The notes under the pieces were generated by a model. It was not told the DNA's origin. It saw nothing but the letters and a program-made list of their open reading frames with translations, and did not search any database. Positions 1-64,000 of a stretch of DNA of 64,000 nt are shown in pieces. The stretch is from Thiomonas intermedia. Its GTDB lineage: Bacteria > Pseudomonadota > Gammaproteobacteria > Burkholderiales > Burkholderiaceae_C. Each line of letters starts with the position of its first letter. Positions within the stretch are counted from its first letter, which is position 1. A program made the position numbers and the translations under genes. The DNA lies in contig NZ_CP020046.1 in assembly GCF_002028405.1 (NCBI RefSeq), positions 2,914,001-2,978,000 on the forward strand, read 5' to 3'.

Positions 1-1019
1 TCCTGACCGATCCGAGCTACTGCCGCCAGATCGTCACGCTGACCTATCCGCATATCGGCAACGTCGGCACCAACAAGGACGACGTGGAGGCCGCCAAGGT
101 GCATGCCGCCGGGCTCATCATCAAAGACCTCCCGGCGCTGCACGCCAACTATCGCAGCGAACAGGCGCTGGATGCCTATCTGCGCGAGCAGGGTACGGTG
201 GCCATCGCCGGGATCGACACCCGCCGCCTGACGCGGCACCTGCGCACCAACGGCGCGCAGAACGGTTGCGTCATCGGCCTGGCGGCGGGCGAAGACATCA
301 CCGATGCGTTGATCCAGACGGCGCAGGGTGCCGCCCGCGGCTTCGCCGGCCTGGCCGGCATGGACCTGGCCCGCGTGGTGTCCACCGCGAAGGCCTACGA
401 GTGGACACAGACCGACTGGTCGCTGCAGCACGGATACGGCGAGATGGACCGCCCTCTGCGGCATGTGGTGGCTTACGACTTCGGCGTGAAATACAACATC
501 CTTCGCCTGCTGGCGGCGCGGGGTTGCCGGGTGACGGTCGTGCCGGCGCAGACGTCCGCGGCCGAGGTGCTGGCGCTGCAGCCGAACGGGGTGTTTCTCT
601 CGAACGGCCCGGGCGATCCGGAGCCCTGTGACTACGCCATTGCCGCAACCCAGCAGATCATCGCGGCCGGCGTGCCGACCTTCGGCATCTGCCTGGGGCA
701 TCAGATCATGGGGCTGGCGGCGGGTGCCAAGACCTTCAAGATGAAATTCGGCCATCACGGCGCCAACCATCCGGTCAAGGATCTGGACAGTGGCCGGGTG
801 TCGATCACCAGCCAGAACCACGGCTTCGCCGTGGACGCGGCCAGTCTGCCCGACAGCGTGCGCACCACGCACGTCTCCCTGTTCGATGGCACGCTGCAGG
901 GTCTGGCCTGGAAGGACAGGCCGGCCTTCTGTTTCCAGGGGCACCCGGAAGCCAGCCCCGGGCCTCACGACATCGGCTATCTGTTCGATCGGTTCGTCGG
1001 TCTGATGGATCGTGCCTGA
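1..1019 (+). CDS. carA: carbamoyl-phosphate synthase small subunit, 5' truncated
   Basis: Glutamine amidotransferase subunit of carbamoyl-phosphate synthase; it hydrolyses glutamine and passes ammonia to CarB for arginine and pyrimidine synthesis. The frame is open from base 3, beginning inside the N-terminal CarA domain ([18 protein letters not shown]), so roughly the first 50-60 residues lie outside the window. The C-terminal class I amidotransferase domain has the nucleophile elbow FGICLGHQ (Cys codon at 690-692) and the [11 protein letters not shown] segment with catalytic His and Glu (942-950). The GTG at 84 is internal, not a start. leuE follows after 15 bp and carB after that, an arrangement I recall from Burkholderiales. 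Confidence 0.97.
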
Positions 1020-1034
1020 AACGGGAGCATTCGG

Positions 1035-1718
1035 ATGTTCGGCGTCGTCAATCTGTGGACCTATGTGCTCGGGGTGATTTTCATCGTCCTGCTGCCCGGA
1101 CCGAATTCGCTCTATGTGCTCAGCGTGGCCGCGCAGCGCGGCGTGCGCCAGGGCTATCTGGGGGCGATGGGCGTGTTTCTGGGCGACACGGTGCTGATGG
1201 TGCTGGCCGCCGCCGGCGCCGCCTCGCTGCTCGAGACCAATCTGGCCCTCTACCACCTGGTGCAGGCCGCAGGCGCGCTGTATCTGGGGTGGCTGGGCAT
1301 CAATATGCTGCGCGCGGCCTGGAAGCGCTGGCGTACCGCGGATACGGGTCTGCATGTGCAGGCCACCCATCCGCACACGCCGCAGCAACAGAGCGGCAGG
1401 CGGCTGGAGAGCCCGTTTCGCAAAGCGCTGTTCATCAGTCTGCTCAATCCCAAGGCCATCCTTTTCTTCGTTTCGTTCTTCATCCAGTTCGTCGATCCGC
1501 ACTACGCCCATCCGGCGCTGTCCTTCCTGTTGCTGGGCGTGATCACGCAGTTCTTCAGCGCGCTCTACTTGTCGGTGCTGATCTTCGGTGGGGTTCGGGT
1601 TGCCGACGCGTTCCGCCGCAGACGGCGGTTGTCCGCGCTGACGATGGGTGCGACCGGCGCGGGCTTTTTCGGCTTCGGCGTGAAGCTGGCGCTGGCGGCC
1701 ACGGCAAGAACGCACTGA
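1035..1718 (+). CDS. leuE: LysE/LeuE-family amino acid exporter
   Basis: Inner-membrane exporter of the LysE/RhtB superfamily, 227 aa, with about six hydrophobic segments. The N-terminus (GVVNLWTYVLGVIFIVLLPG) carries the family PGPN motif, and NPKAILFFVSFFIQF in the second half closely matches LeuE. Family members export leucine or other neutral amino acids; the substrate here is not shown. A GGGAG ribosome site lies about 10 bp before the ATG. It sits between carA and carB on the same strand and is probably co-transcribed. The link to carbamoyl phosphate synthesis is positional only. Confidence 0.85.
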   Translation: MFGVVNLWTYVLGVIFIVLLPGPNSLYVLSVAAQRGVRQGYLGAMGVFLGDTVLMVLAAAGAASLLETNLALYHLVQAAGALYLGWLGINMLRAAWKRWRTADTGLHVQATHPHTPQQQSGRRLESPFRKALFISLLNPKAILFFVSFFIQFVDPHYAHPALSFLLLGVITQFFSALYLSVLIFGGVRVADAFRRRRRLSALTMGATGAGFFGFGVKLALAATARTH

Positions 1719-1767
1719 TTTTTCTCGCTGTTTTTTCTCGATTTCATCTGCATAAAGAGACTCGCCC

Positions 1768-4992
<3,225 letters not shown>

Positions 4993-5009
4993 AATTCCGG
5001 CTCATCCGG

Positions 5010-5060
5010 GCACCGCAGCACGAGCGATTCAACGCCAGAAGCTGCGGTGCTCGTTTTTTT
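5010..5060 (+). terminator. candidate Rho-independent terminator between carB and greA
   Basis: GCACCGCAGC (5010-5019) pairs perfectly with GCTGCGGTGC (5041-5050) across a 21-nt loop and is followed by TCG and seven T (5054-5060). The T run ends 23 bp before the greA ATG, so this either ends the car transcript or attenuates read-through into greA. Confidence 0.7.
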
Positions 5061-5083
5061 CACGGTTTTACGGAGGCCCAATC

Positions 5084-5557
5084 ATGGCGACCCCCATGAC
5101 GCGCAAAGGCGCGGAACAACTCAAGCAAGAACTGCATCGTCTCAAGACCCTCGAACGACCCGCGGTGATCCAGGCGATCGCCGAGGCGCGCGCGCAAGGC
5201 GATCTTTCCGAGAATGCCGAATATGACGCAGCACGCGACAAACAGGGCTTCATCGAAGGGCGGATCGCCGACATCGAAGGCAAGCTCGGCACCGCGCAGA
5301 TCATCGATCCGAGCGAACTGCAGGCCGACGGCCGCGTGGTCTTCGGGGCCACGGTCGAGTTGAGCGACGAATCCAGCGGAGACGAAATCACCTATCAGAT
5401 CGTGGGCGACGATGAAGCCGACCTGAAGCAGGGACGCATCTCCATCAACTCCCCCATCGCGCGGGCGCTGATCGGCAAGGAATCGGGCGACATGGCCCAG
5501 GTCGCCGCGCCAGGGGGCGTGCGCCGGTATGAAATTCTGGCCGTCCATTACAAATGA
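5084..5557 (+). CDS. greA: transcription elongation factor GreA
   Basis: 157 aa, the usual GreA length. GreA enters the RNA polymerase secondary channel and stimulates cleavage of backtracked transcripts. The N-terminal coiled coil contains the acidic tip motif [16 protein letters not shown], and the C-terminal FKBP-like domain ends [21 protein letters not shown]. The start at 5084 is chosen because GGAGG lies at 5072-5076, 7 bp upstream, and [13 protein letters not shown] matches GreA starts. The open frame extends upstream to 4979, but that part overlaps the terminator and carB and is not GreA-like. Confidence 0.97.
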
Positions 5558-5636
5558 ACCATCCCGGAAACCATCGCTTCGTGCGGTTCCCTCCGCCGGT
5601 GGCGAACCCTTTCGGATGCGTGCCGGCGAGGTTGTC

Positions 5637-6062
5637 ATGAGCAGTCTGCGTACCCGCTGGTTTCTCGCCGCGCTCTGGCTGGGCGGTATGGCGGCCGTCG
5701 GCCTCATCGGGGCACCCACGGCGTTCGCCACGGTGCCCGAGAAGATGATCGCCGCCGCCGTGGCCAGTCGCATGTTCTACATCATGGCGCTGGCCGCCAT
5801 CGTTTTCGGCGTGCTGATTGCCGTGCTCGAACGGTTTGCCGACAAGAAGGCGATGTCGGCGGATCAGTTGTTGCCGCTGGGAGGCGTGTTCTTTGCCGTG
5901 CTGGGCGAATTCGGCGTCGTGCCTCGGCTGCTGCAGGCTGCCTACAGCCATTCGCCGCAGGCCGGCATGTGGCACGGCATCGCCAGTCTGGTGTTCGCCC
6001 TGCAGGCCCTGTGCGTCGCGGCCTATGTCTGGCGACTGCCTGCGCGCCGCGCCACGGCCTGA
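5637..6062 (+). CDS. DUF4149 domain membrane protein
   Basis: 141 aa, four hydrophobic segments (about residues 8-30, 43-65, 80-95, 112-132), matching the DUF4149/TMEM205-like family often found beside greA in Burkholderiales. Function unknown. The ATG at 5637 is preferred because GCGAGG sits just upstream; an in-frame ATG at 5616 would add seven residues. It lies 79 bp after greA on the same strand and faces yhbY tail to tail. Confidence 0.8.
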   Translation: MSSLRTRWFLAALWLGGMAAVGLIGAPTAFATVPEKMIAAAVASRMFYIMALAAIVFGVLIAVLERFADKKAMSADQLLPLGGVFFAVLGEFGVVPRLLQAAYSHSPQAGMWHGIASLVFALQALCVAAYVWRLPARRATA

Positions 6063-6069
6063 ACAGGCC

Positions 6070-6561
6070 CTAGCCGCGTGACGATTTCTTCGCGCTGGTC
6101 AGGCGGGGTTTGGCGCGTTTGACTTTGCCCGTGGCCGTCAGACGCTGATTGCCCAGCAGGGTGACGCGCTTGACCTTGGCCCGGTGTGTCGGGCTGCTCG
6201 ACGGTACGACCACCTTGACGGTGCGTGGCGACCTGCCGCGCTTGGCGCCCTGAAACTCTTCGTCCGAGGTCTGTTTGGGCGCTTTCGGGCGTGGCCGGTA
6301 GAGCACCAGCAGTTTGCCGATCGCCTGCACGGGGGCAGCCCCCAGGGTGTCGCAAATGGTGTGCTGCATGGCCAGGCGTGCCGCAGAGTCGTCGCCGAAA
6401 ACGCGCACCTTGATGAGTTCGTGGGCCTTGAGTGCCACGTCGATTTCCGCCAGATTGGCCGGATTGAGTCCTTGCTCGCCGATCAGCACGACGGGTTTGA
6501 GCCCGTGCGCTTGAGCGCGCAGGCTGCTTCGGAAAGGCGGAGTGAGTTCCAATGTAGTCAT
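6070..6561 (-). CDS. yhbY: YhbY/CRS1 family RNA-binding protein
   Basis: 163 aa. Residues ~8-100 form a CRM/YhbY domain (RSSLRAQAHGLKPVVLIGEQ and the following LNPANLAEIDVALKAHELIKVRV), known from ribosome-associated YhbY. The C-terminal ~65 residues are Lys/Arg-rich and low complexity (ending KRAKPRLTSAKKSSRG), a basic extension beyond the ~97-residue E. coli protein that probably adds RNA affinity. The start at MTTLELTPPFRS is chosen because the frame upstream of it is not conserved-looking and would run into rlmE. It is divergent from rlmE with a 72-bp gap. Confidence 0.88.
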   Translation of the reverse strand: MTTLELTPPFRSSLRAQAHGLKPVVLIGEQGLNPANLAEIDVALKAHELIKVRVFGDDSAARLAMQHTICDTLGAAPVQAIGKLLVLYRPRPKAPKQTSDEEFQGAKRGRSPRTVKVVVPSSSPTHRAKVKRVTLLGNQRLTATGKVKRAKPRLTSAKKSSRG

Positions 6562-6633
6562 GATGGCCAAGCGCGTCGCAACATCCATGCGCGCGGTGCG
6601 TAGTCTTAATCCGCTATTGTCCTTGAAGAACCC

Positions 6634-7284
6634 ATGTCGAGTGCGAAGAAAAACAAATTCAGCAAAGCCTGGCTGCAGGATCACCTCAACGATCCCTATG
6701 TGAAGTTGGCGCAGCGAGAAGGCTATCGCGCCCGCGCCGCCTACAAGCTCAAGGAGATCGACGAGGCCGAGGGGCTGCTCCGTCCGGGGCAGATCGTGGT
6801 CGATCTGGGCAGCACGCCGGGTTCATGGTCGCAGTATGCGCGAAACAGGCTGATGCGCGGCGGCGCGGTGCAGGGCACCATTCTCGCGCTGGATCTGTTG
6901 CCCATGGAGCCCGTGCCCGAGGTGCACTTTCTTCAGGGCGACTTTCGGGAGGAGGCCGTGGTCAGCCAGCTCGAGGCGCTTCTCGAAGGCCGCAAGGTCG
7001 ATGTGGTGTTGTCCGATATGGCGCCCAACCTCACCGGCATCCCTTCGGCCGATGCGGCCAGAATCGAACATCTGAGCGAACTGGCGCTGGATTTCGCCCA
7101 GCGGTGGCTGCAACCCCAGGGCGCCATGGTGATCAAGACCTTTCACGGCAGCTATTACAGCCAGATCGTGAAGGCGTTCAAACTCGTATTCCAGCAGGTG
7201 AAGGCCGTCAAACCGCAGGCCTCGCGGGACAAGTCGGCGGAAACCTTTCTTCTGGCCCGCACACTGAAAAGAGCGGCCGAATGA
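6634..7284 (+). CDS. rlmE: 23S rRNA (U2552) 2'-O-ribose methyltransferase
   Basis: 216 aa RrmJ/FtsJ family protein that methylates U2552 of 23S rRNA using SAM. Visible elements: the N-terminal [14 protein letters not shown] segment with a catalytic Lys, SAM-binding motif [13 protein letters not shown], catalytic Asp in [12 protein letters not shown], and the later Lys in MVIKTFHG (K-D-K-E arrangement). It precedes ftsH, the conserved rrmJ-ftsH order; in E. coli this pair is heat-shock regulated. The 183-bp gap to ftsH allows ftsH its own promoter. Confidence 0.96.
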
Positions 7285-7402
7285 GGTGCCCTGGCGCAGA
7301 CGTGTCCTGCGGCAGAGTTGTTTTTTGTCAAATTCGATCAGATTGTTCAAATCAATAGCCCATTTTGTCGGATCGGTTTTCCACAAACACCGCGCCCTGA
7401 CT

Positions 7403-7430
7403 CTTGAAATGCCTAAAATGGTCTTCATGT
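7403..7430 (+). promoter_or_regulatory. candidate sigma-32 (heat-shock) promoter for ftsH
   Basis: CTTGAAA at 7403-7409, a 13-nt spacer, then CTTCATGT at 7423-7430 resembles the sigma-32 consensus (CTTGAAA, 11-16 nt, CCCCATnT). It lies 37 bp upstream of the ftsH start. ftsH is a known heat-shock gene in E. coli, which supports the reading. No good sigma-70 pair was seen in the same gap. Confidence 0.5.
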
Positions 7431-7467
7431 CCTGCATCTGCGCTTGCTCTGCTTCTGGAGGTTGGTT

Positions 7468-9375
7468 TTGAATAATCAATGGTTTTCCAAAATTGCGATC
7501 TGGCTTGTGATCGGTCTCGTCCTGTTCACGGTCTTCAAGCAGTTCGATCGTCCCCAGCAGTCCGCAGATGCCGTGAGCTACACCCAGTTCATGCAGGATG
7601 CGAAGGCCGGGCGCATCAAGAAAGTCATCGTGCACCAGAGCGGCGTTCTGGACATCACGACCACGGAAGGGCGTCGTTTCAATCTCACCTCGCCAGGCGA
7701 TCTGTGGATGGTCGGCGATCTGGTGAAGGACGGCGTCGAAGTCGTTGGCGCCCCCCGCCAGGAGCAATCGTTCCTGACGCAAATCTTCATCTCCTGGTTC
7801 CCCATGCTGCTGCTGATCGGCGTCTGGGTCTACTTCATGCGCCAGATGCAGGGTGGCGGACGCGGAGGCGCGTTCAGTTTCGGCAAGTCCAAGGCCCGTT
7901 TGCTGGATGAATCGAGCAACAACGTGACCTTTGCCGACGTCGCCGGATGCGACGAGGCCAAGGAAGACGTCAAGGAGCTGGTGGATTTCCTCAAGGATCC
8001 GCAGAAATTCCAGAAACTCGGCGGACGCATTCCGCGTGGCGTGCTGCTGGTCGGCCCGCCCGGCACCGGCAAGACGCTGCTGGCCAAGAGCATCGCCGGC
8101 GAAGCGAAGGTGCCGTTCTTCACCATTTCGGGCTCCGACTTTGTCGAGATGTTCGTCGGCGTGGGTGCAGCCCGCGTGCGCGACATGTTCGAGAACGCGA
8201 AGAAGCACGCGCCCTGCATCATCTTCGTCGATGAAATCGACGCCGTGGGCCGCCATCGCGGTGCCGGCCTCGGGGGCGGCAACGACGAGCGCGAGCAGAC
8301 GCTCAATCAGATGCTGGTGGAGATGGACGGCTTCGAGACCAATCTGGGTGTGATCGTGATCGCCGCGACCAACCGCCCCGACATCCTCGACCCGGCCTTG
8401 CTGCGTCCCGGTCGTTTCGACCGGCAGGTCTACGTCACGCTGCCCGATATCCGTGGCCGTGAGCAGATCCTGCAAGTGCACATGCGCAAGATTCCGGTAG
8501 GCACCGACATCCGCGCTGACATTCTGGCTCGTGGCACGCCCGGCTTCTCCGGCGCTGATCTGGCCAATCTGGTCAACGAAGCCGCGCTGTTCGCGGCCCG
8601 CCGCAGCGCGCGTGTGGTCGAAATGGAAGACTTCGAGCGTGCCAAGGACAAAATCATGATGGGCGCGGAGCGCAAGGGCATGGTCATGCCCGAGGAAGAG
8701 CGTCGCAACACCGCCTATCACGAATCGGGCCATGCGCTTGTGGCCATGCTGCTGCCCAAGACCGATCCGGTGCACAAGGTCACCATCATCCCGCGTGGCC
8801 GCGCACTCGGCGTCACCATGCAGTTGCCCGAGACCGATCGCTACAGCATGGATCGTGACCGCATGCTCAACATGGTCTCCGTTCTTTTCGGCGGCCGCAT
8901 CGCCGAGGAAGTGTTCATGAACCAGATGACGACCGGGGCCTCGAACGATTTCGAGCGTGCCACGCAGCTGGCGCGTGACATGGTCACGCGCTACGGCATG
9001 ACCGAGTCGCTCGGCCCCATGGTTTACGCGGAGAACGAGGGTGAGGTGTTCCTGGGCCGATCCATCACCAAGACCACGCATGTGTCGGAGCAGACCATGC
9101 AGAAGGTGGATTCGGAAATCCGTCGCATCATCGACGAACAGTACGCCCTGGCGCGTCGACTGATCGAGGAGAACAAGGACAAGATGCATGCGATGGCGGC
9201 CGCCTTGCTCGAATGGGAAACCATCGACTCCGAGCAATTGGCCGACATCATGGCCGGACGCGAGCCCAGGCCGCCCAAGCTGCCTCCCAGCAGTGGCCCG
9301 ACTTCGGCGCCTCGCACACCTTCCGCTCCTGCGACGGGCGCCACGACGGACGCCCCGTCGGCCACAGCGGCCTGA
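7468..9375 (+). CDS. ftsH: ATP-dependent zinc metalloprotease FtsH
   Basis: 635 aa membrane-anchored AAA+ protease that degrades misfolded membrane proteins and, in E. coli, LpxC and sigma-32. The start is TTG at 7468, fixed by GGAGG at 7457-7461 and by the conserved N-terminus [19 protein letters not shown], which is the first membrane segment; a second follows near residue 115. Walker A GPPGTGKT at ~196-203, Walker [12 protein letters not shown], second-region-of-homology arginines in the [20 protein letters not shown] stretch, and zinc motif HESGH at ~418-422 are all present. The Pro/Ala/Thr-rich tail is a variable region. A strong terminator follows 48 bp after the stop. Confidence 0.97.
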
Positions 9376-9422
9376 GTGGTGGGGTCTCGCATCGCCTGAT
9401 CGCAACGGCGAGTTCAATCACG

Positions 9423-9449
9423 GCCCGGTCCTTGACCGGGCTTTTTTTT
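9423..9449 (+). terminator. Rho-independent terminator after ftsH
   Basis: GCCCGGTC (9423-9430) and GACCGGGC (9434-9441) form an 8-bp perfect GC-rich stem with a 3-nt loop, followed at once by eight T (9442-9449). The folP ATG begins 14 bp after the T run. Confidence 0.88.
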
Positions 9450-9462
9450 GGGGTGCATTTCC

Positions 9463-10290
9463 ATGGCAGCTCATTGGCATGCCGGTCGATTCATTCTGCC
9501 GCTGCAGCGGCCCCTGGTCATGGGCATCGTCAACGTCACGCCCGATTCCTTTTCGGACGGAGGCCAGCATGCGGATGAGCTTCGTGCCCTGCGGCATGCG
9601 CAGGTATTGATCGAGGAAGGTGCCGACATTCTGGATATTGGGGGTGAGTCGTCTCGCCCTGGTTCTCCACGCCTGACGCACGCGCAGGAATGGGCGCGGA
9701 TCGGCCCGGTGCTCGAAGAGGTGGTGCGGTGGAATGTCCCGGTGTCGGTCGATACCTATCAGCCCGAGACCATGCGGCGCGCGCTGGACCTGGGCGTGGA
9801 CATCATCAACGACATTCATGCCCTGCAGCGGCCTGGCGCCCTGGAGGCCGTCGCCGGCATGACCGCAGGGATCTGCCTCATGCACATGCAGGGCGATCCG
9901 GAGTCCATGCAGCAGTCGCCGCATTACACGGAGGTGTTTGTCGATGTGCGCGATTTTTTGCTCACGCGCGCCCGCGTGGTGGAGTCGGCGGGCATTGCGC
10001 AGAAGAGCATTGTCCTTGATCCCGGGTTTGGATTTGGCAAGACGCTTGAGCACAATCTCGCCTTGGCGAAACGCCTGCCCGAGCTCGCACAATCCGGCTA
10101 TGCGCTGTTGGTCGGGGTTTCGCGAAAATCCATGGTCGGCGCCCTCACGGGGCGCGAGGTGGCGGCCCGTTTGCCGGGGAGCCTGGCGGCTGCGCTGGCG
10201 TGCGTCGCAGCGGGCGCGCAAATCGTACGCGTACATGATGTCGGGCCGACCGTGGACGCGATTAAAGTGTGGCATGCCATGGCCCGTTGA
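9463..10290 (+). CDS. folP: dihydropteroate synthase
   Basis: 275 aa from ATG 9463 (an in-frame TTG at 9448 is within the terminator T run and is rejected). It condenses p-aminobenzoate with dihydropterin pyrophosphate in folate synthesis. Signatures: LVMGIVNVTPDSFSDGG, DIGGESSRPGS, the pterin-binding DPGFGFGKTLEHN, and the C-terminal VRVHDV. glmM follows after 44 bp, the folP-glmM order common in proteobacteria after ftsH. Because the terminator lies directly upstream, expression must depend on read-through or on a promoter I cannot see. Confidence 0.96.
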   Translation: MAAHWHAGRFILPLQRPLVMGIVNVTPDSFSDGGQHADELRALRHAQVLIEEGADILDIGGESSRPGSPRLTHAQEWARIGPVLEEVVRWNVPVSVDTYQPETMRRALDLGVDIINDIHALQRPGALEAVAGMTAGICLMHMQGDPESMQQSPHYTEVFVDVRDFLLTRARVVESAGIAQKSIVLDPGFGFGKTLEHNLALAKRLPELAQSGYALLVGVSRKSMVGALTGREVAARLPGSLAAALACVAAGAQIVRVHDVGPTVDAIKVWHAMAR

Positions 10291-10334
10291 TTCCGCGCGC
10301 CGCCGATGACTAATACAACTTGGACGGAGAAAGA

Positions 10335-11654
10335 ATGAGCAGACAGTATTTCGGGACCGACGGGGTTCGTGGCCATGTGGGCAAGAGCCCGATCGTGCCG
10401 GAGTTCGGCTTGCGTCTGGGGCATGCTGCGGGCAAGGTGTTGCGCAACCAGGGCGTACAGCGGCCCACGGTGCTGATTGGCAAGGACACTCGCATCTCGG
10501 GTTACATGCTCGAAGCTGCGCTGGAATGCGGCTTCACCGCGGCGGGCTGCGATGTGATGCTCGTGGGCCCGCTGCCTACGCCGGGTGTTGCCTACCTCAC
10601 GCGGGCGCTGCGACTCGATCTTGGCGTGGTGATCAGCGCCTCGCACAACCCGTTCGCCGACAACGGCATCAAGTTTTTCTCGGCCGGAGGCAGCAAGCTG
10701 CCCGATGTCTGGGAGCTCGAAGTCGAAGCCACCCTTGCGGAGGCCGAGGGCTGTGTGCCTTCAGAGCAACTGGGTAAGGCCAGACGCCTCGACGATGCCG
10801 CGGGACGCTACATCGAATTCTGCAAGAGCACCTTTCCGAATCACCTCACCCTCAAGGGTCTGCGCCTCGTGGTGGACTGCGCCCATGGCGCGGCCTATCA
10901 CATCGCGCCTTCGGTGTTCCACGAACTGGGGGCCGAAGTCATCTCCATTGGGGCGCAGCCCGACGGGTTCAACATCAACAAGGACGTGGGCGCGACGGCG
11001 CCCGACGCCTTGATCCGCGCGGTGCGGGCCAACCATGCCGATTACGGCATCGCCCTCGACGGCGATGCCGACCGGCTGCAACTCGTCGATCGTCACGGCC
11101 GCCTGTTCAACGGAGATGAACTGCTCTATCTCCTGGCCATGGATCGCAAGCCCGCAGGCGTGGTGGGCACGCTGATGACCAATCTCGCCGTGGAGAAGGC
11201 GTTGCAGCAGCAAGGCATGACCTTCGTTCGCGCCGCTGTCGGTGATCGCTATGTGCTCGAAGAACTGCTGACCCGCGGCTGGCAGCTCGGGGGCGAGGGC
11301 TCGGGTCACATGCTGCTGCTCGACCGGCACACGACCGGCGATGGCATCGTCGCCGCCCTGCAAATGCTCGAGCTCGTGGTGCGCACCGGCCGCAGCCTGA
11401 GCGAGCAATTGCAGGCGGTGCAGCTGTTTTCGCAGACCCTGCTCAACGTCAAACTGCCGCCAGGGCTCGATTGGAAAAGCCATGCCGGGTTTGCCCAGGC
11501 TCGCGCCGAGGCCGAGGCGCAGATCAATGGAAGCGGTCGGGTGCTGATCCGACCCTCTGGCACCGAGCCGGTTCTGCGCATCATGGTCGAGCACGCCGAG
11601 CAGGAACAGGGCGCGCGCGTGGCCTCCGCCCTCAAAGCCGCCTTGCTCGAATAG
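10335..11654 (+). CDS. glmM: phosphoglucosamine mutase
   Basis: 439 aa alpha-D-phosphohexomutase. It converts glucosamine-6-phosphate to glucosamine-1-phosphate for peptidoglycan and LPS precursors. The N-terminal [10 protein letters not shown], the phosphoserine loop [14 protein letters not shown], the metal-binding loop ALDGDADRL, the sugar-binding GEGSGH and the C-terminal phosphate loop [14 protein letters not shown] are all intact. ATG 10335 is preferred over an in-frame TTG at 10320; GGAGA at 10326-10330 gives good spacing. Confidence 0.96.
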
Positions 11655-11732
11655 GGTGGCGAGCGACTCTCGCATCTGGCCTAAGGCATTGATTCTGCTG
11701 GGTCCAGTTGTGAGAGTCGTAACAAGACATAC

Positions 11733-11766
11733 CTATCACGGAGTTGTCATATTGGACGTCTGAAAT
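11733..11766 (+). promoter_or_regulatory. PhoB box and -10 upstream of the first pstS
   Basis: Three 7-mers at an exact 11-bp period: CTATCAC (11733), TTGTCAT (11744), GACGTCT (11755). The first two match the E. coli PHO half-site CTGTCAT/C well. A -10-like TGAAAT starts at 11761, 28 bp from the first repeat, the same offset as in the second pstS promoter at 14815. PhoB normally binds such arrays in place of a -35. Confidence 0.72.
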
Positions 11767-11816
11767 GCTGTCCAGCCCCTGCCGTCAGCGCGGGGATTGT
11801 CACTTCGGAGAGAACA

Positions 11817-12899
11817 ATGTCCATGAATCTGTCTCGTCGCACCCAGCTCAAGGCCGGTCTGGCCGTCGCTGGTCTGACCCTTGCCTCTGGCCTGTTCGCG
11901 CTGCCCGCCCAGGCCGCGCAGATCACCCTGCTGGAAACCGGCTCGACCCTGCTGTACCCGCTGTTCAACCTCTGGGTGCCCGACTACACCAAGGCCCATT
12001 CCGACGTGAAGATCACGACCCAGGGCACGGGCAGCGGCACCGGCATCGCCGAGGCCATCTCGGGCGTGGCGCAGATCGGGGCTTCCGACGCCTACATGGC
12101 CGATGCGCAGATCAAGCAGAACCCCAGCATCGTCAACATTCCGCTGGCGATTTCGGCGCAGACCATCAACTACAACGTGCCCGGCCTCAACGGCAAGCAC
12201 CTCAAGCTCGACGGACCCGTGCTGGCCGGCATCTACAGCGGCAGCATCAAGAACTGGGACGACGCGGCCATCAAGGCGCTGAACCCCGGTGTGGCCCTGC
12301 CCAACCACGCCATCGTGCCCATCCACCGCACCGACGGCAGCGGCGACACCTTCATCTTCAGCCAGTACCTCTCGTTCTCCACGCCCAAGTGGAATGACAG
12401 CGTCGGCTTCGGTACCTCGATCTCCTGGCCTGCGGTGCAGGGTGGGGTGGGCGCCAACGGCAACCCCGGCATGGTGCAGGCCTGCCAGCAGACGCCTTAC
12501 TCCGTCGCCTACATCGGCGTGAGCTTCCACAAGGAAATCGCCAAGGCCGGTCTGGGCACGGCGATGATCAAGAACAAGGCTGGGCACTTCCTGCTGCCTA
12601 CCGCCAAGACGGTGAGCGCTGCGGCCTCCGGCCTGATTGCCAAGACCCCGGCTGACGAGCGGCTGAGCCTGGTGTTCTCCGAAGGTGCTGATTCCTATCC
12701 CATCATCAACTACGAGTACGCCATCGTGAATGCCAAGCAAGCCAACCCGGAAACCGCCAAGGCCATCCGCGAGTTTCTCGGCTGGGCGGTGGACACCCAG
12801 GGCGGCAACGCTGAGAAATATCTGGAGCAGGTTCGCTTCATCGCCCTGCCTGCCCGGATTCAGCAGCTGAGCAAGGCGCAGATCGAGAAGATTCAATAA
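11817..12899 (+). CDS. pstS: phosphate ABC transporter substrate-binding protein, divergent copy 1
   Basis: 360 aa periplasmic phosphate-binding protein of the PBP-like superfamily. The N-terminus has a twin-arginine-like signal (LSRRTQLKAG, then a hydrophobic stretch, cleavage near AQA at ~32), unlike the Sec signal of copy 2. Ligand-loop equivalents are visible: TGSGTGIAEA, GASDAYM, and HRTDGSGDT (Arg171, Asp173, Ser175, Gly176), where copy 2 and E. coli have SGT rather than SGD. GGAG 7 bp before the ATG. It begins an operon with pstC and pstA but no pstB of its own. It could bind phosphate with different affinity or selectivity; that is inference. Confidence 0.9.
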   Translation: MSMNLSRRTQLKAGLAVAGLTLASGLFALPAQAAQITLLETGSTLLYPLFNLWVPDYTKAHSDVKITTQGTGSGTGIAEAISGVAQIGASDAYMADAQIKQNPSIVNIPLAISAQTINYNVPGLNGKHLKLDGPVLAGIYSGSIKNWDDAAIKALNPGVALPNHAIVPIHRTDGSGDTFIFSQYLSFSTPKWNDSVGFGTSISWPAVQGGVGANGNPGMVQACQQTPYSVAYIGVSFHKEIAKAGLGTAMIKNKAGHFLLPTAKTVSAAASGLIAKTPADERLSLVFSEGADSYPIINYEYAIVNAKQANPETAKAIREFLGWAVDTQGGNAEKYLEQVRFIALPARIQQLSKAQIEKIQ

Positions 12900-12914
12900 G
12901 CGCCGATGTTTCGA

Positions 12915-12947
12915 GGCACCGCCTTTCCTGAGCGGGAAGGCGGTGCC
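12915..12947 (+). promoter_or_regulatory. intercistronic stem-loop between pstS and pstC (copy 1)
   Basis: A near-perfect 14-bp stem (left arm 12915-12928, right arm 12934-12947, one G-T pair, 5-nt loop) lies 15 bp after the pstS stop and is not followed by a T run. Such hairpins can protect the upstream mRNA from 3' decay and so favour the abundant binding protein over the permeases. A similar hairpin exists after the second pstS. Confidence 0.6.
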
Positions 12948-12976
12948 GCTTCCGTATCGTCGCGAATCGACCTGCC

Positions 12977-13933
12977 ATGCGCGTTTTCCGTCCCGGACTG
13001 CTTGCCGTCTCGACCCTGATCCCGTTGGCCCTGCTGGCGGTGATGGTGTTTCTCACCACCTATTCCTGGCCCGCGATCCAGTTCAACGGTCTGCACTTTC
13101 TCACCACCGAGACCTGGAATCTGGGCAATCTGTACTCCAATCCGGTCAAGCGTGATGGTTTCGAGATGCCCATCGGGGCGACCTATGGCATCTGGGTGTT
13201 CATCGTGGGCACCCTGGCCAGCTCGGCTATCGCGCTGCTGCTGGCCGTGCCCGTCGGCATCGGCGTGGCGCTGTTTCTGAATGACTACGCGCCGCGCCGC
13301 CTGCGTGGCGCGTTTGCCCAGGTCGTGGAACTGCTCGCCATGGTGCCCAGCGTGGTCTATGGCTTGTGGGGGCTGGAGGTGCTCGCTCCGCTGGTGATGA
13401 CGCACATCGCGCCGCTGCTGCAGCATGTCCTGGCCTTCATCCCCTTTTTCTCGGGAGCGGCCACCAGCGGCTATGGGCTGCTCACCGCCGGTCTGGTGCT
13501 CGCCATCATGGTGCTGCCGGTCATCACCAGCACCCTGGTCGAGGCGCTCAAGCGCGTGCCCAACGAACTGCGTGAGGCGAGCTTCGGCCTGGGTGCGACC
13601 CGGGCGGAAGTGCTGCTGAAGATTTTGCTGCCCGCCGTTCGGGTGCCGCTGATCGGCGCGGTGATTCTGGCGCTCGGCCGTGCGCTGGGCGAGACGATGG
13701 CCGTGCTCATGGTGAGTGGCGGCGCGCTCAACTACCTGCCCGACACGATCTACAGCCCCATCACCAGCATGGCGGCCTTCATCGCTTCTCAACTCGACAG
13801 TGCCTTGCAGGACCCCAGCGGCATGGCCGTGCGCTCGCTGGCGGAAATTGCCCTGGTGCTGCTCATCATCGCGGTCATCGTCAATGTCATCGCTCGTCTC
13901 CTCACCCGTCGCGTCAGCATCCACCGTCTCTGA
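12977..13933 (+). CDS. pstC: phosphate ABC transporter permease PstC, copy 1
   Basis: 318 aa inner-membrane permease with about six membrane segments; pairs with PstA to form the phosphate channel. The ABC-permease EAA loop is seen as ELREASFGLGATRAEVLLKI followed by LPAVRVPLIGAVILALGRAL, and MVPSVVYGLWGLEVLAP is typical of PstC. The gene lies 77 bp after pstS and overlaps pstA by 50 bp. Confidence 0.93.
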   Translation: MRVFRPGLLAVSTLIPLALLAVMVFLTTYSWPAIQFNGLHFLTTETWNLGNLYSNPVKRDGFEMPIGATYGIWVFIVGTLASSAIALLLAVPVGIGVALFLNDYAPRRLRGAFAQVVELLAMVPSVVYGLWGLEVLAPLVMTHIAPLLQHVLAFIPFFSGAATSGYGLLTAGLVLAIMVLPVITSTLVEALKRVPNELREASFGLGATRAEVLLKILLPAVRVPLIGAVILALGRALGETMAVLMVSGGALNYLPDTIYSPITSMAAFIASQLDSALQDPSGMAVRSLAEIALVLLIIAVIVNVIARLLTRRVSIHRL

Positions 13934-14780
13934 GCGCGCGCTTGGGCTGCAACGCCGACGCCGCGTGTTCAACGGGTTTTTCGCGCTTCTTTGCGTGGCC
14001 GCGTTCGCCATCGTGGTTGTGCCGCTGGCCGACATTCTCTGGATGACCTTGGTCAAGGGCGGGGCGGCGGTCACGCCGACCTTGTTCACCCAGGTGACCA
14101 ACGGCATCAGCGGCGGGCTGCTCAATGCCATCGAGGGGACTTTGGTGCTCAGTGGTGGAGCGCTCTTGTTCGCAGCTCCCATCGGCGTGCTGTCGGGCGT
14201 GTACCTGAGCGAGTACGGCCATGGGCGCTGGGGCGGTGTGGTGCGGTTTCTGGCGGATGTGCTCACGGGCGTGCCTTCCATCGTGTTGGGCTACTTCGCC
14301 TACGTCACACTGGTGGTCGGCCTGGGCTGGCAGTTCTCGGCGCTGGCCGGCGCCATCACCCTGGCCATCATGGTCATGCCCTATATCGCACGGTTCACGG
14401 AGCTGGCGATGCGTCAGAACCCGTCCAGCCTTCGCGAGGCGGCTTACGCCCTGGGGTGCAAGGAGCATCAGGTCGTCCTGCGGGTACTGCTGCCCGCCGC
14501 GCGGTCGGGGGTGATCACGGGGGTGCTGTTCGCGCTGGCCATCTCCGTGGGCGAGACCGCGCCGCTGATCTACACGGCGGGCTGGTCGAACTATCTGTGG
14601 AACGGGCGTCTCACGCAGGAGCCGATCGGTTACCTCACCTATGTGATCTGGAGTTTCATCAATCAGCCCTTCGCCTCGGCGCATGCGCTGGCCTATGCGG
14701 CGGCCTTTCTGGTCGTGGCGATGGTGTTGGCCATCAATCTGGTGGCCAGGGCCTTCTTGACGTCGAGGCGTGCCTTCTGA
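13884..14780 (+). CDS. pstA: phosphate ABC transporter permease PstA, copy 1
   Basis: 298 aa from ATG 13884, overlapping the end of pstC in another frame; the long open frame extends further upstream to 13716 but that part is a pstC shadow. About six membrane segments, the PstA-type [12 protein letters not shown], and the EAA loop [20 protein letters not shown] then LPAARSGVITG. No pstB follows, so the ATPase must come from the second cluster (17963-18745). Downstream is the PhoB box of the second pstS. Confidence 0.92.
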   Translation: MSSLVSSPVASASTVSERALGLQRRRRVFNGFFALLCVAAFAIVVVPLADILWMTLVKGGAAVTPTLFTQVTNGISGGLLNAIEGTLVLSGGALLFAAPIGVLSGVYLSEYGHGRWGGVVRFLADVLTGVPSIVLGYFAYVTLVVGLGWQFSALAGAITLAIMVMPYIARFTELAMRQNPSSLREAAYALGCKEHQVVLRVLLPAARSGVITGVLFALAISVGETAPLIYTAGWSNYLWNGRLTQEPIGYLTYVIWSFINQPFASAHALAYAAAFLVVAMVLAINLVARAFLTSRRAF

Positions 14781-14814
14781 AGACCGGCCTCGTCCGGGGC
14801 CCTCGGTTGCGTGA

Positions 14815-14848
14815 CTGACACGAAATTGTCATATTCGTGTCCTAGAGT
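14815..14848 (+). promoter_or_regulatory. PhoB box and -10 upstream of the second pstS
   Basis: Three 7-mers at an 11-bp period: CTGACAC (14815), TTGTCAT (14826), GTGTCCT (14837), with a -10-like TAGAGT at 14843. The central TTGTCATATT is identical to that of the first pstS promoter and the -10 offset (28 bp) is the same. Confidence 0.78.
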
Positions 14849-14913
14849 GTCTTCAGCCGCCGAACAGGCGTGTTGCGTAGATCACTTTTGCATCACCTCA
14901 GGGAGCTCATTCA

Positions 14914-15945
14914 ATGAAAATTATCGTCAAAAGCCTTCTGGCCTCAGCCCTTCTGGCTGCCACCTACAGCGCGAACGCGCTGGAAATTTCGGGCGCAGGC
15001 GCCACGTTTCCCCAGCCCGTCTATGAAAAGTGGGCTTACGAGTTCAACAAGGCCGGCATGGGCAAGGTGAACTACCAGGGCGTGGGCTCGGGCGCCGGCA
15101 TCAAGCAGATCAACGCCAAGACCGTCGATTTCGGCGCGTCCGACATGCCGCTGACCGATGAAGAGCTGGCCAAGGGCGGCCTGATCCAGTTCCCGACCGT
15201 GATGGGCGGCGTGGTGCCCGTGGTCAACATCGCCGGCCTGAAGTCCAACGAGATGAAGCTCAACGGCACCCTGCTGGCCGACATCTACATGGGCAAGATC
15301 ATCAAGTGGAACGATCCGGCCATCGCCAAGCTCAACCCCGGCGTGAAGCTGCCCGACGCGCAGATCGCCGTCGTGCGCCGTGCCGACGCCTCGGGCACCA
15401 CCTTCATCTTCTCCAACTACCTGTCCAAGGCCAACCCCGAGTGGGCCGAGAAGTACAAGTTCGGCACCACCGTCAACTGGCCGGTCGGTACGGGCGGCAA
15501 GGGCAACCCGGGCGTGGCGGGTTTCGTTACCCAGCTGCCCAACTCCATCGGCTATGTGGAATACGCCTACGCCAAGCAGAACCCCAAGCTCGACGTGGTT
15601 GACCTGGTGAACAAGGCAGGCAAGGTGGTCAAGCCGTCGATCGACGGCTTCAAGGCCGCGGCCGCTGGGGCCGACTGGTCCAAGACCTTCTATCAGGTGC
15701 TGACCGACCAGCCGGGCGATGCCTCCTGGCCGATCACCAACGCCACCTACATTCTGGTGCACAAGACCGCGGACAAGCCGGAGAAGACTGCCGACGTGTT
15801 CAAGTTCTTCCAGTGGGCCTACAAGGATGGCGACAAGTCCGCCGAGAGCCTGGACTACATTCCCATGCCCGAGCCGGTGAAGGCCGCGATCTACAAGGAG
15901 TGGGGCACGGTGAAATCGGCCAGCGGCCAAGCCGTCTGGAAGTGA
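14914..15945 (+). CDS. pstS: phosphate ABC transporter substrate-binding protein, canonical copy 2
   Basis: 343 aa periplasmic phosphate-binding protein close to E. coli PstS. Sec signal peptide residues 1-22 (cleavage after ANA). Binding loops: SGAGATFPQPVYEKW (Thr31, Phe32), GVGSGAG, DFGASDMP (Asp77), and RRADASGTTF (Arg156, Asp158, Ser160, Gly161, Thr162), matching the E. coli phosphate ligands. It heads the pstSCAB-phoU-phoB-phoR cluster, preceded by a PhoB box. Confidence 0.97.
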   Translation: MKIIVKSLLASALLAATYSANALEISGAGATFPQPVYEKWAYEFNKAGMGKVNYQGVGSGAGIKQINAKTVDFGASDMPLTDEELAKGGLIQFPTVMGGVVPVVNIAGLKSNEMKLNGTLLADIYMGKIIKWNDPAIAKLNPGVKLPDAQIAVVRRADASGTTFIFSNYLSKANPEWAEKYKFGTTVNWPVGTGGKGNPGVAGFVTQLPNSIGYVEYAYAKQNPKLDVVDLVNKAGKVVKPSIDGFKAAAAGADWSKTFYQVLTDQPGDASWPITNATYILVHKTADKPEKTADVFKFFQWAYKDGDKSAESLDYIPMPEPVKAAIYKEWGTVKSASGQAVWK

Positions 15946-15968
15946 TTCAGCTTGAGCGGTAAATCCCT

Positions 15969-16005
15969 CGCCATGATCGCCCGGCATGTGCTGCCGATCA
16001 TGGCG
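15969..16005 (+). promoter_or_regulatory. intercistronic stem-loop between pstS and pstC (copy 2)
   Basis: CGCCATGATCG (15969-15979) pairs perfectly with CGATCATGGCG (15995-16005), 11 bp with a 15-nt loop and no T run. It occupies the same place as the hairpin in the first pst operon although the sequences differ, suggesting a shared role in segmental mRNA stability. Confidence 0.6.
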
Positions 16006-16067
16006 GGATGCCACAGGCCCGGGCGGAGTGTTCTGCCCGCGCCGGTTTGATTGAAGGATTTACAGTC

Positions 16068-17078
16068 ATGGCTGCGAGCTATCCCACAACTTCCATGAAC
16101 GCAACGTCCAAAGCAACCCTCGGCGAGCCTGGCGAGGGTCAGAAGCGCAAGCACAGCCCGATGGGCGATGTGGTGTTTTCCGGCATGGCGCGTCTGGCGG
16201 CCATTGTCACGCTGGCCACGCTGGCGGGCATCATCGTGTCCTTGTTCATCGGTGCCTGGCCGGCGATCAAGGCCACCGGTTTCGGTTTTTTCACCAGTTC
16301 CAACTGGAACCCGACGGACGATCAGTTCGGCGGGTTCTCCATGATCTACGGCACCCTGATCACCTCCATCATCGCCTTGCTGATTGCGGTGCCCGTGAGC
16401 TTCGGCATCGCGCTGTTCCTCACTGAACTTTCCCCCATCTGGCTGCGCCGCCCCCTGGCCACCGCCATCGAACTGCTCGCCGCCATTCCCTCCATCGTCT
16501 ACGGCATGTGGGGCTTGCTGGTCTTCGCACCGCTGCTGGCGCAGTATGTGCAGACGCCGCTGCAGAACGTGTTCGGGGAAGTGCCCGGCTTGGGCTTCCT
16601 GTTCCAGGGCGCGCCGGTCGGCATCGGGCTCTTGTCGGCCGGGGTGATCCTGGCCATCATGATCATTCCCTTCATTGCGTCGGTGATGAAGGACGTGTTC
16701 GAGATCACGCCGCCCATGCTCAAGGAATCCGCCTACGGCATCGGCTGCACCACCTGGGAAGTCGTGCGCAATGTGGTGCTGCCCTATACCAAGGCCGGCG
16801 TCATCGGCGGCATCATGCTCGGACTGGGGCGCGCCCTGGGCGAGACCATGGCCGTGACCTTCATCGTGGGCAATACCAGCGCGTTCAGCTCCTCGCTGTT
16901 CGCCCCGGCCAACACCATCACCTCGGTGCTGGCCAACGAATTCGCAGAGGCCGGTCCCTTGCATCAGTCGGCCCTGTTCTATCTGGGCCTGGTGCTGTTT
17001 TTCATCACCTTCGTTGTGTTGGCGCTGTCCAAGCTGCTGCTCGCACAACTGGCCAAAGGCGAAGGAACCCGCTCATGA
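16068..17078 (+). CDS. pstC: phosphate ABC transporter permease PstC, copy 2
   Basis: 336 aa. A hydrophilic ~45-residue N-terminus precedes six membrane segments. PstC hallmarks: [20 protein letters not shown] and the EAA loop [20 protein letters not shown]. The start ATG 16068 has GAAGGA 9 bp upstream; the open frame continues upstream to 16008 without a better start. The stop overlaps the pstA start (ATGA), so the two permeases are probably translationally coupled. Confidence 0.95.
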
Positions 17079-17953
17079 GCGCCACCGCTGCGACGCGAAG
17101 CCACACGGGCGATTTTCGCCAGCGCTACTTTTCCCGACGCAAGGCCACCAATATCGGCGTGCTGACGCTGTCGCTGGCGGCCATGGCGTTCGGCATGGTC
17201 TGGCTGATCTGGATCTTGTTTTCGGTGCTGAAACTGGGCATCGGCGGCCTGAATCTGGCGACCTTTACCGAGATGACGCCGCCGCCCATGACCGATGGCG
17301 GTCTGCTCAACGCCATCTACGGCTCGGTGGCGATGACCTTCGTCGGCACCTTGCTGGGCACGCCCCTGGGCATCATGGCGGGGGTCTATCTGTCGGAATA
17401 TGGCGGACGGGGCTGGCTGGCGAGGGTCACGCGCTTCATCAACGACATTCTGCTGGCGGCACCGTCCATCATCATCGGACTGTTCGTCTATGCCTTGGTC
17501 GTGGCCAACACCAAGACCTTCTCGGGATGGGCGGGTTCGATCGCGCTGGCCCTGTTGGTGGTGCCCGTGGTGGTGCGTACCACCGAAGACATGCTGCGGC
17601 TGGTGCCGGGTTCGCTGCGCGAGGCGGCCTATGCGCTGGGCACGCCGAAGTGGAAGGTGATCTCCGCCGTCATCCTGCGATCGGCACGCGCCGGGGTGCT
17701 GACCGGCATCATGCTCGCCGTGGCCCGCATTGCCGGTGAAACGGCCCCGTTGCTGTTCACCGCGCTGAACAATCAGTTCTTCAACGCGGGTCTGTCGCAG
17801 CCAATGGCCAATCTGCCGGTCACCATCTACAACTATGCGATGAGCCCCTACAGCAACTGGCAGAGCCTGGCCTGGGCCGGCGTGCTGATCATCACCTTCG
17901 GCGTGCTCGTCATCAACGTGACCGCGCGCGTCCTGATTCGTCAAAAACATTGA
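17075..17953 (+). CDS. pstA: phosphate ABC transporter permease PstA, copy 2
   Basis: 292 aa from ATG 17075, overlapping the pstC stop by 4 bp. Six membrane segments, [16 protein letters not shown], and EAA loop [20 protein letters not shown]. The open frame upstream of 17075 is a pstC shadow. pstB follows after 9 bp. Confidence 0.95.
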
Positions 17954-17962
17954 AAGCCCACC

Positions 17963-18745
17963 ATGAGCGCTGTTGCTGAAACCTTGCCGCCCCCGGCTTG
18001 CATGACGGTCAAGAACCTGGATTTCTATTACGGAAAATTCAAGGCGATCAAGAACGTCAACATGGAGATTGCCAAAAACAAGGTCACGGCCTTCATCGGC
18101 CCGTCCGGTTGCGGCAAATCCACGCTGCTGCGTGTGTTCAACCGCATGTTCGAGCTCTACCCCGAGCAGCGCGCCGAGGGCGAGATCCTGCTCGATGGCC
18201 AGAACATCCTGACGACGAAGGAAGACGTGGCCCTGGTGCGCGCCAAGATCGGCATGGTGTTCCAGAAGCCCACGCCGTTTCCGATGTCGATCTACGACAA
18301 CATCGCCTTCGGCATCAAGCTGTACGAGAAGCTGCCCAAGTCGGAACTCGACGACCGCGTGGAATGGGCGCTGACCAAGACGGCGCTGTGGGGCGAGGTC
18401 AAGGACAAGTTGCAGCAAAGCGGCATGAGCCTGTCGGGTGGACAGCAGCAGCGGCTGTGCATCGCGCGCGGCGTGGCGATCAAGCCGGAAGTGCTGCTGC
18501 TCGACGAGCCGACCTCCGCACTCGACCCCATTTCCACCGCCAAAGTGGAAGAGCTGGTGATCGAGCTCAAGCGCGACTACACCGTGGCCATCGTGACCCA
18601 CAATATGCAGCAGGCAGCGCGCGTGTCCGACTACACGGCCTATATGTATCTGGGTGAACTCATCGAGTTCGGCGAGACCAATCAAATTTTCCTGAAGCCT
18701 AAAAAGCAGGAAACCGAGGACTACATCACCGGCCGCTTTGGCTGA
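17963..18745 (+). CDS. pstB: phosphate ABC transporter ATP-binding protein PstB
   Basis: 260 aa ABC ATPase that powers phosphate import. Walker [11 protein letters not shown]-loop [16 protein letters not shown], signature [14 protein letters not shown], Walker [15 protein letters not shown] and switch His in VTHNMQQA. It is the only pstB in the window, so it may serve both PstCA pairs. phoU follows after 12 bp. Confidence 0.97.
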
Positions 18746-18757
18746 TCGGAGCACACC

Positions 18758-19462
18758 ATGGACAAGCCGCATCTTTCAACCCAGTTTGATACAGAGATCA
18801 ACGCCGTCTCCACCCGCGTGCTGGAAATGGGCGGGCAGGTCGAATCGCAGCTCGCGCAGGCCATCTACGCCCTGCGCCACCTCGACATCGAGGCGGCGCG
18901 CACCGTGCTTCAAGTGGAAAAGCGCGTGAATCAGATGGAAGTCGAGATCGACGCCGACATCACCCAGATCATCGCCAAGCGCCAGCCCACGGCACGAGAT
19001 CTGCGTCTGCTGGTGGCCATCTCCAAGACCATCGCCAATCTCGAGCGCGCGGGCGACGAGGCCTCGCGCATCGCTCGCATGGCCCGCGACATCGTGGAGT
19101 CGGGCACGCCCATGTCCATCGGCATCGGCGACCTGCAGCATGCCGCCGATCTGGCCATTGATCAGCTGCGCAAATCGCTCGATGCCTTCGCGCGCCTGGA
19201 TGAGAAAGCCGCCGTCGACATCGTCGAGAGCGACAGCCGTATTGACGACGAATTCGACGGTTTCACCCGTAAGGTCATCACCTATGTGATGGAAGATCCG
19301 CGCGCCATCTCGACCATGCTCGACCTGATGTTCGTGGCCAAGGCCATCGAGCGCATCGGCGACCACGCGAAAAACATCGCCGAGTTCGTGATCTACATCG
19401 TGCGTGGCACCGATGTGCGCCACAACAAGGAAGCCTTCCGCGAAGTGGCGGGCTCGCTGTGA
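18758..19462 (+). CDS. phoU: phosphate signalling complex protein PhoU
   Basis: 234 aa, two PhoU helical-bundle repeats (about 20-105 and 120-215), each with the acidic metal-binding pattern seen in NLERAGDEASRIARMA and IERIGDHAKNIAEFVIY. PhoU links PstB to PhoR and represses the Pho regulon when phosphate is plentiful. It lies between pstB and phoB as in many proteobacteria. Confidence 0.97.
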   Translation: MDKPHLSTQFDTEINAVSTRVLEMGGQVESQLAQAIYALRHLDIEAARTVLQVEKRVNQMEVEIDADITQIIAKRQPTARDLRLLVAISKTIANLERAGDEASRIARMARDIVESGTPMSIGIGDLQHAADLAIDQLRKSLDAFARLDEKAAVDIVESDSRIDDEFDGFTRKVITYVMEDPRAISTMLDLMFVAKAIERIGDHAKNIAEFVIYIVRGTDVRHNKEAFREVAGSL

Positions 19463-19495
19463 TCACTTGCGTCCTGTTCTGAAGAGCGCCGAACC

Positions 19496-20230
19496 ATGAG
19501 CCTATCGAGCAACATTCTCATCGTCGAAGACGAGCCCGCGATTGCCGAATTGCTGGCGATGAATCTGCAGCACGCCGGGCATTGCCCGATCCGCGCCGGC
19601 AGTGCGGAAGAGGCTTTGCGCGTCATTCGCGACGTGCTGCCCGATGTGCTGCTGATCGACTGGATGCTGCCCGGCATGTCGGGCGTGGCGCTGGCCCGGG
19701 CGCTGCGCGCGGATGCGCGCACCAAGGCCATTCCCATCATTCTGCTCACCGCCCGCAGCGAGGAAAGCGACAAGGTGCAAGGGCTGGACGCTGGGGCCGA
19801 CGACTACATCACCAAGCCCTTCTCGCCCAAGGAGCTGCTGGCTCGCATTCGCTCGGTGTTGCGCCGTCGCGCACCCCAGCTCACCGATGAACAGGTGCAG
19901 ATCGGCGGGCTGTCGGTCGACCCGTCCAGCCGCCGTGCGATGTACAAGAAGGCGGACGGCGATCCGCTCGAAATCCGCCTGGGCCCCACCGAATTCAAGC
20001 TGCTTCACTACCTCATGGCCCATCCCGAGCGGGTGCACAGCCGGGGCGCCTTGCTCGACAAGGTCTGGGGCGATCATGTCTTCATCGAAGAGCGCACCGT
20101 GGACGTGCATATCAAGCGTCTGCGTGAAGCCTTGGCTCCCGTGCAGTGTGCCGACATGGTGGAAACCGTGCGTGGCGCCGGCTATCGCTTCACCGCGCAG
20201 GCGCGCGCCCCGCAGGTTTCTGCGGCTTGA
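19496..20230 (+). CDS. phoB: phosphate regulon response regulator PhoB
   Basis: 244 aa OmpR/PhoB-type regulator. Receiver domain with acidic pocket (VEDEP), phosphoacceptor Asp55 in VLLIDWMLPGMSG and Lys in ITKPFSPKEL. The C-terminal winged helix (after ~150) includes LGPTEFKLLHYLMAHPERVH and the recognition segment EERTVDVHIKRLREAL. Its likely targets in this window are the 11-bp-period arrays at 11733, 14815, 23971 and 47143. Confidence 0.97.
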   Translation: MSLSSNILIVEDEPAIAELLAMNLQHAGHCPIRAGSAEEALRVIRDVLPDVLLIDWMLPGMSGVALARALRADARTKAIPIILLTARSEESDKVQGLDAGADDYITKPFSPKELLARIRSVLRRRAPQLTDEQVQIGGLSVDPSSRRAMYKKADGDPLEIRLGPTEFKLLHYLMAHPERVHSRGALLDKVWGDHVFIEERTVDVHIKRLREALAPVQCADMVETVRGAGYRFTAQARAPQVSAA

Positions 20231-20385
20231 GGCCGTCTGCGACTCTCGTCTGGCCCTGTTCGGGGTTGCCTCGCGAGCTGTTCTAAAGTGTGAGTCTGCA
20301 TGGCCCCGGCGCCCGGCTCGCTCGCCTGGCACCGCCACTCCGACCGGGCCGACGTTTTCCGAGCGCCGTTTTCTGCGCGGTACCC

Positions 20386-21747
20386 ATGATCTCAGTTGCC
20401 TGGCGCATCACCATCATCTTGCTCTTCGTTCTGCTGGCGGCGGGGATGGGGGCATTGCTCAGCGGGCATGTCGGCGCCATGGTGGCAGCGTTGCTCATGC
20501 TCATGGGCGTGGTGGCGCGTGATTCGCTGGCGCTGTCGCGGCTCATCCGCTGGCTCAAGTCGCCCGAGACCTCGCCGGTGCCCGTGGGCTCCGGCGCGTG
20601 GGCCGAGGCTTTCTATCGTGCCTCGCGGCAGTTGCGCCTGTGGACGGGCCGCCTGAGCTACGAGGAATCGAAGCTGCATCGTTTCATCGAGGCGCTGCAG
20701 GTCTCGCCCAACGGGGTGATCCTGCTCGATGAGAACAACCAGATCGACTGGTGCAACGCCACCGCGGCCCAGCACTTCGGCCTCGATGCCCAGCGCGATT
20801 TGCGCCAGCACGCCGTGCACCTGATCCGCAATCCGGAGTTCGTCGCCTATCTGCAGACGGCGCACTTTCACGAACCGCTGCACATGCACCGGGCCGGTTC
20901 GCGCGCCCAGTTCACGCTCAGCGTGCAGGTCTTTCCCTATGGCGACCAGCAGAAGCTGCTGCTCTCGCAGGACATCACCCAGTTCGAACGCACCGAGGCG
21001 ATGCGGCGCGACTTCGTGGCCAATGTTTCGCATGAAATCAAGACGCCGCTGACCGTGCTGGGCGGCTTTGTCGAAACGCTGCGCGACATGCCGATGGACG
21101 AGCCCCAGCGGCTGAAGGTGCTGGGCATGATGCAGACCCAGTCCGACCGCATGCGGCATCTGGTGGACGATCTGCTGGTACTGGCCAGGCTGGAGGGCGA
21201 CCCCTATCCGCCCACCGAAGTCGCCATCGATATGAAGTCGATGATGACGCAATACCTGAGCGAGGCGCAGGCGCTGTCCAACGGCCGGCACCAGGTCAAG
21301 GTGGAGGTGCGAACCGATCTGTGGGTGCGCGGCAGTCCGCAGGAGCTGCATTCGGCGCTGTCCAATCTGGTGAGCAACGCCGTGCGATACACGCCTGACG
21401 GAGGCTGCGTCACTCTGGAATGGGATGCCGTTTTCGTCAACGGCCAGCCGCGTCACGCCGAGTTCAGCGTGAGCGATACCGGAATCGGCATCGCGGCCGA
21501 GCATATCCCGCGCCTGACCGAGCGCTTCTACCGTGTGGATCGAGGACGTTCTCGCGAGTCGGGCGGAACCGGGCTGGGGCTGGCCATCGTCAAGCATGTG
21601 CTGCTGCGTCACCAGGCCGAACTGCTGGTTCACAGCACGCCGGGCAAGGGCAGCCGCTTCGTGGTGCGCTTTCCGGGCGCGCGTCTGGTCTCGGCCGATG
21701 CACTGGCTTCCGGGCGTGCCGCAGAGGACGAGCTCGAAGCGGCCTGA
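20386..21747 (+). CDS. phoR: phosphate regulon sensor histidine kinase PhoR
   Basis: 453 aa from ATG 20386, which begins directly at the first membrane segment (MISVAWRITIILLFVLLAAG), as PhoR does; the frame is open upstream to GTG 20290 but that segment is arginine-rich and not PhoR-like. Two membrane segments, a PAS domain (about 105-200, LQVSPNGVILLDENNQIDWC), HisKA box FVANVSHEIKTPLTVL with His216, then HATPase boxes NLVSNAVRYTPDGG, DTGIGIAAEHIPRLTERFYR and GGTGLGLAIVKHVL. It phosphorylates PhoB under phosphate limitation. Confidence 0.95.
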   Translation: MISVAWRITIILLFVLLAAGMGALLSGHVGAMVAALLMLMGVVARDSLALSRLIRWLKSPETSPVPVGSGAWAEAFYRASRQLRLWTGRLSYEESKLHRFIEALQVSPNGVILLDENNQIDWCNATAAQHFGLDAQRDLRQHAVHLIRNPEFVAYLQTAHFHEPLHMHRAGSRAQFTLSVQVFPYGDQQKLLLSQDITQFERTEAMRRDFVANVSHEIKTPLTVLGGFVETLRDMPMDEPQRLKVLGMMQTQSDRMRHLVDDLLVLARLEGDPYPPTEVAIDMKSMMTQYLSEAQALSNGRHQVKVEVRTDLWVRGSPQELHSALSNLVSNAVRYTPDGGCVTLEWDAVFVNGQPRHAEFSVSDTGIGIAAEHIPRLTERFYRVDRGRSRESGGTGLGLAIVKHVLLRHQAELLVHSTPGKGSRFVVRFPGARLVSADALASGRAAEDELEAA

Positions 21748-21788
21748 TCGGGCGCGGCGTTCAGCCCGCCCGCCCGAAGCCAACAGGC

Positions 21789-23879
21789 CTATTGCTTGCG
21801 CGCCAGCCGCGAGTGCATCAACACCTGATGGCAGCTCAGGCGGCTGCGCGAGCCGCGCGGGCGGTGGTAGTTGCCGTCGCTATCCATCTCCCAGGCATTG
21901 CCCGGATGCTGCCACTGCATGCGCAGACCTTCGCGGATGACTTGCGCCTTGATCTTGTTGTCGAGCAGCGGCACGGCGATCTCGACCCGGCGCAGCAGAT
22001 TGCGCTCCATCCAGTCGGCCGAGGAAATGTAGACCTCGGCCTCGCCGCCGTTGTGGAAGTAGAACACCCGCGAATGTTCGAGGAAGCGGCCTATGGTCGA
22101 GCGCACCCGGATGTTGTCGGAAAGTCCCTCGACCCCCGGGCGCAGCATGCAGGCGCCACGCACCAGCAGGCGCACCTCCACCCCGGCCTGCGAGGCGGCG
22201 TACAGCGCCTCGATCACCGTGGGTTCGAGCAGCGCGTTGACCCGCGCCCAGACGCGCGCCGGCTTGCCGCTGCGGGCATGGTCGGCCTCGCGGGCGATGG
22301 CGGCCAGCACATTGGCGTGCAGGGTGAAGGGCGATTGCCACAGCCGCCTGAGCTCCTGCACCTGGCTCGACCCGGTGATCTGCAGGAACACGCGCCGCGC
22401 GTCCTCGCAGATCTCCGGGTTGGCCGTCATCAGGCCGAAGTCGGTATAGAGCCGCGCGGTGCGGGCGTGATAGTTGCCGGTGCCCAGGTGCGCGTACATG
22501 CGCAGCACCTTGCGGCCCGTGCCCTCGGCGGCTTCGCGGCGGACGATGAGCAGCATCTTGGCATGGCACTTGAAGCCGACCACGCCGAAGACGACATGCG
22601 CGCCCGCGGCCTCCAGCCGCGAGGACCAGTTGATATTGGTCTCCTCGTCCAGCCGGGCCATCAGCTCCAGGACCACGGTGACTTCCTTGCCATTGCGCGC
22701 GGCCTCGATCAGGGCGTCCATCAGCTCGGAGTTGCCGCCGGTGCGGTAGATGGTCTGCTTGATGGCGACCACCGAAGGGTCGCGCGCGGCCGTCTTCACC
22801 AGATCGACCACAGGGGCGAAGGCATCGTAGGGGTGGTGCAGCAGCAGATCGCGGGCACGGATGCGGTCGAAGATCTCGGCGTCGACGCCCGGCCAGTCCG
22901 GGGGCAGGGCGGGCAGGTAGGGGCTGAACAGCAGCTGCGGTTCGTTGACGTGATCGAGGATCTCCTGCAGCCGCACCAGATTCACCGGGCCATCCACGCG
23001 GTAGCAGTCCTGCGGCAGGATGTTGTTTTCGCGCAGCAGGCGCTCGATGACCTCGTGCGGACAGTCGGCGGCGACCTCGAGCCGCACCGCATCGCCGAAA
23101 TGGCGGGCGCGCAGCTCGCCCTGCAGGGCGGCGCGCAGATTGGTGATGTCGTCGTCGTCGATGAACAGTTCGCTGTTGCGGGTGACGCGGAACTGATGCA
23201 CGCCCCGAACCTCCAGCCCCGGAAACAACTGCCCGGCGAACGCCTGCATGCACGAGGACAGCAGCATGAAGCCATAGCGCGCATTGCACAGCTCAGGCGG
23301 CATGGGCACGATGCGCGGCAGCGTGCGCGGGGTCTGCACCACGCCCAGCTCGATGTTGCGGCCGAAGGCGTCGGTGCCTTCGAGCTGCACGGCGAACACC
23401 AGGTTCTTGTTGATGACGCGGGGGAAGGGGTGCGCCGGGTCGAGCCCGATGGGCGTGAGCAGGGGCGAAACCTCGGTCTCGAAATAGTGCTGCGCCCAGG
23501 CGTGCTGCGCCTCGGTCCAGTCGGGCAGGCGGTAGAGGCGGATGCCCTGTTTGTCGAGCGCGGGCAGCACGGCCTGCTGCAGCACGCGGTACTGGTCGGC
23601 GATCAGGGTATGGGCCCGCCTGGATATTTCGGCCAGCGCGTCGCTGACCCGCATGCCGTCGGGCGTGTGCGAGCCGGGGTCGGCCTCCAGCATGTCTTGC
23701 AGGGTGGCGACGCGGGTCTCGAAGAACTCGTCCATATTGCTCGACACGATGCTGAGAAAACGCAGGCGTTCGAGCAGGGGGTTGGTGTCGTCCAGCGCCT
23801 GGAACAACACGCGGCGATTGAATTCGAGAGTGCCCAGCTCACGGTTGAGCAGGCGGGGTGCGATGTCGGTAGGGGACAT
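21789..23879 (-). CDS. ppk: polyphosphate kinase 1
   Basis: 696 aa PPK1, which reversibly makes long-chain polyphosphate from ATP. N-terminal domain with RLLNRELGTLEFNRRVLFQA and SNMDEFFETRV; catalytic domains with HHPYDAFAPVVDLVKTAARD, the conserved HLGTGNYH motif (His464 onward) and the phosphate-binding arginine segment near RVFLQITGSSQ. It converges with phoR and is divergent from ppx. An 858-codon open frame on the opposite strand is a shadow. Confidence 0.97.
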   Translation of the reverse strand: MSPTDIAPRLLNRELGTLEFNRRVLFQALDDTNPLLERLRFLSIVSSNMDEFFETRVATLQDMLEADPGSHTPDGMRVSDALAEISRRAHTLIADQYRVLQQAVLPALDKQGIRLYRLPDWTEAQHAWAQHYFETEVSPLLTPIGLDPAHPFPRVINKNLVFAVQLEGTDAFGRNIELGVVQTPRTLPRIVPMPPELCNARYGFMLLSSCMQAFAGQLFPGLEVRGVHQFRVTRNSELFIDDDDITNLRAALQGELRARHFGDAVRLEVAADCPHEVIERLLRENNILPQDCYRVDGPVNLVRLQEILDHVNEPQLLFSPYLPALPPDWPGVDAEIFDRIRARDLLLHHPYDAFAPVVDLVKTAARDPSVVAIKQTIYRTGGNSELMDALIEAARNGKEVTVVLELMARLDEETNINWSSRLEAAGAHVVFGVVGFKCHAKMLLIVRREAAEGTGRKVLRMYAHLGTGNYHARTARLYTDFGLMTANPEICEDARRVFLQITGSSQVQELRRLWQSPFTLHANVLAAIAREADHARSGKPARVWARVNALLEPTVIEALYAASQAGVEVRLLVRGACMLRPGVEGLSDNIRVRSTIGRFLEHSRVFYFHNGGEAEVYISSADWMERNLLRRVEIAVPLLDNKIKAQVIREGLRMQWQHPGNAWEMDSDGNYHRPRGSRSRLSCHQVLMHSRLARKQ

Positions 23880-23952
23880 GAAGGTGGGAGCAGAGAGGCT
23901 ATCGGCATTTTGCCAGTGCCAGAAGAAAACAGAGCGAGAATGACACCATCCG

Positions 23953-23999
23953 ATGAATTCTTGATGACAGATTTCAACGAGCCGTCATCAAACTGACGT
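23953..23999. promoter_or_regulatory. possible PhoB boxes between divergent ppk and ppx
   Basis: On the plus strand ATTTCAA (23971), CCGTCAT (23982) and CTGACGT (23993) follow an 11-bp period toward ppx. On the minus strand a perfect CTGTCAT (23970-23964) is flanked at 11 bp by the weaker CTCGTTG and AATTCAT, toward ppk. These are less regular than the pstS arrays; the ppx array would leave a very short leader if translation starts at 24011. Confidence 0.42.
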
Positions 24000-24010
24000 T
24001 CAATCCGCCT

Positions 24011-25546
24011 ATGCCCACTTTGATGAATCAGCATCTCGCCGCGGTCGATCTCGGGTCGAACAGTTTCCGCTTGCTCATCGGCAGGGCTCAGGACAGCGCG
24101 GCGGGGGTGCAGATCTACGCCATCGATTCGCTGCGCGAGCCGGTGCGCCTGGCCGCGGGGCTGGACGACAAGAAATACCTCTCCGAGGCGGCGCAGCAGA
24201 TCGCGCTGCAAACCCTGCAGCGCTTCGGCGAGCGCCTGCGCCAGTTTCACCCCGACCGCGTTCGCGCCGTGGCCACCAATACCGTGCGCGTGGCCAAGAA
24301 TGCGCCCCAGTTCCTGCAGCGAGCCCAGGCGGCGCTGGGCTTTCCGATCGAGGTCATCGCCGGGCGGGAGGAGGCGCGGCTGGTCTATATCGGCGCGGCG
24401 CATTCGGTGTCGGTGGTGCAGGGCAAGCGTCTGGTGGTCGACATCGGCGGGGGTTCGACCGAGTTCATCATTGGCCAGGGCTATGAGCCGGGGATGATGG
24501 AGTCGCTCTACATCGGCTGCGTGTCGATGAGTCAGCGCTTCTTTCCGGGCAATCAGGTCGACGAGACCACCATGCGCGCGGCCGAGATCGCGGCGCGCAA
24601 GGAGATCCAGATCATCGCCGCCGACTTCAAGCGCAACGGCTGGAACCACGCCGTGGGGTCGAGCGGTACGGCGCGCGCGCTGGCCGACATGATCGGCGGC
24701 AGCGGTTTCAACCCGCCCGACCAGCCGGGCGACATCACCCTGCAGGGCTTGCGCGAACTGCGCCGGGCGTTCGTGCGGGCGGGCAATCTCAACAAGTTGC
24801 GCATGGAGGGGCTCAAGCCCGACCGTGTGCCGGTGGCCGCTGGCGGACTGGCCATCATGCTGGGCGTTTTCGAGGAGCTGGGCATTCAGCAGATGGAAGT
24901 CACCGATGCCGCGCTGCGCCTGGGCGTGCTCTACGACCTGCTCGGGCGCGAGCAGGCTCAAGACATGCGCGAAGTCACGGCGCTGCAGTTCATCCAGCGC
25001 TACGGCGCCGACCCGCAACAGGCGCAGCGCGTGACCGAGCTGGCGCTGCGGCTGTACGCGCAACTGCACCCCGACGCCGCCGACCCGGAGCAGCGCCTGC
25101 TGCGCTGGGCCGGGCAACTGCACGAAATCGGCCTGTCCATTTCGCACAGCGCCTATCACAAGCACTCGGCCTACATCGCGGCCAACGCCGACATGCCCGG
25201 GTTCTCGCGTGGCGAGCAGGCCGCGCTGGCGCAACTGGTGCTGGCGCATACCGGCAAGCTCAAAAAACTCAGCGCCACCGATCTGGAAAGCCTCGATCTC
25301 GACGCCGTCATGGCGTTGCGCCTGGCCGTCATCCTGGCGCGCAACCGTACCGCCGTCGATCTCGACGGCCTGCAACTTCGCTACCACCCCACGGGTGTGA
25401 GCCTGTCGGGGGTTCGCCCGCCGCTGGACATCGTGGCGCCAGAGCCGTGGCTCAAGGCCAATCCGCTCACCGAATACAGCCTGCGCCAAGAGGCGGCCGA
25501 ATGGGCGCGGCTGAACTGGAACGTCGCGTTACACAGTCTTGCTTGA
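24011..25546 (+). CDS. ppx: Ppx/GppA family exopolyphosphatase
   Basis: 511 aa. The N-terminal ASKHA fold has phosphate 1 motif AVDLGSNSFRLLIGR, catalytic Glu region VIAGREEARLVYIG and phosphate 2 motif LVVDIGGGSTEFIIG; the C-terminal half is the HD-like domain with HEIGLSISHSAYHKHSAYI. It degrades polyphosphate from the end or hydrolyses pppGpp. An ATG at 24023 (MNQHLAAVDLGS) is an equally good start. Pairing with ppk favours the exopolyphosphatase role. Confidence 0.93.
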   Translation: MPTLMNQHLAAVDLGSNSFRLLIGRAQDSAAGVQIYAIDSLREPVRLAAGLDDKKYLSEAAQQIALQTLQRFGERLRQFHPDRVRAVATNTVRVAKNAPQFLQRAQAALGFPIEVIAGREEARLVYIGAAHSVSVVQGKRLVVDIGGGSTEFIIGQGYEPGMMESLYIGCVSMSQRFFPGNQVDETTMRAAEIAARKEIQIIAADFKRNGWNHAVGSSGTARALADMIGGSGFNPPDQPGDITLQGLRELRRAFVRAGNLNKLRMEGLKPDRVPVAAGGLAIMLGVFEELGIQQMEVTDAALRLGVLYDLLGREQAQDMREVTALQFIQRYGADPQQAQRVTELALRLYAQLHPDAADPEQRLLRWAGQLHEIGLSISHSAYHKHSAYIAANADMPGFSRGEQAALAQLVLAHTGKLKKLSATDLESLDLDAVMALRLAVILARNRTAVDLDGLQLRYHPTGVSLSGVRPPLDIVAPEPWLKANPLTEYSLRQEAAEWARLNWNVALHSLA

Positions 25547-25619
25547 TCGCCCCAGCCTCGCAGCCTATGGTTTGTGCTGAGGCCGCACATGCTGCACAGC
25601 ACCATCCGAGGAGCCCACG

Positions 25620-26237
25620 ATGCAGATCATTCTGACGCGGCACGGCGAAGTCGAGGGCATTCACCCCGAGCGTTTTCGCGGGCGCATGGAACTCGAACTC
25701 ACCGCGCTCGGACGCCAGCAGGCCAAGGCCGTGGCGCATCGCATTGCGGCCGAGTTCGCGCCGCAAGCCGTCTACACCAGCCCGATGGGGCGCTGCCGCG
25801 ATACCGGGGCCGAGATCGCTTCGGCCTGCGGCCTGAGCGCACAGGTGCTCGACGGCGTGAACGATCTCGACTACGGCCAATGGCAGTGGAAGACCCACGA
25901 CGAGGTGAAGTCGGCACACCCGCAGGCCTATGCCCTGTGGAAGGCGGCGCCGCAATGGGTTCGCTTTCCGGGGGGCGAATCGCTGCAGGATCTGGCGTTG
26001 CGCACCGCCGATGGGCTGCGTGCCCTGATGCAGCGCCATGCGGAGCACACCGTGGTGCTGGTCGGGCATGACAGCGTCAACCGCGCCATGCTCTTGCAGG
26101 TGCTCGATCTGCCGCTGTCGGCCTACTGGCGCATCACGCAGCAGCCTTGCTGCCTCAACGTGTTCGAGGTCGATAGGCATGGCAAGGTGACACTGCTGCG
26201 TGTCAATGACACGGCGCATCTGCGCGAATTTTCATGA
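25620..26237 (+). CDS. histidine phosphatase family protein (phosphoglycerate mutase-like)
   Basis: 205 aa, branch-1 histidine phosphatase. The phosphoacceptor RHG motif is at residues 7-9 (ILTRHGEVEG), conserved Arg and Glu lie in the following RFRGRMELELTALG, and the second His is in VVLVGHDSVNRAML. Substrate unknown; relatives include phosphoglycerate mutases, alpha-ribazole phosphatases and phosphosugar phosphatases. GAGGAG lies 8 bp before the ATG. The last codons overlap the next gene by 4 bp. Confidence 0.85.
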   Translation: MQIILTRHGEVEGIHPERFRGRMELELTALGRQQAKAVAHRIAAEFAPQAVYTSPMGRCRDTGAEIASACGLSAQVLDGVNDLDYGQWQWKTHDEVKSAHPQAYALWKAAPQWVRFPGGESLQDLALRTADGLRALMQRHAEHTVVLVGHDSVNRAMLLQVLDLPLSAYWRITQQPCCLNVFEVDRHGKVTLLRVNDTAHLREFS

Positions 26238-26614
26238 GCACTCGCGCCGATCCGTCATGCCCGTTCTGCCAGGACATGCCCCGGGTGCTGCACAACGATC
26301 TGGCCTTTGCGGTGTATGACCGCACCCCGGTCAATCCCGGGCATCTGCTGCTGATTCCCTTTCGTCATGTGGCCGATTGGTTCGACTGCACCGCGCTGGA
26401 GCAGCAGGCACTGCTCGCGCTGGCCGCAGCCGGACGCGGCCTTCTGCAGCGCGAGCGACGGCCGGACGGCTTCAACCTTGGCGTGAACTGCGGACGCGCC
26501 GCCGGGCAAAGCATCTTTCATGTGCATCTGCACCTGATTCCGCGCTACGACGGCGATATGGCCGACCCGCTGGGCGGGGTGCGCGGCGTCATTCCGGCAC
26601 GGCAGAAATATTGA
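26234..26614 (+). CDS. HIT family nucleotide-binding protein
   Basis: 126 aa HIT-superfamily hydrolase or transferase. The histidine triad HVHLHLIPR has His96, His98 and His100; Cys9 and Cys12 (CPFC) and His45 are positioned like the zinc site seen in some HIT proteins. Substrates in the family are nucleotide phosphoramidates or dinucleoside polyphosphates; not determinable here. ATGA overlap with the upstream phosphatase indicates a two-gene unit. Confidence 0.88.
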   Translation: MSTRADPSCPFCQDMPRVLHNDLAFAVYDRTPVNPGHLLLIPFRHVADWFDCTALEQQALLALAAAGRGLLQRERRPDGFNLGVNCGRAAGQSIFHVHLHLIPRYDGDMADPLGGVRGVIPARQKY

Positions 26615-26668
26615 TCCTGGCTGAACCCGGCCGCTTGCATTTCGATGCAACTGGACCGCTGTCTTTCA

Positions 26669-26697
26669 TTGACCCTGCGGCTTTCGTGGCCTAAATT
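26669..26697 (+). promoter_or_regulatory. sigma-70-type promoter of the left fluoride riboswitch
   Basis: TTGACC (26669-26674), 17-nt spacer, TAAATT (26692-26697): five of six at -35 and four to five of six at -10. Predicted transcription start near 26704 leaves the aptamer beginning within the first ~10 nt of the RNA, as usual for this riboswitch. Confidence 0.72.
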
Positions 26698-26711
26698 GGA
26701 ATGCATCAAGC

Positions 26712-26772
26712 GGCGATGGAGTTCGCCGTTCAAATGCCCATAGGGCCTTGCCCCAGGCTGATGACTCCTACC
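26712..26772 (+). ncRNA. fluoride riboswitch (crcB motif), left copy
   Basis: The aptamer starts GGCGATGGAGTTCGCC (26712-26727) and ends GCTGATGACTCCTACC (26757-26772), the hallmark ends of the crcB/fluoride motif. GGCG..CGCC forms a stem, GGAGT can pair with ACTCC, and a GCC/GGC pair lies between. Downstream, a hairpin around 26782-26810 (TTGC, loop CTTT, GCAA, extended by GCCC/GGGC) precedes the ribosome site CAGGGAGGAACC (26816-26827), so the switch probably controls translation or early termination. Downstream genes: a small ORF, cfa and two MutS-like ATPases. Confidence 0.93.
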
Positions 26773-26830
26773 CGTCTTCGTGCTGGCCCTTGCCTTTGCA
26801 AGCGGGCAGCGTCCACAGGGAGGAACCCGG

Positions 26831-26989
26831 ATGTCATCAGACCCATCGATTCGTCGTGTCTTGCCGTGCCCGCAAGACGCAGCGCCCGCCTCGCGGGTGG
26901 CGCTCATTCACCCCCCTCTGCACCCACACGCTTGTTCGAAGCGCCTGCGCTCTGCGCAGGGGGAAGCGCTCATGCCCGCCCAACTTTGA
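26831..26989 (+). CDS. small hypothetical ORF behind the left fluoride riboswitch
   Basis: 52 codons from ATG 26831, starting MSSDPSIRRVLPCPQDAAPA. I do not recognise the product; it is Pro/Arg/Ala-rich with no membrane segment. Support for translation: GGGAGG 7 bp upstream lies in a 12-nt string identical to the ribosome site after the right riboswitch, and its TGA (26987-26989) directly abuts the cfa ribosome site AAGGAG. It may be a real peptide, or a leader coupling riboswitch-controlled translation to cfa. No family support. Confidence 0.38.
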   Translation: MSSDPSIRRVLPCPQDAAPASRVALIHPPLHPHACSKRLRSAQGEALMPAQL

Positions 26990-27001
26990 AAGGAGTTCAG
27001 A

Positions 27002-28348
27002 ATGCCCTCGATCCCTTCCTCTCTTCTTGGCCAGGTTGACGCGCGGCTCTCGCACCTTCCTCTGCCGTGCAGTGTGGTACTGCCGGGCGGCCAGCGTGTC
27101 GGACCGAGCAATGCGCAGATTGAAATGCGGCTGCGCGACAAGCGGGCGCTGTGGCACATCACCACGGGGCAGATCGGCAAGCTCGCCGAAGACTACGTGG
27201 AGGGTCTGGTGGACATCTTCGGCAGCCTGCGCGATCTCATGCGCATCGCGCCTGTGCTGCTCGACGACGATCCGCGCAAGGAGCCGTCGGCCGCCACCGC
27301 GCGCATCTGGCACCAGTTGCGCCGCACCCTGTGGGAGCACAGCCACCACTCCCGCGAAAGAGATGCCGCGCAGATCCAGAGCCATTACGACGTGTCCGAT
27401 GACTTCTATGCGCTGTGGCTCGATCCGCGCCGGGTGTATTCATGCGCGTATTTCGCCCAGCCCTCCATGACGCTGGCGCAGGCTCAAGAGGCCAAGCTCG
27501 ACCACATCTGCACCAAGCTCATGCTCAAGCCGGGCGAGCGTTTCATCGACATCGGCGCGGGCTGGGGCGGGCTGCTGCTGTGGGCTGCGGAGCACTACGG
27601 CGTGGACGCCACCGGCATCACCCTGTCGAAGAACCAATACAACCATGTGAACCGGTTGATTGTCGAGAAGGGGCTGCAGGGCCGGGTGCGCATGCTGCTG
27701 CAGGATTACCGCGACGTCGATGAGTCGCAGCCGTTCGACAAAGTGGCCTCGGTGGGCATGTGCGAGCATGTGGGCCGTCCCAATCTGCCGCTGTATTTCG
27801 ACAAGATCCGCCGTCTGCTCAAGCCGGGCGGGCTGGTGCTGAACCACGGCATTACCGCCGGCGGCGTGGACAACAGCCAGCTTGCCGGCGGCATGGGCGA
27901 CTTCATCGAAAAATACATCTTCCCCGGCGGGCAGCTCGTGCACGTCAGCGTGATGGCCGAAACCATGACCCGCGGCGGCCTTGAGCCGCTGGACATGGAA
28001 TGCCTGCGGCCGCATTACGCCAAGACCCTGTGGTACTGGGTGGACGGGCTCGAAGGTCATCTCGACGAAGCCCGCCGCGTGCTGGGCGACAAGGCCGAGA
28101 AGACGCTGCGCGCCTACCGCCTGTACCTCGCGGGTTCGGCCATGGGCTTCGAACAGGGCTGGATCTCGCTGTTCCAGATGCTGGGCAGTCGGCCCAATGG
28201 CCTGGTGGAAGAACGGGTGGACTGCAACCGGGTGCTGCGCGCGCGGCAGAGCGAGTACCCCTTCACGCGGGCGTATCAATACGCAGGCAAGGCAGACGCT
28301 GCATCGTCCGCAGCGCCTTCCGCCGCGGCGGAATCGCAGCCGCTTTGA
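27002..28348 (+). CDS. cfa: cyclopropane-fatty-acyl-phospholipid synthase
   Basis: 448 aa. It transfers a methylene from S-adenosylmethionine to unsaturated acyl chains of membrane phospholipids. Residues ~180-192 hold the SAM motif RFIDIGAGWGGLL; further hallmarks are HYDVSDDFYALWLD (written here as SHYDVSDDFY), YSCAYF, and VGMCEHVG near the bicarbonate/active site. Cyclopropane lipids are known to lower membrane permeability and to protect against acid. AAGGAG lies 6 bp before the ATG. It is the first recognised gene behind the left fluoride riboswitch. Length is slightly above the E. coli 382 aa, mainly at the N-terminus. Confidence 0.94.
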   Translation: MPSIPSSLLGQVDARLSHLPLPCSVVLPGGQRVGPSNAQIEMRLRDKRALWHITTGQIGKLAEDYVEGLVDIFGSLRDLMRIAPVLLDDDPRKEPSAATARIWHQLRRTLWEHSHHSRERDAAQIQSHYDVSDDFYALWLDPRRVYSCAYFAQPSMTLAQAQEAKLDHICTKLMLKPGERFIDIGAGWGGLLLWAAEHYGVDATGITLSKNQYNHVNRLIVEKGLQGRVRMLLQDYRDVDESQPFDKVASVGMCEHVGRPNLPLYFDKIRRLLKPGGLVLNHGITAGGVDNSQLAGGMGDFIEKYIFPGGQLVHVSVMAETMTRGGLEPLDMECLRPHYAKTLWYWVDGLEGHLDEARRVLGDKAEKTLRAYRLYLAGSAMGFEQGWISLFQMLGSRPNGLVEERVDCNRVLRARQSEYPFTRAYQYAGKADAASSAAPSAAAESQPL

Positions 28349-28365
28349 GCCCGAGGGGTGCTGGC

Positions 28366-29982
28366 ATGACGGCAGCCCCAGGGTTCCACAGCATCGTCTT
28401 TCCCAACGAGGCGCATGAGCCCGCGGGGCCGCGCCCCGATCTGCGCGACGTGTTTCACGATCTGTTTCTCGATGCGGTGTTCACGGCGGCTTACGGCGGC
28501 TTCATGCCGCGTGAGAAGCCCGCGCTGTATGTGGTCAACCGCACCGATGACGAAGCGCCGTTCCGCGCCGAGGTCCTGTCTTTGCTGCAGGCGTTGTTTG
28601 GCACGCCGCTGCACGACGCAAGCGTGGTGCAGTACCGCCAGGCGGCGCTGCGCGATCTGCAGCAGGCGTCTGTGAACAAGGGGATGCAGGCGTTTCAGCA
28701 GGGCATGCGCCGCATGCGCGAGTCGCTGCGGCGCAGCGAGAAGGCGTTCAACGCCATCGAAGGGCAGCGCTGGTTCGTGGACGCAGTGCTGATCTACGGT
28801 CAGACGCTCGACGCCCTGCAGGGCATGCTGGCCGCAGCCGAACTGCCGTCGCAGGCGCTGCAGGCCTTGCGCGAGCATGCCGCCGCGCTGCAGACCTCAG
28901 CCGAGCAGACGGCGCGAACGAGTGAAGCGCGGGCCCTGATCGATGCGATGGCCCAACTGCGCTACGCCGTGCGCATCGACGGCACGACCGTGTCGGTGCT
29001 GCAAGACCCGCACGAGCCCGATTACAGCGTCACCGTCGCTGAAGCGTTCTCCCGCTTTCGTCAAGGCGAGGTCAAGGACTACCGGGTGCAGTTCACGCCG
29101 GGGTCCGGGCTCAACCCGGTGGAAGGGCAGATCCTCGACCGCGTGGCCATGCTGCATCCCGAGGTCTTCGGGCGTCTGGCGCAGTTCTGCGAGGCCCAGC
29201 AGACCTTTGCCGATGCTCGACTGCTGCGACTCGACCGGGAGCTGGCGTGGTATCTGTGCTGGATCGACTACACCCAGCGTTTCGAGCGGGGCGGGCTGGC
29301 TGTGTGCTTTCCCGAGCTGACGCCCGAGCAGGGGACTATCGACGCTGGCGAGGCCTTCGACATGGCGCTGGCCTGGCAATGTCTGGACGGGCAGGTTGCG
29401 GTGGTGTGCAACGACGTGGCGCTGCAGGGTGACGAGCGCATGATCGTGGTCACCGGGCCCAACCACGGCGGCAAGACCACGCTGGCCCGCACCTTCGGAC
29501 AGTTGCATCACCTCGCCGCACTGGGCCTGACGGTGGCGGCGCGCAGCGCCACGCTGCTGCTGTGCGACCAGATGTTCACCCACTTCGAGCGAGTGGAGGA
29601 CATCAGCAGCCAGCGCGGCAAGCTGCAGGACGATCTGGTGCGCATGCATCACATCCTCACGGCAGCCACGCCCCGCAGCCTGGTGCTGATGAACGAGATC
29701 TTTTCGTCCACCACCCTCGATGACGCGCTGTGGCTGGCGCGGCGCATCATGGCGCAGCTCTCGGCCATCGGCGCGGCCTGCGTGTTCGTCACCTTCCTCG
29801 ACGAGCTTTCCACTTTCGATGCACATACGGTGAGCATGGTGGGCGCCGTCGATGCGCACGATCCGACCCTGCGCACCTTCAAGGTGGTGCGCCGCGCGGC
29901 CGATGGCCAGTCGTACGCCATGGCGCTGGCGCAGAAGTTCGGCGTCACGCGGCAGCAATTGCTGGAGCGAATTCCCGCATGA
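28366..29982 (+). CDS. MutS-like DNA-mismatch-repair-family ATPase, first of a pair
   Basis: 538 aa. C-terminal MutS-type ABC ATPase: Walker A GPNHGGKTT at ~364-372 (MutS has GPNMGGKST), the switch-like DISSQRGKLQDDLVRMHHIL, Walker B LVLMNEIFSSTT, and a TFLDEL histidine-loop equivalent. The N-terminal half looks like a MutS core/lever region (domain III-like, helical), but the mismatch-binding domain I with its Phe-X-Glu is absent. So it is not a canonical MutS. Lies 17 bp after cfa; its stop overlaps the next gene (ATGA). MutS-family genes are among those reported downstream of crcB-motif RNAs. Confidence 0.85.
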   Translation: MTAAPGFHSIVFPNEAHEPAGPRPDLRDVFHDLFLDAVFTAAYGGFMPREKPALYVVNRTDDEAPFRAEVLSLLQALFGTPLHDASVVQYRQAALRDLQQASVNKGMQAFQQGMRRMRESLRRSEKAFNAIEGQRWFVDAVLIYGQTLDALQGMLAAAELPSQALQALREHAAALQTSAEQTARTSEARALIDAMAQLRYAVRIDGTTVSVLQDPHEPDYSVTVAEAFSRFRQGEVKDYRVQFTPGSGLNPVEGQILDRVAMLHPEVFGRLAQFCEAQQTFADARLLRLDRELAWYLCWIDYTQRFERGGLAVCFPELTPEQGTIDAGEAFDMALAWQCLDGQVAVVCNDVALQGDERMIVVTGPNHGGKTTLARTFGQLHHLAALGLTVAARSATLLLCDQMFTHFERVEDISSQRGKLQDDLVRMHHILTAATPRSLVLMNEIFSSTTLDDALWLARRIMAQLSAIGAACVFVTFLDELSTFDAHTVSMVGAVDAHDPTLRTFKVVRRAADGQSYAMALAQKFGVTRQQLLERIPA

Positions 29983-31493
29983 AGGCCCATCTGCTGTATC
30001 CCGATCGCGATGTCGATCTCAAGGCCGATCCGCCGCCGCAATGGCCCGCCGTGGCGCAAGACCTGGAGGTCGATACCCTCCTGGCCGCCATGGCCCAGGA
30101 CGACGCCTTTCTGCTCGATGTCGCCGCGCGCACCCTGATGGCGGCTTGCGGCGCGGGCGATGGCCGCGTCATCGCTTATCGGCAGGCCGCAGTGCGTGAT
30201 GCGCTCGACCATCCCGAGCAGGTGCGGGCGCTCTACGGCCTGGTCGTCGAAGCCATCGAAAGCCGCAAGAAGCACCTGTTCGGCATGGGGCTGTTCGGGC
30301 GCTATCCCAGCTTCAATCTGCGCGGTGCGGTGGAACTGCTGCAGACCTTCGTGCAGTACCTGCGCCGTCTGCGCCAGCAGGCCGACAGCCTGGCTGGCAG
30401 TTTCCGTTCGGAAGCCTTCAGCACCCTGTTCGCATGCCTGCAGCGCGACATCGACGATGACTATTTCGACGCCGTGCAAGAGCATCTGGAAACGCTGCGC
30501 TTTCGCCACGGCGTGCTCCTCAGTGCCGGGCTGGGACCGGGCAATGCGGGAAGCGGCTATGTGCTTCACGCGGGCAACGGCAGCCGCCCCGGCTGGCTCG
30601 CACGTCTGCTGCATCAGACCCCGCCGCAATACACCTTTCGGCTGGCCGAGCGCGATGAGGCCGGCGCCCAGGCCCTGTCCGAACTGGTGGATCGCGGCAT
30701 CAACGATGTCGCCAGCGCGATGGCGCAGGCCACCGACCATGTGTTGAGTTTCTTTGAGCTGCTGCGCGCCGAACTCGGGTTTTACGTCGCCTGTCTCAAC
30801 CTGCACGGCACGCTGAGCGAACTTGGCGTGGCGCGATGCCTGCCCGAGTGTCATCCCATGGGCAGCCTGCGGCTTGAGGCGCAGGCGCTGTGCGATCCCA
30901 CGCTCGCGCTCACCTTGCAGCGCGCACCCGTCAGCAATGTGCTGGCGGCGAAGGGCAGGAACATGGTGGCTGTTACCGGCGCGAACCAGGGCGGAAAGTC
31001 CACCTTCCTGCGTTCGGTCGGGCTGGCGCAGCTCATGCTGCATGCGGGCATGTTCGTGGCTGCCGAGCGCTATGCCGGGGAACTCGCCAGCGGCCTTTTT
31101 ACCCACTACAAGCGCGAGGAAGACGCCGGTCTGCAGGGCGGCAAACTCGATGAAGAACTCGCCCGCATGCGCGGGATCGCCGAGCTCATCCGGCCGGGCG
31201 CGTTGTGGCTGTCGAATGAATCCTTCGCCTCGACCAATGAGCGCGAGGGCTCCGAACTGTTGCTGCAGGTCGCCGATGCTCTACGCCAGCGCGGCATCAA
31301 AGTGGCGCTCGTCACGCATCTGTTCGAGGCGGCCCGGCGCCTGCCGCAGCAGCACGCCGAACAGGTGCTGATGCTGCGCGCCGGGCGTCGGGACGATGGC
31401 AGTCGCAGCTTCAAACTCGAAGCCGGAGAGGCGCTGCAGACCAGCTTTGGTGCCGATCTGTACGGCGAGGTGTTCGGGACCGGCGCCGACTGA
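29979..31493 (+). CDS. MutS-like DNA-mismatch-repair-family ATPase, second of a pair
   Basis: 504 aa. Walker A GANQGGKSTF at ~334-343, then EEDAGLQGGKLDEELARMRGI and Walker B ALWLSNESFASTNERE (Glu414), followed by VALVTHLFEAARRL. The N-terminal half is helical and lacks a mismatch-recognition domain. It shares the fold with the preceding protein but is clearly diverged from it, which together with the 4-bp overlap suggests a heterodimer. Function unknown; a role in DNA or nucleotide-related stress under fluoride is speculation. Confidence 0.84.
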   Translation: MKAHLLYPDRDVDLKADPPPQWPAVAQDLEVDTLLAAMAQDDAFLLDVAARTLMAACGAGDGRVIAYRQAAVRDALDHPEQVRALYGLVVEAIESRKKHLFGMGLFGRYPSFNLRGAVELLQTFVQYLRRLRQQADSLAGSFRSEAFSTLFACLQRDIDDDYFDAVQEHLETLRFRHGVLLSAGLGPGNAGSGYVLHAGNGSRPGWLARLLHQTPPQYTFRLAERDEAGAQALSELVDRGINDVASAMAQATDHVLSFFELLRAELGFYVACLNLHGTLSELGVARCLPECHPMGSLRLEAQALCDPTLALTLQRAPVSNVLAAKGRNMVAVTGANQGGKSTFLRSVGLAQLMLHAGMFVAAERYAGELASGLFTHYKREEDAGLQGGKLDEELARMRGIAELIRPGALWLSNESFASTNEREGSELLLQVADALRQRGIKVALVTHLFEAARRLPQQHAEQVLMLRAGRRDDGSRSFKLEAGEALQTSFGADLYGEVFGTGAD

Positions 31494-31573
31494 AACGACC
31501 TGATCCAGAACGTGCCCGGTGTTGTGTGGCGCAGGGCGAGGAGTGGGTCGGCGCAGCCGCCATCAAGCCGGCA

Positions 31574-31900
31574 TCAGTTACAGCCGCACTGCGCAGACCA
31601 GGACACCACGTGTCCTGTCGGCACCATCTCCTGAATGCGTGGCAGCACGGACTCGACGACTTCCGGTTCGTCGAAAAACTCCAGCACCAGCGGCAGGTGG
31701 ACGTTGAGCCGAAGCAGATCGTCGGCATGCACTTCGCCCTTGCTGCCAAAACCGGCCACGCCGCGGAACACCGTGACGCCGTGCACCTTGTGCTGTTCGT
31801 GCAAGAGTTTGAAGAGGCTGCGCATGAGGTCGTGGTGATCGATGTCCTTGTCGCCCTCCTTGATGTAGATGCGAACCATGGTGACGGATTTGGTGCTCAT
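31574..31900 (-). CDS. DUF190 family protein, CrcB-associated
   Basis: 108 aa, DUF190/PII-like fold family: MVRIYIKEGDKDIDHHDLMR, LHEQHKVHGVTVFRGVAGFG, and LPLVLEFFDEPEVVE are typical. DUF190 genes are commonly adjacent to crcB, and a regulatory or accessory role is assumed. The start overlaps the crcB stop by 4 bp, implying coupled expression. The C-terminus is short (WSAQCGCN). The gene ends 80 bp from the convergent MutS-like gene. Confidence 0.85.
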   Translation of the reverse strand: MSTKSVTMVRIYIKEGDKDIDHHDLMRSLFKLLHEQHKVHGVTVFRGVAGFGSKGEVHADDLLRLNVHLPLVLEFFDEPEVVESVLPRIQEMVPTGHVVSWSAQCGCN

Positions 31901-32289
31901 GTCGAGACTCCCATATTGCGTGACAGATAGGCGCCGAAGATGGCGGCCGCGATGGACAGCACCACGGAGGCGCCGATGTACAGCCCGGCTTTCACCATCT
32001 CGCCGTTCTCGATCAGATTGAGTGATTCCAGCGAAAAGGTCGAGAAGGTGGTGTAGGCCCCCAGGCCGCCCGTGAGAATGCCGGTACGCAGTTCAGGGCT
32101 GAGGTTGATGCGCTCCAGGGTTTCAAAGAACAGGAAGCCCATCAGGAACGAACCGAGAATGTTGATCGACAGCGTGGCAAAGGGGAAGGAGCGCCCCAGC
32201 ACGCTTTGAACGACGATGCTCTGGCCGTAGCGCGCGAACGCGCCGATGATGGCGAAGATGGCGATGAAAACGTAGGTCATTCGGTACAT
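31897..32289 (-). CDS. crcB: fluoride ion channel CrcB/Fluc
   Basis: 130 aa, four membrane segments. Fluc channels are dual-topology dimers that expel F- passively. Signature residues: the N-terminal GAFARYG, the pore Asn in SINILGSFLMGF, the central Na+-site segment TGGLGAYTTFSTFSLE with the phenylalanines of the phenylalanine box. It lies 102 bp after the last gene of the hydrogenase-like cluster on the same strand and so is probably part of the right riboswitch operon. Its presence confirms the fluoride reading of the two riboswitches. Confidence 0.95.
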   Translation of the reverse strand: MYRMTYVFIAIFAIIGAFARYGQSIVVQSVLGRSFPFATLSINILGSFLMGFLFFETLERINLSPELRTGILTGGLGAYTTFSTFSLESLNLIENGEMVKAGLYIGASVVLSIAAAIFGAYLSRNMGVST

Positions 32290-32391
32290 CCAAAAAGGTT
32301 GGAAGTGAAGAAGCTGCCGCGCGGAGGCGGCCGGTCAGGTCGTTATGGCGATGAAGTCGTGTTGCGGTCTCCCTGTAGTCTTCCCGTGCGC

Positions 32392-34407
32392 TCAGCCGGT
32401 TGGCCATACCAGCACCAGGCCGAAGATCACGACCAGCAGAATGCCGATATAGGCCAGGTAGGCGTTCATCAGACCGTTCTGCAGGAAGCGCAGCCTGCGC
32501 GCCAGCCATTGCACCGCGTTGACCGAGGGCGTGAACAGCAGCGGGCCGAACAACGGCGCCTGCGAATAGTCGAACTGCAATTCTTTCAGGAAATACGGCT
32601 TGCCTTCGAACTGCCGCGCCACGGCGTTGCGCGGACGGTAAACGAAGTTGTAGAACACCCGCAGCGCGTTGGAAAACGACAGCGCCGTCGTCGCTCCGGC
32701 ATGGGCGGCGTAGTCTTCGCCGCCGCACCACAGCGGCGCGCGGCGCACAGGAAAGCGCCTGCGACCCCACACCAGCGCCAGCGGAATGAGCGCCAGCAGC
32801 GGTACGACGATCACCAGCATCGTGGGCGAGATGAAGGCGAACCCGGCCGACAGCGGCACCAGCAAGCCGTCATGCGTCATCTGCCCCGGTGTTTGCGTCG
32901 CGGTCCAGGCCGCGGCTCCCATCTCGGGCAGCCAGAACACCAGGCTCACCGCGAACGCGGGCACGGCCAGCCCGGTGATGAGTATCGACCAGCGCTGCAG
33001 GGGCGTGAGCGTGGCCTGGTGTTTGCGGTGATGCGCAGTGTGGGCTTCGTTCTGCCCCAGCAGTCCCACCCCGAACACCTTGACCATGGTCGCCAGCGCG
33101 ATGGCCGCCGTCAGTGCCATGCCGGCACCGGCCAGCGCCAGGGCGATGCGCGAGCCATCGGTCTTGAGCGTGAAATCGTGGAACAGGCTCTGGAACAGAT
33201 ACCACTCGCTGACGAAGCCGGCCGTGGGCGGCATGGCCGCCAGGCTCATGGCGCCGAATACCGCGCCCAGGCCGAGGGTGAGCGGCGCATGACGCAGGAT
33301 GGCGCTCTGCCGCAGATGATGATTGCCCTGCAGCGCGGCCGCCGCATCGGCGCTGAGGAACAGTGTGCCTTTGGCCAGGCTGTGGCCCATGAGGTGCAGC
33401 ATGCCCACCGTCCAGGCCAGGGCCGAGAGCATGTCTTCGCCCCCGGCGCGAAAGACGAGGGCGGCTCCCAGCGCCGTGACGGCCACGCCGGCATTTTCGG
33501 CGGATGAAAACGCCAGCAGCCGCCGCCAGTCGCTCTGCTGGAAGGCGTAGAGGATGGCAAGAATGGCGGTGAACGTGCCCACGATGAGCACCACCACACC
33601 GAAGTCGGCGAGCCAGGGCGGGTTGCCCATCCATTGCAGCAGGGCGCGGCCGAGGGCGAAGTAGGCTGCGTTCATCACCACGCCCGACATCAGCGCGCCG
33701 CTGGCGCCACCGCCGCTGCCGTAGGCGCCTGGATACCACTCGTAGAACGGCAGCAGCCCGAGCTTGGCGCCAAAGCCCACCAGCCACAGCAGCCCGAGGA
33801 AAAAGGCGGAGGCCACCCCCCATTGTGTCCACTGAAGCGCGTAAGTGCCGAAGGCCAGACTCTGGCCGAGCATGAGCACCGCCAGCAGCAGCGCCACGCC
33901 GCCCACTTCAAGCAGGGCGAGCATGAACAGGTTGTCATGGCCGGCCTGCACGCTGCGGTGGTCGGCCAGCAGCATGAGCGCGCCGCCGAATCCCATCACC
34001 TCCCAGGCGATGAGAAAGCTCGCGCCGTCCTGCAGGCCGTAAACCCCCAGCGCGCCCAGCAGCGACAGAGCCGCGCCCGCGGCCCAGCCGCGAGTGTGTG
34101 CCGTGCCGCCGAGCAGGCTGGCGAAGAAGGCGGGCAGCAGCGCGGGCAGCATGAGCCACAGCGCGGCGGCATCGGGATGGAACACCACCGCGGCATCGCC
34201 GAGCACCAGCACCGTCTGGCCGACGCTGCCGGAAGGCAGGCCCCACAACGCGCCCACGGCTGCCAGAACGCAGCCGAGTGCCAGCAGCCCGCGTGGCAGT
34301 GCCGAGCCGAGGAACAGATCGGCCAGCAGCGCCAGCACCCAGCAAGCAGCGGCCAGACCGAAGGCGGTGAGGGCAAGGAAGCTGGCGATGCCATCAGGCA
34401 GATTCAT
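32392..34407 (-). CDS. HyfB-like / NuoL-family antiporter subunit of an Ehr-type complex
   Basis: 671 aa, the length of E. coli HyfB/HycC, with about 14-16 membrane segments. Proton-translocation family features: FLIAWEVMGFGGALML, a Lys-bearing helix near WLVGFGAKLGLLPFYEWYPG, and MLHLMGHSLAKGTLFLSADA with its Lys. The C-terminal CGGED and AFEGKPYF-type region (RRAPLWCGGEDY) is also seen in HyfB. It is the last gene of the hydrogenase-like set and overlaps the previous gene by 14 bp. Predicted role: ion or proton translocation. Confidence 0.88.
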   Translation of the reverse strand: MNLPDGIASFLALTAFGLAAACWVLALLADLFLGSALPRGLLALGCVLAAVGALWGLPSGSVGQTVLVLGDAAVVFHPDAAALWLMLPALLPAFFASLLGGTAHTRGWAAGAALSLLGALGVYGLQDGASFLIAWEVMGFGGALMLLADHRSVQAGHDNLFMLALLEVGGVALLLAVLMLGQSLAFGTYALQWTQWGVASAFFLGLLWLVGFGAKLGLLPFYEWYPGAYGSGGGASGALMSGVVMNAAYFALGRALLQWMGNPPWLADFGVVVLIVGTFTAILAILYAFQQSDWRRLLAFSSAENAGVAVTALGAALVFRAGGEDMLSALAWTVGMLHLMGHSLAKGTLFLSADAAAALQGNHHLRQSAILRHAPLTLGLGAVFGAMSLAAMPPTAGFVSEWYLFQSLFHDFTLKTDGSRIALALAGAGMALTAAIALATMVKVFGVGLLGQNEAHTAHHRKHQATLTPLQRWSILITGLAVPAFAVSLVFWLPEMGAAAWTATQTPGQMTHDGLLVPLSAGFAFISPTMLVIVVPLLALIPLALVWGRRRFPVRRAPLWCGGEDYAAHAGATTALSFSNALRVFYNFVYRPRNAVARQFEGKPYFLKELQFDYSQAPLFGPLLFTPSVNAVQWLARRLRFLQNGLMNAYLAYIGILLVVIFGLVLVWPTG

Positions 34408-35221
34408 ACTGGCCTCCGTGTACCCGTTGGGAACGCCGCCGCAGCAGCAGAAGCAGCGCCTCGATCAGTGCGGCGGGATTGGGCGGGCAACCCGGCAGCC
34501 ACACATCCACGGGGAGGATGCCCTGCAGCCCCTGATGGCAGGCATAGCCGCCGCCGCTGACGCCGCCACTCGTGGCGCAAGTGCCCACCGCCATGACCCA
34601 GCGCGGTTGCGGCATGGCTTCGTAGGTGCGCAGCAGCGGCTCGCGCATCGCCGCGGTCACCGGGCCGGTGACCAGCAGCAGGTCGGCAAAACGCGGCGAG
34701 GGCGTGAAGAAAAGGCCCAGACGGTGCAGGTTGTAAAACGGGTTGAGCAGGGCCTGCAGTTCGCTTTCGCAGCCGTTGCACGAACCGGCGTCCACATGGC
34801 GGATGTGCAGGCTCTTGCCGAAGGCCTTGAGTTCCTGCGCCAGCTCGGCCTCGTTGGCGGTTTGCGGTGTTGCGGTCGGAACGATGGCGTTGCCACGGTT
34901 CACCAGATCGGCCTTGTCGCGCACGCCGAAGGCCCAGTCGTGACTGACGGTGAACGCACCTTCCGGGCAGACTTCGGTGCAGAGCTGGCAGCCCACGCAG
35001 CGGGCGTAGTCGACCCGCACCGCCCCTGCCGCGTTGGCGGAGATGGCCGAGGCGGGACAGGCCGCCACGCAGTCGGTACAGCCGGTCTGCGCGCTCGAAC
35101 AGCGCGCGGCGTCGAATCGCGGCAGGCCGAGCACGCCTTCCTGCCCATCGGGGCCGGGGTGCTCGGGCCAGGGTGTGGTGGCGCGGCCTTTTTGGAGGCC
35201 AAACCAGGTCCAGACAGGCAT
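34394..35221 (-). CDS. fused ferredoxin / NuoB-like (HyfH-HyfI-type) subunit
   Basis: 275 aa. Residues ~30-90 contain two [4Fe-4S] sites: C-x6-C-x2-C-x3-CP in ARCSSAQTGCTDCVAACP and CVGCQLCTEVCPEGA. Residues ~130-265 are a NuoB/HyfI-like small subunit with the N2-type ligands: CNGCE, GTCATSGG and LPGCPP. In E. coli these two functions are separate proteins (HyfH, HyfI). The start MPVWTWFGLQ is chosen at 35221; the longer open frame to 36826 is a shadow of the neighbouring gene. The iron-sulfur chain therefore looks intact even though the large subunit lacks the NiFe site. Confidence 0.88.
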   Translation of the reverse strand: MPVWTWFGLQKGRATTPWPEHPGPDGQEGVLGLPRFDAARCSSAQTGCTDCVAACPASAISANAAGAVRVDYARCVGCQLCTEVCPEGAFTVSHDWAFGVRDKADLVNRGNAIVPTATPQTANEAELAQELKAFGKSLHIRHVDAGSCNGCESELQALLNPFYNLHRLGLFFTPSPRFADLLLVTGPVTAAMREPLLRTYEAMPQPRWVMAVGTCATSGGVSGGGYACHQGLQGILPVDVWLPGCPPNPAALIEALLLLLRRRSQRVHGGQYESA

Positions 35222-35235
35222 GGTCGTTCTCCTTC

Positions 35236-36834
35236 TCAGCGATCGGCGCCCGCGATGGACAGGCCGAAGCTGGCTTCGTTGATGGCGTAATCCATCATGT
35301 TGCTGTCCTCCACCGTGAACGGAAACACCCGCCAGTTCGAGAACGACGGCTCTTTGATCTTCACGCGCAGCAGCCGCGTGCGGTCTTCGCTGAGATGCAC
35401 GGCGTAGAGCAGACCGCCGCGGGCGGCTTCCACCCAGCCCAGGCCTTCGCCCTGCGGGTCGGGGTCTTCCATCACGTCCAGGCGCAGTACGTCGCCCGGT
35501 TTGGTGCGGCCGATGGTCTGGCGGATGATGGCCAGCGATTCGCGGATTTCTTCCATGCGCACGAGCGAACGCGCGTGGGCGTCGCCGCCCTGCTGCACCG
35601 GAATCGAGAAGCGCACCTTCTCGTAATGGGCATAGGGATGGTCGCGCCGCAGGTCGCGGTCGAGATCGCTGGCGCGCTCGATCGGGCCGGTGGCGCCCTG
35701 GTCGAATGCCACCTGGCGGGGCAGGATGCCGGTGGCCATCAGCCGGTCGAGATGGCTGCGGGTGGACTCCAGGCGCACCAGGTAGCGGTCGATCTCGTCG
35801 TTGATGGCGTCGAGCGCCTTGTCCAGCCCGGAGATGTCGAGATCGCGGCGCAGGCCGCCCGGCGTGACGAGGCCGCGCAGAAAGCGGCTGCCGGTCAGCC
35901 GGGCGTTGATCTGCTTGATTCGCTCTTCGAGCAGATGCCCCTCGGCCTCGCCGACCTTGAGCGTCGTGGTCTTGGACAGATGACCGAGGTAGTGCAGATG
36001 GTTGTACAGACGCTCCAGCTCGGCCAGGATGACGCGCAGATAGCGTGCGCGGGCGGGCGCGCGCCAACCCATCGCCCCCTCCACCGCCTGCGCATAGGCC
36101 AGCGCGTGCGCCACGGAGTCGATGCCGCTCACGCGTTCGGCCAGTACCGCGCCCGCCGCCAGCGCGACACCCTGGAAGCGCGCCTCCATGGCCCGGTGCT
36201 TGTAGAACAGCCGCGGGTGATAGTGCAGGATGCCCTCGCCGATATAGAAGAACAGGAACTGTGCCGACTCGACAATGTCGGCCCGCACCGGCCCGAACGG
36301 CAGGCGCTGGATGTCCGGCCCGAGCACCTGGGGCACGATGGGCGGCTGCGGCGAGAAGTCGAGCGCGGCGGCGTTCACGTCGAAGTGCGCGGCCAGCGGC
36401 GCGGGTTCGCGCGGCATGCCTTCGTGCAGCACCAGCGGGTTGGGCTCGGGGTGACCGTCGAAGCGCAGGCCGTACAGATCCATCATTTCGCGCTCGTACC
36501 AGCCCAGCAGCGGCAGCTTGTTCGCCAGCGAGGGCAGAGTGTGGCTGTCGGGCCGCACGCGCCAGAGCTTGTAGGGACGATTGGCGCCCTGGCTGAGCAA
36601 GCCGCCGGGCCGCCCCAAGGTCCGCTCGCTCCCTTGGGGGGCGGGCGACGCCTGCGGCGGCGTGGGGGCGCTGCTGATGTAGATCACGTCCATGCCGCCT
36701 TCGGCACAGCCGCAGGCATAGGCCATCTGCATGCGGCCGTGGGCGCTGGGCGAGTCGCCCAGTTCGGTCAGCAGGCCGTCGGCTGCGGGCAGCAGGTCGG
36801 GCGGATCCAGTCGCGCAGTATCGCAATGGCGCAT
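35236..36834 (-). CDS. HyfG-like (NuoC-NuoD fusion) large subunit lacking NiFe ligands
   Basis: 532 aa. N-terminal NuoC/30-kDa-like domain (PYKLWRVRPDSHTLPSLANK, GWYEREMMDLYGLRFDGHPE) fused to a NuoD/hydrogenase-large-subunit domain (FFYIGEGILHYHPRLFYKHR). Where group 4 hydrogenases have RVCGICG, this has RVSGIDS (~234-240), and the C-terminal DPCxSC motif is replaced by EASFGLS near the end. The only cysteines are Cys4, Cys41 and Cys43. It therefore cannot bind a NiFe centre and belongs with Ehr (energy-converting hydrogenase-related) complexes. Residues ~58-78 (PTPPQASPAPQGSERTLGRP) come from a repeat inserted in frame. GGAGGAG precedes the ATG. Confidence 0.9.
   Translation of the reverse strand: MRHCDTARLDPPDLLPAADGLLTELGDSPSAHGRMQMAYACGCAEGGMDVIYISSAPTPPQASPAPQGSERTLGRPGGLLSQGANRPYKLWRVRPDSHTLPSLANKLPLLGWYEREMMDLYGLRFDGHPEPNPLVLHEGMPREPAPLAAHFDVNAAALDFSPQPPIVPQVLGPDIQRLPFGPVRADIVESAQFLFFYIGEGILHYHPRLFYKHRAMEARFQGVALAAGAVLAERVSGIDSVAHALAYAQAVEGAMGWRAPARARYLRVILAELERLYNHLHYLGHLSKTTTLKVGEAEGHLLEERIKQINARLTGSRFLRGLVTPGGLRRDLDISGLDKALDAINDEIDRYLVRLESTRSHLDRLMATGILPRQVAFDQGATGPIERASDLDRDLRRDHPYAHYEKVRFSIPVQQGGDAHARSLVRMEEIRESLAIIRQTIGRTKPGDVLRLDVMEDPDPQGEGLGWVEAARGGLLYAVHLSEDRTRLLRVKIKEPSFSNWRVFPFTVEDSNMMDYAINEASFGLSIAGADR
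36601..36670. repeat. REP-like palindromic repeat inserted within a coding region
   Basis: The DNA CCGCCCCAAGG...CCTTGGGG followed by GCGGGCGACGCCTGCGGC and GGCGTGGGGGCG resembles the short GC-rich repeats common between genes in Burkholderiales. Here it lies inside the HyfG-like gene, adds about 21 residues rich in Pro, Gly and Ser, and keeps the frame. The identification as a dispersed repeat is from its look, not from a search. Confidence 0.5.
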
Positions 36835-36835
36835 C

Positions 36836-38293
36836 TCACACTCCTCCCAGTTGCGTGGCGATGGCCGCCAGATGGGCCCAGATCGGCGGCAGCCACCACA
36901 GGCCCAGCAGCAGGATGGCGGCCAGCGCCACGGCCATGGGCGCCACATGCACGAACCTGAGTTTCAGATGCGGCGCATGCTCCGGCCGGGGCCCGAAGAA
37001 CATGGCGCGGAAGTGGTTGAGAAAGCCGATGAAGATGACGATGAGCAGCACCGCCATCCACCACACCGCCCAGGGGTTGGCGCTCTGCATGCCGCCGCGC
37101 AGGATGGTGAGCTCCGACAGAAACAGCCCGAACGGCGGCGCCCCTGTGATGGCCACCGCGCCGGCCAGCCAGAGCGCGCCGCTACGCGGGAAAAAGCGCA
37201 GCACGCGGCGAATCCGGGCGATCTCCTTGCTCTCATAGGCATGCATCATGTTGCCGGCGCCGAAGAACACCAGCGATTTGGTCAGCGAGTGATTGAGCAT
37301 GTGATAGAGCGCGCCGATCACGCCCAGCGGTCCGCCGAAGCCGAAGCCCAGCGCGATCACGCCCATGTGCTCCACGCTCGAATACGCGGCCAGGCGCTTG
37401 ATGATGGTCTGTCGGCTGATGAACAGCGCCGCCACCAGCAGGCTGAAGGCCCCCAGCACCACCAGCGCGGTGCGCGCCGTAGCCTCGATCGTGGTGTGTT
37501 CGATGATCTGCAGATAGCGCACGATGCCCAGCATGGCGCAGTTGAGCAAGGCGCCCGACAGCATGGCCGACACCGGGGCCGGGCCTTCGCTGTGCGCGTC
37601 GGGCAGCCAGGTGTGCATCGGCGCCAGGCCCACCTTGGTGCCGAAACCCACCAGCACCAGCAGGAAGGCCAGCAGCAACAACAGCGGCTCGGCCTTGGGC
37701 GCGACGAGCGCGAGATTGGCCCAGGTCATGTCGTACACCGGGCCGAGAATGAAAGTGCCGGCCCAGTAAAACAGCACCGTGCCCAGCAGCGCCAGGCCGA
37801 GGCCGGCGGAGACGATGACGATGTATTTCCACGCCGCCTCGATGCTTTCGGGCGCACGCTGAAAGCCCACCAGGAAGGCGCTGACGATGGTGGTGAGATC
37901 GATGGCGATCCAGTAAAGCCCGGGGTTGTTCTGCGCCGGGGCGAAGAACATGGTCAGTGCAAACGCCGCGAACAGCGCGTAGAAGCGGTGCAGCCGCGTC
38001 TCTTCGCCGTGCATCCAGCGCATATAGCCGATGGCGTAGAGGCTGGCCAGCAGGTAGACGATGGCCAGGCAGAACATCACCCATACGCCGAAGTCGTCGA
38101 GCAGCAAATAGTGGTTCAACGCGGTGATCGGGTGGCCCGGCGTGGCGATGAGCAGCACGACGACCAGCACGAAGTCGATCACCGCCGCGGCGAGATTGAG
38201 CCCCTCGGCCACACGGCTGCGGCGCGAGATCCAGCTGCCCACCATGGCCAGCGCGGTGATGATCCAGATGGCATACAGGACATTCCAGATCAT
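36836..38293 (-). CDS. HyfF-like / NuoN-family antiporter subunit of an Ehr-type complex
   Basis: 485 aa, about 14 membrane segments, closest in layout to HyfF. Conserved helix features: GFGTKVGLAPMHTWLPDAHSE (Lys and the following PDAH motif) and MLNHSLTKSLVFFGAGNMMH with a membrane Lys. Predicted proton-translocating subunit. It is packed 4 bp after the HyfE-like gene and 1 bp before the HyfG-like gene. With HyfB it gives two antiporter-like subunits; no HyfD counterpart is present. Confidence 0.9.
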   Translation of the reverse strand: MIWNVLYAIWIITALAMVGSWISRRSRVAEGLNLAAAVIDFVLVVVLLIATPGHPITALNHYLLLDDFGVWVMFCLAIVYLLASLYAIGYMRWMHGEETRLHRFYALFAAFALTMFFAPAQNNPGLYWIAIDLTTIVSAFLVGFQRAPESIEAAWKYIVIVSAGLGLALLGTVLFYWAGTFILGPVYDMTWANLALVAPKAEPLLLLLAFLLVLVGFGTKVGLAPMHTWLPDAHSEGPAPVSAMLSGALLNCAMLGIVRYLQIIEHTTIEATARTALVVLGAFSLLVAALFISRQTIIKRLAAYSSVEHMGVIALGFGFGGPLGVIGALYHMLNHSLTKSLVFFGAGNMMHAYESKEIARIRRVLRFFPRSGALWLAGAVAITGAPPFGLFLSELTILRGGMQSANPWAVWWMAVLLIVIFIGFLNHFRAMFFGPRPEHAPHLKLRFVHVAPMAVALAAILLLGLWWLPPIWAHLAAIATQLGGV

Positions 38294-38297
38294 GGCT

Positions 38298-38978
38298 TCA
38301 CCCCACCAGCCTTGTGAGGTCGCGGCTGCTGGTCGAGCCCACTTCCTTGTGCAGGTAGCGAATCAGCATGCCGAACGTCGAGACGATGATCAGCAGGTCG
38401 AACAGGATCACCATTTCCAGCAGCAGGGGCATGCCCGGCACCAGAATCTGCGAGCCGAGGAAGATGCCGTTCTCGATCACGAGCAGGCCGAGGATGGAAC
38501 TCACCGCCTCGGCCCGTAGCACCAGCATGAGAAAACCGATGAGCTTGAGCGAGAACATGGCCGTGAGCGCGAGCACCGCGATGCTGTCCATCAGATTCAT
38601 GCGCACGCCCAACTTCTCGGCCACGGCGTAGGAAAACAGCACCAGAAAGCCGCCGAGCACCACGCTCGACGCCGGTTGCAGCAACGGGGTGAACTCGCGG
38701 TTCTGCCCCAGGCCGTTGACGATGCGCACGAGCAGATAGGGCAGCAGCGTGCCGCGGAACAGCGCCGTGAGCGCCGCGATGAAGACCAGCTCGGGGTAAT
38801 GTCCACTGAGGCCGATGGCCGCCGACAGCGCCGCAATCACCCAGGACTCCGCGGCGAAGGCCAGGATGTGATTCTTGATCCAGTGCGAGCCCAGCATGAC
38901 GAACGCCAGGATGAGGGCGATGATGGTCAGCAGGCTGAACAGCGAGGCCTGCACGCCGCCGAGGTGAAAGATCAGCAT
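38298..38978 (-). CDS. HyfE-like membrane subunit of an Ehr-type complex
   Basis: 226 aa, about six to seven membrane segments, similar in length to HyfE (216 aa). The second half (LGLLVIENGIFLGSQILVPG) carries the NuoK-like membrane Glu. It likely forms part of the membrane arm next to the HyfC-like subunit. 13 bp after the HyfC-like gene, 4 bp before the HyfF-like gene. Confidence 0.87.
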   Translation of the reverse strand: MLIFHLGGVQASLFSLLTIIALILAFVMLGSHWIKNHILAFAAESWVIAALSAAIGLSGHYPELVFIAALTALFRGTLLPYLLVRIVNGLGQNREFTPLLQPASSVVLGGFLVLFSYAVAEKLGVRMNLMDSIAVLALTAMFSLKLIGFLMLVLRAEAVSSILGLLVIENGIFLGSQILVPGMPLLLEMVILFDLLIIVSTFGMLIRYLHKEVGSTSSRDLTRLVG

Positions 38979-38991
38979 GGCACCCGGCTCC

Positions 38992-39936
38992 TCACACTTG
39001 CCGCGCCACGATGGCGAGAATCGCCATCAGGAAGGACAGCGCCAGCGGCTCCTGATAGCGGTAGAAGCGCAGGCGCGACTGCGCGGTGTCCACGAACACC
39101 ATGATCAGACCCACAACGGCCCACTTGGCCATCAGCGCCACGGTGGCGCCCAGAATGCCCAGCGCCGTGCCCTCGATCGACAACCCCCAGGGCAGGGTGA
39201 GCACGTTGAGAAAGATGGTGTAGAGAATGGCCTGCTTCATCCAGGAGGCCCACTTCAGCAGCGCCAGCAGCGGGCCGGAGTATTCGAGGATGCGGGCCTC
39301 GCCGATCATGTAGATCTCGTAGTGGATGCTCGAATGGATCGGCAGGCGCTCGGTCTCCACCGTCAGCAGAATGAAGAAGGCCGCCACCAGGAACAGATGG
39401 GCCGGACTCCAGAACACCGCCGGCTGCGCCACCAGCAGATGGTTGACGACGAAGGGCAGCATGGCCTGCGCCAGCAGGGTGATGCCGACGAACACCATGA
39501 TCAGCGTGGGCTCGGCGAGGATGGCGAGCATGGCCTCCCTGCTGGAGCCCAGGCCGCCGTAGGGGTGGCCGCTGTCCAGCCCGGCGAGCAGGATGGCGAA
39601 GCCGCCCAGGGTGAGGATGAGACCACCGCCAAGAATGTCGCCCATGTCGGACAAGGGCAGCGGATAGTTGGTCAGCACCGGGATGAGGAAGGGCACCGTG
39701 AGCATGCACGCGAAGGCCACCACCGGCGCGGCCCAGAACACCCATGACGCAGTCTGGGGCACCACGATTTCCTTGCGGAACAGCTTGAACAGATCGCGGT
39801 AGGGCTGAAAGAGGCTGGGGCCATAGCCTCGCTGCACCTTCTCTTCCATCGCGGCGATGAAGCCGTGCAGCAACGGAGAGAGCAGCGCGATGGCCAGGAC
39901 CTGACACACTTGCTGCAAGATGACGTCACCGCGCAT
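38992..39936 (-). CDS. HyfC-like / NuoH-family subunit of an Ehr-type complex, first gene behind the right fluoride riboswitch
   Basis: 314 aa, about eight membrane segments. NuoH/HyfC features: GFIAAMEEKVQRGYGPSLFQ followed by PYRDLFKLFRKE, and the Glu-bearing loop VETERLPIHSSIHYEIYMIG. This subunit couples the soluble arm to the membrane arm. Start MRGDVILQQ at 39936 is chosen because GGGAGG lies 4-5 bp upstream, inside the riboswitch leader; the frame runs open through the aptamer up to 40077, which is not protein-like. The aptamer ends 47 nt before the ATG. Confidence 0.92.
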   Translation of the reverse strand: MRGDVILQQVCQVLAIALLSPLLHGFIAAMEEKVQRGYGPSLFQPYRDLFKLFRKEIVVPQTASWVFWAAPVVAFACMLTVPFLIPVLTNYPLPLSDMGDILGGGLILTLGGFAILLAGLDSGHPYGGLGSSREAMLAILAEPTLIMVFVGITLLAQAMLPFVVNHLLVAQPAVFWSPAHLFLVAAFFILLTVETERLPIHSSIHYEIYMIGEARILEYSGPLLALLKWASWMKQAILYTIFLNVLTLPWGLSIEGTALGILGATVALMAKWAVVGLIMVFVDTAQSRLRFYRYQEPLALSFLMAILAIVARQV

Positions 39937-39983
39937 GGTTCCTCCCTGTCGTGATTCGCAAGTCGGCACAGCGGCTTGCGGCA

Positions 39984-40041
39984 GGTAGGAGTCATCAGCT
40001 TCGGGCAGCGGACCCGCGCGGTTTGGGCGAACTCCATCGCC
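39984..40041 (-). ncRNA. fluoride riboswitch (crcB motif), right copy
   Basis: Read on the minus strand the aptamer starts GGCGATGGAGTTCGCC (40041-40026) and ends GCTGATGACTCCTACC (39999-39984), with CAAACCGC just after the first block. Both end blocks are identical to those of the left copy while the middle differs. Downstream, CGCAAG and CTTGCG form a hairpin before the ribosome site CAGGGAGGAACC (39948-39937), which abuts the HyfC-like ATG. GGAG in that site could pair with CTCC of the aptamer, a possible translational off state. Confidence 0.94.
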
Positions 40042-40057
40042 TTTGTTCTTGGGGACC

Positions 40058-40087
40058 AGTCTAGGAGTTCGGGCCAAGGCGGGTCAA
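40058..40087 (-). promoter_or_regulatory. sigma-70-type promoter of the right fluoride riboswitch
   Basis: On the minus strand TTGACC (40087-40082), an 18-nt spacer and TAGACT (40063-40058). The -35 hexamer is identical to that of the left riboswitch promoter. The aptamer begins about 17 nt after the -10. Confidence 0.62.
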
Positions 40088-40228
40088 GCTGACATCAGTA
40101 TCCAGGTGCAAACAGCATGACGAGGCATGACGCATCGCCGACCATGGAATGAAGCGGTCACAACTGCGTCGGTGGCAAGGTTGCGCCGCAGGCACTACAA
40201 CATCGGGAAAACAAGCGGGAGAAGACCC

Positions 40229-41662
40229 ATGAACCAAGCGACTGGCGCGCAGCCGGACCTCGAACCCGGTGCGGGCATGCGGATCGAGACGGATTCCTTC
40301 GGCCCCATCGAAGTGTCCGAGGCGCATCTGTGGGGCGCGCAGACGCAGCGCTCGCTGCAGCATTTCGCCATTTCCACCGAGCAGATGCCGCGGGAGTTCA
40401 TCCGCGCGCTGGCCTTGGTCAAGCGCGCGTGCGCCGGGGTCAACGCCGAACTGGGCAAGCTCGATCTGCGCACCGCGCAGGCCATCATCGAAGCGGCCGA
40501 CGAGGTCATCGCCGAGCGCTATCCGGGCGAGTTCCCGCTGTCGGTGTGGCAGACCGGCTCGGGGACGCAGACCAATATGAACATGAACGAAGTGCTGGCC
40601 AACCGGGCTTCGGTGCTGCTCGGTGCCAGCGTGGGTCTGGCGCGCAATGTGCATCCGAACGATCAGGTCAACAAGGGGCAGTCGTCCAACGACATCTTCC
40701 CCACGGCCATGCATGTGGCCGCCGCGACGCAGACGGCTCAGTATCTGCTGCCCGCCCTCATCGCCCTGCGGACCACCCTGCAGAGCAAGGCCGATGCGTT
40801 TGCCGAAATCGTGAAAATCGGCCGCACCCACCTGCAGGACGCCACGCCGCTCACCCTGGGGCAGGAGTTCTCGGGCTATGTGGCCCAGCTCGATCTCTCG
40901 CGTCGCGCAATCGACGCGGCGCTGGGGCCGGTCTATGCCCTGGCCGTGGGCGGCACCGCCGTGGGCACCGGGCTCAACACCCATGCCTCGTTCGGTGTGC
41001 GCGTGGCCACCGAACTGGCACGGCAGACCGGATTGCCGTTCATCAGTGCCGAGAACAAATTCGCCGCGCTGGCGGGGCACGAAGCCTTGCTGTTTCTGCA
41101 TGGGGCGTTCAAGACCTTGGCCGCCGCGCTGATGAAAATCGCCAACGATGTGCGCTGGCTGGCCTCCGGACCGCGCAGCGGCCTGGGCGAGATCCGCATT
41201 CCCGAGAACGAGCCGGGCAGCTCCATCATGCCCGGCAAGGTCAACCCCACGCAATGCGAGGCGCTCACCATGGTGTGCGCCCAGGTGTTCGGCAACGATG
41301 TGGCCATCAACATTGGCGGAGCCTCGGGCAATTTCGAACTCAATGTGTTCAAGCCCCTGATCGCGCACAACGTGCTGCAGAGCCTGCGTCTGCTCACCGA
41401 TGCGATGACCAGTTTCGATCACCACCTGGCGCGCGGCATCGAGGCCGACCGGCCGCGTATTGCCGAGTTGATGCAGCGCTCGCTGATGTTGGTGACCGCG
41501 CTGGCACCGCATATCGGCTACGACCAGGCCGCGGCCATCGCCAAGTCGGCGCATCATCATGGCATCACTCTGCGCGAAGCCGCGCTGGCTTCGGGCTCGG
41601 TGAGTGCCGAAGACTACGACCGCTGGGTGCGACCGCAGAGCATGGTGCGCAACGCGGAGTGA
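40229..41662 (+). CDS. fumC: class II fumarate hydratase
   Basis: 477 aa. Converts fumarate and malate in the TCA cycle without an iron-sulfur cluster. Family signature [15 protein letters not shown] is intact, as are [27 protein letters not shown] and [16 protein letters not shown]. The start ATG 40229 follows a GGAGAAG; the open frame extends upstream to 40127 but without similarity. It is divergent from the right riboswitch operon, with ~140 bp between its start and that promoter. Confidence 0.96.
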
Positions 41663-41677
41663 GGCCGCACAGCGGGC

Positions 41678-42904
41678 TTAACAGGCGAGTAGCGGCAGGG
41701 CTCGCAGGCCTCGATACGCCGGGTTGGCGCTCCATTGCAAATGCTGCGGCTGCAGCGCCAGCCGAAGCCGTGGCCAGCGCGGCAGCAGGCGCCGCAGCAC
41801 GATGTCGGCTTCCAAACGGGTGAGCGCAGCGCCCAGACAGGTGTGCATGCCGGAGCCGAAGGACAGCGAGCCCGGGTCGGGGCGCAGGATGTCGAGCCGG
41901 TCGGGGTCCGGGTGGCGGGACGGATCGCGGTTGGCCGCGCCGATCAACGGCAGCACCAGATCACCACGTTTGAGTTGTCTGCCGTGCAGGGTCAGCGCCG
42001 TGGTTACCCGGCGGCCGCTGTATTGCACCGGGCTGTCGTAGCGCAGCAGTTCGCGTACCGCACCGGGCGTGCGTTCGGGGTCGTCTAGCAAGGCCTGCCA
42101 TTGGTCGGGATGGGTGAGCAGGGCGAGCAGGCCATTGCCCAGCAGGTTGCGGGTGGTTTCGTGCCCGGCGAACAACAGCATGGCGCATTGTGCGAGCAGT
42201 TCGGCATCGTCCTTCAGCGCGCCCCGCGAGCGCGCCTGCCGCAGCACGCCGAGCAGGGCTGGCGGCTCGGCGTCGTCCGGCTCGTCGAGTTTCCGGGCGA
42301 AAAAGCGCGTCAACGCTAGTACGCCGGTCTGCGCGCGCTGCGCTAGGGCGCGCGTGGGCTGAGGCGCACCGATGAAGGCGGCGAGATCGTCCGACCAGCG
42401 CAACAGATCCTCGCTGTTGGCCTGTGCCGTGCCCAGCAGCAGCATCGAGATCACGCGTACTGGTAGCACTCTGGCCACGCTGGCCATGAAGTCGAACGAG
42501 GCATCGGGGTCGATGGCGTCGAGCAGGGTGTCGGCGATGTGCTCGATGCGTGGCCGCAGCAGCGCCAAGGCATCGGGGCGGAAGGCGGGCTGCATCAGCC
42601 CGCGCACTCGGGTGTGCTCAGGCGCATCGAGAAACAGCAGGGCGCGCGAGAACAGGTGTTGAAAGCGCGAGAATTCGCCGCGTTGCAGCTCTACGTCATT
42701 GATCCAGCCGCCGGTGCGCTGGGCGGAGAAGCGTGGATCGCGCAGCACGGCTTCGACGTCGGTATGCCGGGTCAACAGCCAGGCGCCGCCGAAAAACTCC
42801 TCGCTCCAGTGCAGCGGCCCGGCGTCGCGCAGCGCCTGATAGGTCGGATAGGGATTCCTCAGAAACGGGGCATCAGAGCTTCCCGGAACGAGTACGGTGT
42901 TCAC
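41678..42904 (-). CDS. cytochrome P450, coupled to bioD
   Basis: 408 aa soluble bacterial P450. I-helix LLFAGHETTRN, K-helix ELLRYDSPVQ (ExxR), and heme loop FGSGMHTCLGAAL with Cys356 as the axial ligand. The GTG start at 42904 overlaps the bioD stop (GTGA), which fixes the start and implies coupling to biotin genes. Its position suggests a BioI-like role, cleaving acyl-ACP to pimeloyl-ACP, as BioI does in Bacillus; no bioC or bioH is in the window. It could instead act on another substrate. The longer open frame upstream to 43090 is a bioD shadow. Confidence 0.87.
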   Translation of the reverse strand: MNTVLVPGSSDAPFLRNPYPTYQALRDAGPLHWSEEFFGGAWLLTRHTDVEAVLRDPRFSAQRTGGWINDVELQRGEFSRFQHLFSRALLFLDAPEHTRVRGLMQPAFRPDALALLRPRIEHIADTLLDAIDPDASFDFMASVARVLPVRVISMLLLGTAQANSEDLLRWSDDLAAFIGAPQPTRALAQRAQTGVLALTRFFARKLDEPDDAEPPALLGVLRQARSRGALKDDAELLAQCAMLLFAGHETTRNLLGNGLLALLTHPDQWQALLDDPERTPGAVRELLRYDSPVQYSGRRVTTALTLHGRQLKRGDLVLPLIGAANRDPSRHPDPDRLDILRPDPGSLSFGSGMHTCLGAALTRLEADIVLRRLLPRWPRLRLALQPQHLQWSANPAYRGLRALPLLAC

Positions 42905-43620
42905 TGGGCGAACAGCCGCCGCAACCCGGCGGGATCGAGGTGGGCGAGAAGCGCCTGAGGGCAGGGATCGGGCAGGCGCGGGACGTGGCCGAGATCGACG
43001 GCGCCATAGCGCGTCCACAGTCGCTCTCGCAGGGTGGCAAGGTTGGCCTCCACCCAGGGCATGGCGGCATCCACCGTGTTGCCGACCCATCCGGCCAGCC
43101 GCAGACCACGCGCATGCACGCTTTCAGCAGTCAGCAGGGCATGGTTGAGACAGCCCAGACGGAGGCCGACGACGAGCACGACGGGCAGTCCGAACGCTTG
43201 GGCCAGATCGGCGGTGTCGTGCTGGGCGTTGAGGGGAACGACAAATCCGCCCACGCCTTCGATCACCAGTGCATCGGCCCGCAGGCTCAGTGCGTGGGCG
43301 GCCGATAGCAGGCTGTCGAAGTCGATGTTGCGGCCCTCGAGATCGGCCGCGATGTTCGGAGCGCAGGCTGCGGCGAAGGAGAAGGGGCAGACCTGCGCGT
43401 CGGTGAGCGATGCCGAACTGGCCTGCTGCAGCGTCTGAACATCGGCGTTGCACCACTGGCCGTTTACCTGCTCAAGCCCTGCGGCCACGGGCTTGAACCC
43501 GGCGCTGCGCCAGCCTTGATCGGCGCACCAGCGTAGTAACGCGGCACTGACGCGGGTCTTGCCGACTTCGGTGTCCGTTCCGGTGACAAAACAGCCGCGC
43601 GCGGCGAGGGGCGGTGTCAT
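42901..43620 (-). CDS. bioD: dethiobiotin synthetase
   Basis: 239 aa. ATP-dependent carboxylation of diaminopelargonic acid to dethiobiotin. P-loop GCFVTGTDTEVGKTRVSAAL, carbamate/substrate Lys in SAGFKPVAAG, and VIEGVGGFVVPLN are visible. ATG 43620 overlaps the bioF stop (ATGA) and has AAGGA 8 bp upstream; an ATG two codons earlier is an alternative. Overlaps the P450 gene at its other end. Confidence 0.95.
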   Translation of the reverse strand: MTPPLAARGCFVTGTDTEVGKTRVSAALLRWCADQGWRSAGFKPVAAGLEQVNGQWCNADVQTLQQASSASLTDAQVCPFSFAAACAPNIAADLEGRNIDFDSLLSAAHALSLRADALVIEGVGGFVVPLNAQHDTADLAQAFGLPVVLVVGLRLGCLNHALLTAESVHARGLRLAGWVGNTVDAAMPWVEANLATLRERLWTRYGAVDLGHVPRLPDPCPQALLAHLDPAGLRRLFAQ

Positions 43621-44837
43621 GTCCATTCCTTTGCCACGGTATGCAGCGCGGCCAGCAGGCACTGCACGTCATCCGCTGTATGGGAGGCACTCAGGGTGAT
43701 GCGCAGGCGGGCGGTGCCCGTGGGCACGGTTGGCGGCCGAATGGCGGGAATCCACATCCCTTGGGTGTCGAGCCTGTCGGACAGCGCAAGTGCCCTGGCG
43801 TTGTCACCCACGATCAGTGGCTGGATGGCCGTGTCGGAGGCGCCCAGTACCCAGCCTGCTGCAGGATAAGCGTCAATCAGATCCTGCAAGCCGCTGCGCA
43901 ATTGGGCGATGTGCTGGCGCAGCAAGACACGGCGGCGCATGCCTTCATCGCCGGCAATGAGCTGCAGGCTGGTGCGCAGGGCATGGGCCAGCGCGGGAGG
44001 GACTGCCGTGGTGAACACATAGGTGCGCGCCGTCTGCAGCAGCCATTCGATGATGACAGGGTGGGCTGCAATGAACGCGCCGCTGACGCCTGCGGCCTTG
44101 CCCAGCGTGCCCATCAGAATGAAACGCTCGCTGCGCAGACCTGCCTGCGCCAGGCTGCCATGGCCATGCTGGCCGAGCACGCCGAAGCCGTGGGCGTCGT
44201 CGAGGATCAACCAGGCGTCGTACCGCTCGGCCAGTGCCAGAAGGGCCGCGAGGTCGGCCTGGTCGCCATCCATCCCAAACACGGTGTCGGTGACGATAAG
44301 CCGAATCGGCGTGGCGCAGACCTTCAGCTGCCGCTCGAGCGTCGTCAGATGGCAGTGGGGGTAGCGCCGTACCTGGGCTTTGGCCAGCAGGGCGCCGTCG
44401 ATTAGCGAGGCGTGGTTGAGCTTGTCGCAAAACACCGTGGCGCTGGAATCGCCCAGCGCCGTGAGCAGTGCCAGATTGGCCATGTATCCGGTGCTGAAGG
44501 TGAGCACGCGCGCATGGGGAATAGACGAAGTCATCCAGTGCGCCAGTAGGTCCTCGAGGGCGGCATGCGCCTCGCCATGACCGCTGATCAGATGCGAGGC
44601 GCCGCTGCCGGCGCCGTAGCGGTGGGCGCCCTCGACCAAGGCTTCAATCAGGGTCGGATGACTGGCCAGCCCAAGGTAGTCGTTGCTGCAGAAGCCGAGC
44701 ATGGCGCGTGGCGGCGTGCTGTTGTCGTCGCTCACCTGTTGCCTTGGCGCGCAGGCCGTCGCGGCCGTGCGTCGTCGTCGTCGCAGGCCCGCCGCAGAGC
44801 GCTCAAGCAATTGTTGGCTCAGATGGTCGATCAGCAC
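43617..44837 (-). CDS. bioF: 8-amino-7-oxononanoate synthase
   Basis: 406 aa PLP enzyme joining pimeloyl thioester and alanine. GFCSNDYLGLASHP, GSGASHLISG, LILDDAHGFGVLGQHG and the PLP-lysine segment LMGTLGKAAGVSGAF are present. The start is GTG at 44837 (VLIDHLSQQLLERSAAGLRR), aligning with the helix at the BioF N-terminus; this overlaps the end of bioA by 35 bp. An internal ATG would lose that helix. Confidence 0.94.
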   Translation of the reverse strand: MLIDHLSQQLLERSAAGLRRRRRTAATACAPRQQVSDDNSTPPRAMLGFCSNDYLGLASHPTLIEALVEGAHRYGAGSGASHLISGHGEAHAALEDLLAHWMTSSIPHARVLTFSTGYMANLALLTALGDSSATVFCDKLNHASLIDGALLAKAQVRRYPHCHLTTLERQLKVCATPIRLIVTDTVFGMDGDQADLAALLALAERYDAWLILDDAHGFGVLGQHGHGSLAQAGLRSERFILMGTLGKAAGVSGAFIAAHPVIIEWLLQTARTYVFTTAVPPALAHALRTSLQLIAGDEGMRRRVLLRQHIAQLRSGLQDLIDAYPAAGWVLGASDTAIQPLIVGDNARALALSDRLDTQGMWIPAIRPPTVPTGTARLRITLSASHTADDVQCLLAALHTVAKEWT

Positions 44838-46185
44838 CGGGGCGGGTTTGTTGAATGACGTCGTTCAGCGTGGCACGCAGTTGCTGCGCCAGCCAGTCGG
44901 ATAGGGAAGCATCGAGCACATAGGGCGGCATCAGATACACGGTGCGGCCGATGGGGCGAATGAGCAGTTCGCGCTCTCGGCCAGCAAGGTGAAAACGCTC
45001 GGCAAAACGCGGCCCGGCAAAGGGCTCGCGCACGTCAAAGGCCCAGATCATACCGATCTGGCGCAAGTGTTCCAGCCGCGAATCGTCATGCAGCGGCTCC
45101 AGGGCCCGGGAGAGCTGCGAGGCGCGCTGGCGGTTGACCTGAAGCACGTTGGCGCTGTCGAAGCGGTCGAGCACTGCGAGCGCAGCGCGGCAGGCCAGCG
45201 CGTTGCCGGTATAGGAGTGCGAATGCAGGAAACCGCGTGCCACGTCGTCGTCGAGGAAGGCGGCGAAGAGCGCCGGGCGTGACAACACCACGGACAGAGG
45301 CAGATAGCCGCCGCTGATGCCCTTGGACAGGCACAGCAGATCTGGCCAGATCGGCGCTTCGCCGGGCAGTACGGCTTGCTCGAACGCGAAGAACGTGCCA
45401 GTGCGCCCACAGCCCACGGCGATTTCGTCGGCGATCAGCAGCACCTGGAACGCATCGCACAACGCGCGGACCTGCCGCAGGTAGAGGGGGTCGTATACCG
45501 CCATGCCGGTGGCGGCCTGCACCAGCGGCTCTAGGATGACGGCGGCGATGCGATCACCGCGGGCTTCCAGCAGCGTGCGCAAGGCCGTTGCCGCGCGCTG
45601 CGCCACGTCGGCGGCGGTCTCGCCTGGCTCGGCCTGTCGTGCGTCGGGCGACATCACGAAGTGCGCACGCATTAGCAGCGGGTCGTAGGCGTCCCGGAAC
45701 ACGGTTACGTCGGTGACCGCTAGCGCACCCAGGGTTTCGCCGTGATAGCTCTGTCGCAGGCATACGAATTCCTGCTTGTCGGTCTTTCCCGTGTTGCGCC
45801 AGTAGTGGAAGCTCATCTTCAGCGCGATTTCCACTGCCGATGCACCGTCACTGCCGAAGAAGCAATGCCCCAGAACATCGCCGGTCAGGCGCGACAGGCG
45901 TTCAGCCAGCTCGACTACAGGTGGGTGCGTGCAGCCTGCCAGCATAACGTGGGGCAGGCGGTCGAGTTGGTCTTTCAGGGCGGCATTGATGCCGGCGTCG
46001 GCGTGGCCGAAAAGATTGACCCACCACGAACTGCTGGTGTCGAAGTAGCGGCGACCGGTTTCGTCGAAGAGCCAGGGGCCCTCGCCATGTGTGATGCCCA
46101 GAGGCGGGGCGTGGACAGCGCGCTGCATCTGCGTGCAGGGATGCCAGACGGCTTGCAGACTGCGTTGTGTGAGGGAGTCGGGCAT
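44803..46185 (-). CDS. bioA: adenosylmethionine-8-amino-7-oxononanoate aminotransferase
   Basis: 460 aa class III aminotransferase using SAM as amino donor in biotin synthesis. WHPCTQMQ, the WWVN segment (SSSWWVNLFGHA), GSDGASAVEIALKM, DEIAVGCGRTGTFFA and the PLP-lysine region LCLSKGISGGYLPLS match BioA. Start ATG 46185 gives MPDSLTQRSLQAVWHPCTQM; the frame upstream is not similar. It is the first gene of the bioA-bioF-bioD-P450 run. Confidence 0.95.
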   Translation of the reverse strand: MPDSLTQRSLQAVWHPCTQMQRAVHAPPLGITHGEGPWLFDETGRRYFDTSSSWWVNLFGHADAGINAALKDQLDRLPHVMLAGCTHPPVVELAERLSRLTGDVLGHCFFGSDGASAVEIALKMSFHYWRNTGKTDKQEFVCLRQSYHGETLGALAVTDVTVFRDAYDPLLMRAHFVMSPDARQAEPGETAADVAQRAATALRTLLEARGDRIAAVILEPLVQAATGMAVYDPLYLRQVRALCDAFQVLLIADEIAVGCGRTGTFFAFEQAVLPGEAPIWPDLLCLSKGISGGYLPLSVVLSRPALFAAFLDDDVARGFLHSHSYTGNALACRAALAVLDRFDSANVLQVNRQRASQLSRALEPLHDDSRLEHLRQIGMIWAFDVREPFAGPRFAERFHLAGRERELLIRPIGRTVYLMPPYVLDASLSDWLAQQLRATLNDVIQQTRPGADRPSEPTIA

Positions 46186-46301
46186 GGACACCGGATGGCG
46201 GTTGTCGCGGTGCGCGCCGCACTCTGTAGCCTGCGTCTCTGCCGTGGGCAGGCAGTGGCTTCGCCGCGAAAGCGCGCATGTTACAACGACGCCCGTGTGT
46301 T

Positions 46302-47099
46302 TCAGCCGCCGAGGAAGTGTCGCGCGTAGCGCTGGTTGACCTGGCTCAGGCGCAGCAGCACCGGAAAGTCGGCCACGCCGAAGTCCGGGTCCCAGGCGGG
46401 GGCGCCGCACACCTTGGCGCCGACGCGCAGATAACCCTTGAGCAGCGGCGGTGGCTCCACCGCGAGGTCTTGTCGCAGGTGCTGCACCGGCAGCGCCAGG
46501 CGCGGATGCACCCGGTCTTCGATGGCGGCCAGATGGCTGCGCTGCAGTTGGGCCCAGAGGCTGGCGGCGGTGTGTCCGCCGCAGTGCATGGACATGCTGG
46601 CGCAGCCGATGAGCGCGTCCAGGCCTTGGCGCTTCATATAGGTGGCGATGCCGCTCCACAGCGCCATGATGACCGCGCCCGTCCGGTTGTCGCGGTGCAC
46701 GCAGGAACGACCGATTTCCAGCAAGCGCGGCTTGAGGTGGTGCAGGCGGGTGAGATCGAACTCGGTTTCGGTGTAGAGCGTGCCCACGCGCTTGGCCTGG
46801 TGCGGAGGCAGCGCGCGGTAGGTGCCGATCAGGCGTCCTTCGGCGTCGCGCACCAGCAGATGGTCGCAGTAGGCATCGAACAGATCGATGTCCAGCCCCG
46901 GCTCGGGCGTCTTGATCTGCGCGCCCATCTCCTCGACGAACACCTTGTAGCGCAGTCGCTGGGCCTCGCGCACCTCGTCGGCATGGCGCGCCCAGGCCAC
47001 CGTGACGTTGGACTGGGTTTTCGCTGCACCGGCTCTGGTCAGGGCCGGGTTGTACGGGGTCCGCATCGCCACCGGATGCGGGTGTTCGTCATCGAACAT
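46302..47099 (-). CDS. olsB: OlsB-like acyl-ACP-dependent ornithine N-acyltransferase (GNAT)
   Basis: 265 aa, acetyltransferase_5/OlsB family. Core: RLRYKVFVEEMGAQIKTPEP, LDIDLFDAYCDHLLV, LLEIGRSCVHRDNRTGAVIM, LIGCASMSMHCGG. OlsB makes lyso-ornithine lipid, and OlsA then adds a second acyl chain; olsA is not in the window. Ornithine lipids replace phospholipids when phosphate is scarce in several proteobacteria. GGAGG is 6 bp before the ATG, and a four-unit PhoB-like array lies 44 bp upstream, strongly supporting Pho regulation. An unusually clear case of a Pho target outside the pst cluster. Confidence 0.82.
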   Translation of the reverse strand: MFDDEHPHPVAMRTPYNPALTRAGAAKTQSNVTVAWARHADEVREAQRLRYKVFVEEMGAQIKTPEPGLDIDLFDAYCDHLLVRDAEGRLIGTYRALPPHQAKRVGTLYTETEFDLTRLHHLKPRLLEIGRSCVHRDNRTGAVIMALWSGIATYMKRQGLDALIGCASMSMHCGGHTAASLWAQLQRSHLAAIEDRVHPRLALPVQHLRQDLAVEPPPLLKGYLRVGAKVCGAPAWDPDFGVADFPVLLRLSQVNQRYARHFLGG

Positions 47100-47142
47100 G
47101 GTTTTTCCTCCAGAGTATCTGGAAGAAAGATAGAAAAGCCGC

Positions 47143-47182
47143 GTGACAGTTCAGTGAAGGTCTTGTGAATTTGGTGTGACTG
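47143..47182 (-). promoter_or_regulatory. four-unit PhoB box upstream of the olsB-like gene
   Basis: On the minus strand CAGTCAC (47182-47176), AATTCAC (47171-47165), CCTTCAC (47160-47154) and CTGTCAC (47149-47143) recur at an exact 11-bp period. The outer two are six or seven of seven to the PHO half-site. The array ends 44 bp before the ATG, leaving room for a -10 (TATCTT region) and short leader. Confidence 0.75.
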
Positions 47183-47215
47183 TGCAAACGAGCTGACGAG
47201 TTGTGATCGACGTCT

Positions 47216-47707
47216 TCAGTTGTCGAGCAGATCGGCGCTGATGCAGGCGCGCAGGCTGCGCTGGATGCCGGCCTCGCGGCTGCGCTCCACGGCCCAGAGC
47301 AGGCCGCTCTTGCGCATCGAGAACTGCTGGTCGCAGCCGGTGATCCAGTAAAGCCCGGCGCGGCCCAGGGTGGGCTGGTGGCCGACCACGATCAGCGCTC
47401 CGCCTTCGCGGGGAAACTCCGACACGACCGAAAGCAGGTCTTCCATCGCCGCGCCGGGACGCAGTCGCGGATCGGTACCGGCATAGTCGTTGAGATGCTG
47501 CGCGGTCTGGCGCGCGCGCTGCGCCGGGCTGGAGATCACCGTCCAGGGTTTGGGCAGTTGCGACTTGATCCAGCCGGCAACCAGGGCGGCGTCGCGGCGG
47601 CCTTGTTTGGTGAGGTTGCGCCGCAGGTCGGCCTCGTCGCCCTGCACCGATCCGGGGGCCTCCTCGGCCTCGGCGTGTCGCCAGAAAATGACATGGAAAT
47701 TCGGCAT
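47216..47707 (-). CDS. sixA: SixA-family phosphohistidine phosphatase
   Basis: 163 aa histidine phosphatase. Phosphoacceptor Arg10-His11 (FWRHAEAEE), LTKQGRRDAALVAGWI, SSPAQRARQTAQHL and the second His in IVVGHQPTLGRAG. SixA dephosphorylates phosphohistidine proteins such as PTS-Ntr components; the target here is not shown. Start MPNFHVIFWRHAE at 47707; the frame upstream is not conserved-looking. The olsB PhoB box lies just beyond its stop. Confidence 0.85.
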   Translation of the reverse strand: MPNFHVIFWRHAEAEEAPGSVQGDEADLRRNLTKQGRRDAALVAGWIKSQLPKPWTVISSPAQRARQTAQHLNDYAGTDPRLRPGAAMEDLLSVVSEFPREGGALIVVGHQPTLGRAGLYWITGCDQQFSMRKSGLLWAVERSREAGIQRSLRACISADLLDN

Positions 47708-47848
47708 GTTAGGCAGGAAAGTGCGTGTGTTGTAAGAGCTTGCCAGGATACATGGACCGCATGTCACTTCGATGTAATCCACACCGAAACAGGCAGTATG
47801 CGTCGTGCGCAGACGCAGCGACTGGGCCCGGGTCGCCCCGTCGTCGGC

Positions 47849-48748
47849 TCAGTGCCGCATGACGGCGAGAAACAGCGGAATGGAGATGGCGCCCAGCACG
47901 GTGGACAGGCTGACCAGACCGGCGACGTAAGGGCCGTCGCCCCCCATGCGCGAGGCCAGCACGTAGGCGCTCGATGCCGTGGGCATGGCGGCGAACAGCA
48001 CCAGGACCAGCGCCTGCAGGGGCGGCAATGCCAGGCCCCAGCTCAGCGCCATCGCAACCAGGGGCAGCAGCACATGCCGGATGGACAGAAACCAGAGCCC
48101 CACCGGCAGTTCGCGATGCAGCCCGCGCCACTGCAGGCCGGCGCCCACGGTCATCAGCCCCAGCGCGATGGACGCCTGACCCAGCCGATCGAGCACCGGC
48201 ACGATGGGTTCGGGCAGAGTCCAGCCCAGGGCATGCACGGTCAGGCCGGACAGCGTGGCGATGAGCAGGGGGTTGCGCAGCAACTCGCGCCAGACATTGC
48301 TCTGCGCATGCTGCGCCAGCGCCCACACGGCCGCCACATTGCACAGCGGCACCCCCAGGGCGATGAGCACCGCGACCAGCGACACCGCGGGCGGTCCGCC
48401 CACGCGGTCGGCTACCGCCAGGGCGATATAGGAGTTGAAGCGGAAGGCCGTCTGCACGCCGCTGGCCACGCAGCGGCGGTCGGCCTTGCGCGCCCAGAAC
48501 GCGGCATAAGCCAACGCGATGCCGATGAGCAGCATGGCGGCGTCGGCCATGACCAGATCGCGGGTGTCGCCCAGGCTGGCATGGCCGCGGCTGGTGGTGG
48601 AAAACAGCAGCGCCGGAAACAGCACGAAGTACACCAGGCGTTCCACGCCGTCCCACACGCTGCGGTTGAGCGCGGTGAGGCGCACCAGCGCCAGTCCCAG
48701 CACGATCAGCAGAAAGTCGGGCAGGAGAAGCAGGGCGTCGTGCAGCAT
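47849..48748 (-). CDS. AEC family transporter
   Basis: 299 aa with about ten hydrophobic segments, auxin-efflux-carrier/malonate permease family (MLHDALLLLPDFLLIVLGLA, SGVQTAFRFNSYIALAVADR, LFAAMPTASSAYVLASRMGG). Substrate unknown; relatives move malonate or other organic anions. It stands alone, with a repeat-rich gap upstream. Confidence 0.82.
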   Translation of the reverse strand: MLHDALLLLPDFLLIVLGLALVRLTALNRSVWDGVERLVYFVLFPALLFSTTSRGHASLGDTRDLVMADAAMLLIGIALAYAAFWARKADRRCVASGVQTAFRFNSYIALAVADRVGGPPAVSLVAVLIALGVPLCNVAAVWALAQHAQSNVWRELLRNPLLIATLSGLTVHALGWTLPEPIVPVLDRLGQASIALGLMTVGAGLQWRGLHRELPVGLWFLSIRHVLLPLVAMALSWGLALPPLQALVLVLFAAMPTASSAYVLASRMGGDGPYVAGLVSLSTVLGAISIPLFLAVMRH

Positions 48749-48830
48749 GGTCAGTGAATGGGGGCGCGGCCGCGCCGGGGCTTGTTCAGCGTCGTCACGG
48801 CGTCACATGGATTCGGCAGGCCGACGTTTG

Positions 48831-49036
48831 AACCCCACCCCGGCCCTCCCCACAAGTGGAGAGGGAGCAAACACGCCTCCCCCACGACGTAGGGGAGGTT
48901 GGGAGGGCTTACGCAGATCGCGCGCAGCGCAGTTTTCTCCTCCCCCACGACGTGGGGGAGGTTGGGAGGGCTTACGCAGATCGCGCGCAGCGCAGTCTTC
49001 TCCTCCCCCACAGCGTGGGGGAGGTTGGGAGGGGGA
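48831..49036 (+). repeat. composite palindromic repeat element, copy 1 (63-bp period)
   Basis: Three 23-bp palindromes of the form CCTCCCCCAC..GTGGGGGAGG at 48876, 48939 and 49002 are spaced exactly 63 bp apart. The linker TTGGGAGGGCTTACGCAGAT then CGCGCGCAGCGCAG is repeated between them. A different palindrome, CCCTCCCCAC..GTGGAGAGGG, leads the element at ~48844. The same architecture, inverted, recurs at 60005-60218. The gap 48749-49086 holds nothing else I can support. Confidence 0.85.
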
Positions 49037-49086
49037 GACGCTTGCATGGCGCGGCCCATGACCCGTTCGTTCTTCTCAAGGCAGGA

Positions 49087-50427
49087 TCAATAGGGCCGCG
49101 ATTCGCGCCCTTCGGGCGCATCGGAGAATTCGTCCCTTGCCTCCGGCGGTTTGCGCTGCACCAGCACCTTGTCGATGCGCTTGCCGTCCATGTCGACGAT
49201 CTCGAAAGTCCAGTCGCCCCAGTGCACGATGTCGCCGGTGGCGGGCAGGCGCGCGAGCAGCAGCATCAACATGCCCGAGAGCGTGTTGTAGCGCTGCTTT
49301 TCCTCGTCGGGCAGGTGGGCGAGATTCAGGCGGGTCTTGAGATCGTCCACCGTGATGAGGCCGTCCATCAGCCAGGAGCCGTCCTCGCGCTGCATCGCCC
49401 AGGGTTCTTCGGACGGATGCGACTTGAACTCCCCGGCGATGGCTTCCATGAGGTCTTGCACGGTGACGATGCCCATGGTCTGGCCGTACTCGTCGATGAC
49501 CATGGCGGTGTGTTCGGCGCTCTGGCGGAAGGTCTGCAGCAGTTCCAGGCCGGTCAGGCTTTCGGGCACGAAGGTCGCTGGAATGGCGGCCTTGCTCAGA
49601 TCGTCGATGCCCTCGCGGCGGATGAAACGGCCCAGAAGCTCCTTGGTCGAGACCAGCCCGACCACTTCCTCCAGCCCGCGCTTGACCAGCGGAAAGCGCG
49701 AATGCGTGGACTGCGCGATCTTGTTCAGGTTTTCGCTCAGCGGCTGATCGACGTCGAGGAACTCGATCTCGTTGCGCGGCGTCATCAGCGAGGCGATCTG
49801 CCGGTCGTCGAGGCGGAACACATTGCGCACCATCTCGTGTTCCTGCTCTTCGATCACCCCGGCGTCCGATCCTTCTTCGAGCACCTCGTTGATCTCGGCC
49901 TCGGTCATCTGCGGCATGGTGTCGTGGCGCACGCGCAGCAGGGTGAGCAGCAGGTCGGTCGAGATCGACAGCAGCTTGACGAAGGGCGAGGCCGCGCGGG
50001 CGATCCAGGTCATGGGCCGCGCCATCACCATGGCGATGCGTTCGGGCGCGAGCTGGCCCAGCCGCTTGGGCACCAGCTCGCCGATCACGATGGAGGCAAA
50101 GGTGATGATCAGCACCACGATGGCCGTGGCCGTGACACCGGCGAATTTGGGCAGCATGCCCAGCGAGACCAGCCAGTCGGCCACCGGCGCGGAAAACGCC
50201 GCCTCACCCAAAATACCGTTGAGCACGCTGATGGAGGTGATGCCGATCTGCACCGTCGAGAGCAGGCGCGTGGGTTGCTCCGAGAGATGCAGCGCGGTGC
50301 GGGCGTTGTCGTTGCCCGCCTCCGCCAGCGCGGTGAGACGGGCGCGGCGCGCCGTGACCAGCGCGATCTCCGACATGGCGAACAGACCATTGAGCAGAAT
50401 CAGGCCGAACAGAATCAGCACTTCCAT
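49087..50427 (-). CDS. TlyC/CorC-type hemolysin-family membrane protein (DUF21-CBS-CorC_HlyC)
   Basis: 446 aa. DUF21/CNNM membrane domain (~1-190, three to four segments, with ASIVIGELVPKRLGQLAPER), a CBS pair (~200-330, MTPRNEIEFLDVDQ and MGIVTVQDLMEAIAGE), and a C-terminal CorC_HlyC domain (~350-435). Family members are linked to Mg2+ or Co2+ efflux or are annotated as hemolysins; transport is not shown here. Start MEVLILFGLILLNG at 50427 begins the first membrane segment. Confidence 0.88.
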   Translation of the reverse strand: MEVLILFGLILLNGLFAMSEIALVTARRARLTALAEAGNDNARTALHLSEQPTRLLSTVQIGITSISVLNGILGEAAFSAPVADWLVSLGMLPKFAGVTATAIVVLIITFASIVIGELVPKRLGQLAPERIAMVMARPMTWIARAASPFVKLLSISTDLLLTLLRVRHDTMPQMTEAEINEVLEEGSDAGVIEEQEHEMVRNVFRLDDRQIASLMTPRNEIEFLDVDQPLSENLNKIAQSTHSRFPLVKRGLEEVVGLVSTKELLGRFIRREGIDDLSKAAIPATFVPESLTGLELLQTFRQSAEHTAMVIDEYGQTMGIVTVQDLMEAIAGEFKSHPSEEPWAMQREDGSWLMDGLITVDDLKTRLNLAHLPDEEKQRYNTLSGMLMLLLARLPATGDIVHWGDWTFEIVDMDGKRIDKVLVQRKPPEARDEFSDAPEGRESRPY

Positions 50428-50737
50428 GACGGGCGCTCCAGAGCGGACGAAACACGGAAAACACGAGGCGGCGGCATGGCGGCCCGGCGGGCACACGCAG
50501 AACCCCGGGAGGGGATCGAGAAGGCGAAGCGGCCAAGGCGCGAGGAGAGTGCAGGGCGCAGGGCGGGGGTGGCAGACCCGGCAGCGTGGCCGGGCAACAA
50601 AGACGCAGGGTCAGGGTCCAAGGAGGGATGGCGGAACGGACCGGGCAATCGGCCTATGCTTCTCACTGTCTTGCGCGAGTCGTGACGGCCCGCGCGAGGC
50701 CACGAAAACAAGATCGAAACTGCCCGGAGCCCATTCC
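50428..50737. other. 310-bp gap between the TlyC-like gene and metC
   Basis: Divergent promoter region. GC-rich, with a modest hairpin (CCCGGCAGCGTGGCCGGG near 50577), but no riboswitch, operator or small gene that I can support. I looked for a SAM riboswitch before metC and for an Mg2+ or Mn2+ riboswitch before the TlyC-like gene and found neither. Confidence 0.5.
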
Positions 50738-51970
50738 ATGTCGAGTCAACAAGAGTCCCAATTAGACCAAAAACCCCTGCTGCCCTCCGAGAAGCTCACT
50801 TTGTCCACCCGGCTGCAACACCACCCGTATCAGGCGCCGGCCGGTTTCGAGGCGGTGGAGCCGGGCGTGCACCACGCCTCCACCGTGATCTTTCCAGACG
50901 TGGCGACCCTGCGCGCGCGCGACTGGCGCAGCAAGGCCGGCTACACCTACGGCCTGCACGGCACCCCCACCACCTTCGTGCTGGAAGAACGTCTGGCCGC
51001 GCTCGACGGCGGGCGTCACTGCGTGCTCTGTCCCTCGGGGCTTTCGGCCATCGCGCTGGTCGATCTGGCCTTGCTACAACAGGGCGACACCGTGCTGCTG
51101 CCGTCGAACGTGTACGGCCCCAGCCGCGAGATGGCCGAGCGCTTCCTCGGCACCTGGGGCATCGAGCACCGGCTTTACGACGCCACCTGCACCCCGGACG
51201 AACTCGCGGCGCTCATCACACCGCAGACCAAGCTGCTCTGGCTGGAGGCGCCAGGTTCCGTCACCATGGAGATGCCCGATCTGCGCGGCCTCATCGGCGT
51301 GGCGCGGCAGCATGGCGTGCGCACCGCCATCGACGCCACCTGGGCCGCCGGCATCGCCCTGCAGCCCTTCGACCTCGGCGTGGACGTGGTGATGCAGGCC
51401 CTCACCAAATACCAGAGCGGCGGCGCCGACGTGCTCATGGGCAGCGTGACCACCCGCGACGACGCCCTGCACGAACGCCTGCTGCTCACCCACATGCGGC
51501 TCGGACTGGGCGTGAGCGGAGACGACGTGGCCCGCGTGCTGCGCGGCCTGCACACTCTGCCCCTGCGCTACGCCGCGCATGACGCCAGCGCGCGGCGCAT
51601 CGCCCAGTGGATGCAGGACCAGCCCGCCGTGACGCAGGTGCTCCATCCCGCGCTGCCGGGCTGCCCGGGGCACGCCCACTGGCAGCGCGACTGCACCGCC
51701 GCCGGCGGGCTGTTCAGCGTCGTCTTCGATGCGCGCCACCCCTCGGCGCAGATCGACGCCTTCGTCGATGCCCTGAAGCTCTTCAAGATCGGTTACTCCT
51801 GGGGCGGCCCGGTCAGCCTCGCCGTGCCCTACGACGTGCAACTCATGCGCCCCTCGTCGCACTGGCCGCATGCCGGCGGTTTGGTGCGCCTGGCCATCGG
51901 CCTCGAAGACCCCCAAGACCTGATCGACGACCTGGCCCGCGCCCTCGGCGCCGCAGGCATGGCGTCCTGA
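50738..51970 (+). CDS. metC: cystathionine beta-lyase
   Basis: 410 aa Cys/Met-metabolism PLP enzyme. TYGLHGTPTTFVLEERLAAL, CPSGLSAIALVDLALLQQGD, and the PLP-lysine segment MQALTKYQSGGADVLMGSV are typical of MetC. It cleaves cystathionine to homocysteine in methionine synthesis. The N-terminal ~25 residues are hydrophilic. Start ATG 50738 follows CGGAG; the open frame extends far upstream as an antisense shadow. A DUF2254 gene follows after 12 bp. Confidence 0.92.
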   Translation: MSSQQESQLDQKPLLPSEKLTLSTRLQHHPYQAPAGFEAVEPGVHHASTVIFPDVATLRARDWRSKAGYTYGLHGTPTTFVLEERLAALDGGRHCVLCPSGLSAIALVDLALLQQGDTVLLPSNVYGPSREMAERFLGTWGIEHRLYDATCTPDELAALITPQTKLLWLEAPGSVTMEMPDLRGLIGVARQHGVRTAIDATWAAGIALQPFDLGVDVVMQALTKYQSGGADVLMGSVTTRDDALHERLLLTHMRLGLGVSGDDVARVLRGLHTLPLRYAAHDASARRIAQWMQDQPAVTQVLHPALPGCPGHAHWQRDCTAAGGLFSVVFDARHPSAQIDAFVDALKLFKIGYSWGGPVSLAVPYDVQLMRPSSHWPHAGGLVRLAIGLEDPQDLIDDLARALGAAGMAS

Positions 51971-51982
51971 CCAGCCGCACGC

Positions 51983-53308
51983 ATGTCGACCCCGAAGCCA
52001 GCCCTCTGGCAGCGCCTGCGACCCGACTGGGACCCCCGCCGCCTCGCCCTCTGGCGTGCGCGCCTGCGCGAGCAGCTCTGGTTTCGCCCCGCCTGGTGGA
52101 GCGCGCTGGCAGTGGTGGTGGCCCTGCTGGCCTCGGCCGCCGACCATCTGCTGCCCGACCGCTTCGTCCCCGGCATCGACCCCTCGGCGCTCAAGACCAT
52201 CCTCACGGTCATCGCCAGCAGCATGCTTGCGGTCAGCACGTTTTCGCTCTCCATCCTGGTGTCTGCTTTTGCCTCGGCCTCGTCGGGCGCCACGCCGCGG
52301 GCCACCCGGCTGGTGCGCGCCAACGACGATGCGCAGACCGCCATCGCCGCCTTTCTCTCCACCTTCATCTACTCGGTCGTGGCGCTCACCGCGCTGGGCA
52401 TCGGCTACTACGGCTCGGCCGGCCGCTTCGTGCTGCTGCTGGTCACGCTGGCCGTCCTCGCCCACCTGATCTTCCGGCTGCTGGCCTGGGTCAACACCCT
52501 CTCGCAAATCGGGCGCCTGTCGCACACCATGCAGACCGTCGAGCAGGCCGCAGACGCCGCATACGCGCAATACCGCGCCGATCCGGCCATGGGCGGCGTG
52601 CTGGCACAGCCCGGAGCCTCACCTGCGGGCGTGGTCATCACGGCCGCCTCGGTCGGCTATCTGCGCAGCGTGGACATGGCGGCGCTCGACCGCGTTGCCG
52701 AGCGCCTGGGCGGCACCGTGCACCTGCGCGAAAGGCCCGGCGTGTACGCCCATCCCGCGCGGCCCCTTGCCGTGCTGAGCGGCGCTTCACCCGACCGCCA
52801 GGCCCTGGAAGACTTGCGCGCCGCCTTCGACGTGGCCCGAGAACGCGACATGCTGCAAGACCCGCGGCACGGCCTCATCGTGCTCAGCGAGATTGCGCTG
52901 CGCGCCCTGTCGCCCGCCGTCAACGATCCGGGCACCGGCATCGCCATACTCGGCGTGCTGGGCCGGGTGCTGATCGCGCACCCACCCCAGGCCGGCGCCA
53001 CCCCGCAAGACGGCAAGCCGCCGCGCTATCCGCGCGTGACCGTTCCCGCCATCGACGAGGCCGACTTCATCCAGGACGCCTTCGGCCCGCTCTCGCGCGA
53101 CGCAGCAGGGTTGCTGGAAGTGGCGACCCGGCTGCAAAAAACTCTCGCAGCCGTGGCGCTGAACACCGGCGGCAAACTGCGGCAACAGGCCATCGCACAG
53201 GCCACCCTGGCTGCCGAGTACGCCGCCGTGCGGCTGGACCTGGATAGCGAAAAGGCCCAGATCGCCACATTGGCCCGCGAGCTTCGCACCGCAACCGACG
53301 CAGGCTGA
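51983..53308 (+). CDS. DUF2254 membrane protein
   Basis: 441 aa. Four hydrophobic segments in the first ~165 residues (WWSALAVVVALLASAADHLL, ILTVIASSMLAVSTFSLSIL, and two more), then a soluble domain that includes HGLIVLSEIALRALSPAVND and the proline-rich segment before DEADFIQDAFGPLSRDA. This matches the DUF2254 family; function unknown. Probably co-transcribed with metC by spacing, without an obvious functional link. Confidence 0.85.
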   Translation: MSTPKPALWQRLRPDWDPRRLALWRARLREQLWFRPAWWSALAVVVALLASAADHLLPDRFVPGIDPSALKTILTVIASSMLAVSTFSLSILVSAFASASSGATPRATRLVRANDDAQTAIAAFLSTFIYSVVALTALGIGYYGSAGRFVLLLVTLAVLAHLIFRLLAWVNTLSQIGRLSHTMQTVEQAADAAYAQYRADPAMGGVLAQPGASPAGVVITAASVGYLRSVDMAALDRVAERLGGTVHLRERPGVYAHPARPLAVLSGASPDRQALEDLRAAFDVARERDMLQDPRHGLIVLSEIALRALSPAVNDPGTGIAILGVLGRVLIAHPPQAGATPQDGKPPRYPRVTVPAIDEADFIQDAFGPLSRDAAGLLEVATRLQKTLAAVALNTGGKLRQQAIAQATLAAEYAAVRLDLDSEKAQIATLARELRTATDAG

Positions 53309-53481
53309 CGGACGTGCCTGAGGCGGCCCGGTTTCCAGGGCGCCCCAGCCCTTGCTTGGACTACGACAACCGTCGTTACATCTGCGTACGACACAGACCG
53401 CGGGTTACCTCGGCGGCTGTCGTCAAAGTCTGGGCGAGGTGCGTTGTCGGACCAGTGTCTATCGCTCCAAGGAGAAGCGTC

Positions 53482-54030
53482 ATGATTCGACGTATTGGTT
53501 TGCTGGGGGGTGTTGCCATGATGGTCGTGCTGGGTGGTTGCGCCGTGGTGCCGCCGCCTGCGCCCACGGCGTATGCGGTGCCACAGCAGCCTGCCTATGC
53601 GGGCGTATATGTGGCGGAGCCGCAAGCGTATGCACCGCAGCCCGCTTATGCGCCGCCGCCGACCTATGTGCAGCCGCCGCCGACTTACGCGCCGCAGCCG
53701 GGCTACGCCCCTGCGCCGGTGGCGCAATCGGCTCTGCCGGGTGCGGCGCTGGGGGCGGTGGCAGGGGGGCTGGTCGGTTCGCGCTTCGGGGCGGGCAACG
53801 GCCGCACGGCCATGGCGGCCACGGGGGCCGCGCTGGGCGCGGTGGTGGGGGCCAATGCGGCCAATCCCTACGCCACGCAGATCACGCCGGGCACGGTGAT
53901 CGGCGGGGTGGTCGGTGGGCTGGTGGGTTCACGCTTCGGCCACGGCAATGGCAAGACGGCGGCGGCGGCGCTTGGCGCGGCTGTGGGGGCGATGGCGGGA
54001 TCGCAGTATCCGGCGGTCGGTCTGCCGTAA
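53482..54030 (+). CDS. glycine-zipper lipoprotein
   Basis: 182 aa. Lipoprotein signal with lipobox LGGC (Cys20), then a Pro/Tyr/Ala-rich stretch (~24-80: repeated YAPQP, PPTY), then two glycine-zipper segments (GAALGAVAGGLVGSRFGAGN and GTVIGGVVGGLVGSRFGHGN), near-duplicates of each other. Resembles SlyB/OmpA-associated glycine-zipper proteins of the outer membrane; exact role unknown. AAGGAG 7 bp before ATG 53482; the frame upstream to 53314 has no support. Confidence 0.8.
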   Translation: MIRRIGLLGGVAMMVVLGGCAVVPPPAPTAYAVPQQPAYAGVYVAEPQAYAPQPAYAPPPTYVQPPPTYAPQPGYAPAPVAQSALPGAALGAVAGGLVGSRFGAGNGRTAMAATGAALGAVVGANAANPYATQITPGTVIGGVVGGLVGSRFGHGNGKTAAAALGAAVGAMAGSQYPAVGLP

Positions 54031-54100
54031 GCCGGTGCGGGGCCGAGCGGGGTTTCCGGCATTTTTGCGACCCAGCGGGGTTTTTTATCAATCTCGGCCA

Positions 54101-54192
54101 CCCTCACCCCGCCCTCTCCCTGAGGGAGAGGGAGAAGATCGATCAACGCTCACGGCCTTTTTGTTCCCTCTCCCGCAGGGAGTGGGGCGGGG
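54101..54192. repeat. palindromic REP-like pair
   Basis: CCCTCTCCCTGAGGGAGAGG (54112 onward) and CCCTCTCCCGCAGGGAGTGG (54166 onward) are two imperfect palindromes about 54 bp apart, bounded by CCCTCACCCCG and CGGGGGCTG. They resemble intergenic repeats common in proteobacteria and may also act as bidirectional transcription stops between the convergent lipoprotein gene and serB. Confidence 0.65.
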
Positions 54193-54235
54193 GCTGCTGA
54201 GCGCCCCGGCGTTTCCTTGAGAGGCCCGTGGCCGC

Positions 54236-55117
54236 TTATTCGAACCAGTGCAGCAGGCTGTCGAGGCCGCCATGGTCGATGGCGGCGGTGGCGGCTTCGC
54301 GTACCTTGGGTTTGGCGTGGTAGGCCACGCTGAAGCCGACGGCGTGCATCATCGGCAGGTCGTTGGCGCCATCGCCGAGCACGAGCACTTCGCCGGGGTC
54401 GCAGCCCAGCTCGCTGCAGAACGCGAGCACGGCCTTTTTCTTGGCTTCGCCGTCGATGATGTCGCCGTTGAGTGTGCCGTCGAGGGCGTCGCCTTTCACG
54501 CCCAGCACGTTGGCGGCCACGCGGTCGAAGCCCAGGCGCTGTTTCAGCCGGTCGGTGAAGTGGGTGAAGCCGCCGGTGACGAGCTGGGTTTTCAGCCCGG
54601 CGGCCTTGGCCGCGGCCAGCAGGGTTTCGGCGCCGGGATTCAGCCGCAGGGTGTCGGTGTAGAGCTTGTCGAGGGCGGTGAGCGGCACGCCGCCGAGCAG
54701 GGCCACGCGCTGGCGCAGGCTGGTGGCGTAGTCGGTGATTTCGCCGCGCATGGCGGCCGCGGTGATGGCGGCGATCTCGTCTTTCTTGCCCACGGCGGCG
54801 CCGATTTCATCGACGGTCTCGATGTTGATCAGCGTCGAGTCCATGTCCATCGCGAGCAGCTTGAAGTCGCCCAGGTGCAGCCCGGCGGGGACGATGGCCC
54901 AGTCGATGTGGTGCTCGCGGCAATAGCTGTCGAGGGTGCGGCGCATGCCGGGGCCGGCACTGCGGATGTCGCGCAGCCGGGCGGCGTTGTGACCGCGGTT
55001 GGGGCCGTGGTCATCGGCGAATTTTTCGAGGCTGACCGGGGCTGCGATGTGGCAGAGGTGGTCGAGGTTGTCCTGGGAGAGCGCGGAGGTGTGACGCTGA
55101 ACGACGAGGTGGTACAT
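54236..55117 (-). CDS. serB: phosphoserine phosphatase
   Basis: 293 aa HAD phosphatase for the last step of serine synthesis. Motif I LLAMDMDSTLINIE, motif II LVTGGFTHFTDRL, motif III with Lys in GEAKKKAVLAFCS and VLGDGANDLPMM are present. The N-terminal ~75 residues form a degenerate ACT-like region. Next gene upstream on this strand is mfd, 69 bp away in the same direction. Confidence 0.95.
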   Translation of the reverse strand: MYHLVVQRHTSALSQDNLDHLCHIAAPVSLEKFADDHGPNRGHNAARLRDIRSAGPGMRRTLDSYCREHHIDWAIVPAGLHLGDFKLLAMDMDSTLINIETVDEIGAAVGKKDEIAAITAAAMRGEITDYATSLRQRVALLGGVPLTALDKLYTDTLRLNPGAETLLAAAKAAGLKTQLVTGGFTHFTDRLKQRLGFDRVAANVLGVKGDALDGTLNGDIIDGEAKKKAVLAFCSELGCDPGEVLVLGDGANDLPMMHAVGFSVAYHAKPKVREAATAAIDHGGLDSLLHWFE

Positions 55118-55186
55118 GATGGGCTTCGGGAGTTGTGGAGTGCAGAGGCTGGCGTTGGAGGTTTGCGTCGAACTTTACGCCCGGCC

Positions 55187-58100
55187 TCAGACGATCGCCA
55201 CCTCGGGCCGGGGCGCGCCCAGTTGTTTGAGCGTGTCGCGGATGAGCTGGGCGCGCTGCGCGGCGTCTTTGGTCGGGCGCTCGATGCGCAGCCGGTCGTT
55301 GCCGGTGAGCTTGATGTGGCGGTTCTTCTGGATGAGGTCGATGATGCGGGCGGCGTCCACCGGGGCATCCTTGCGGAAATGCAGAATGGCCACGTCCTCG
55401 GACGCGTCGATCTTGGTGATGCCGTAGCCCTGCGCGATCAGCCGCAGCCGGTGCGTGTCCACCAGCGCCTGCGCGGCGGGCGGCAGGCGGCCGAAGCGAT
55501 CGACGATTTCCTCGGCCACGCTGTCGAGCTGGGCGCTGTGGGTGGCGCTGGCCAGTCGCTTGTAGAGCGATAGCCGGGCATGCACGTCACCGCAATAGTC
55601 GTTGGGCAGCAGGGCGGGCACGTGCAGATTGATTTCGGTGGTCACGCCCAGCGGGTTGAGCAGGTCGGGCTCGCGGCCTGCGCGCAGCGCCTTCACGGCC
55701 TCGGTCAGCATGTCGTTGTAGAGCTGGAAGCCGATCTCCTGCATATTGCCCGACTGTTGCTCGCCCAGCACCTCGCCGGCGCCGCGAATCTCCAGGTCGT
55801 GCATGGCGAGGTAAAAGCCCGAGCCCAGTTCTTCCATCTGCTGAATGGCTTCGAGCCGCTGGCCGGCCTGCTTGGTCAGGCTCTGCACATCGGGCACCAG
55901 CAGATAGGCGTAGGCCTGGTGATGCGAGCGCCCGACGCGGCCGCGCAACTGGTGCAGCTGGGCCAGGCCGAACTTGTCGGCCCGCGCCATGATGATGGTG
56001 TTGGCGCTGGGCACGTCGATGCCGGTCTCGATGATGGTGGTGCACAGCAGGATGTTGAAGCGCTGGGCGTGGAAGTCGCGCATCACCCGCTCCAGATCGC
56101 GCTCGGGCATCTGGCCGTGGGCGATTTCGATGCGCGCTTCGGGCACCAGTTCTTCGAGCTGGCGCTTGCGGTTCTCGATGGTCTCGACTTCGTTGTGCAG
56201 GAAGTACACCTGGCCGCCGCGCTTGATTTCCCGCAGCATGGCCTCGCGCATCACGGCGCCGCTTTCGCTGCGCACGAAGGTCTTGATCGCCAGCCGCTTC
56301 TGCGGCGCGGTGGCGATGACGCTCAGGTCGCGCAGCCCTTCGAGCGCCATGCCCAGGGTGCGCGGAATGGGCGTGGCCGTAAGGGTGAGCAGATCGACCG
56401 AGGCGCGCAGCGCCTTGAGCGCCTCTTTGTGGCGCACGCCGAAGCGGTGCTCCTCGTCCACGATGACCAGGCCCAGCCGGTCGAACTTGACCGTGGGCGA
56501 CAGCAGCTTGTGCGTGCCGATGACGATGTCCACCGTGCCGCGGGCCAGCCCGTCGAGCGCGGCGCTGATCTCCTTGGTGCTGCGAAAGCGCGACATCTCG
56601 GCAATGCGCACCGGCCAGTCGGCGAAGCGGTTGCGGAAGGTCTCGCAGTGCTGCTCGGCCAGCAGGGTGGTGGGCGCGAGCACGGCCACCTGCCTGCCGC
56701 CCATCACCGCGACGAAGGCCGAACGCAGCGCCACCTCGGTCTTGCCGAAGCCGACGTCGCCGCAGACCAGGCGATCCATCGGCTTGGGGGAGATCATGTC
56801 CTGCACGACCGCGTGGATGGCCGCGGCCTGATCGGGCGTTTCCTCGAAGCCGAAACTCGCGGCGAAGGCCTCGTAGTCTTGAGGCGCGTAGCGGAAGGCG
56901 TGGCCCTCGTGGGCTGCGCGGCGGGCGTAGATGTTGAGCAGCTCGGCGGCGGCGTCGCGCACCTGCTCGGCGGCTTTGCGGCGGGCCTTGTCCCACTGGC
57001 CCGAGCCGAGGGTGTGCAACGGCGCGTCTTCCTGCGCCGCGCCGCTGTAGCGGCCGATGAGGTGCAGTTGCGACACGGGCACGTACAGCACCGCATCGTT
57101 GGCATAGACCAGATGCAGAAACTCCGCCGGGCCGTCGCCCAGATCGAGCTCGGCCAGACCCTGATAGCGGCCGATGCCGTGGTTGGCATGCACCACCGGA
57201 TCGCCCGGCTGCAGCTCGGCGAGGTCGTGGATCAGGGCGTCGACATTGCTGGCCTGCTCTTGCTTGCGGCGCCTGCGCTGGGCCGGGTTGAGGGCGAACA
57301 GCTCGGTCTCGGTGAGCACGGCCAGGCGGTCGGCCGGCAGCGAGAAGCCGCGCGCCAGCGGCCCCACGGCGAGGCCGAAGCCGGTGGTGCCCTGGACGAA
57401 GTCCTCCCAGCTCTCGGCGGGTTGGGCCGACAGCCCGGACTCCTGCAGCAGTTCGCGCAGGGTTTCGCGGCGTCCCGCGGACTCGGCCAGCAGCAGCGTG
57501 CGCCGGTGCTGCGCGCGGCCTTCCTCCAGCCATTGCGCCAGGCGCGCCAGCGGCCGCGTGGCGCGGCGGTCGGCGCTGATGTCGGGCAGGGCGCTGCTGG
57601 TGGGTTTGTCGGCCGCGTCCGGCGAGGGCCCGGCGTCGGCACGCGGGCGCAGCGCAAGCTGGGCGAGAGGCTTGATGCGGCTGAAGAATGCCTCCTCGTT
57701 CAGAAAGAGCTGGTCGGGGGCGAGGGCGGGGCGTTCGGGGTCGTGCCGCAGCAGGCGGTGGCGCTCCTGCGTGTCGGCCCAGAACTTCTGGATGGCCAGC
57801 GCGATGTCGCCGTGCAGCACCACGCGCGTGCGTTCGCCCAGATAGTCGGGCAGGGTGGCGGTGTGCTCGAAGAACAGCGGCAGGTAGTACTCGATGCCGG
57901 GCCCGGCCACGCCGTTGCCCATGTCCTTGTAGAGCGGGCTGCGGCTGGGGTCGCCCTCGAACACCTCGCGCCAGCGGGCGCGAAAGCGCTTCTGCGCCGC
58001 ATCGTCGAGCGGAAATTCGCGGCCGGGCAGCAGCCGCACTTCCTTGACCGGGTAGAGGCTGCGCTGGGTGTCGGGATCGAAGGCCTGGATGGCGTCGATG

Positions 58101-58681
58101 GTGTCGCCGAACAGGTCCACGCGGTAGGGCACGGGCGAGCCCATGGGGTGCAGGTCGATGAGGCCGCCGCGCACCGCGTATTCGCCCGGGGCCATCACCT
58201 GGCTGACGTGGTTGTAGCCGGCGAGCACGAGCTGGGCGCGCAGCGCGGCTTCGTTCAGCGCCTCGCCCTGGCGGAAATCGAAGGTGTAGGCCGCGAGGAA
58301 TTCCGCTGGCGCCAGCCGCTGGATGGCGGTGTTGGCCGGGGCGATGACCACGTCGATCTGCCGGTTGTGAATGGCCCACAGCGTGGCCAGCCGTTCGGAG
58401 ATCAGGTCCTGGTGCGGCGAAAAGCTGTCGTAAGGCAGGGTTTCCCAGTCGGGCAGCAGGCCGACGCGCAATTGCGGGGCGAACCACGGCATCTCGCCGA
58501 GCAGGCGCTGGGCGTCGCTGGCGCTTTCGGTGACGATGAGCCAGGGCGCCGCATCATCGCGCGGGGCGCACAACTCGGCCAGCAGCAGCGCATCGGCACT
58601 GCCTGCGGGAAGCGGCCAGCTCAGACGCTGGCCGGGCTTGAGCGCGGGCACTTGGGCGCGCAGGGCATGGACAATAGACAT
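55187..58681 (-). CDS. mfd: transcription-repair coupling factor Mfd
   Basis: 1164 aa, the normal Mfd length. It removes RNA polymerase stalled at DNA lesions and recruits UvrA. Order seen: N-terminal UvrB-like region (GSADALLLAELCAPRDDAAP), RNAP-interacting domain (PGDPVVHANHGIGRYQGL), translocase with Walker A GDVGFGKTEVALRSAFVAVM and DEEH box VIVDEEHRFGVRHKEALK, helicase motif RVGRSHHQAYAYLL, and C-terminal TRCF domain. A 1,186-codon open frame on the opposite strand is a shadow. Confidence 0.97.
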   Translation of the reverse strand: MSIVHALRAQVPALKPGQRLSWPLPAGSADALLLAELCAPRDDAAPWLIVTESASDAQRLLGEMPWFAPQLRVGLLPDWETLPYDSFSPHQDLISERLATLWAIHNRQIDVVIAPANTAIQRLAPAEFLAAYTFDFRQGEALNEAALRAQLVLAGYNHVSQVMAPGEYAVRGGLIDLHPMGSPVPYRVDLFGDTIDAIQAFDPDTQRSLYPVKEVRLLPGREFPLDDAAQKRFRARWREVFEGDPSRSPLYKDMGNGVAGPGIEYYLPLFFEHTATLPDYLGERTRVVLHGDIALAIQKFWADTQERHRLLRHDPERPALAPDQLFLNEEAFFSRIKPLAQLALRPRADAGPSPDAADKPTSSALPDISADRRATRPLARLAQWLEEGRAQHRRTLLLAESAGRRETLRELLQESGLSAQPAESWEDFVQGTTGFGLAVGPLARGFSLPADRLAVLTETELFALNPAQRRRRKQEQASNVDALIHDLAELQPGDPVVHANHGIGRYQGLAELDLGDGPAEFLHLVYANDAVLYVPVSQLHLIGRYSGAAQEDAPLHTLGSGQWDKARRKAAEQVRDAAAELLNIYARRAAHEGHAFRYAPQDYEAFAASFGFEETPDQAAAIHAVVQDMISPKPMDRLVCGDVGFGKTEVALRSAFVAVMGGRQVAVLAPTTLLAEQHCETFRNRFADWPVRIAEMSRFRSTKEISAALDGLARGTVDIVIGTHKLLSPTVKFDRLGLVIVDEEHRFGVRHKEALKALRASVDLLTLTATPIPRTLGMALEGLRDLSVIATAPQKRLAIKTFVRSESGAVMREAMLREIKRGGQVYFLHNEVETIENRKRQLEELVPEARIEIAHGQMPERDLERVMRDFHAQRFNILLCTTIIETGIDVPSANTIIMARADKFGLAQLHQLRGRVGRSHHQAYAYLLVPDVQSLTKQAGQRLEAIQQMEELGSGFYLAMHDLEIRGAGEVLGEQQSGNMQEIGFQLYNDMLTEAVKALRAGREPDLLNPLGVTTEINLHVPALLPNDYCGDVHARLSLYKRLASATHSAQLDSVAEEIVDRFGRLPPAAQALVDTHRLRLIAQGYGITKIDASEDVAILHFRKDAPVDAARIIDLIQKNRHIKLTGNDRLRIERPTKDAAQRAQLIRDTLKQLGAPRPEVAIV

Positions 58682-58724
58682 TGTTCAAATTTTCGCCCAA
58701 AGTCATGGGCACCCGTGTGTCGTG

Positions 58725-59462
58725 ATGCAAATGCCGCCCGCTTCCCTGGTTCGACCCGTCAGCTGCCACGCCGTGATTCCGAGCGCCGGCGCCGGATCGC
58801 GCCTGCCCGGCGACGCGCCCAAGCAGTACCGGCGGCTGCTGGGCGAGGCCGTGGTGCAGCACACGGTACGGGCGTTTCTGCAGACGCCGCGCATCGCCTC
58901 GGTGTCGGTGGTGGTGCAGGAGGGCGACGCCTGGGCGGCCGACAGCCTGCAGGCCGATGCGCGGCTGCAACGGGTGCCGCGCGGCGGCGCCACCCGGGCG
59001 CACAGCGTGCTCGGCGGCCTGGAGGCTCTGCTCGCTTCCGGCGCCGACGTGAGCGACTGGGCGCTGGTGCACGACGCCGCACGCTGCTGCATCACGCCCG
59101 AGCTGATCGACCGCCTGATCGACGCCTGCCTGCCCGATGACGTCGGTGGACTTCTGGCGCTGCCCCTGCCCGACACGCTCAAGGCCGCCGACGCGCAGGG
59201 CCGCGTGGCGCGCACCGAGCCGCGCGAGGGGCGCTGGCTGGCGCAGACGCCGCAGATGTTTCGCATCGGCGCGCTGCGCTGCGCGCTGCAGACGGCGCTT
59301 GCTGATCACGTTGCGCTGACTGACGAAGCCAGCGCGATGGAGCGGCAGGGCGCGCACCCTCTGCTGGTCACTGGCGCGTCGTGGAATTTCAAGATCACCT
59401 ATCCCCAGGACCTCGAGCTCGCGCAGGCCTTGCTCGCCGCACGAACAGGAGCAAGCCCATGA
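58725..59462 (+). CDS. ispD: 2-C-methyl-D-erythritol 4-phosphate cytidylyltransferase
   Basis: 245 aa. MEP-pathway enzyme joining CTP and methylerythritol phosphate. CTP loop [20 protein letters not shown] (usually G-x-G-x-R-M), [20 protein letters not shown], and [20 protein letters not shown] are visible. The start is uncertain: ATG 58725, ATG 58731 or GTG 58722 are in frame and none has a clear ribosome site. Divergent from mfd (43 bp); ATGA overlap with ispF. Confidence 0.93.
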
Positions 59463-59941
59463 CGCAAATCCGCATAGGCGAGGGCTACGACGTCCACGCC
59501 CTCGTTCCCGGCCGCAAGCTCATCATCGGCGGCGTGACGATTCCATACCACCTCGGCCTGCTCGGCCATTCCGACGCCGACGTGCTGCTGCACGCCATCA
59601 CCGACGCCTTGCTGGGCGCGGCCGGGCTGGGCGACATCGGCCAGCATTTCCCCGATACCGATGCGCGCTTCAAGGGCGCCGATTCGGGCGAACTGCTGCA
59701 GCAGGCGCGGCAAAGCGTGCAGGCGCGGGGCTGGAGCCTCGTCAATGTGGATTGCACCGTGATGGCCCAGGCGCCCAAGCTGGCGCCCCATCGCGACGCC
59801 ATTCGCCAGCGCATCGCCACGCTGCTGGCGGTGGAGCTTGAGCAGGTCAATGTCAAAGGCAAGACCACCGAACGTCTGGGTTTTGTCGGCCGCGGCGAGG
59901 GCATCGCCGCCAGTGCGGTCTGCCTGTTGCAGCGCGATTGA
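59459..59941 (+). CDS. ispF: 2-C-methyl-D-erythritol 2,4-cyclodiphosphate synthase
   Basis: 160 aa, normal length. It cyclises CDP-methylerythritol 2-phosphate. Metal ligands Asp and His in [12 protein letters not shown], and [30 protein letters not shown], and the C-terminal [19 protein letters not shown] match the family. The start overlaps the ispD stop by 4 bp (ATGA), fixing it. Confidence 0.97.
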
Positions 59942-60004
59942 ACTCAGATTTTCCATCGGACGGCCCTTCGGGCCTACTCGATCCCTGGCGGCCGCTTGCG
60001 GCAT

Positions 60005-60218
60005 CTTGCTCCCCCTCCCAGCCTCCCCCACGTCGTGGGGGAGGAGAAAACTGCGCTGCGCGTGATCTGCGTAAGCCCTCCCAGCCTCCCCCACATCGTG
60101 GGGGAGGAGTAAACAGCGCTGCGCGTGATCTGCGTAAGCCCCTCCCGACCTCACCCACGCTGTGGGGGAGGCGTGTTGGCTCCCTCTCCACTTGTGGGGA
60201 GGGTTGGGGTGGGGAGCC
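60005..60218 (-). repeat. composite palindromic repeat element, copy 2, inverted
   Basis: Palindromes at 60022-60044, 60085-60107 and 60149-60171 (period 63-64 bp) with the linker CTGCGCTGCGCGTGATCTGC and GTAAGCCCTCCC between them, and a terminal CCCTCTCCACTTGTGGGGAG palindrome. On the minus strand it reads in the same order as the element at 48831. The 338-bp gap 59942-60279 contains nothing else I can support. Confidence 0.85.
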
Positions 60219-60279
60219 GTTTCAAACCGCAACGTGGCGGATCAATCATGGAAAATCTGGGTTGAACCCGGAGCCGACC

Positions 60280-60744
60280 ATGACGCCACACCGCTTCCTG
60301 CGCTTGTTTTTTCTTCTGCTCGGCCTGTTGGGCGCGACCCCGCTGTGGGCCGCCCAGACCGAGGTGAACACCGGCCTGCCGCAGGTGCGCCTGCAGATGG
60401 GCCGTCACGCCCTGACGGCCGAGGTGGCGGCCACGGCCGAGCAGCAGCAGACCGGCCTGATGAACCGCCGCAGCCTGGCGGCGAATCACGGCATGGTCTT
60501 CGTCTTCGCCCAGACCCAGCCGGTCTGCATGTGGATGAAGAACACCCTCATCCCCCTGTCGGTCGCCTTCATCACGGCGCAGGGCCGCATCGTCAACATC
60601 GCCGACATGCAGCCCCAGACCGAAGACGTGCATTGCGCGCAGACCGAGGTGCGCTACGCACTGGAGGCGCCGCTGCACTGGTTCGCGCAGCGCGGCGTCC
60701 GGCCGGGCATGAGTGTGCTGGGCCTGTCGGCCGCGGGCCGCTGA
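60280..60744 (+). CDS. DUF192 exported protein
   Basis: 154 aa. Signal peptide ~1-24 (cleavage near LWAAQ), then a DUF192 domain with QTGLMNRRSLAANHGMVFVF, CMWMKNTLIPLSVAFI and VRYALEAPLHWFAQRGVRPG. The family is widespread and small; its function is unknown. ATG 60280 is chosen because the signal peptide begins there; the frame upstream runs through the repeat element. Confidence 0.85.
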   Translation: MTPHRFLRLFFLLLGLLGATPLWAAQTEVNTGLPQVRLQMGRHALTAEVAATAEQQQTGLMNRRSLAANHGMVFVFAQTQPVCMWMKNTLIPLSVAFITAQGRIVNIADMQPQTEDVHCAQTEVRYALEAPLHWFAQRGVRPGMSVLGLSAAGR

Positions 60745-60887
60745 CCGGCGCTTTCCGGCCGATCCCCGGGCGACACAACTGGTGACATCTCCGTGCGGCG
60801 CGCATGTCGCCGGAGCGGGGGGACTTTCGTTGATTCGACATGGCTGCCATGGCTGTGTTCCCTGTCGAAACTCAAAGAAAGTCCATC

Positions 60888-60998
60888 ATGCACGCTCCCC
60901 TTCGTCCCACCATGCTCGCGCTGCTCTCCGTCAGCGCCGTGCTCACCGCTCCGCTGAACCGTCAGGAAGACGCCATCAGCCGGGAGATCGCGCAATGA
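60888..60998 (+). CDS. small hypothetical ORF coupled to a lipoprotein gene
   Basis: 36 codons, beginning MHAPLRPTMLALLSVSAVLT: a short hydrophobic stretch flanked by charged residues, then QEDAISREIAQ. Its TGA overlaps the ATG of the following lipoprotein gene (ATGA), and a weak AAAGAAAG lies upstream. It could be a tiny membrane peptide or a translated leader. No family recognised. Confidence 0.35.
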   Translation: MHAPLRPTMLALLSVSAVLTAPLNRQEDAISREIAQ

Positions 60999-61213
60999 AG
61001 GCCCTGAAACAAGCGGCCCGTTCGCGCCGCCTTCCTTTGGCAACTCTGGCGATTGCGGCCAGTCTCCTGCTCGGCGGCTGTTATGTGGCCCCGATCGCAC
61101 CGGCCCGCGTCTCGGGCGCGGTCGTGGTACGGCCGGAGGGCGGTGGCTGCTGGCACCAAGGCTGGCGCGGGCCGTACGGTGAATGGCACCCGGGACATCG
61201 GGGCGTGTGCTGA
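60995..61213 (+). CDS. small lipoprotein
   Basis: 72 aa. Basic N-terminus, hydrophobic core and lipobox LLGGC (Cys29) mark an outer- or inner-membrane lipoprotein. The mature part is Gly/Trp/His-rich (GGGCWHQGWRGPYGEWHPGH), resembling the small YXWGXGXGH-type lipoproteins seen in Burkholderiales. Function unknown. GGGAG 9 bp before the ATG. Confidence 0.65.
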   Translation: MKALKQAARSRRLPLATLAIAASLLLGGCYVAPIAPARVSGAVVVRPEGGGCWHQGWRGPYGEWHPGHRGVC

Positions 61214-61309
61214 GAAGGTGTGAACCCATCCGCTTTGGGCGCGCTTCTCGGTCACGCCGGATTCATTCGCACCTTCTGATCCCTCGCACGACTTCCGACC
61301 CCAACGACC

Positions 61310-63013
61310 ATGATCTCCGCCCTGTCTTCACCCCGCAATCCTTCGCGCCGTCGCTGGCTCGGCAGGCTCGCCGCCCTCGGCTTCGGGACGGCCGTGCTGG
61401 ACGCTCCCGCCATGGCCCAGATGGCCGCATCGCCGGATGTTGCCGCCCTGGCGCCCGCAGGAAGGCTGGACGCCGCGGCTCAGGCCGATCCCGTGGCCTT
61501 TCTCGATCGCGTGGGCTGGGGCGCCAGCGCCGGTCAGCTGCAGGCGTTGGCGCGCTTGGGGGCCACGGCTTATTTGCACGAGCTCTTGCAGCCCTCTGCA
61601 GATCCGGCCCTGCCGCCGGACTGGGCGGCGCAGCTCGCCGCGCTGCCGGTGAACCAGCCGCTGGAAACGCTGATCCCGCCCATCGTTCGTGAGGAGCGGG
61701 CGATCCGCCAGGCCCGCAAGGACGACCCGCAGGCCGACGCGGCCGACGCCGAGGCCCGGCTCAAGGCGATCAACCGCTTCAAGTACGACCTGGCCCAGCA
61801 GGCGGCGGCGCAGCAGGTGGTGCTGGGCCTGTATGCGCAGAACGGGCTGCAGCAGCGTCTGAGCTGGTTCTGGCTGAATCACTTCAACGTGTTTCGCAGC
61901 GGCAATATCGGCCCGATGATGGGCGATTACACGCAGCGCGTCATCGCGCCGCACGCGCTGGGCCGGTTCCGCGATCTGTTGCGCGCCACGATGTTTTCGC
62001 CGCAGATGCTGCTTTATCTGAACAACGCGCAGAACGCCCGTGGCCACGTGAACGAAAACTATGCGCGCGAGGTGATGGAGCTGCACACCCTGGGCGTGGG
62101 CAGCGGCTACACCCAGGCGGATGTGACCAACCTGGCGCGCGCGCTCACCGGCCTGGGGGTGGATCTGCTGGACAAGCCGGTGCGGGTGCGCCCGGCGCTG
62201 CGCGCCGATCTGTGGCGGCAGGGGCTGGTGGTGTTCAACCCCGCACGGCACGACGCCGATCCCAAGACCGTGCTCGGCCACACCCTGCAGGGACGCGGCC
62301 TGGACGAAATCGACGAGGTCATCGCGCTGCTGGCCGATCACCCCGCCACGGCGCGGCACATCAGCACGCAACTGGCGCAGTATTTCGTCGCCGATGCTCC
62401 GCCGCCCGCGCTCGTCGAGAGCATGACGCAGCGCTGGCGCGCCACGGGCGGCCAGATCGCCGAGGTGCTGCGGGCGATGTTCACCAGCCCGGCGTTCATC
62501 GCCAGCCTGCGCCAGCCCCAGTTCAAAGACCCGACGCGCTATGTGCTGTCGGCGCTGCGCGCCAGCCTGGGAGACGAGCCGATCCGCAACCCGCAGCCGG
62601 TGCTGGGCATGCTGGCCCGCCTGGGCGAGCCGCTGTTCGGGCGCCAGACCCCTGATGGCTATCCGCTGGACGCCGGCGCCTGGGACGGCTCGGGCCAGCT
62701 CACCGCGCGCTTCGAAGTGGCGCGGCAGATCGGAGGCGGCGCGTCCGCGCTGTTCGCCCCGCCGCCAGACTTCATGCGCCAGAGCGCCCCGCCCGCCACG
62801 GCGGACATGGCCCAGACCATGGACGCGCCGCTGGCCGACCACGCCAGGGCCAAACCGCCGCACCGCCCGCCGCCCGATCTGGCGCGCAGCGCGGTCTATC
62901 TGGCGCAACAAAACCAGCTCAGCACCGCCACCCTGCGGGCGCTGGCGCAGGCCGACAACCGCCTGAGCTGGAACACGCTGTGGCTGTCGTCACCGGAATT
63001 CATGAACGCCTGA
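61310..63013 (+). CDS. DUF1800 family protein with Tat signal
   Basis: 567 aa. N-terminus SPRNPSRRRWLGRLAALGFG is a twin-arginine signal. The DUF1800 domain includes RVGWGASAGQLQALARLG, LSWFWLNHFNVFRSGN, GHVNENYAREVMELHTLGVG and YTQADVTNLARALTG. Exported protein of unknown function; DUF1800 and DUF1501 genes are usually adjacent and in this order. Followed after 11 bp by the DUF1501 gene. Confidence 0.9.
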   Translation: MISALSSPRNPSRRRWLGRLAALGFGTAVLDAPAMAQMAASPDVAALAPAGRLDAAAQADPVAFLDRVGWGASAGQLQALARLGATAYLHELLQPSADPALPPDWAAQLAALPVNQPLETLIPPIVREERAIRQARKDDPQADAADAEARLKAINRFKYDLAQQAAAQQVVLGLYAQNGLQQRLSWFWLNHFNVFRSGNIGPMMGDYTQRVIAPHALGRFRDLLRATMFSPQMLLYLNNAQNARGHVNENYAREVMELHTLGVGSGYTQADVTNLARALTGLGVDLLDKPVRVRPALRADLWRQGLVVFNPARHDADPKTVLGHTLQGRGLDEIDEVIALLADHPATARHISTQLAQYFVADAPPPALVESMTQRWRATGGQIAEVLRAMFTSPAFIASLRQPQFKDPTRYVLSALRASLGDEPIRNPQPVLGMLARLGEPLFGRQTPDGYPLDAGAWDGSGQLTARFEVARQIGGGASALFAPPPDFMRQSAPPATADMAQTMDAPLADHARAKPPHRPPPDLARSAVYLAQQNQLSTATLRALAQADNRLSWNTLWLSSPEFMNA

Positions 63014-63024
63014 AGGAGCTTGCC

Positions 63025-64000
63025 ATGCAACGCCGCCATTTCCTGCAAACCGCCGCTGCCGCCACGCTGTCCACGCCCATGAGCCGCCTCTGGGCGGCGC
63101 CCGCGGCGCAGGGGCAGCCCAAATTCATCCTGGTGTTTTTGCGCGGCGCCTACGACGCCACCAATCTGCTCGTGCCCCACGCCAACAGCTTCTACTACGA
63201 GTCGCGTCCGCATATCGCCGTGCCCCGGCCGGGCGAGGGCGCCGATGCGGCCATTGCGCTGAACGCCGACTGGGCGCTGCATCCCGCGCTGCGCGAGTCC
63301 ATGCTGCCGCTGTGGCAGGCCGGGCAACTGGCCTTCGTGCCCTTCGCCGGCACGCGCGACATGACCCGCAGTCACTTCGAAACCCAGGACCACATCGAGC
63401 TCGGCCAGGGACCGCAGACCCGCGACTTCAACGACGGTTTTCTCAACCGCCTGGTGCAGCAGATCGGCGGCCGCGCGCAGCCCATGGCCTTCACCGCGCA
63501 GCTTCCGCTCTCGCTGCGCGGCACGCACCGCGTGCCCAACCTCGCCATCGCCCAGGCCGGACATACCGGCATCGACGATCGCCAGCGGGCGCTGATCGAA
63601 AGCATGTGGAGCCATTCGGCGCAAGGCGCCGCCGTGCGCGAAGGCTTCGCCGTGCATCAGACCGTGGCGCAGGACATGCAGGCCTCGGGCTGGCAGGCCG
63701 AGATGGTCGCCGCCAGCCGCGGCGCGGTGGCGCCCAAGGGCTTCGTCGCCGAGGCCGTGCGCATCGGCGGACTCATGCGCGACAGCTTCAACGTCGGCTT
63801 CATCGACGTGGGTGGCTGGGACACCCATGTGAACGAAGCCACCGACAACGGCGCCCGCGGCCAACTCGCCGACAAGCTGGCCGCACTCGGCCAGGGGCTG
63901 GCAGGGCTGGCGCAGGCCATGGGCCCCGCCTGGCATCACACCACCGTGGTCGTGCTCAGCGAGTTCGGCCGCACCTTCCGCGAAAACGGCAACCGCGGCA
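63025..64000 (+). CDS. DUF1501 family protein with Tat-like signal, 3' truncated
   Basis: 325 codons to the window end with no stop. N-terminus MQRRHFLQTAAAATLSTPMS is a twin-arginine signal. DUF1501 (alkaline-phosphatase-superfamily-like) features: ILVFLRGAYDATNLLVPH, FAGTRDMTRSHFETQDHIEL, FIDVGGWDTHVNE and VVVLSEFGRTFRENG. Function unknown. AAGGAG lies 8 bp before the ATG. Confidence 0.9.
   Translation, partial: MQRRHFLQTAAAATLSTPMSRLWAAPAAQGQPKFILVFLRGAYDATNLLVPHANSFYYESRPHIAVPRPGEGADAAIALNADWALHPALRESMLPLWQAGQLAFVPFAGTRDMTRSHFETQDHIELGQGPQTRDFNDGFLNRLVQQIGGRAQPMAFTAQLPLSLRGTHRVPNLAIAQAGHTGIDDRQRALIESMWSHSAQGAAVREGFAVHQTVAQDMQASGWQAEMVAASRGAVAPKGFVAEAVRIGGLMRDSFNVGFIDVGGWDTHVNEATDNGARGQLADKLAALGQGLAGLAQAMGPAWHHTTVVVLSEFGRTFRENGNRG

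Follow-up and report, generated by a model that had tools for sequence, protein, structure and literature searches.

Facing fluoride riboswitches in Thiomonas intermedia enclose a putative fluoride-defence island with a NiFe-less, Ehr-like complex

Introduction

What might a bacterium gain by holding a complex that resembles formate hydrogenlyase, a fluoride exporter, a Cfa-family methyltransferase and a pair of MutS-like ATPases between two fluoride riboswitches that face one another? The question is raised by a 64,000-nucleotide stretch of the Thiomonas intermedia genome (hereafter the window). Genes of these kinds are not strangers to fluoride: the targets already described for the fluoride riboswitch include mutS-like and 'formate hydrogen lyase' genes (PMC2864571) as well as exporters and enolase (PMC11139923). 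An initial sequence-only reading of this DNA had recognized such classes – crcB, mutS-like and 'formate hydrogen lyase'-like genes – within the island, and in this it was right. The critical issue is the nature of the complex, and whether its link to fluoride extends beyond a single genome.

Results

Both ends of the island carry the fluoride riboswitch RF01734. A covariance-model search (cmscan against Rfam), the check that the sequence-only reading had proposed, placed the left-unit aptamer at 26703..26777 on the + strand (46.4 bits, E 1.1e-9) and the right-unit aptamer at 39979..40050 on the - strand (51.5 bits, E 2.4e-11), both exceeding the curated threshold of 34 bits. No further RNA family exceeded its Rfam cut-off in the 64-kb window, and a search of the whole T. 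intermedia genome returned the same two fluoride riboswitches and no third. The aptamers point inward across a spacing of 13.3 kb. Within the window the block GGCGATGGAGTTCGCC is restricted to 26712 (+) and 40041 (-), exactly where identical aptamer end blocks had been read, and the 10-mer GGGAGGAACC, from the Shine-Dalgarno region, is restricted to 26818 (+) and 39946 (-).

A TTGACC promoter precedes each switch, as had been proposed, and each promoter is kept in the three Thiomonas relatives compared for it; L004 and L005, named below, represent the locus of T. bhubaneswarensis DSM 18181. The left promoter (TTGACC-17-TAAATT, 26669..26697, +, with TAAATT at 26692) came from a scan, with nine of twelve positions matching and one site found where 0.1 was expected, and is kept in L003, L004 and L007; the right promoter (TTGACC-18-TAGACT, 40058..40087, -, with TAGACT at 40063) was assigned by position and conservation, being kept in L003, L005 and L006. 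TTGACC by itself is weak evidence, since the window holds 37 copies on its two strands. The two units converge near 31.5 kb, as had been stated: the gene for MutSb ends at 31493, the DUF190 gene ends at 31574, and no intrinsic terminator was detected in 31300-31800. Every gene between the switches would be expected to respond to fluoride, and the block may act as one system.

The left unit, which the sequence-only reading took to be riboswitch-led, is so; the Shine-Dalgarno nearest the switch (GGGAGGAACC, 26818) nevertheless serves a leader frame of 52 codons (26831..26989, +) rather than cfa directly. The TGA of this frame overlaps the cfa Shine-Dalgarno, TGAAAGGAG, making it a candidate for translational coupling. 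It has no Pfam match. It stops at the shared TGA in eight of eleven Thiomonas leaders (the exceptions are L043, L044 and L038), spans 45-63 codons, and in L004 follows a poor Shine-Dalgarno; because length, stop and the L004 Shine-Dalgarno vary, we reject a conserved peptide and propose coupling only. How the switches act is best approached through the leaders at large. Folding predicts pairing of the Shine-Dalgarno with the aptamer, and translational control rests on that prediction, since a swap test across 63 leaders detected no covariation of the two elements specific to a locus (-9.83 kcal/mol for own and -9.80 kcal/mol for swapped combinations). Transcription attenuation as a general mode was rejected: a T-run of at least five between the aptamer 3' end and HycD occurs in just 10 of 63 HycD leaders, and termination may operate in those ten.

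Beyond the leader stands cfa (27002..28348, +), which encodes a methyltransferase of the cyclopropane-fatty-acid synthase family: it scores 312 bits against a Pfam CMAS cut-off of 27 and falls below the NCBIfam cut-offs of the named Cfa enzymes. Two MutS-like ATPases follow, MutSa (28366..29982, +) and MutSb (29979..31493, +), in each of which MutS_V is the sole MutS domain (Pfam, 73.6 and 39.3 bits). The AlphaFold model of MutSb (mean pLDDT 77.9) finds MutS proteins as its top Foldseek matches; that of MutSa (mean pLDDT 61.9) was poor and was left out. As the ATPase domain comes without a mismatch-recognition domain (a Pfam search found MutS_I in neither protein), DNA repair is not implied, and with NCBIfam MutS scores of 86 and 36 bits against a cut-off of 480 we regard a role for the pair in mismatch repair as unsupported. 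The best NCBIfam score of MutSb is to KamC (46 bits, cut-off 300). With this single protein as query, no MutSb relatives were found in viral contigs.

The right unit, entirely on the - strand, begins with the genes of a six-subunit complex in the order HycD-HyfE-HyfF-HycE-HycG-HyfB. These are a HycD/NuoH-like membrane subunit (38992..39936; Pfam NADHdh, 112 bits), a HyfE-like membrane subunit (38298..38978; NCBIfam NF008556, 52.7 bits, below the cut-off of 136, with no Pfam match), a HyfF-like antiporter subunit (36836..38293; Pfam Proton_antipo_M, 171 bits), a HycE/NuoD-like large subunit (35236..36834; Pfam Complex1_49kDa, 149 bits), a HycG-like Fe-S subunit with an N-terminal ferredoxin domain fused to it (34394..35221; Pfam Oxidored_q6 and Fer4 families) and a HyfB-like antiporter subunit (32392..34407; Pfam Proton_antipo_M, 83.3 bits). 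Downstream lie a CrcB/Fluc fluoride exporter (31897..32289), recognized by both Pfam CRCB (94.5 bits) and TIGR00494 (82.5 bits, cut-off 80.45), and a DUF190 protein (31574..31900; Pfam DUF190, 87 bits). None of the ORFs assigned from one switch to the other encodes a formate dehydrogenase or a maturation protein.

Is this complex a hydrogenase? The sequence-only reading called it hydrogenase-like, and a recent review has interpreted formate hydrogenlyase genes linked to riboswitches as moving metabolism towards fermentation under fluoride (PMC11139923). In accord with that reading are the Hyc/Hyf-like subunits and the solved structure that the large subunit matches best, formate hydrogenlyase 7z0s. 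Alignment to E. coli HycE points in the other direction: neither the window nor any of its best 80 of 257 relatives keeps a cysteine at the equivalents of C241, C244, C531 and C534, the four NiFe ligands (81/81 sequences). In addition, the large subunit ends near the point at which the tail of E. coli HycE starts, which we take to be the tail cleaved during maturation. We thus reject hydrogenase or formate hydrogenlyase function, to which we give almost no credence, and the 'formate hydrogenlyase' label, judged by alignment, fits no riboswitch-linked case examined here. What the unit does hold is a HycE/NuoD-like subunit free of NiFe ligands, Proton_antipo_M in two subunits, and four cysteines for an N2-type proximal [4Fe-4S] site in the small subunit, which we assume to be a defining Ehr trait. 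Its sequence places the complex within the NiFe-less Ehr family, of which it forms one branch.

Although the NiFe site is gone, 82 of 83 untruncated HycG sequences retain the N2 cysteines (four truncated ones were excluded), and most of the ion-path positions tested (NuoM numbering) are intact. In HyfB E144 and K234 are each present in 73/73 sequences and E407 in 71/73, and the window keeps all three; in HyfF K234 is present in 74/76 (the other two being gaps) and E407 in 76/76, with position E144 occupied by D in 29/76, the window among them. Almost every HyfB and HyfF sequence, HyfB of the window included, carries N at the K265 position. Conservation of most of the tested ion-path residues would also suit an Mrp-like Na+/H+ or K+/H+ antiporter, driven by the proton motive force and correcting cytoplasmic pH without electron transfer, its Fe-S arm being structural or regulatory. 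Na+/H+ antiporters are common among riboswitch targets (PMC11139923). In the distant member L045, moreover, three of the four N2 cysteines are gone, so that pumping driven by redox reactions cannot apply to all members. The near-universal N2 site and the ferredoxin domain fused to HycG in the window argue instead for electron transfer in most members, and we consider the antiporter possible, though rather unlikely.

The association with fluoride is not peculiar to T. intermedia. Among the best 80 of 257 relatives, picked by protein alone, the complex lies behind a fluoride riboswitch at all 67 readable loci; the remaining 13 were unreadable, ten having no HycD on the contig and three having HycD at a contig end. 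Six loci (L046, L047, L048, L051, L052 and L055) share DNA with seed loci of the riboswitch model, and without them the count is 61/61. The next-nearest Ehr group provides the control: no fluoride riboswitch at any of 31 loci examined out of 45 low-scoring Ehr matches, where L144 and L147 have contig ends inside the cluster and L162 has only HycE recognized. Within the same class sample, eight of nine loci of the fluoride branch have the riboswitch, against 0/31 (Fisher p 1.2e-7), the exception being L140, with no confirmed riboswitch. Since L134, L136 and L139 of this sample are the same DNA as L063, L087 and L120, the two tests overlap. The score gap between the fluoride branch and other Ehr complexes arises in part from a query alignment built of fluoride-linked sequences. 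Approached from the riboswitch side, in 369 genomes, 9 of 25 over-cut-off riboswitches outside T. intermedia's own genome precede NiFe-less complexes, and no Hyc/Nuo-like gene was found in 14 loci covering 15 of the others. A quick tree of 39 rows separates the fluoride branch with SH-aLRT 100, subject to a warning that long branches meet in it; its riboswitch label was given by group, such that L140 and the second copy in L099 count as carriers without a directly preceding confirmed riboswitch. Across the Pseudomonadota and Acidobacteriota loci examined, this Ehr branch is tied to fluoride.

Gathering of targets, which the sequence-only reading considered special to this block, turned out to be more widespread: at least two fluoride riboswitches occur in 23 of the 80 relatives' loci (again the best 80 of 257), and several of these loci have a MutS pair, enolase, CrcB, CLC or Cfa nearby. 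By tblastn, CrcB was not found in 41/80 relatives' loci, many of them clipped by contig ends. In at least one CrcB-less locus a CLC-family gene lies behind a riboswitch.

The two-switch arrangement, a survey of which had been suggested, is kept across the genus: of 13 Thiomonas genomes, 11 have a switch at the HIT/cfa side and 11 at the fumC side. An island enolase is present in five relatives and absent from the T. intermedia genome. In two lineages, G306 and G307, the complex, the enolase and both MutS-like ATPases are gone, yet both switches, cfa, crcB and DUF190 remain, leaving 3.4-3.5 kb between the switches; the complex is thus dispensable in these lineages. Inward-facing switches could be a by-product of gene order, with two unrelated fluoride operons side by side and no joint function: in other lineages the MutS pair and the complex each have a switch of their own or sit at different loci, and no shared regulator was seen besides the switch. 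Retention of both switches in the shrunken islands of G306 and G307, and repeated clustering of the MutS pair, enolase, Cfa and the complex in other lineages, count against this, and we think it improbable.

Discussion

Computation establishes the two switches, which genes the island holds, the loss of the NiFe ligands and the conserved association; from these we infer induction by fluoride, ion pumping and its direction, an electron donor and acceptor, a substrate, and roles for Cfa and the MutS pair. The account towards which we lean, with some reserve, is of a fluoride-defence island of two riboswitch units, in which an Ehr-type ion pump offsets a proton leak carried by fluoride. When fluoride rises the aptamers are predicted to fold, releasing the Shine-Dalgarno from the aptamer 3' strand, and both units would then be translated. 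HF, whose entry as a weak acid and acidification of the cell are described (PMC11139923), would diffuse inward and shed its proton in the cytoplasm, and F- would leave via CrcB: a net gain of one proton per cycle. In that source Na+/H+ antiporters are the commonest riboswitch targets after exporters. The leak should be worst in acid habitats. We take the carriers' habitats in part from the titles of database records. Against this leak the NiFe-less complex would most likely move ions, protons outward; Cfa cyclopropane lipids would make the membrane tighter, and MutSa and MutSb may act upon fluoride-blocked enzymes. Weighing against this account are the dispensability of the complex in G306 and G307, the loci in which CrcB was not found, the lost N2 cysteines of L045, the replacements at K265 and, in HyfF, at E144, and a large subunit that by eye shows no obvious complex-I quinone residues. 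A bolder alternative is that the Ehr branch itself extrudes F-, or F- together with protons: an energized pump on a complex I chassis in acid-living bacteria, driven by electrons or another ion gradient where the passive CrcB channel falls short. We regard this as a long shot.

Most Ehr complexes are without an agreed function. As a whole branch is tied to one signal, fluoride, this branch gains a directly testable role; the island also offers a concrete model for how acid-living cells handle HF as a proton carrier, and the interpretation of riboswitch-linked 'formate hydrogenlyase' as a fermentation shift is now in question.

Comparison with known systems sharpens these points. E. coli formate hydrogenlyase (Hyc) shares subunit kinship and the closest solved large subunit (7z0s), whereas the Thiomonas complex has no NiFe ligands and its unit no assigned maturation gene. 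The MutS-like pair shares the MutS_V core with MutS, MutS2 and KamC, a reactivase ATPase, but stands far under the KamC and MutS cut-offs, with no mismatch-recognition domain found. The FRM operon of Enterobacter cloacae (ppaC-uspA-eno-gpmA-crcB-orf5249) is likewise a riboswitch-led, multi-gene fluoride resistance system with crcB, and includes enolase; it is a single operon with a single riboswitch, and in the description consulted it has neither an Ehr complex nor Cfa nor a pair of MutS proteins (PMC5533749). Ehr complexes are defined by a HycE/NuoD-like subunit without Ni/Fe ligands; charge translocation coupled to redox chemistry in the cytoplasm is called 'suspected', and archaeal Mbx is cited as a case whose reaction is known (PMC6349859). 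A 2026 paper treats a bacterial Ehr as nonfunctional for want of the NiFe site (PMC13194489). The fluoride branch differs from other Ehr complexes in being separate in the tree, in its own gene order, in being riboswitch-led where 31 sister loci are not and, in the window, in the ferredoxin domain on HycG. Finally, other RF01734 regulons have the same aptamer and overlapping target classes; what sets Thiomonas apart is two facing switches around a convergent island that includes Cfa, and a 'formate hydrogenlyase' that is NiFe-less.

Results

Two sites in the window match the Rfam fluoride riboswitch model (RF01734, curated cut-off 34 bits) above cut-off, at 26703-26777 (+) and 39979-40050 (-), the switches facing each other; no other RNA family exceeded its cut-off there, and the whole source genome (3,343,428 bases, two contigs) yielded the same two switches and no others. 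The inward-facing pair that the sequence-only reading had described, with its promoters and coordinates, is borne out. Each unit holds one copy of the aptamer end block and one of a 10-base Shine-Dalgarno block, GGGAGGAACC, and the window contains no further copy of either.

The left unit (+) comprises cfa (27002-28348), MutSa (28366-29982) and MutSb (29979-31493), the last two being MutS-core ATPases. The right unit (-) comprises HycD (38992-39936), HyfE (38298-38978), HyfF (36836-38293), HycE (35236-36834), HycG with a ferredoxin domain (34394-35221), HyfB (32392-34407), CrcB (31897-32289) and DUF190 (31574-31900). Ppx/GppA, histidine phosphatase ("cobC") and HIT genes flank the island on the left and fumarase C on the right. 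Elsewhere, the genome carries a single enolase gene, distant from the island, one more Cfa-type gene of full length besides a weak partial match, and one MutS_V gene of the ordinary kind.

The sequence-only reading had called the core of the right unit a six-gene hydrogenase-like complex. The six-gene Hyc/Hyf-like unit stands; its identity as a hydrogenase is ruled out by loss of all four NiFe cysteines, which, on alignment to E. coli HycE, are missing from the large subunit of the window and of all 80 relatives. SGID or similar replaces the motif CGIC, and the C-terminus reads NEASFGL... at the position of the hydrogenase's second cysteine pair. In 82 of 83 untruncated HycG sequences the N2-type site has its full set of four cysteines; only L045, of another genus, departs from this, retaining one. 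Among solved structures, formate hydrogenlyase (7z0s) matches best, ahead of complex I and membrane-bound hydrogenase. Of the residues of the NuoM proton path, K234 and E407 persist in HyfF and HyfB with few exceptions; E144 is kept in 73/73 HyfB and is D in 29/76 HyfF, the window among them, and K265 is N in nearly all of both.

In L045 three of four N2 cysteines of HycG (5679-6320) are lost and the ferredoxin domain is not visible by eye; this complex is possibly redox-dead, to judge from its sequence, yet next to it lies a fluoride riboswitch that scores weakly, at 27.7 bits with our own model and 32.8 with Rfam's, slightly below cut-off.

The link between this complex and fluoride emerges from a protein-only search of named genomes, of which the best 80 of 257 relatives were analysed with a model for which 41 fluoride riboswitches served as the training set. 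Among these 80, 67 loci were readable (HycD and at least 150 bases upstream present): in 63 a riboswitch lies no more than 400 bases upstream of HycD, and in the other four (L056, L058, L064, L092) the distance is 0.5-1.3 kb, a CrcB-like or DUF190-like gene intervening, so that all 67 – six of which share DNA with loci used in building the model – stand behind a fluoride riboswitch. Rfam's own model confirmed the switch in 6/6 loci checked.

HycE scores across a class-wide sample of 369 genomes (E up to 1e-60) fall into two groups: 11 matches in nine genomes at 515-819 bits versus 45 matches at 346 bits or less. Outside the source genome, eight of nine high-scoring loci have a significant riboswitch upstream of HycD, the ninth (L140) only a weak match of 23.1 bits, unconfirmed by Rfam. 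None was found at the 31 low-scoring loci fetched (of 45 matches), and Rfam, run on nine of the 31, found none either. The NiFe set is lost in this group too, two of the 31 retaining one of four cysteines. A quick tree, with long-branch warnings, divides the riboswitch-linked rows between a clade of 39 and one of 10 (SH-aLRT 100 each), which join at 94 and stand apart from 31 sister rows. On these sequence comparisons the complex belongs to a branch of the energy-converting hydrogenase-related (Ehr) family that is tied to fluoride.

Approached from the riboswitch side, the same sample holds 27 riboswitches over cut-off, 25 outside the source genome. Nine of these precede NiFe-less complexes, one (G539:C18:20774) just past the fetched stretch, and one precedes a MutS pair; the remaining 15 are represented by 14 fetched loci, at which tblastn found no Hyc- or Nuo-like genes (L184 and L185 having less than 5 kb of downstream sequence) and CrcB homologues lie at nine. 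So no NiFe formate hydrogenlyase was found behind a fluoride riboswitch in the 369-genome class sample, a family draw (23 loci rechecked with E. coli Hyc/Nuo queries) or the protein-search relatives.

Neighbours at the 80 relatives' loci – many cut by contig ends – include CrcB (39), DUF190 (39), enolase (19), MutSb (16), MutSa (14) and Cfa (6), and 23 loci carry at least two riboswitches. In four loci of Acidithiobacillus or Igneacidithiobacillus (L095, L100, L124, L125) Cfa comes after the unit's CrcB-DUF190 end; in L054 Cfa has a riboswitch of its own 233 bases upstream, and next to it are MutSa and MutSb. By record title the carriers include Acidithiobacillus, Acidobacteria, Rhodopila, Paraburkholderia, Caballeronia and Trinickia, besides many MAGs; many of the carriers probably come from acid habitats, in part to judge by their names.

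Some Acidithiobacillus have two NiFe-less complexes in succession, the second diverged to about 36% identity (seven loci): a riboswitch lies 0.5-0.9 kb upstream of the second copy in L101, L106, L107 and L123, and on the same contig beyond the fetched locus in L063 (G539:C18:20774); L096 and L099 have none directly upstream. One MAG locus (L069; 2-745 -, 2598-4445 +) holds five fluoride riboswitches, including, besides that of the complex, one upstream of glutamine synthetase and one of dihydroxy-acid dehydratase (Pfam). Dynamin-like GTPases lie behind fluoride riboswitches in L076 (1916-3556; Pfam) and L121 (by eye).

Within Thiomonas a fluoride riboswitch is present in 13/13 genomes searched, in 12 over cut-off. 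The HIT/cfa-side switch occurs in 11 (counting G303 at 29.8 bits, below cut-off), as does the fumC-side switch; G299 yielded the fumC side only, the G303 contig stops after crcB, and the layout of G304 is different. The two-switch arrangement extends to relatives: in all four genomes with both on a single contig they face inward, spaced 13.3, 15.4, 3.5 and 3.4 kb. Enolase lies between cfa and MutSa in five genomes (L003, L004, L007, L032, L035) and is missing from the island in the window and in G302 (L037). G306 and G307 have lost the complex and MutS genes, leaving HycD and HyfB scraps (and an enolase scrap in G306), and retain both switches, cfa, crcB and DUF190, which thus form the lasting core there.

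Outside the genus, G032 (L010 13356-14997) has a riboswitch followed by a decayed HycD fragment, two crcB and DUF190, by sequence a further case of complex lost and switch retained. One Thiomonas genome (G244; L008 1267-2691) has a third fluoride riboswitch, upstream of an MFS transporter, and similar MFS genes have fluoride genes close by in L039, L142 and L181. In two Thiomonas genomes the convergent end of the right unit holds an Nramp-type metal transporter (L007 7952-9328, Pfam; L032 201-1523).

Discussion

How the switches act is suggested by their leaders. In the minimum-energy fold of the right leader of the window the Shine-Dalgarno pairs with the 3' strand of the aptamer; across 12 right leaders (11 Thiomonas, one other genus) expected pairs number 6.5-8.9 in the 10 where both elements were located, window included; in the other two no standard Shine-Dalgarno was located and there is no value. 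Among 10 left leaders the window scores 4.9 and the other five scorable 5.2-8.0. Swapping partners among 63 HycD leaders from relatives revealed no locus-specific covariation between aptamer and Shine-Dalgarno (-9.83 kcal/mol for own, -9.80 for swapped). Shuffled leaders are weaker than either (-8.74 kcal/mol; p 0.005 for own), as would hold for any Shine-Dalgarno against the aptamer 3' strand. Translational control of the units is therefore a prediction based on folding.

On the left, the switch-proximal Shine-Dalgarno serves a frame of 52 codons rather than cfa; the TGA of this frame overlaps the cfa Shine-Dalgarno. The frame closes at this TGA in eight of 11 Thiomonas leaders (45 to 63 codons) and not in three; in L004 the frame has a poor Shine-Dalgarno of its own. 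This layout suggests the frame as a candidate for translational coupling to cfa.

Why fluoride might induce an ion pump may lie in the passage of HF. HF diffuses inward, more so at low pH, and gives up H+ and F- inside; exit of F- through CrcB closes the cycle, one proton being carried in per turn, and a fluoride-induced pump would answer this influx. According to the relevant part of a review (PMC11139923), fluoride is connected with acidification, and after exporters the riboswitch targets met most often are Na+/H+ antiporters. The cyclopropane lipids made by Cfa would tighten the membrane; on E. coli, a passage of PMC7083825 cites other work for an effect and reports none in growing cells. 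As to the MutS pair, the best score of MutSb is to the KamC reactivase, far below cut-off, and our guess would be that the pair reactivates fluoride-blocked enzymes.

Fluoride riboswitches upstream of mutS and formate hydrogenlyase genes have been in print since 2010, in the passage of PMC2864571 concerned. As far as our searches of the openly licensed literature show, what is new beside these is that the complex is NiFe-less, that within one Ehr branch it is linked to fluoride, that the two-switch island extends across the genus and that Cfa recurs as a partner.
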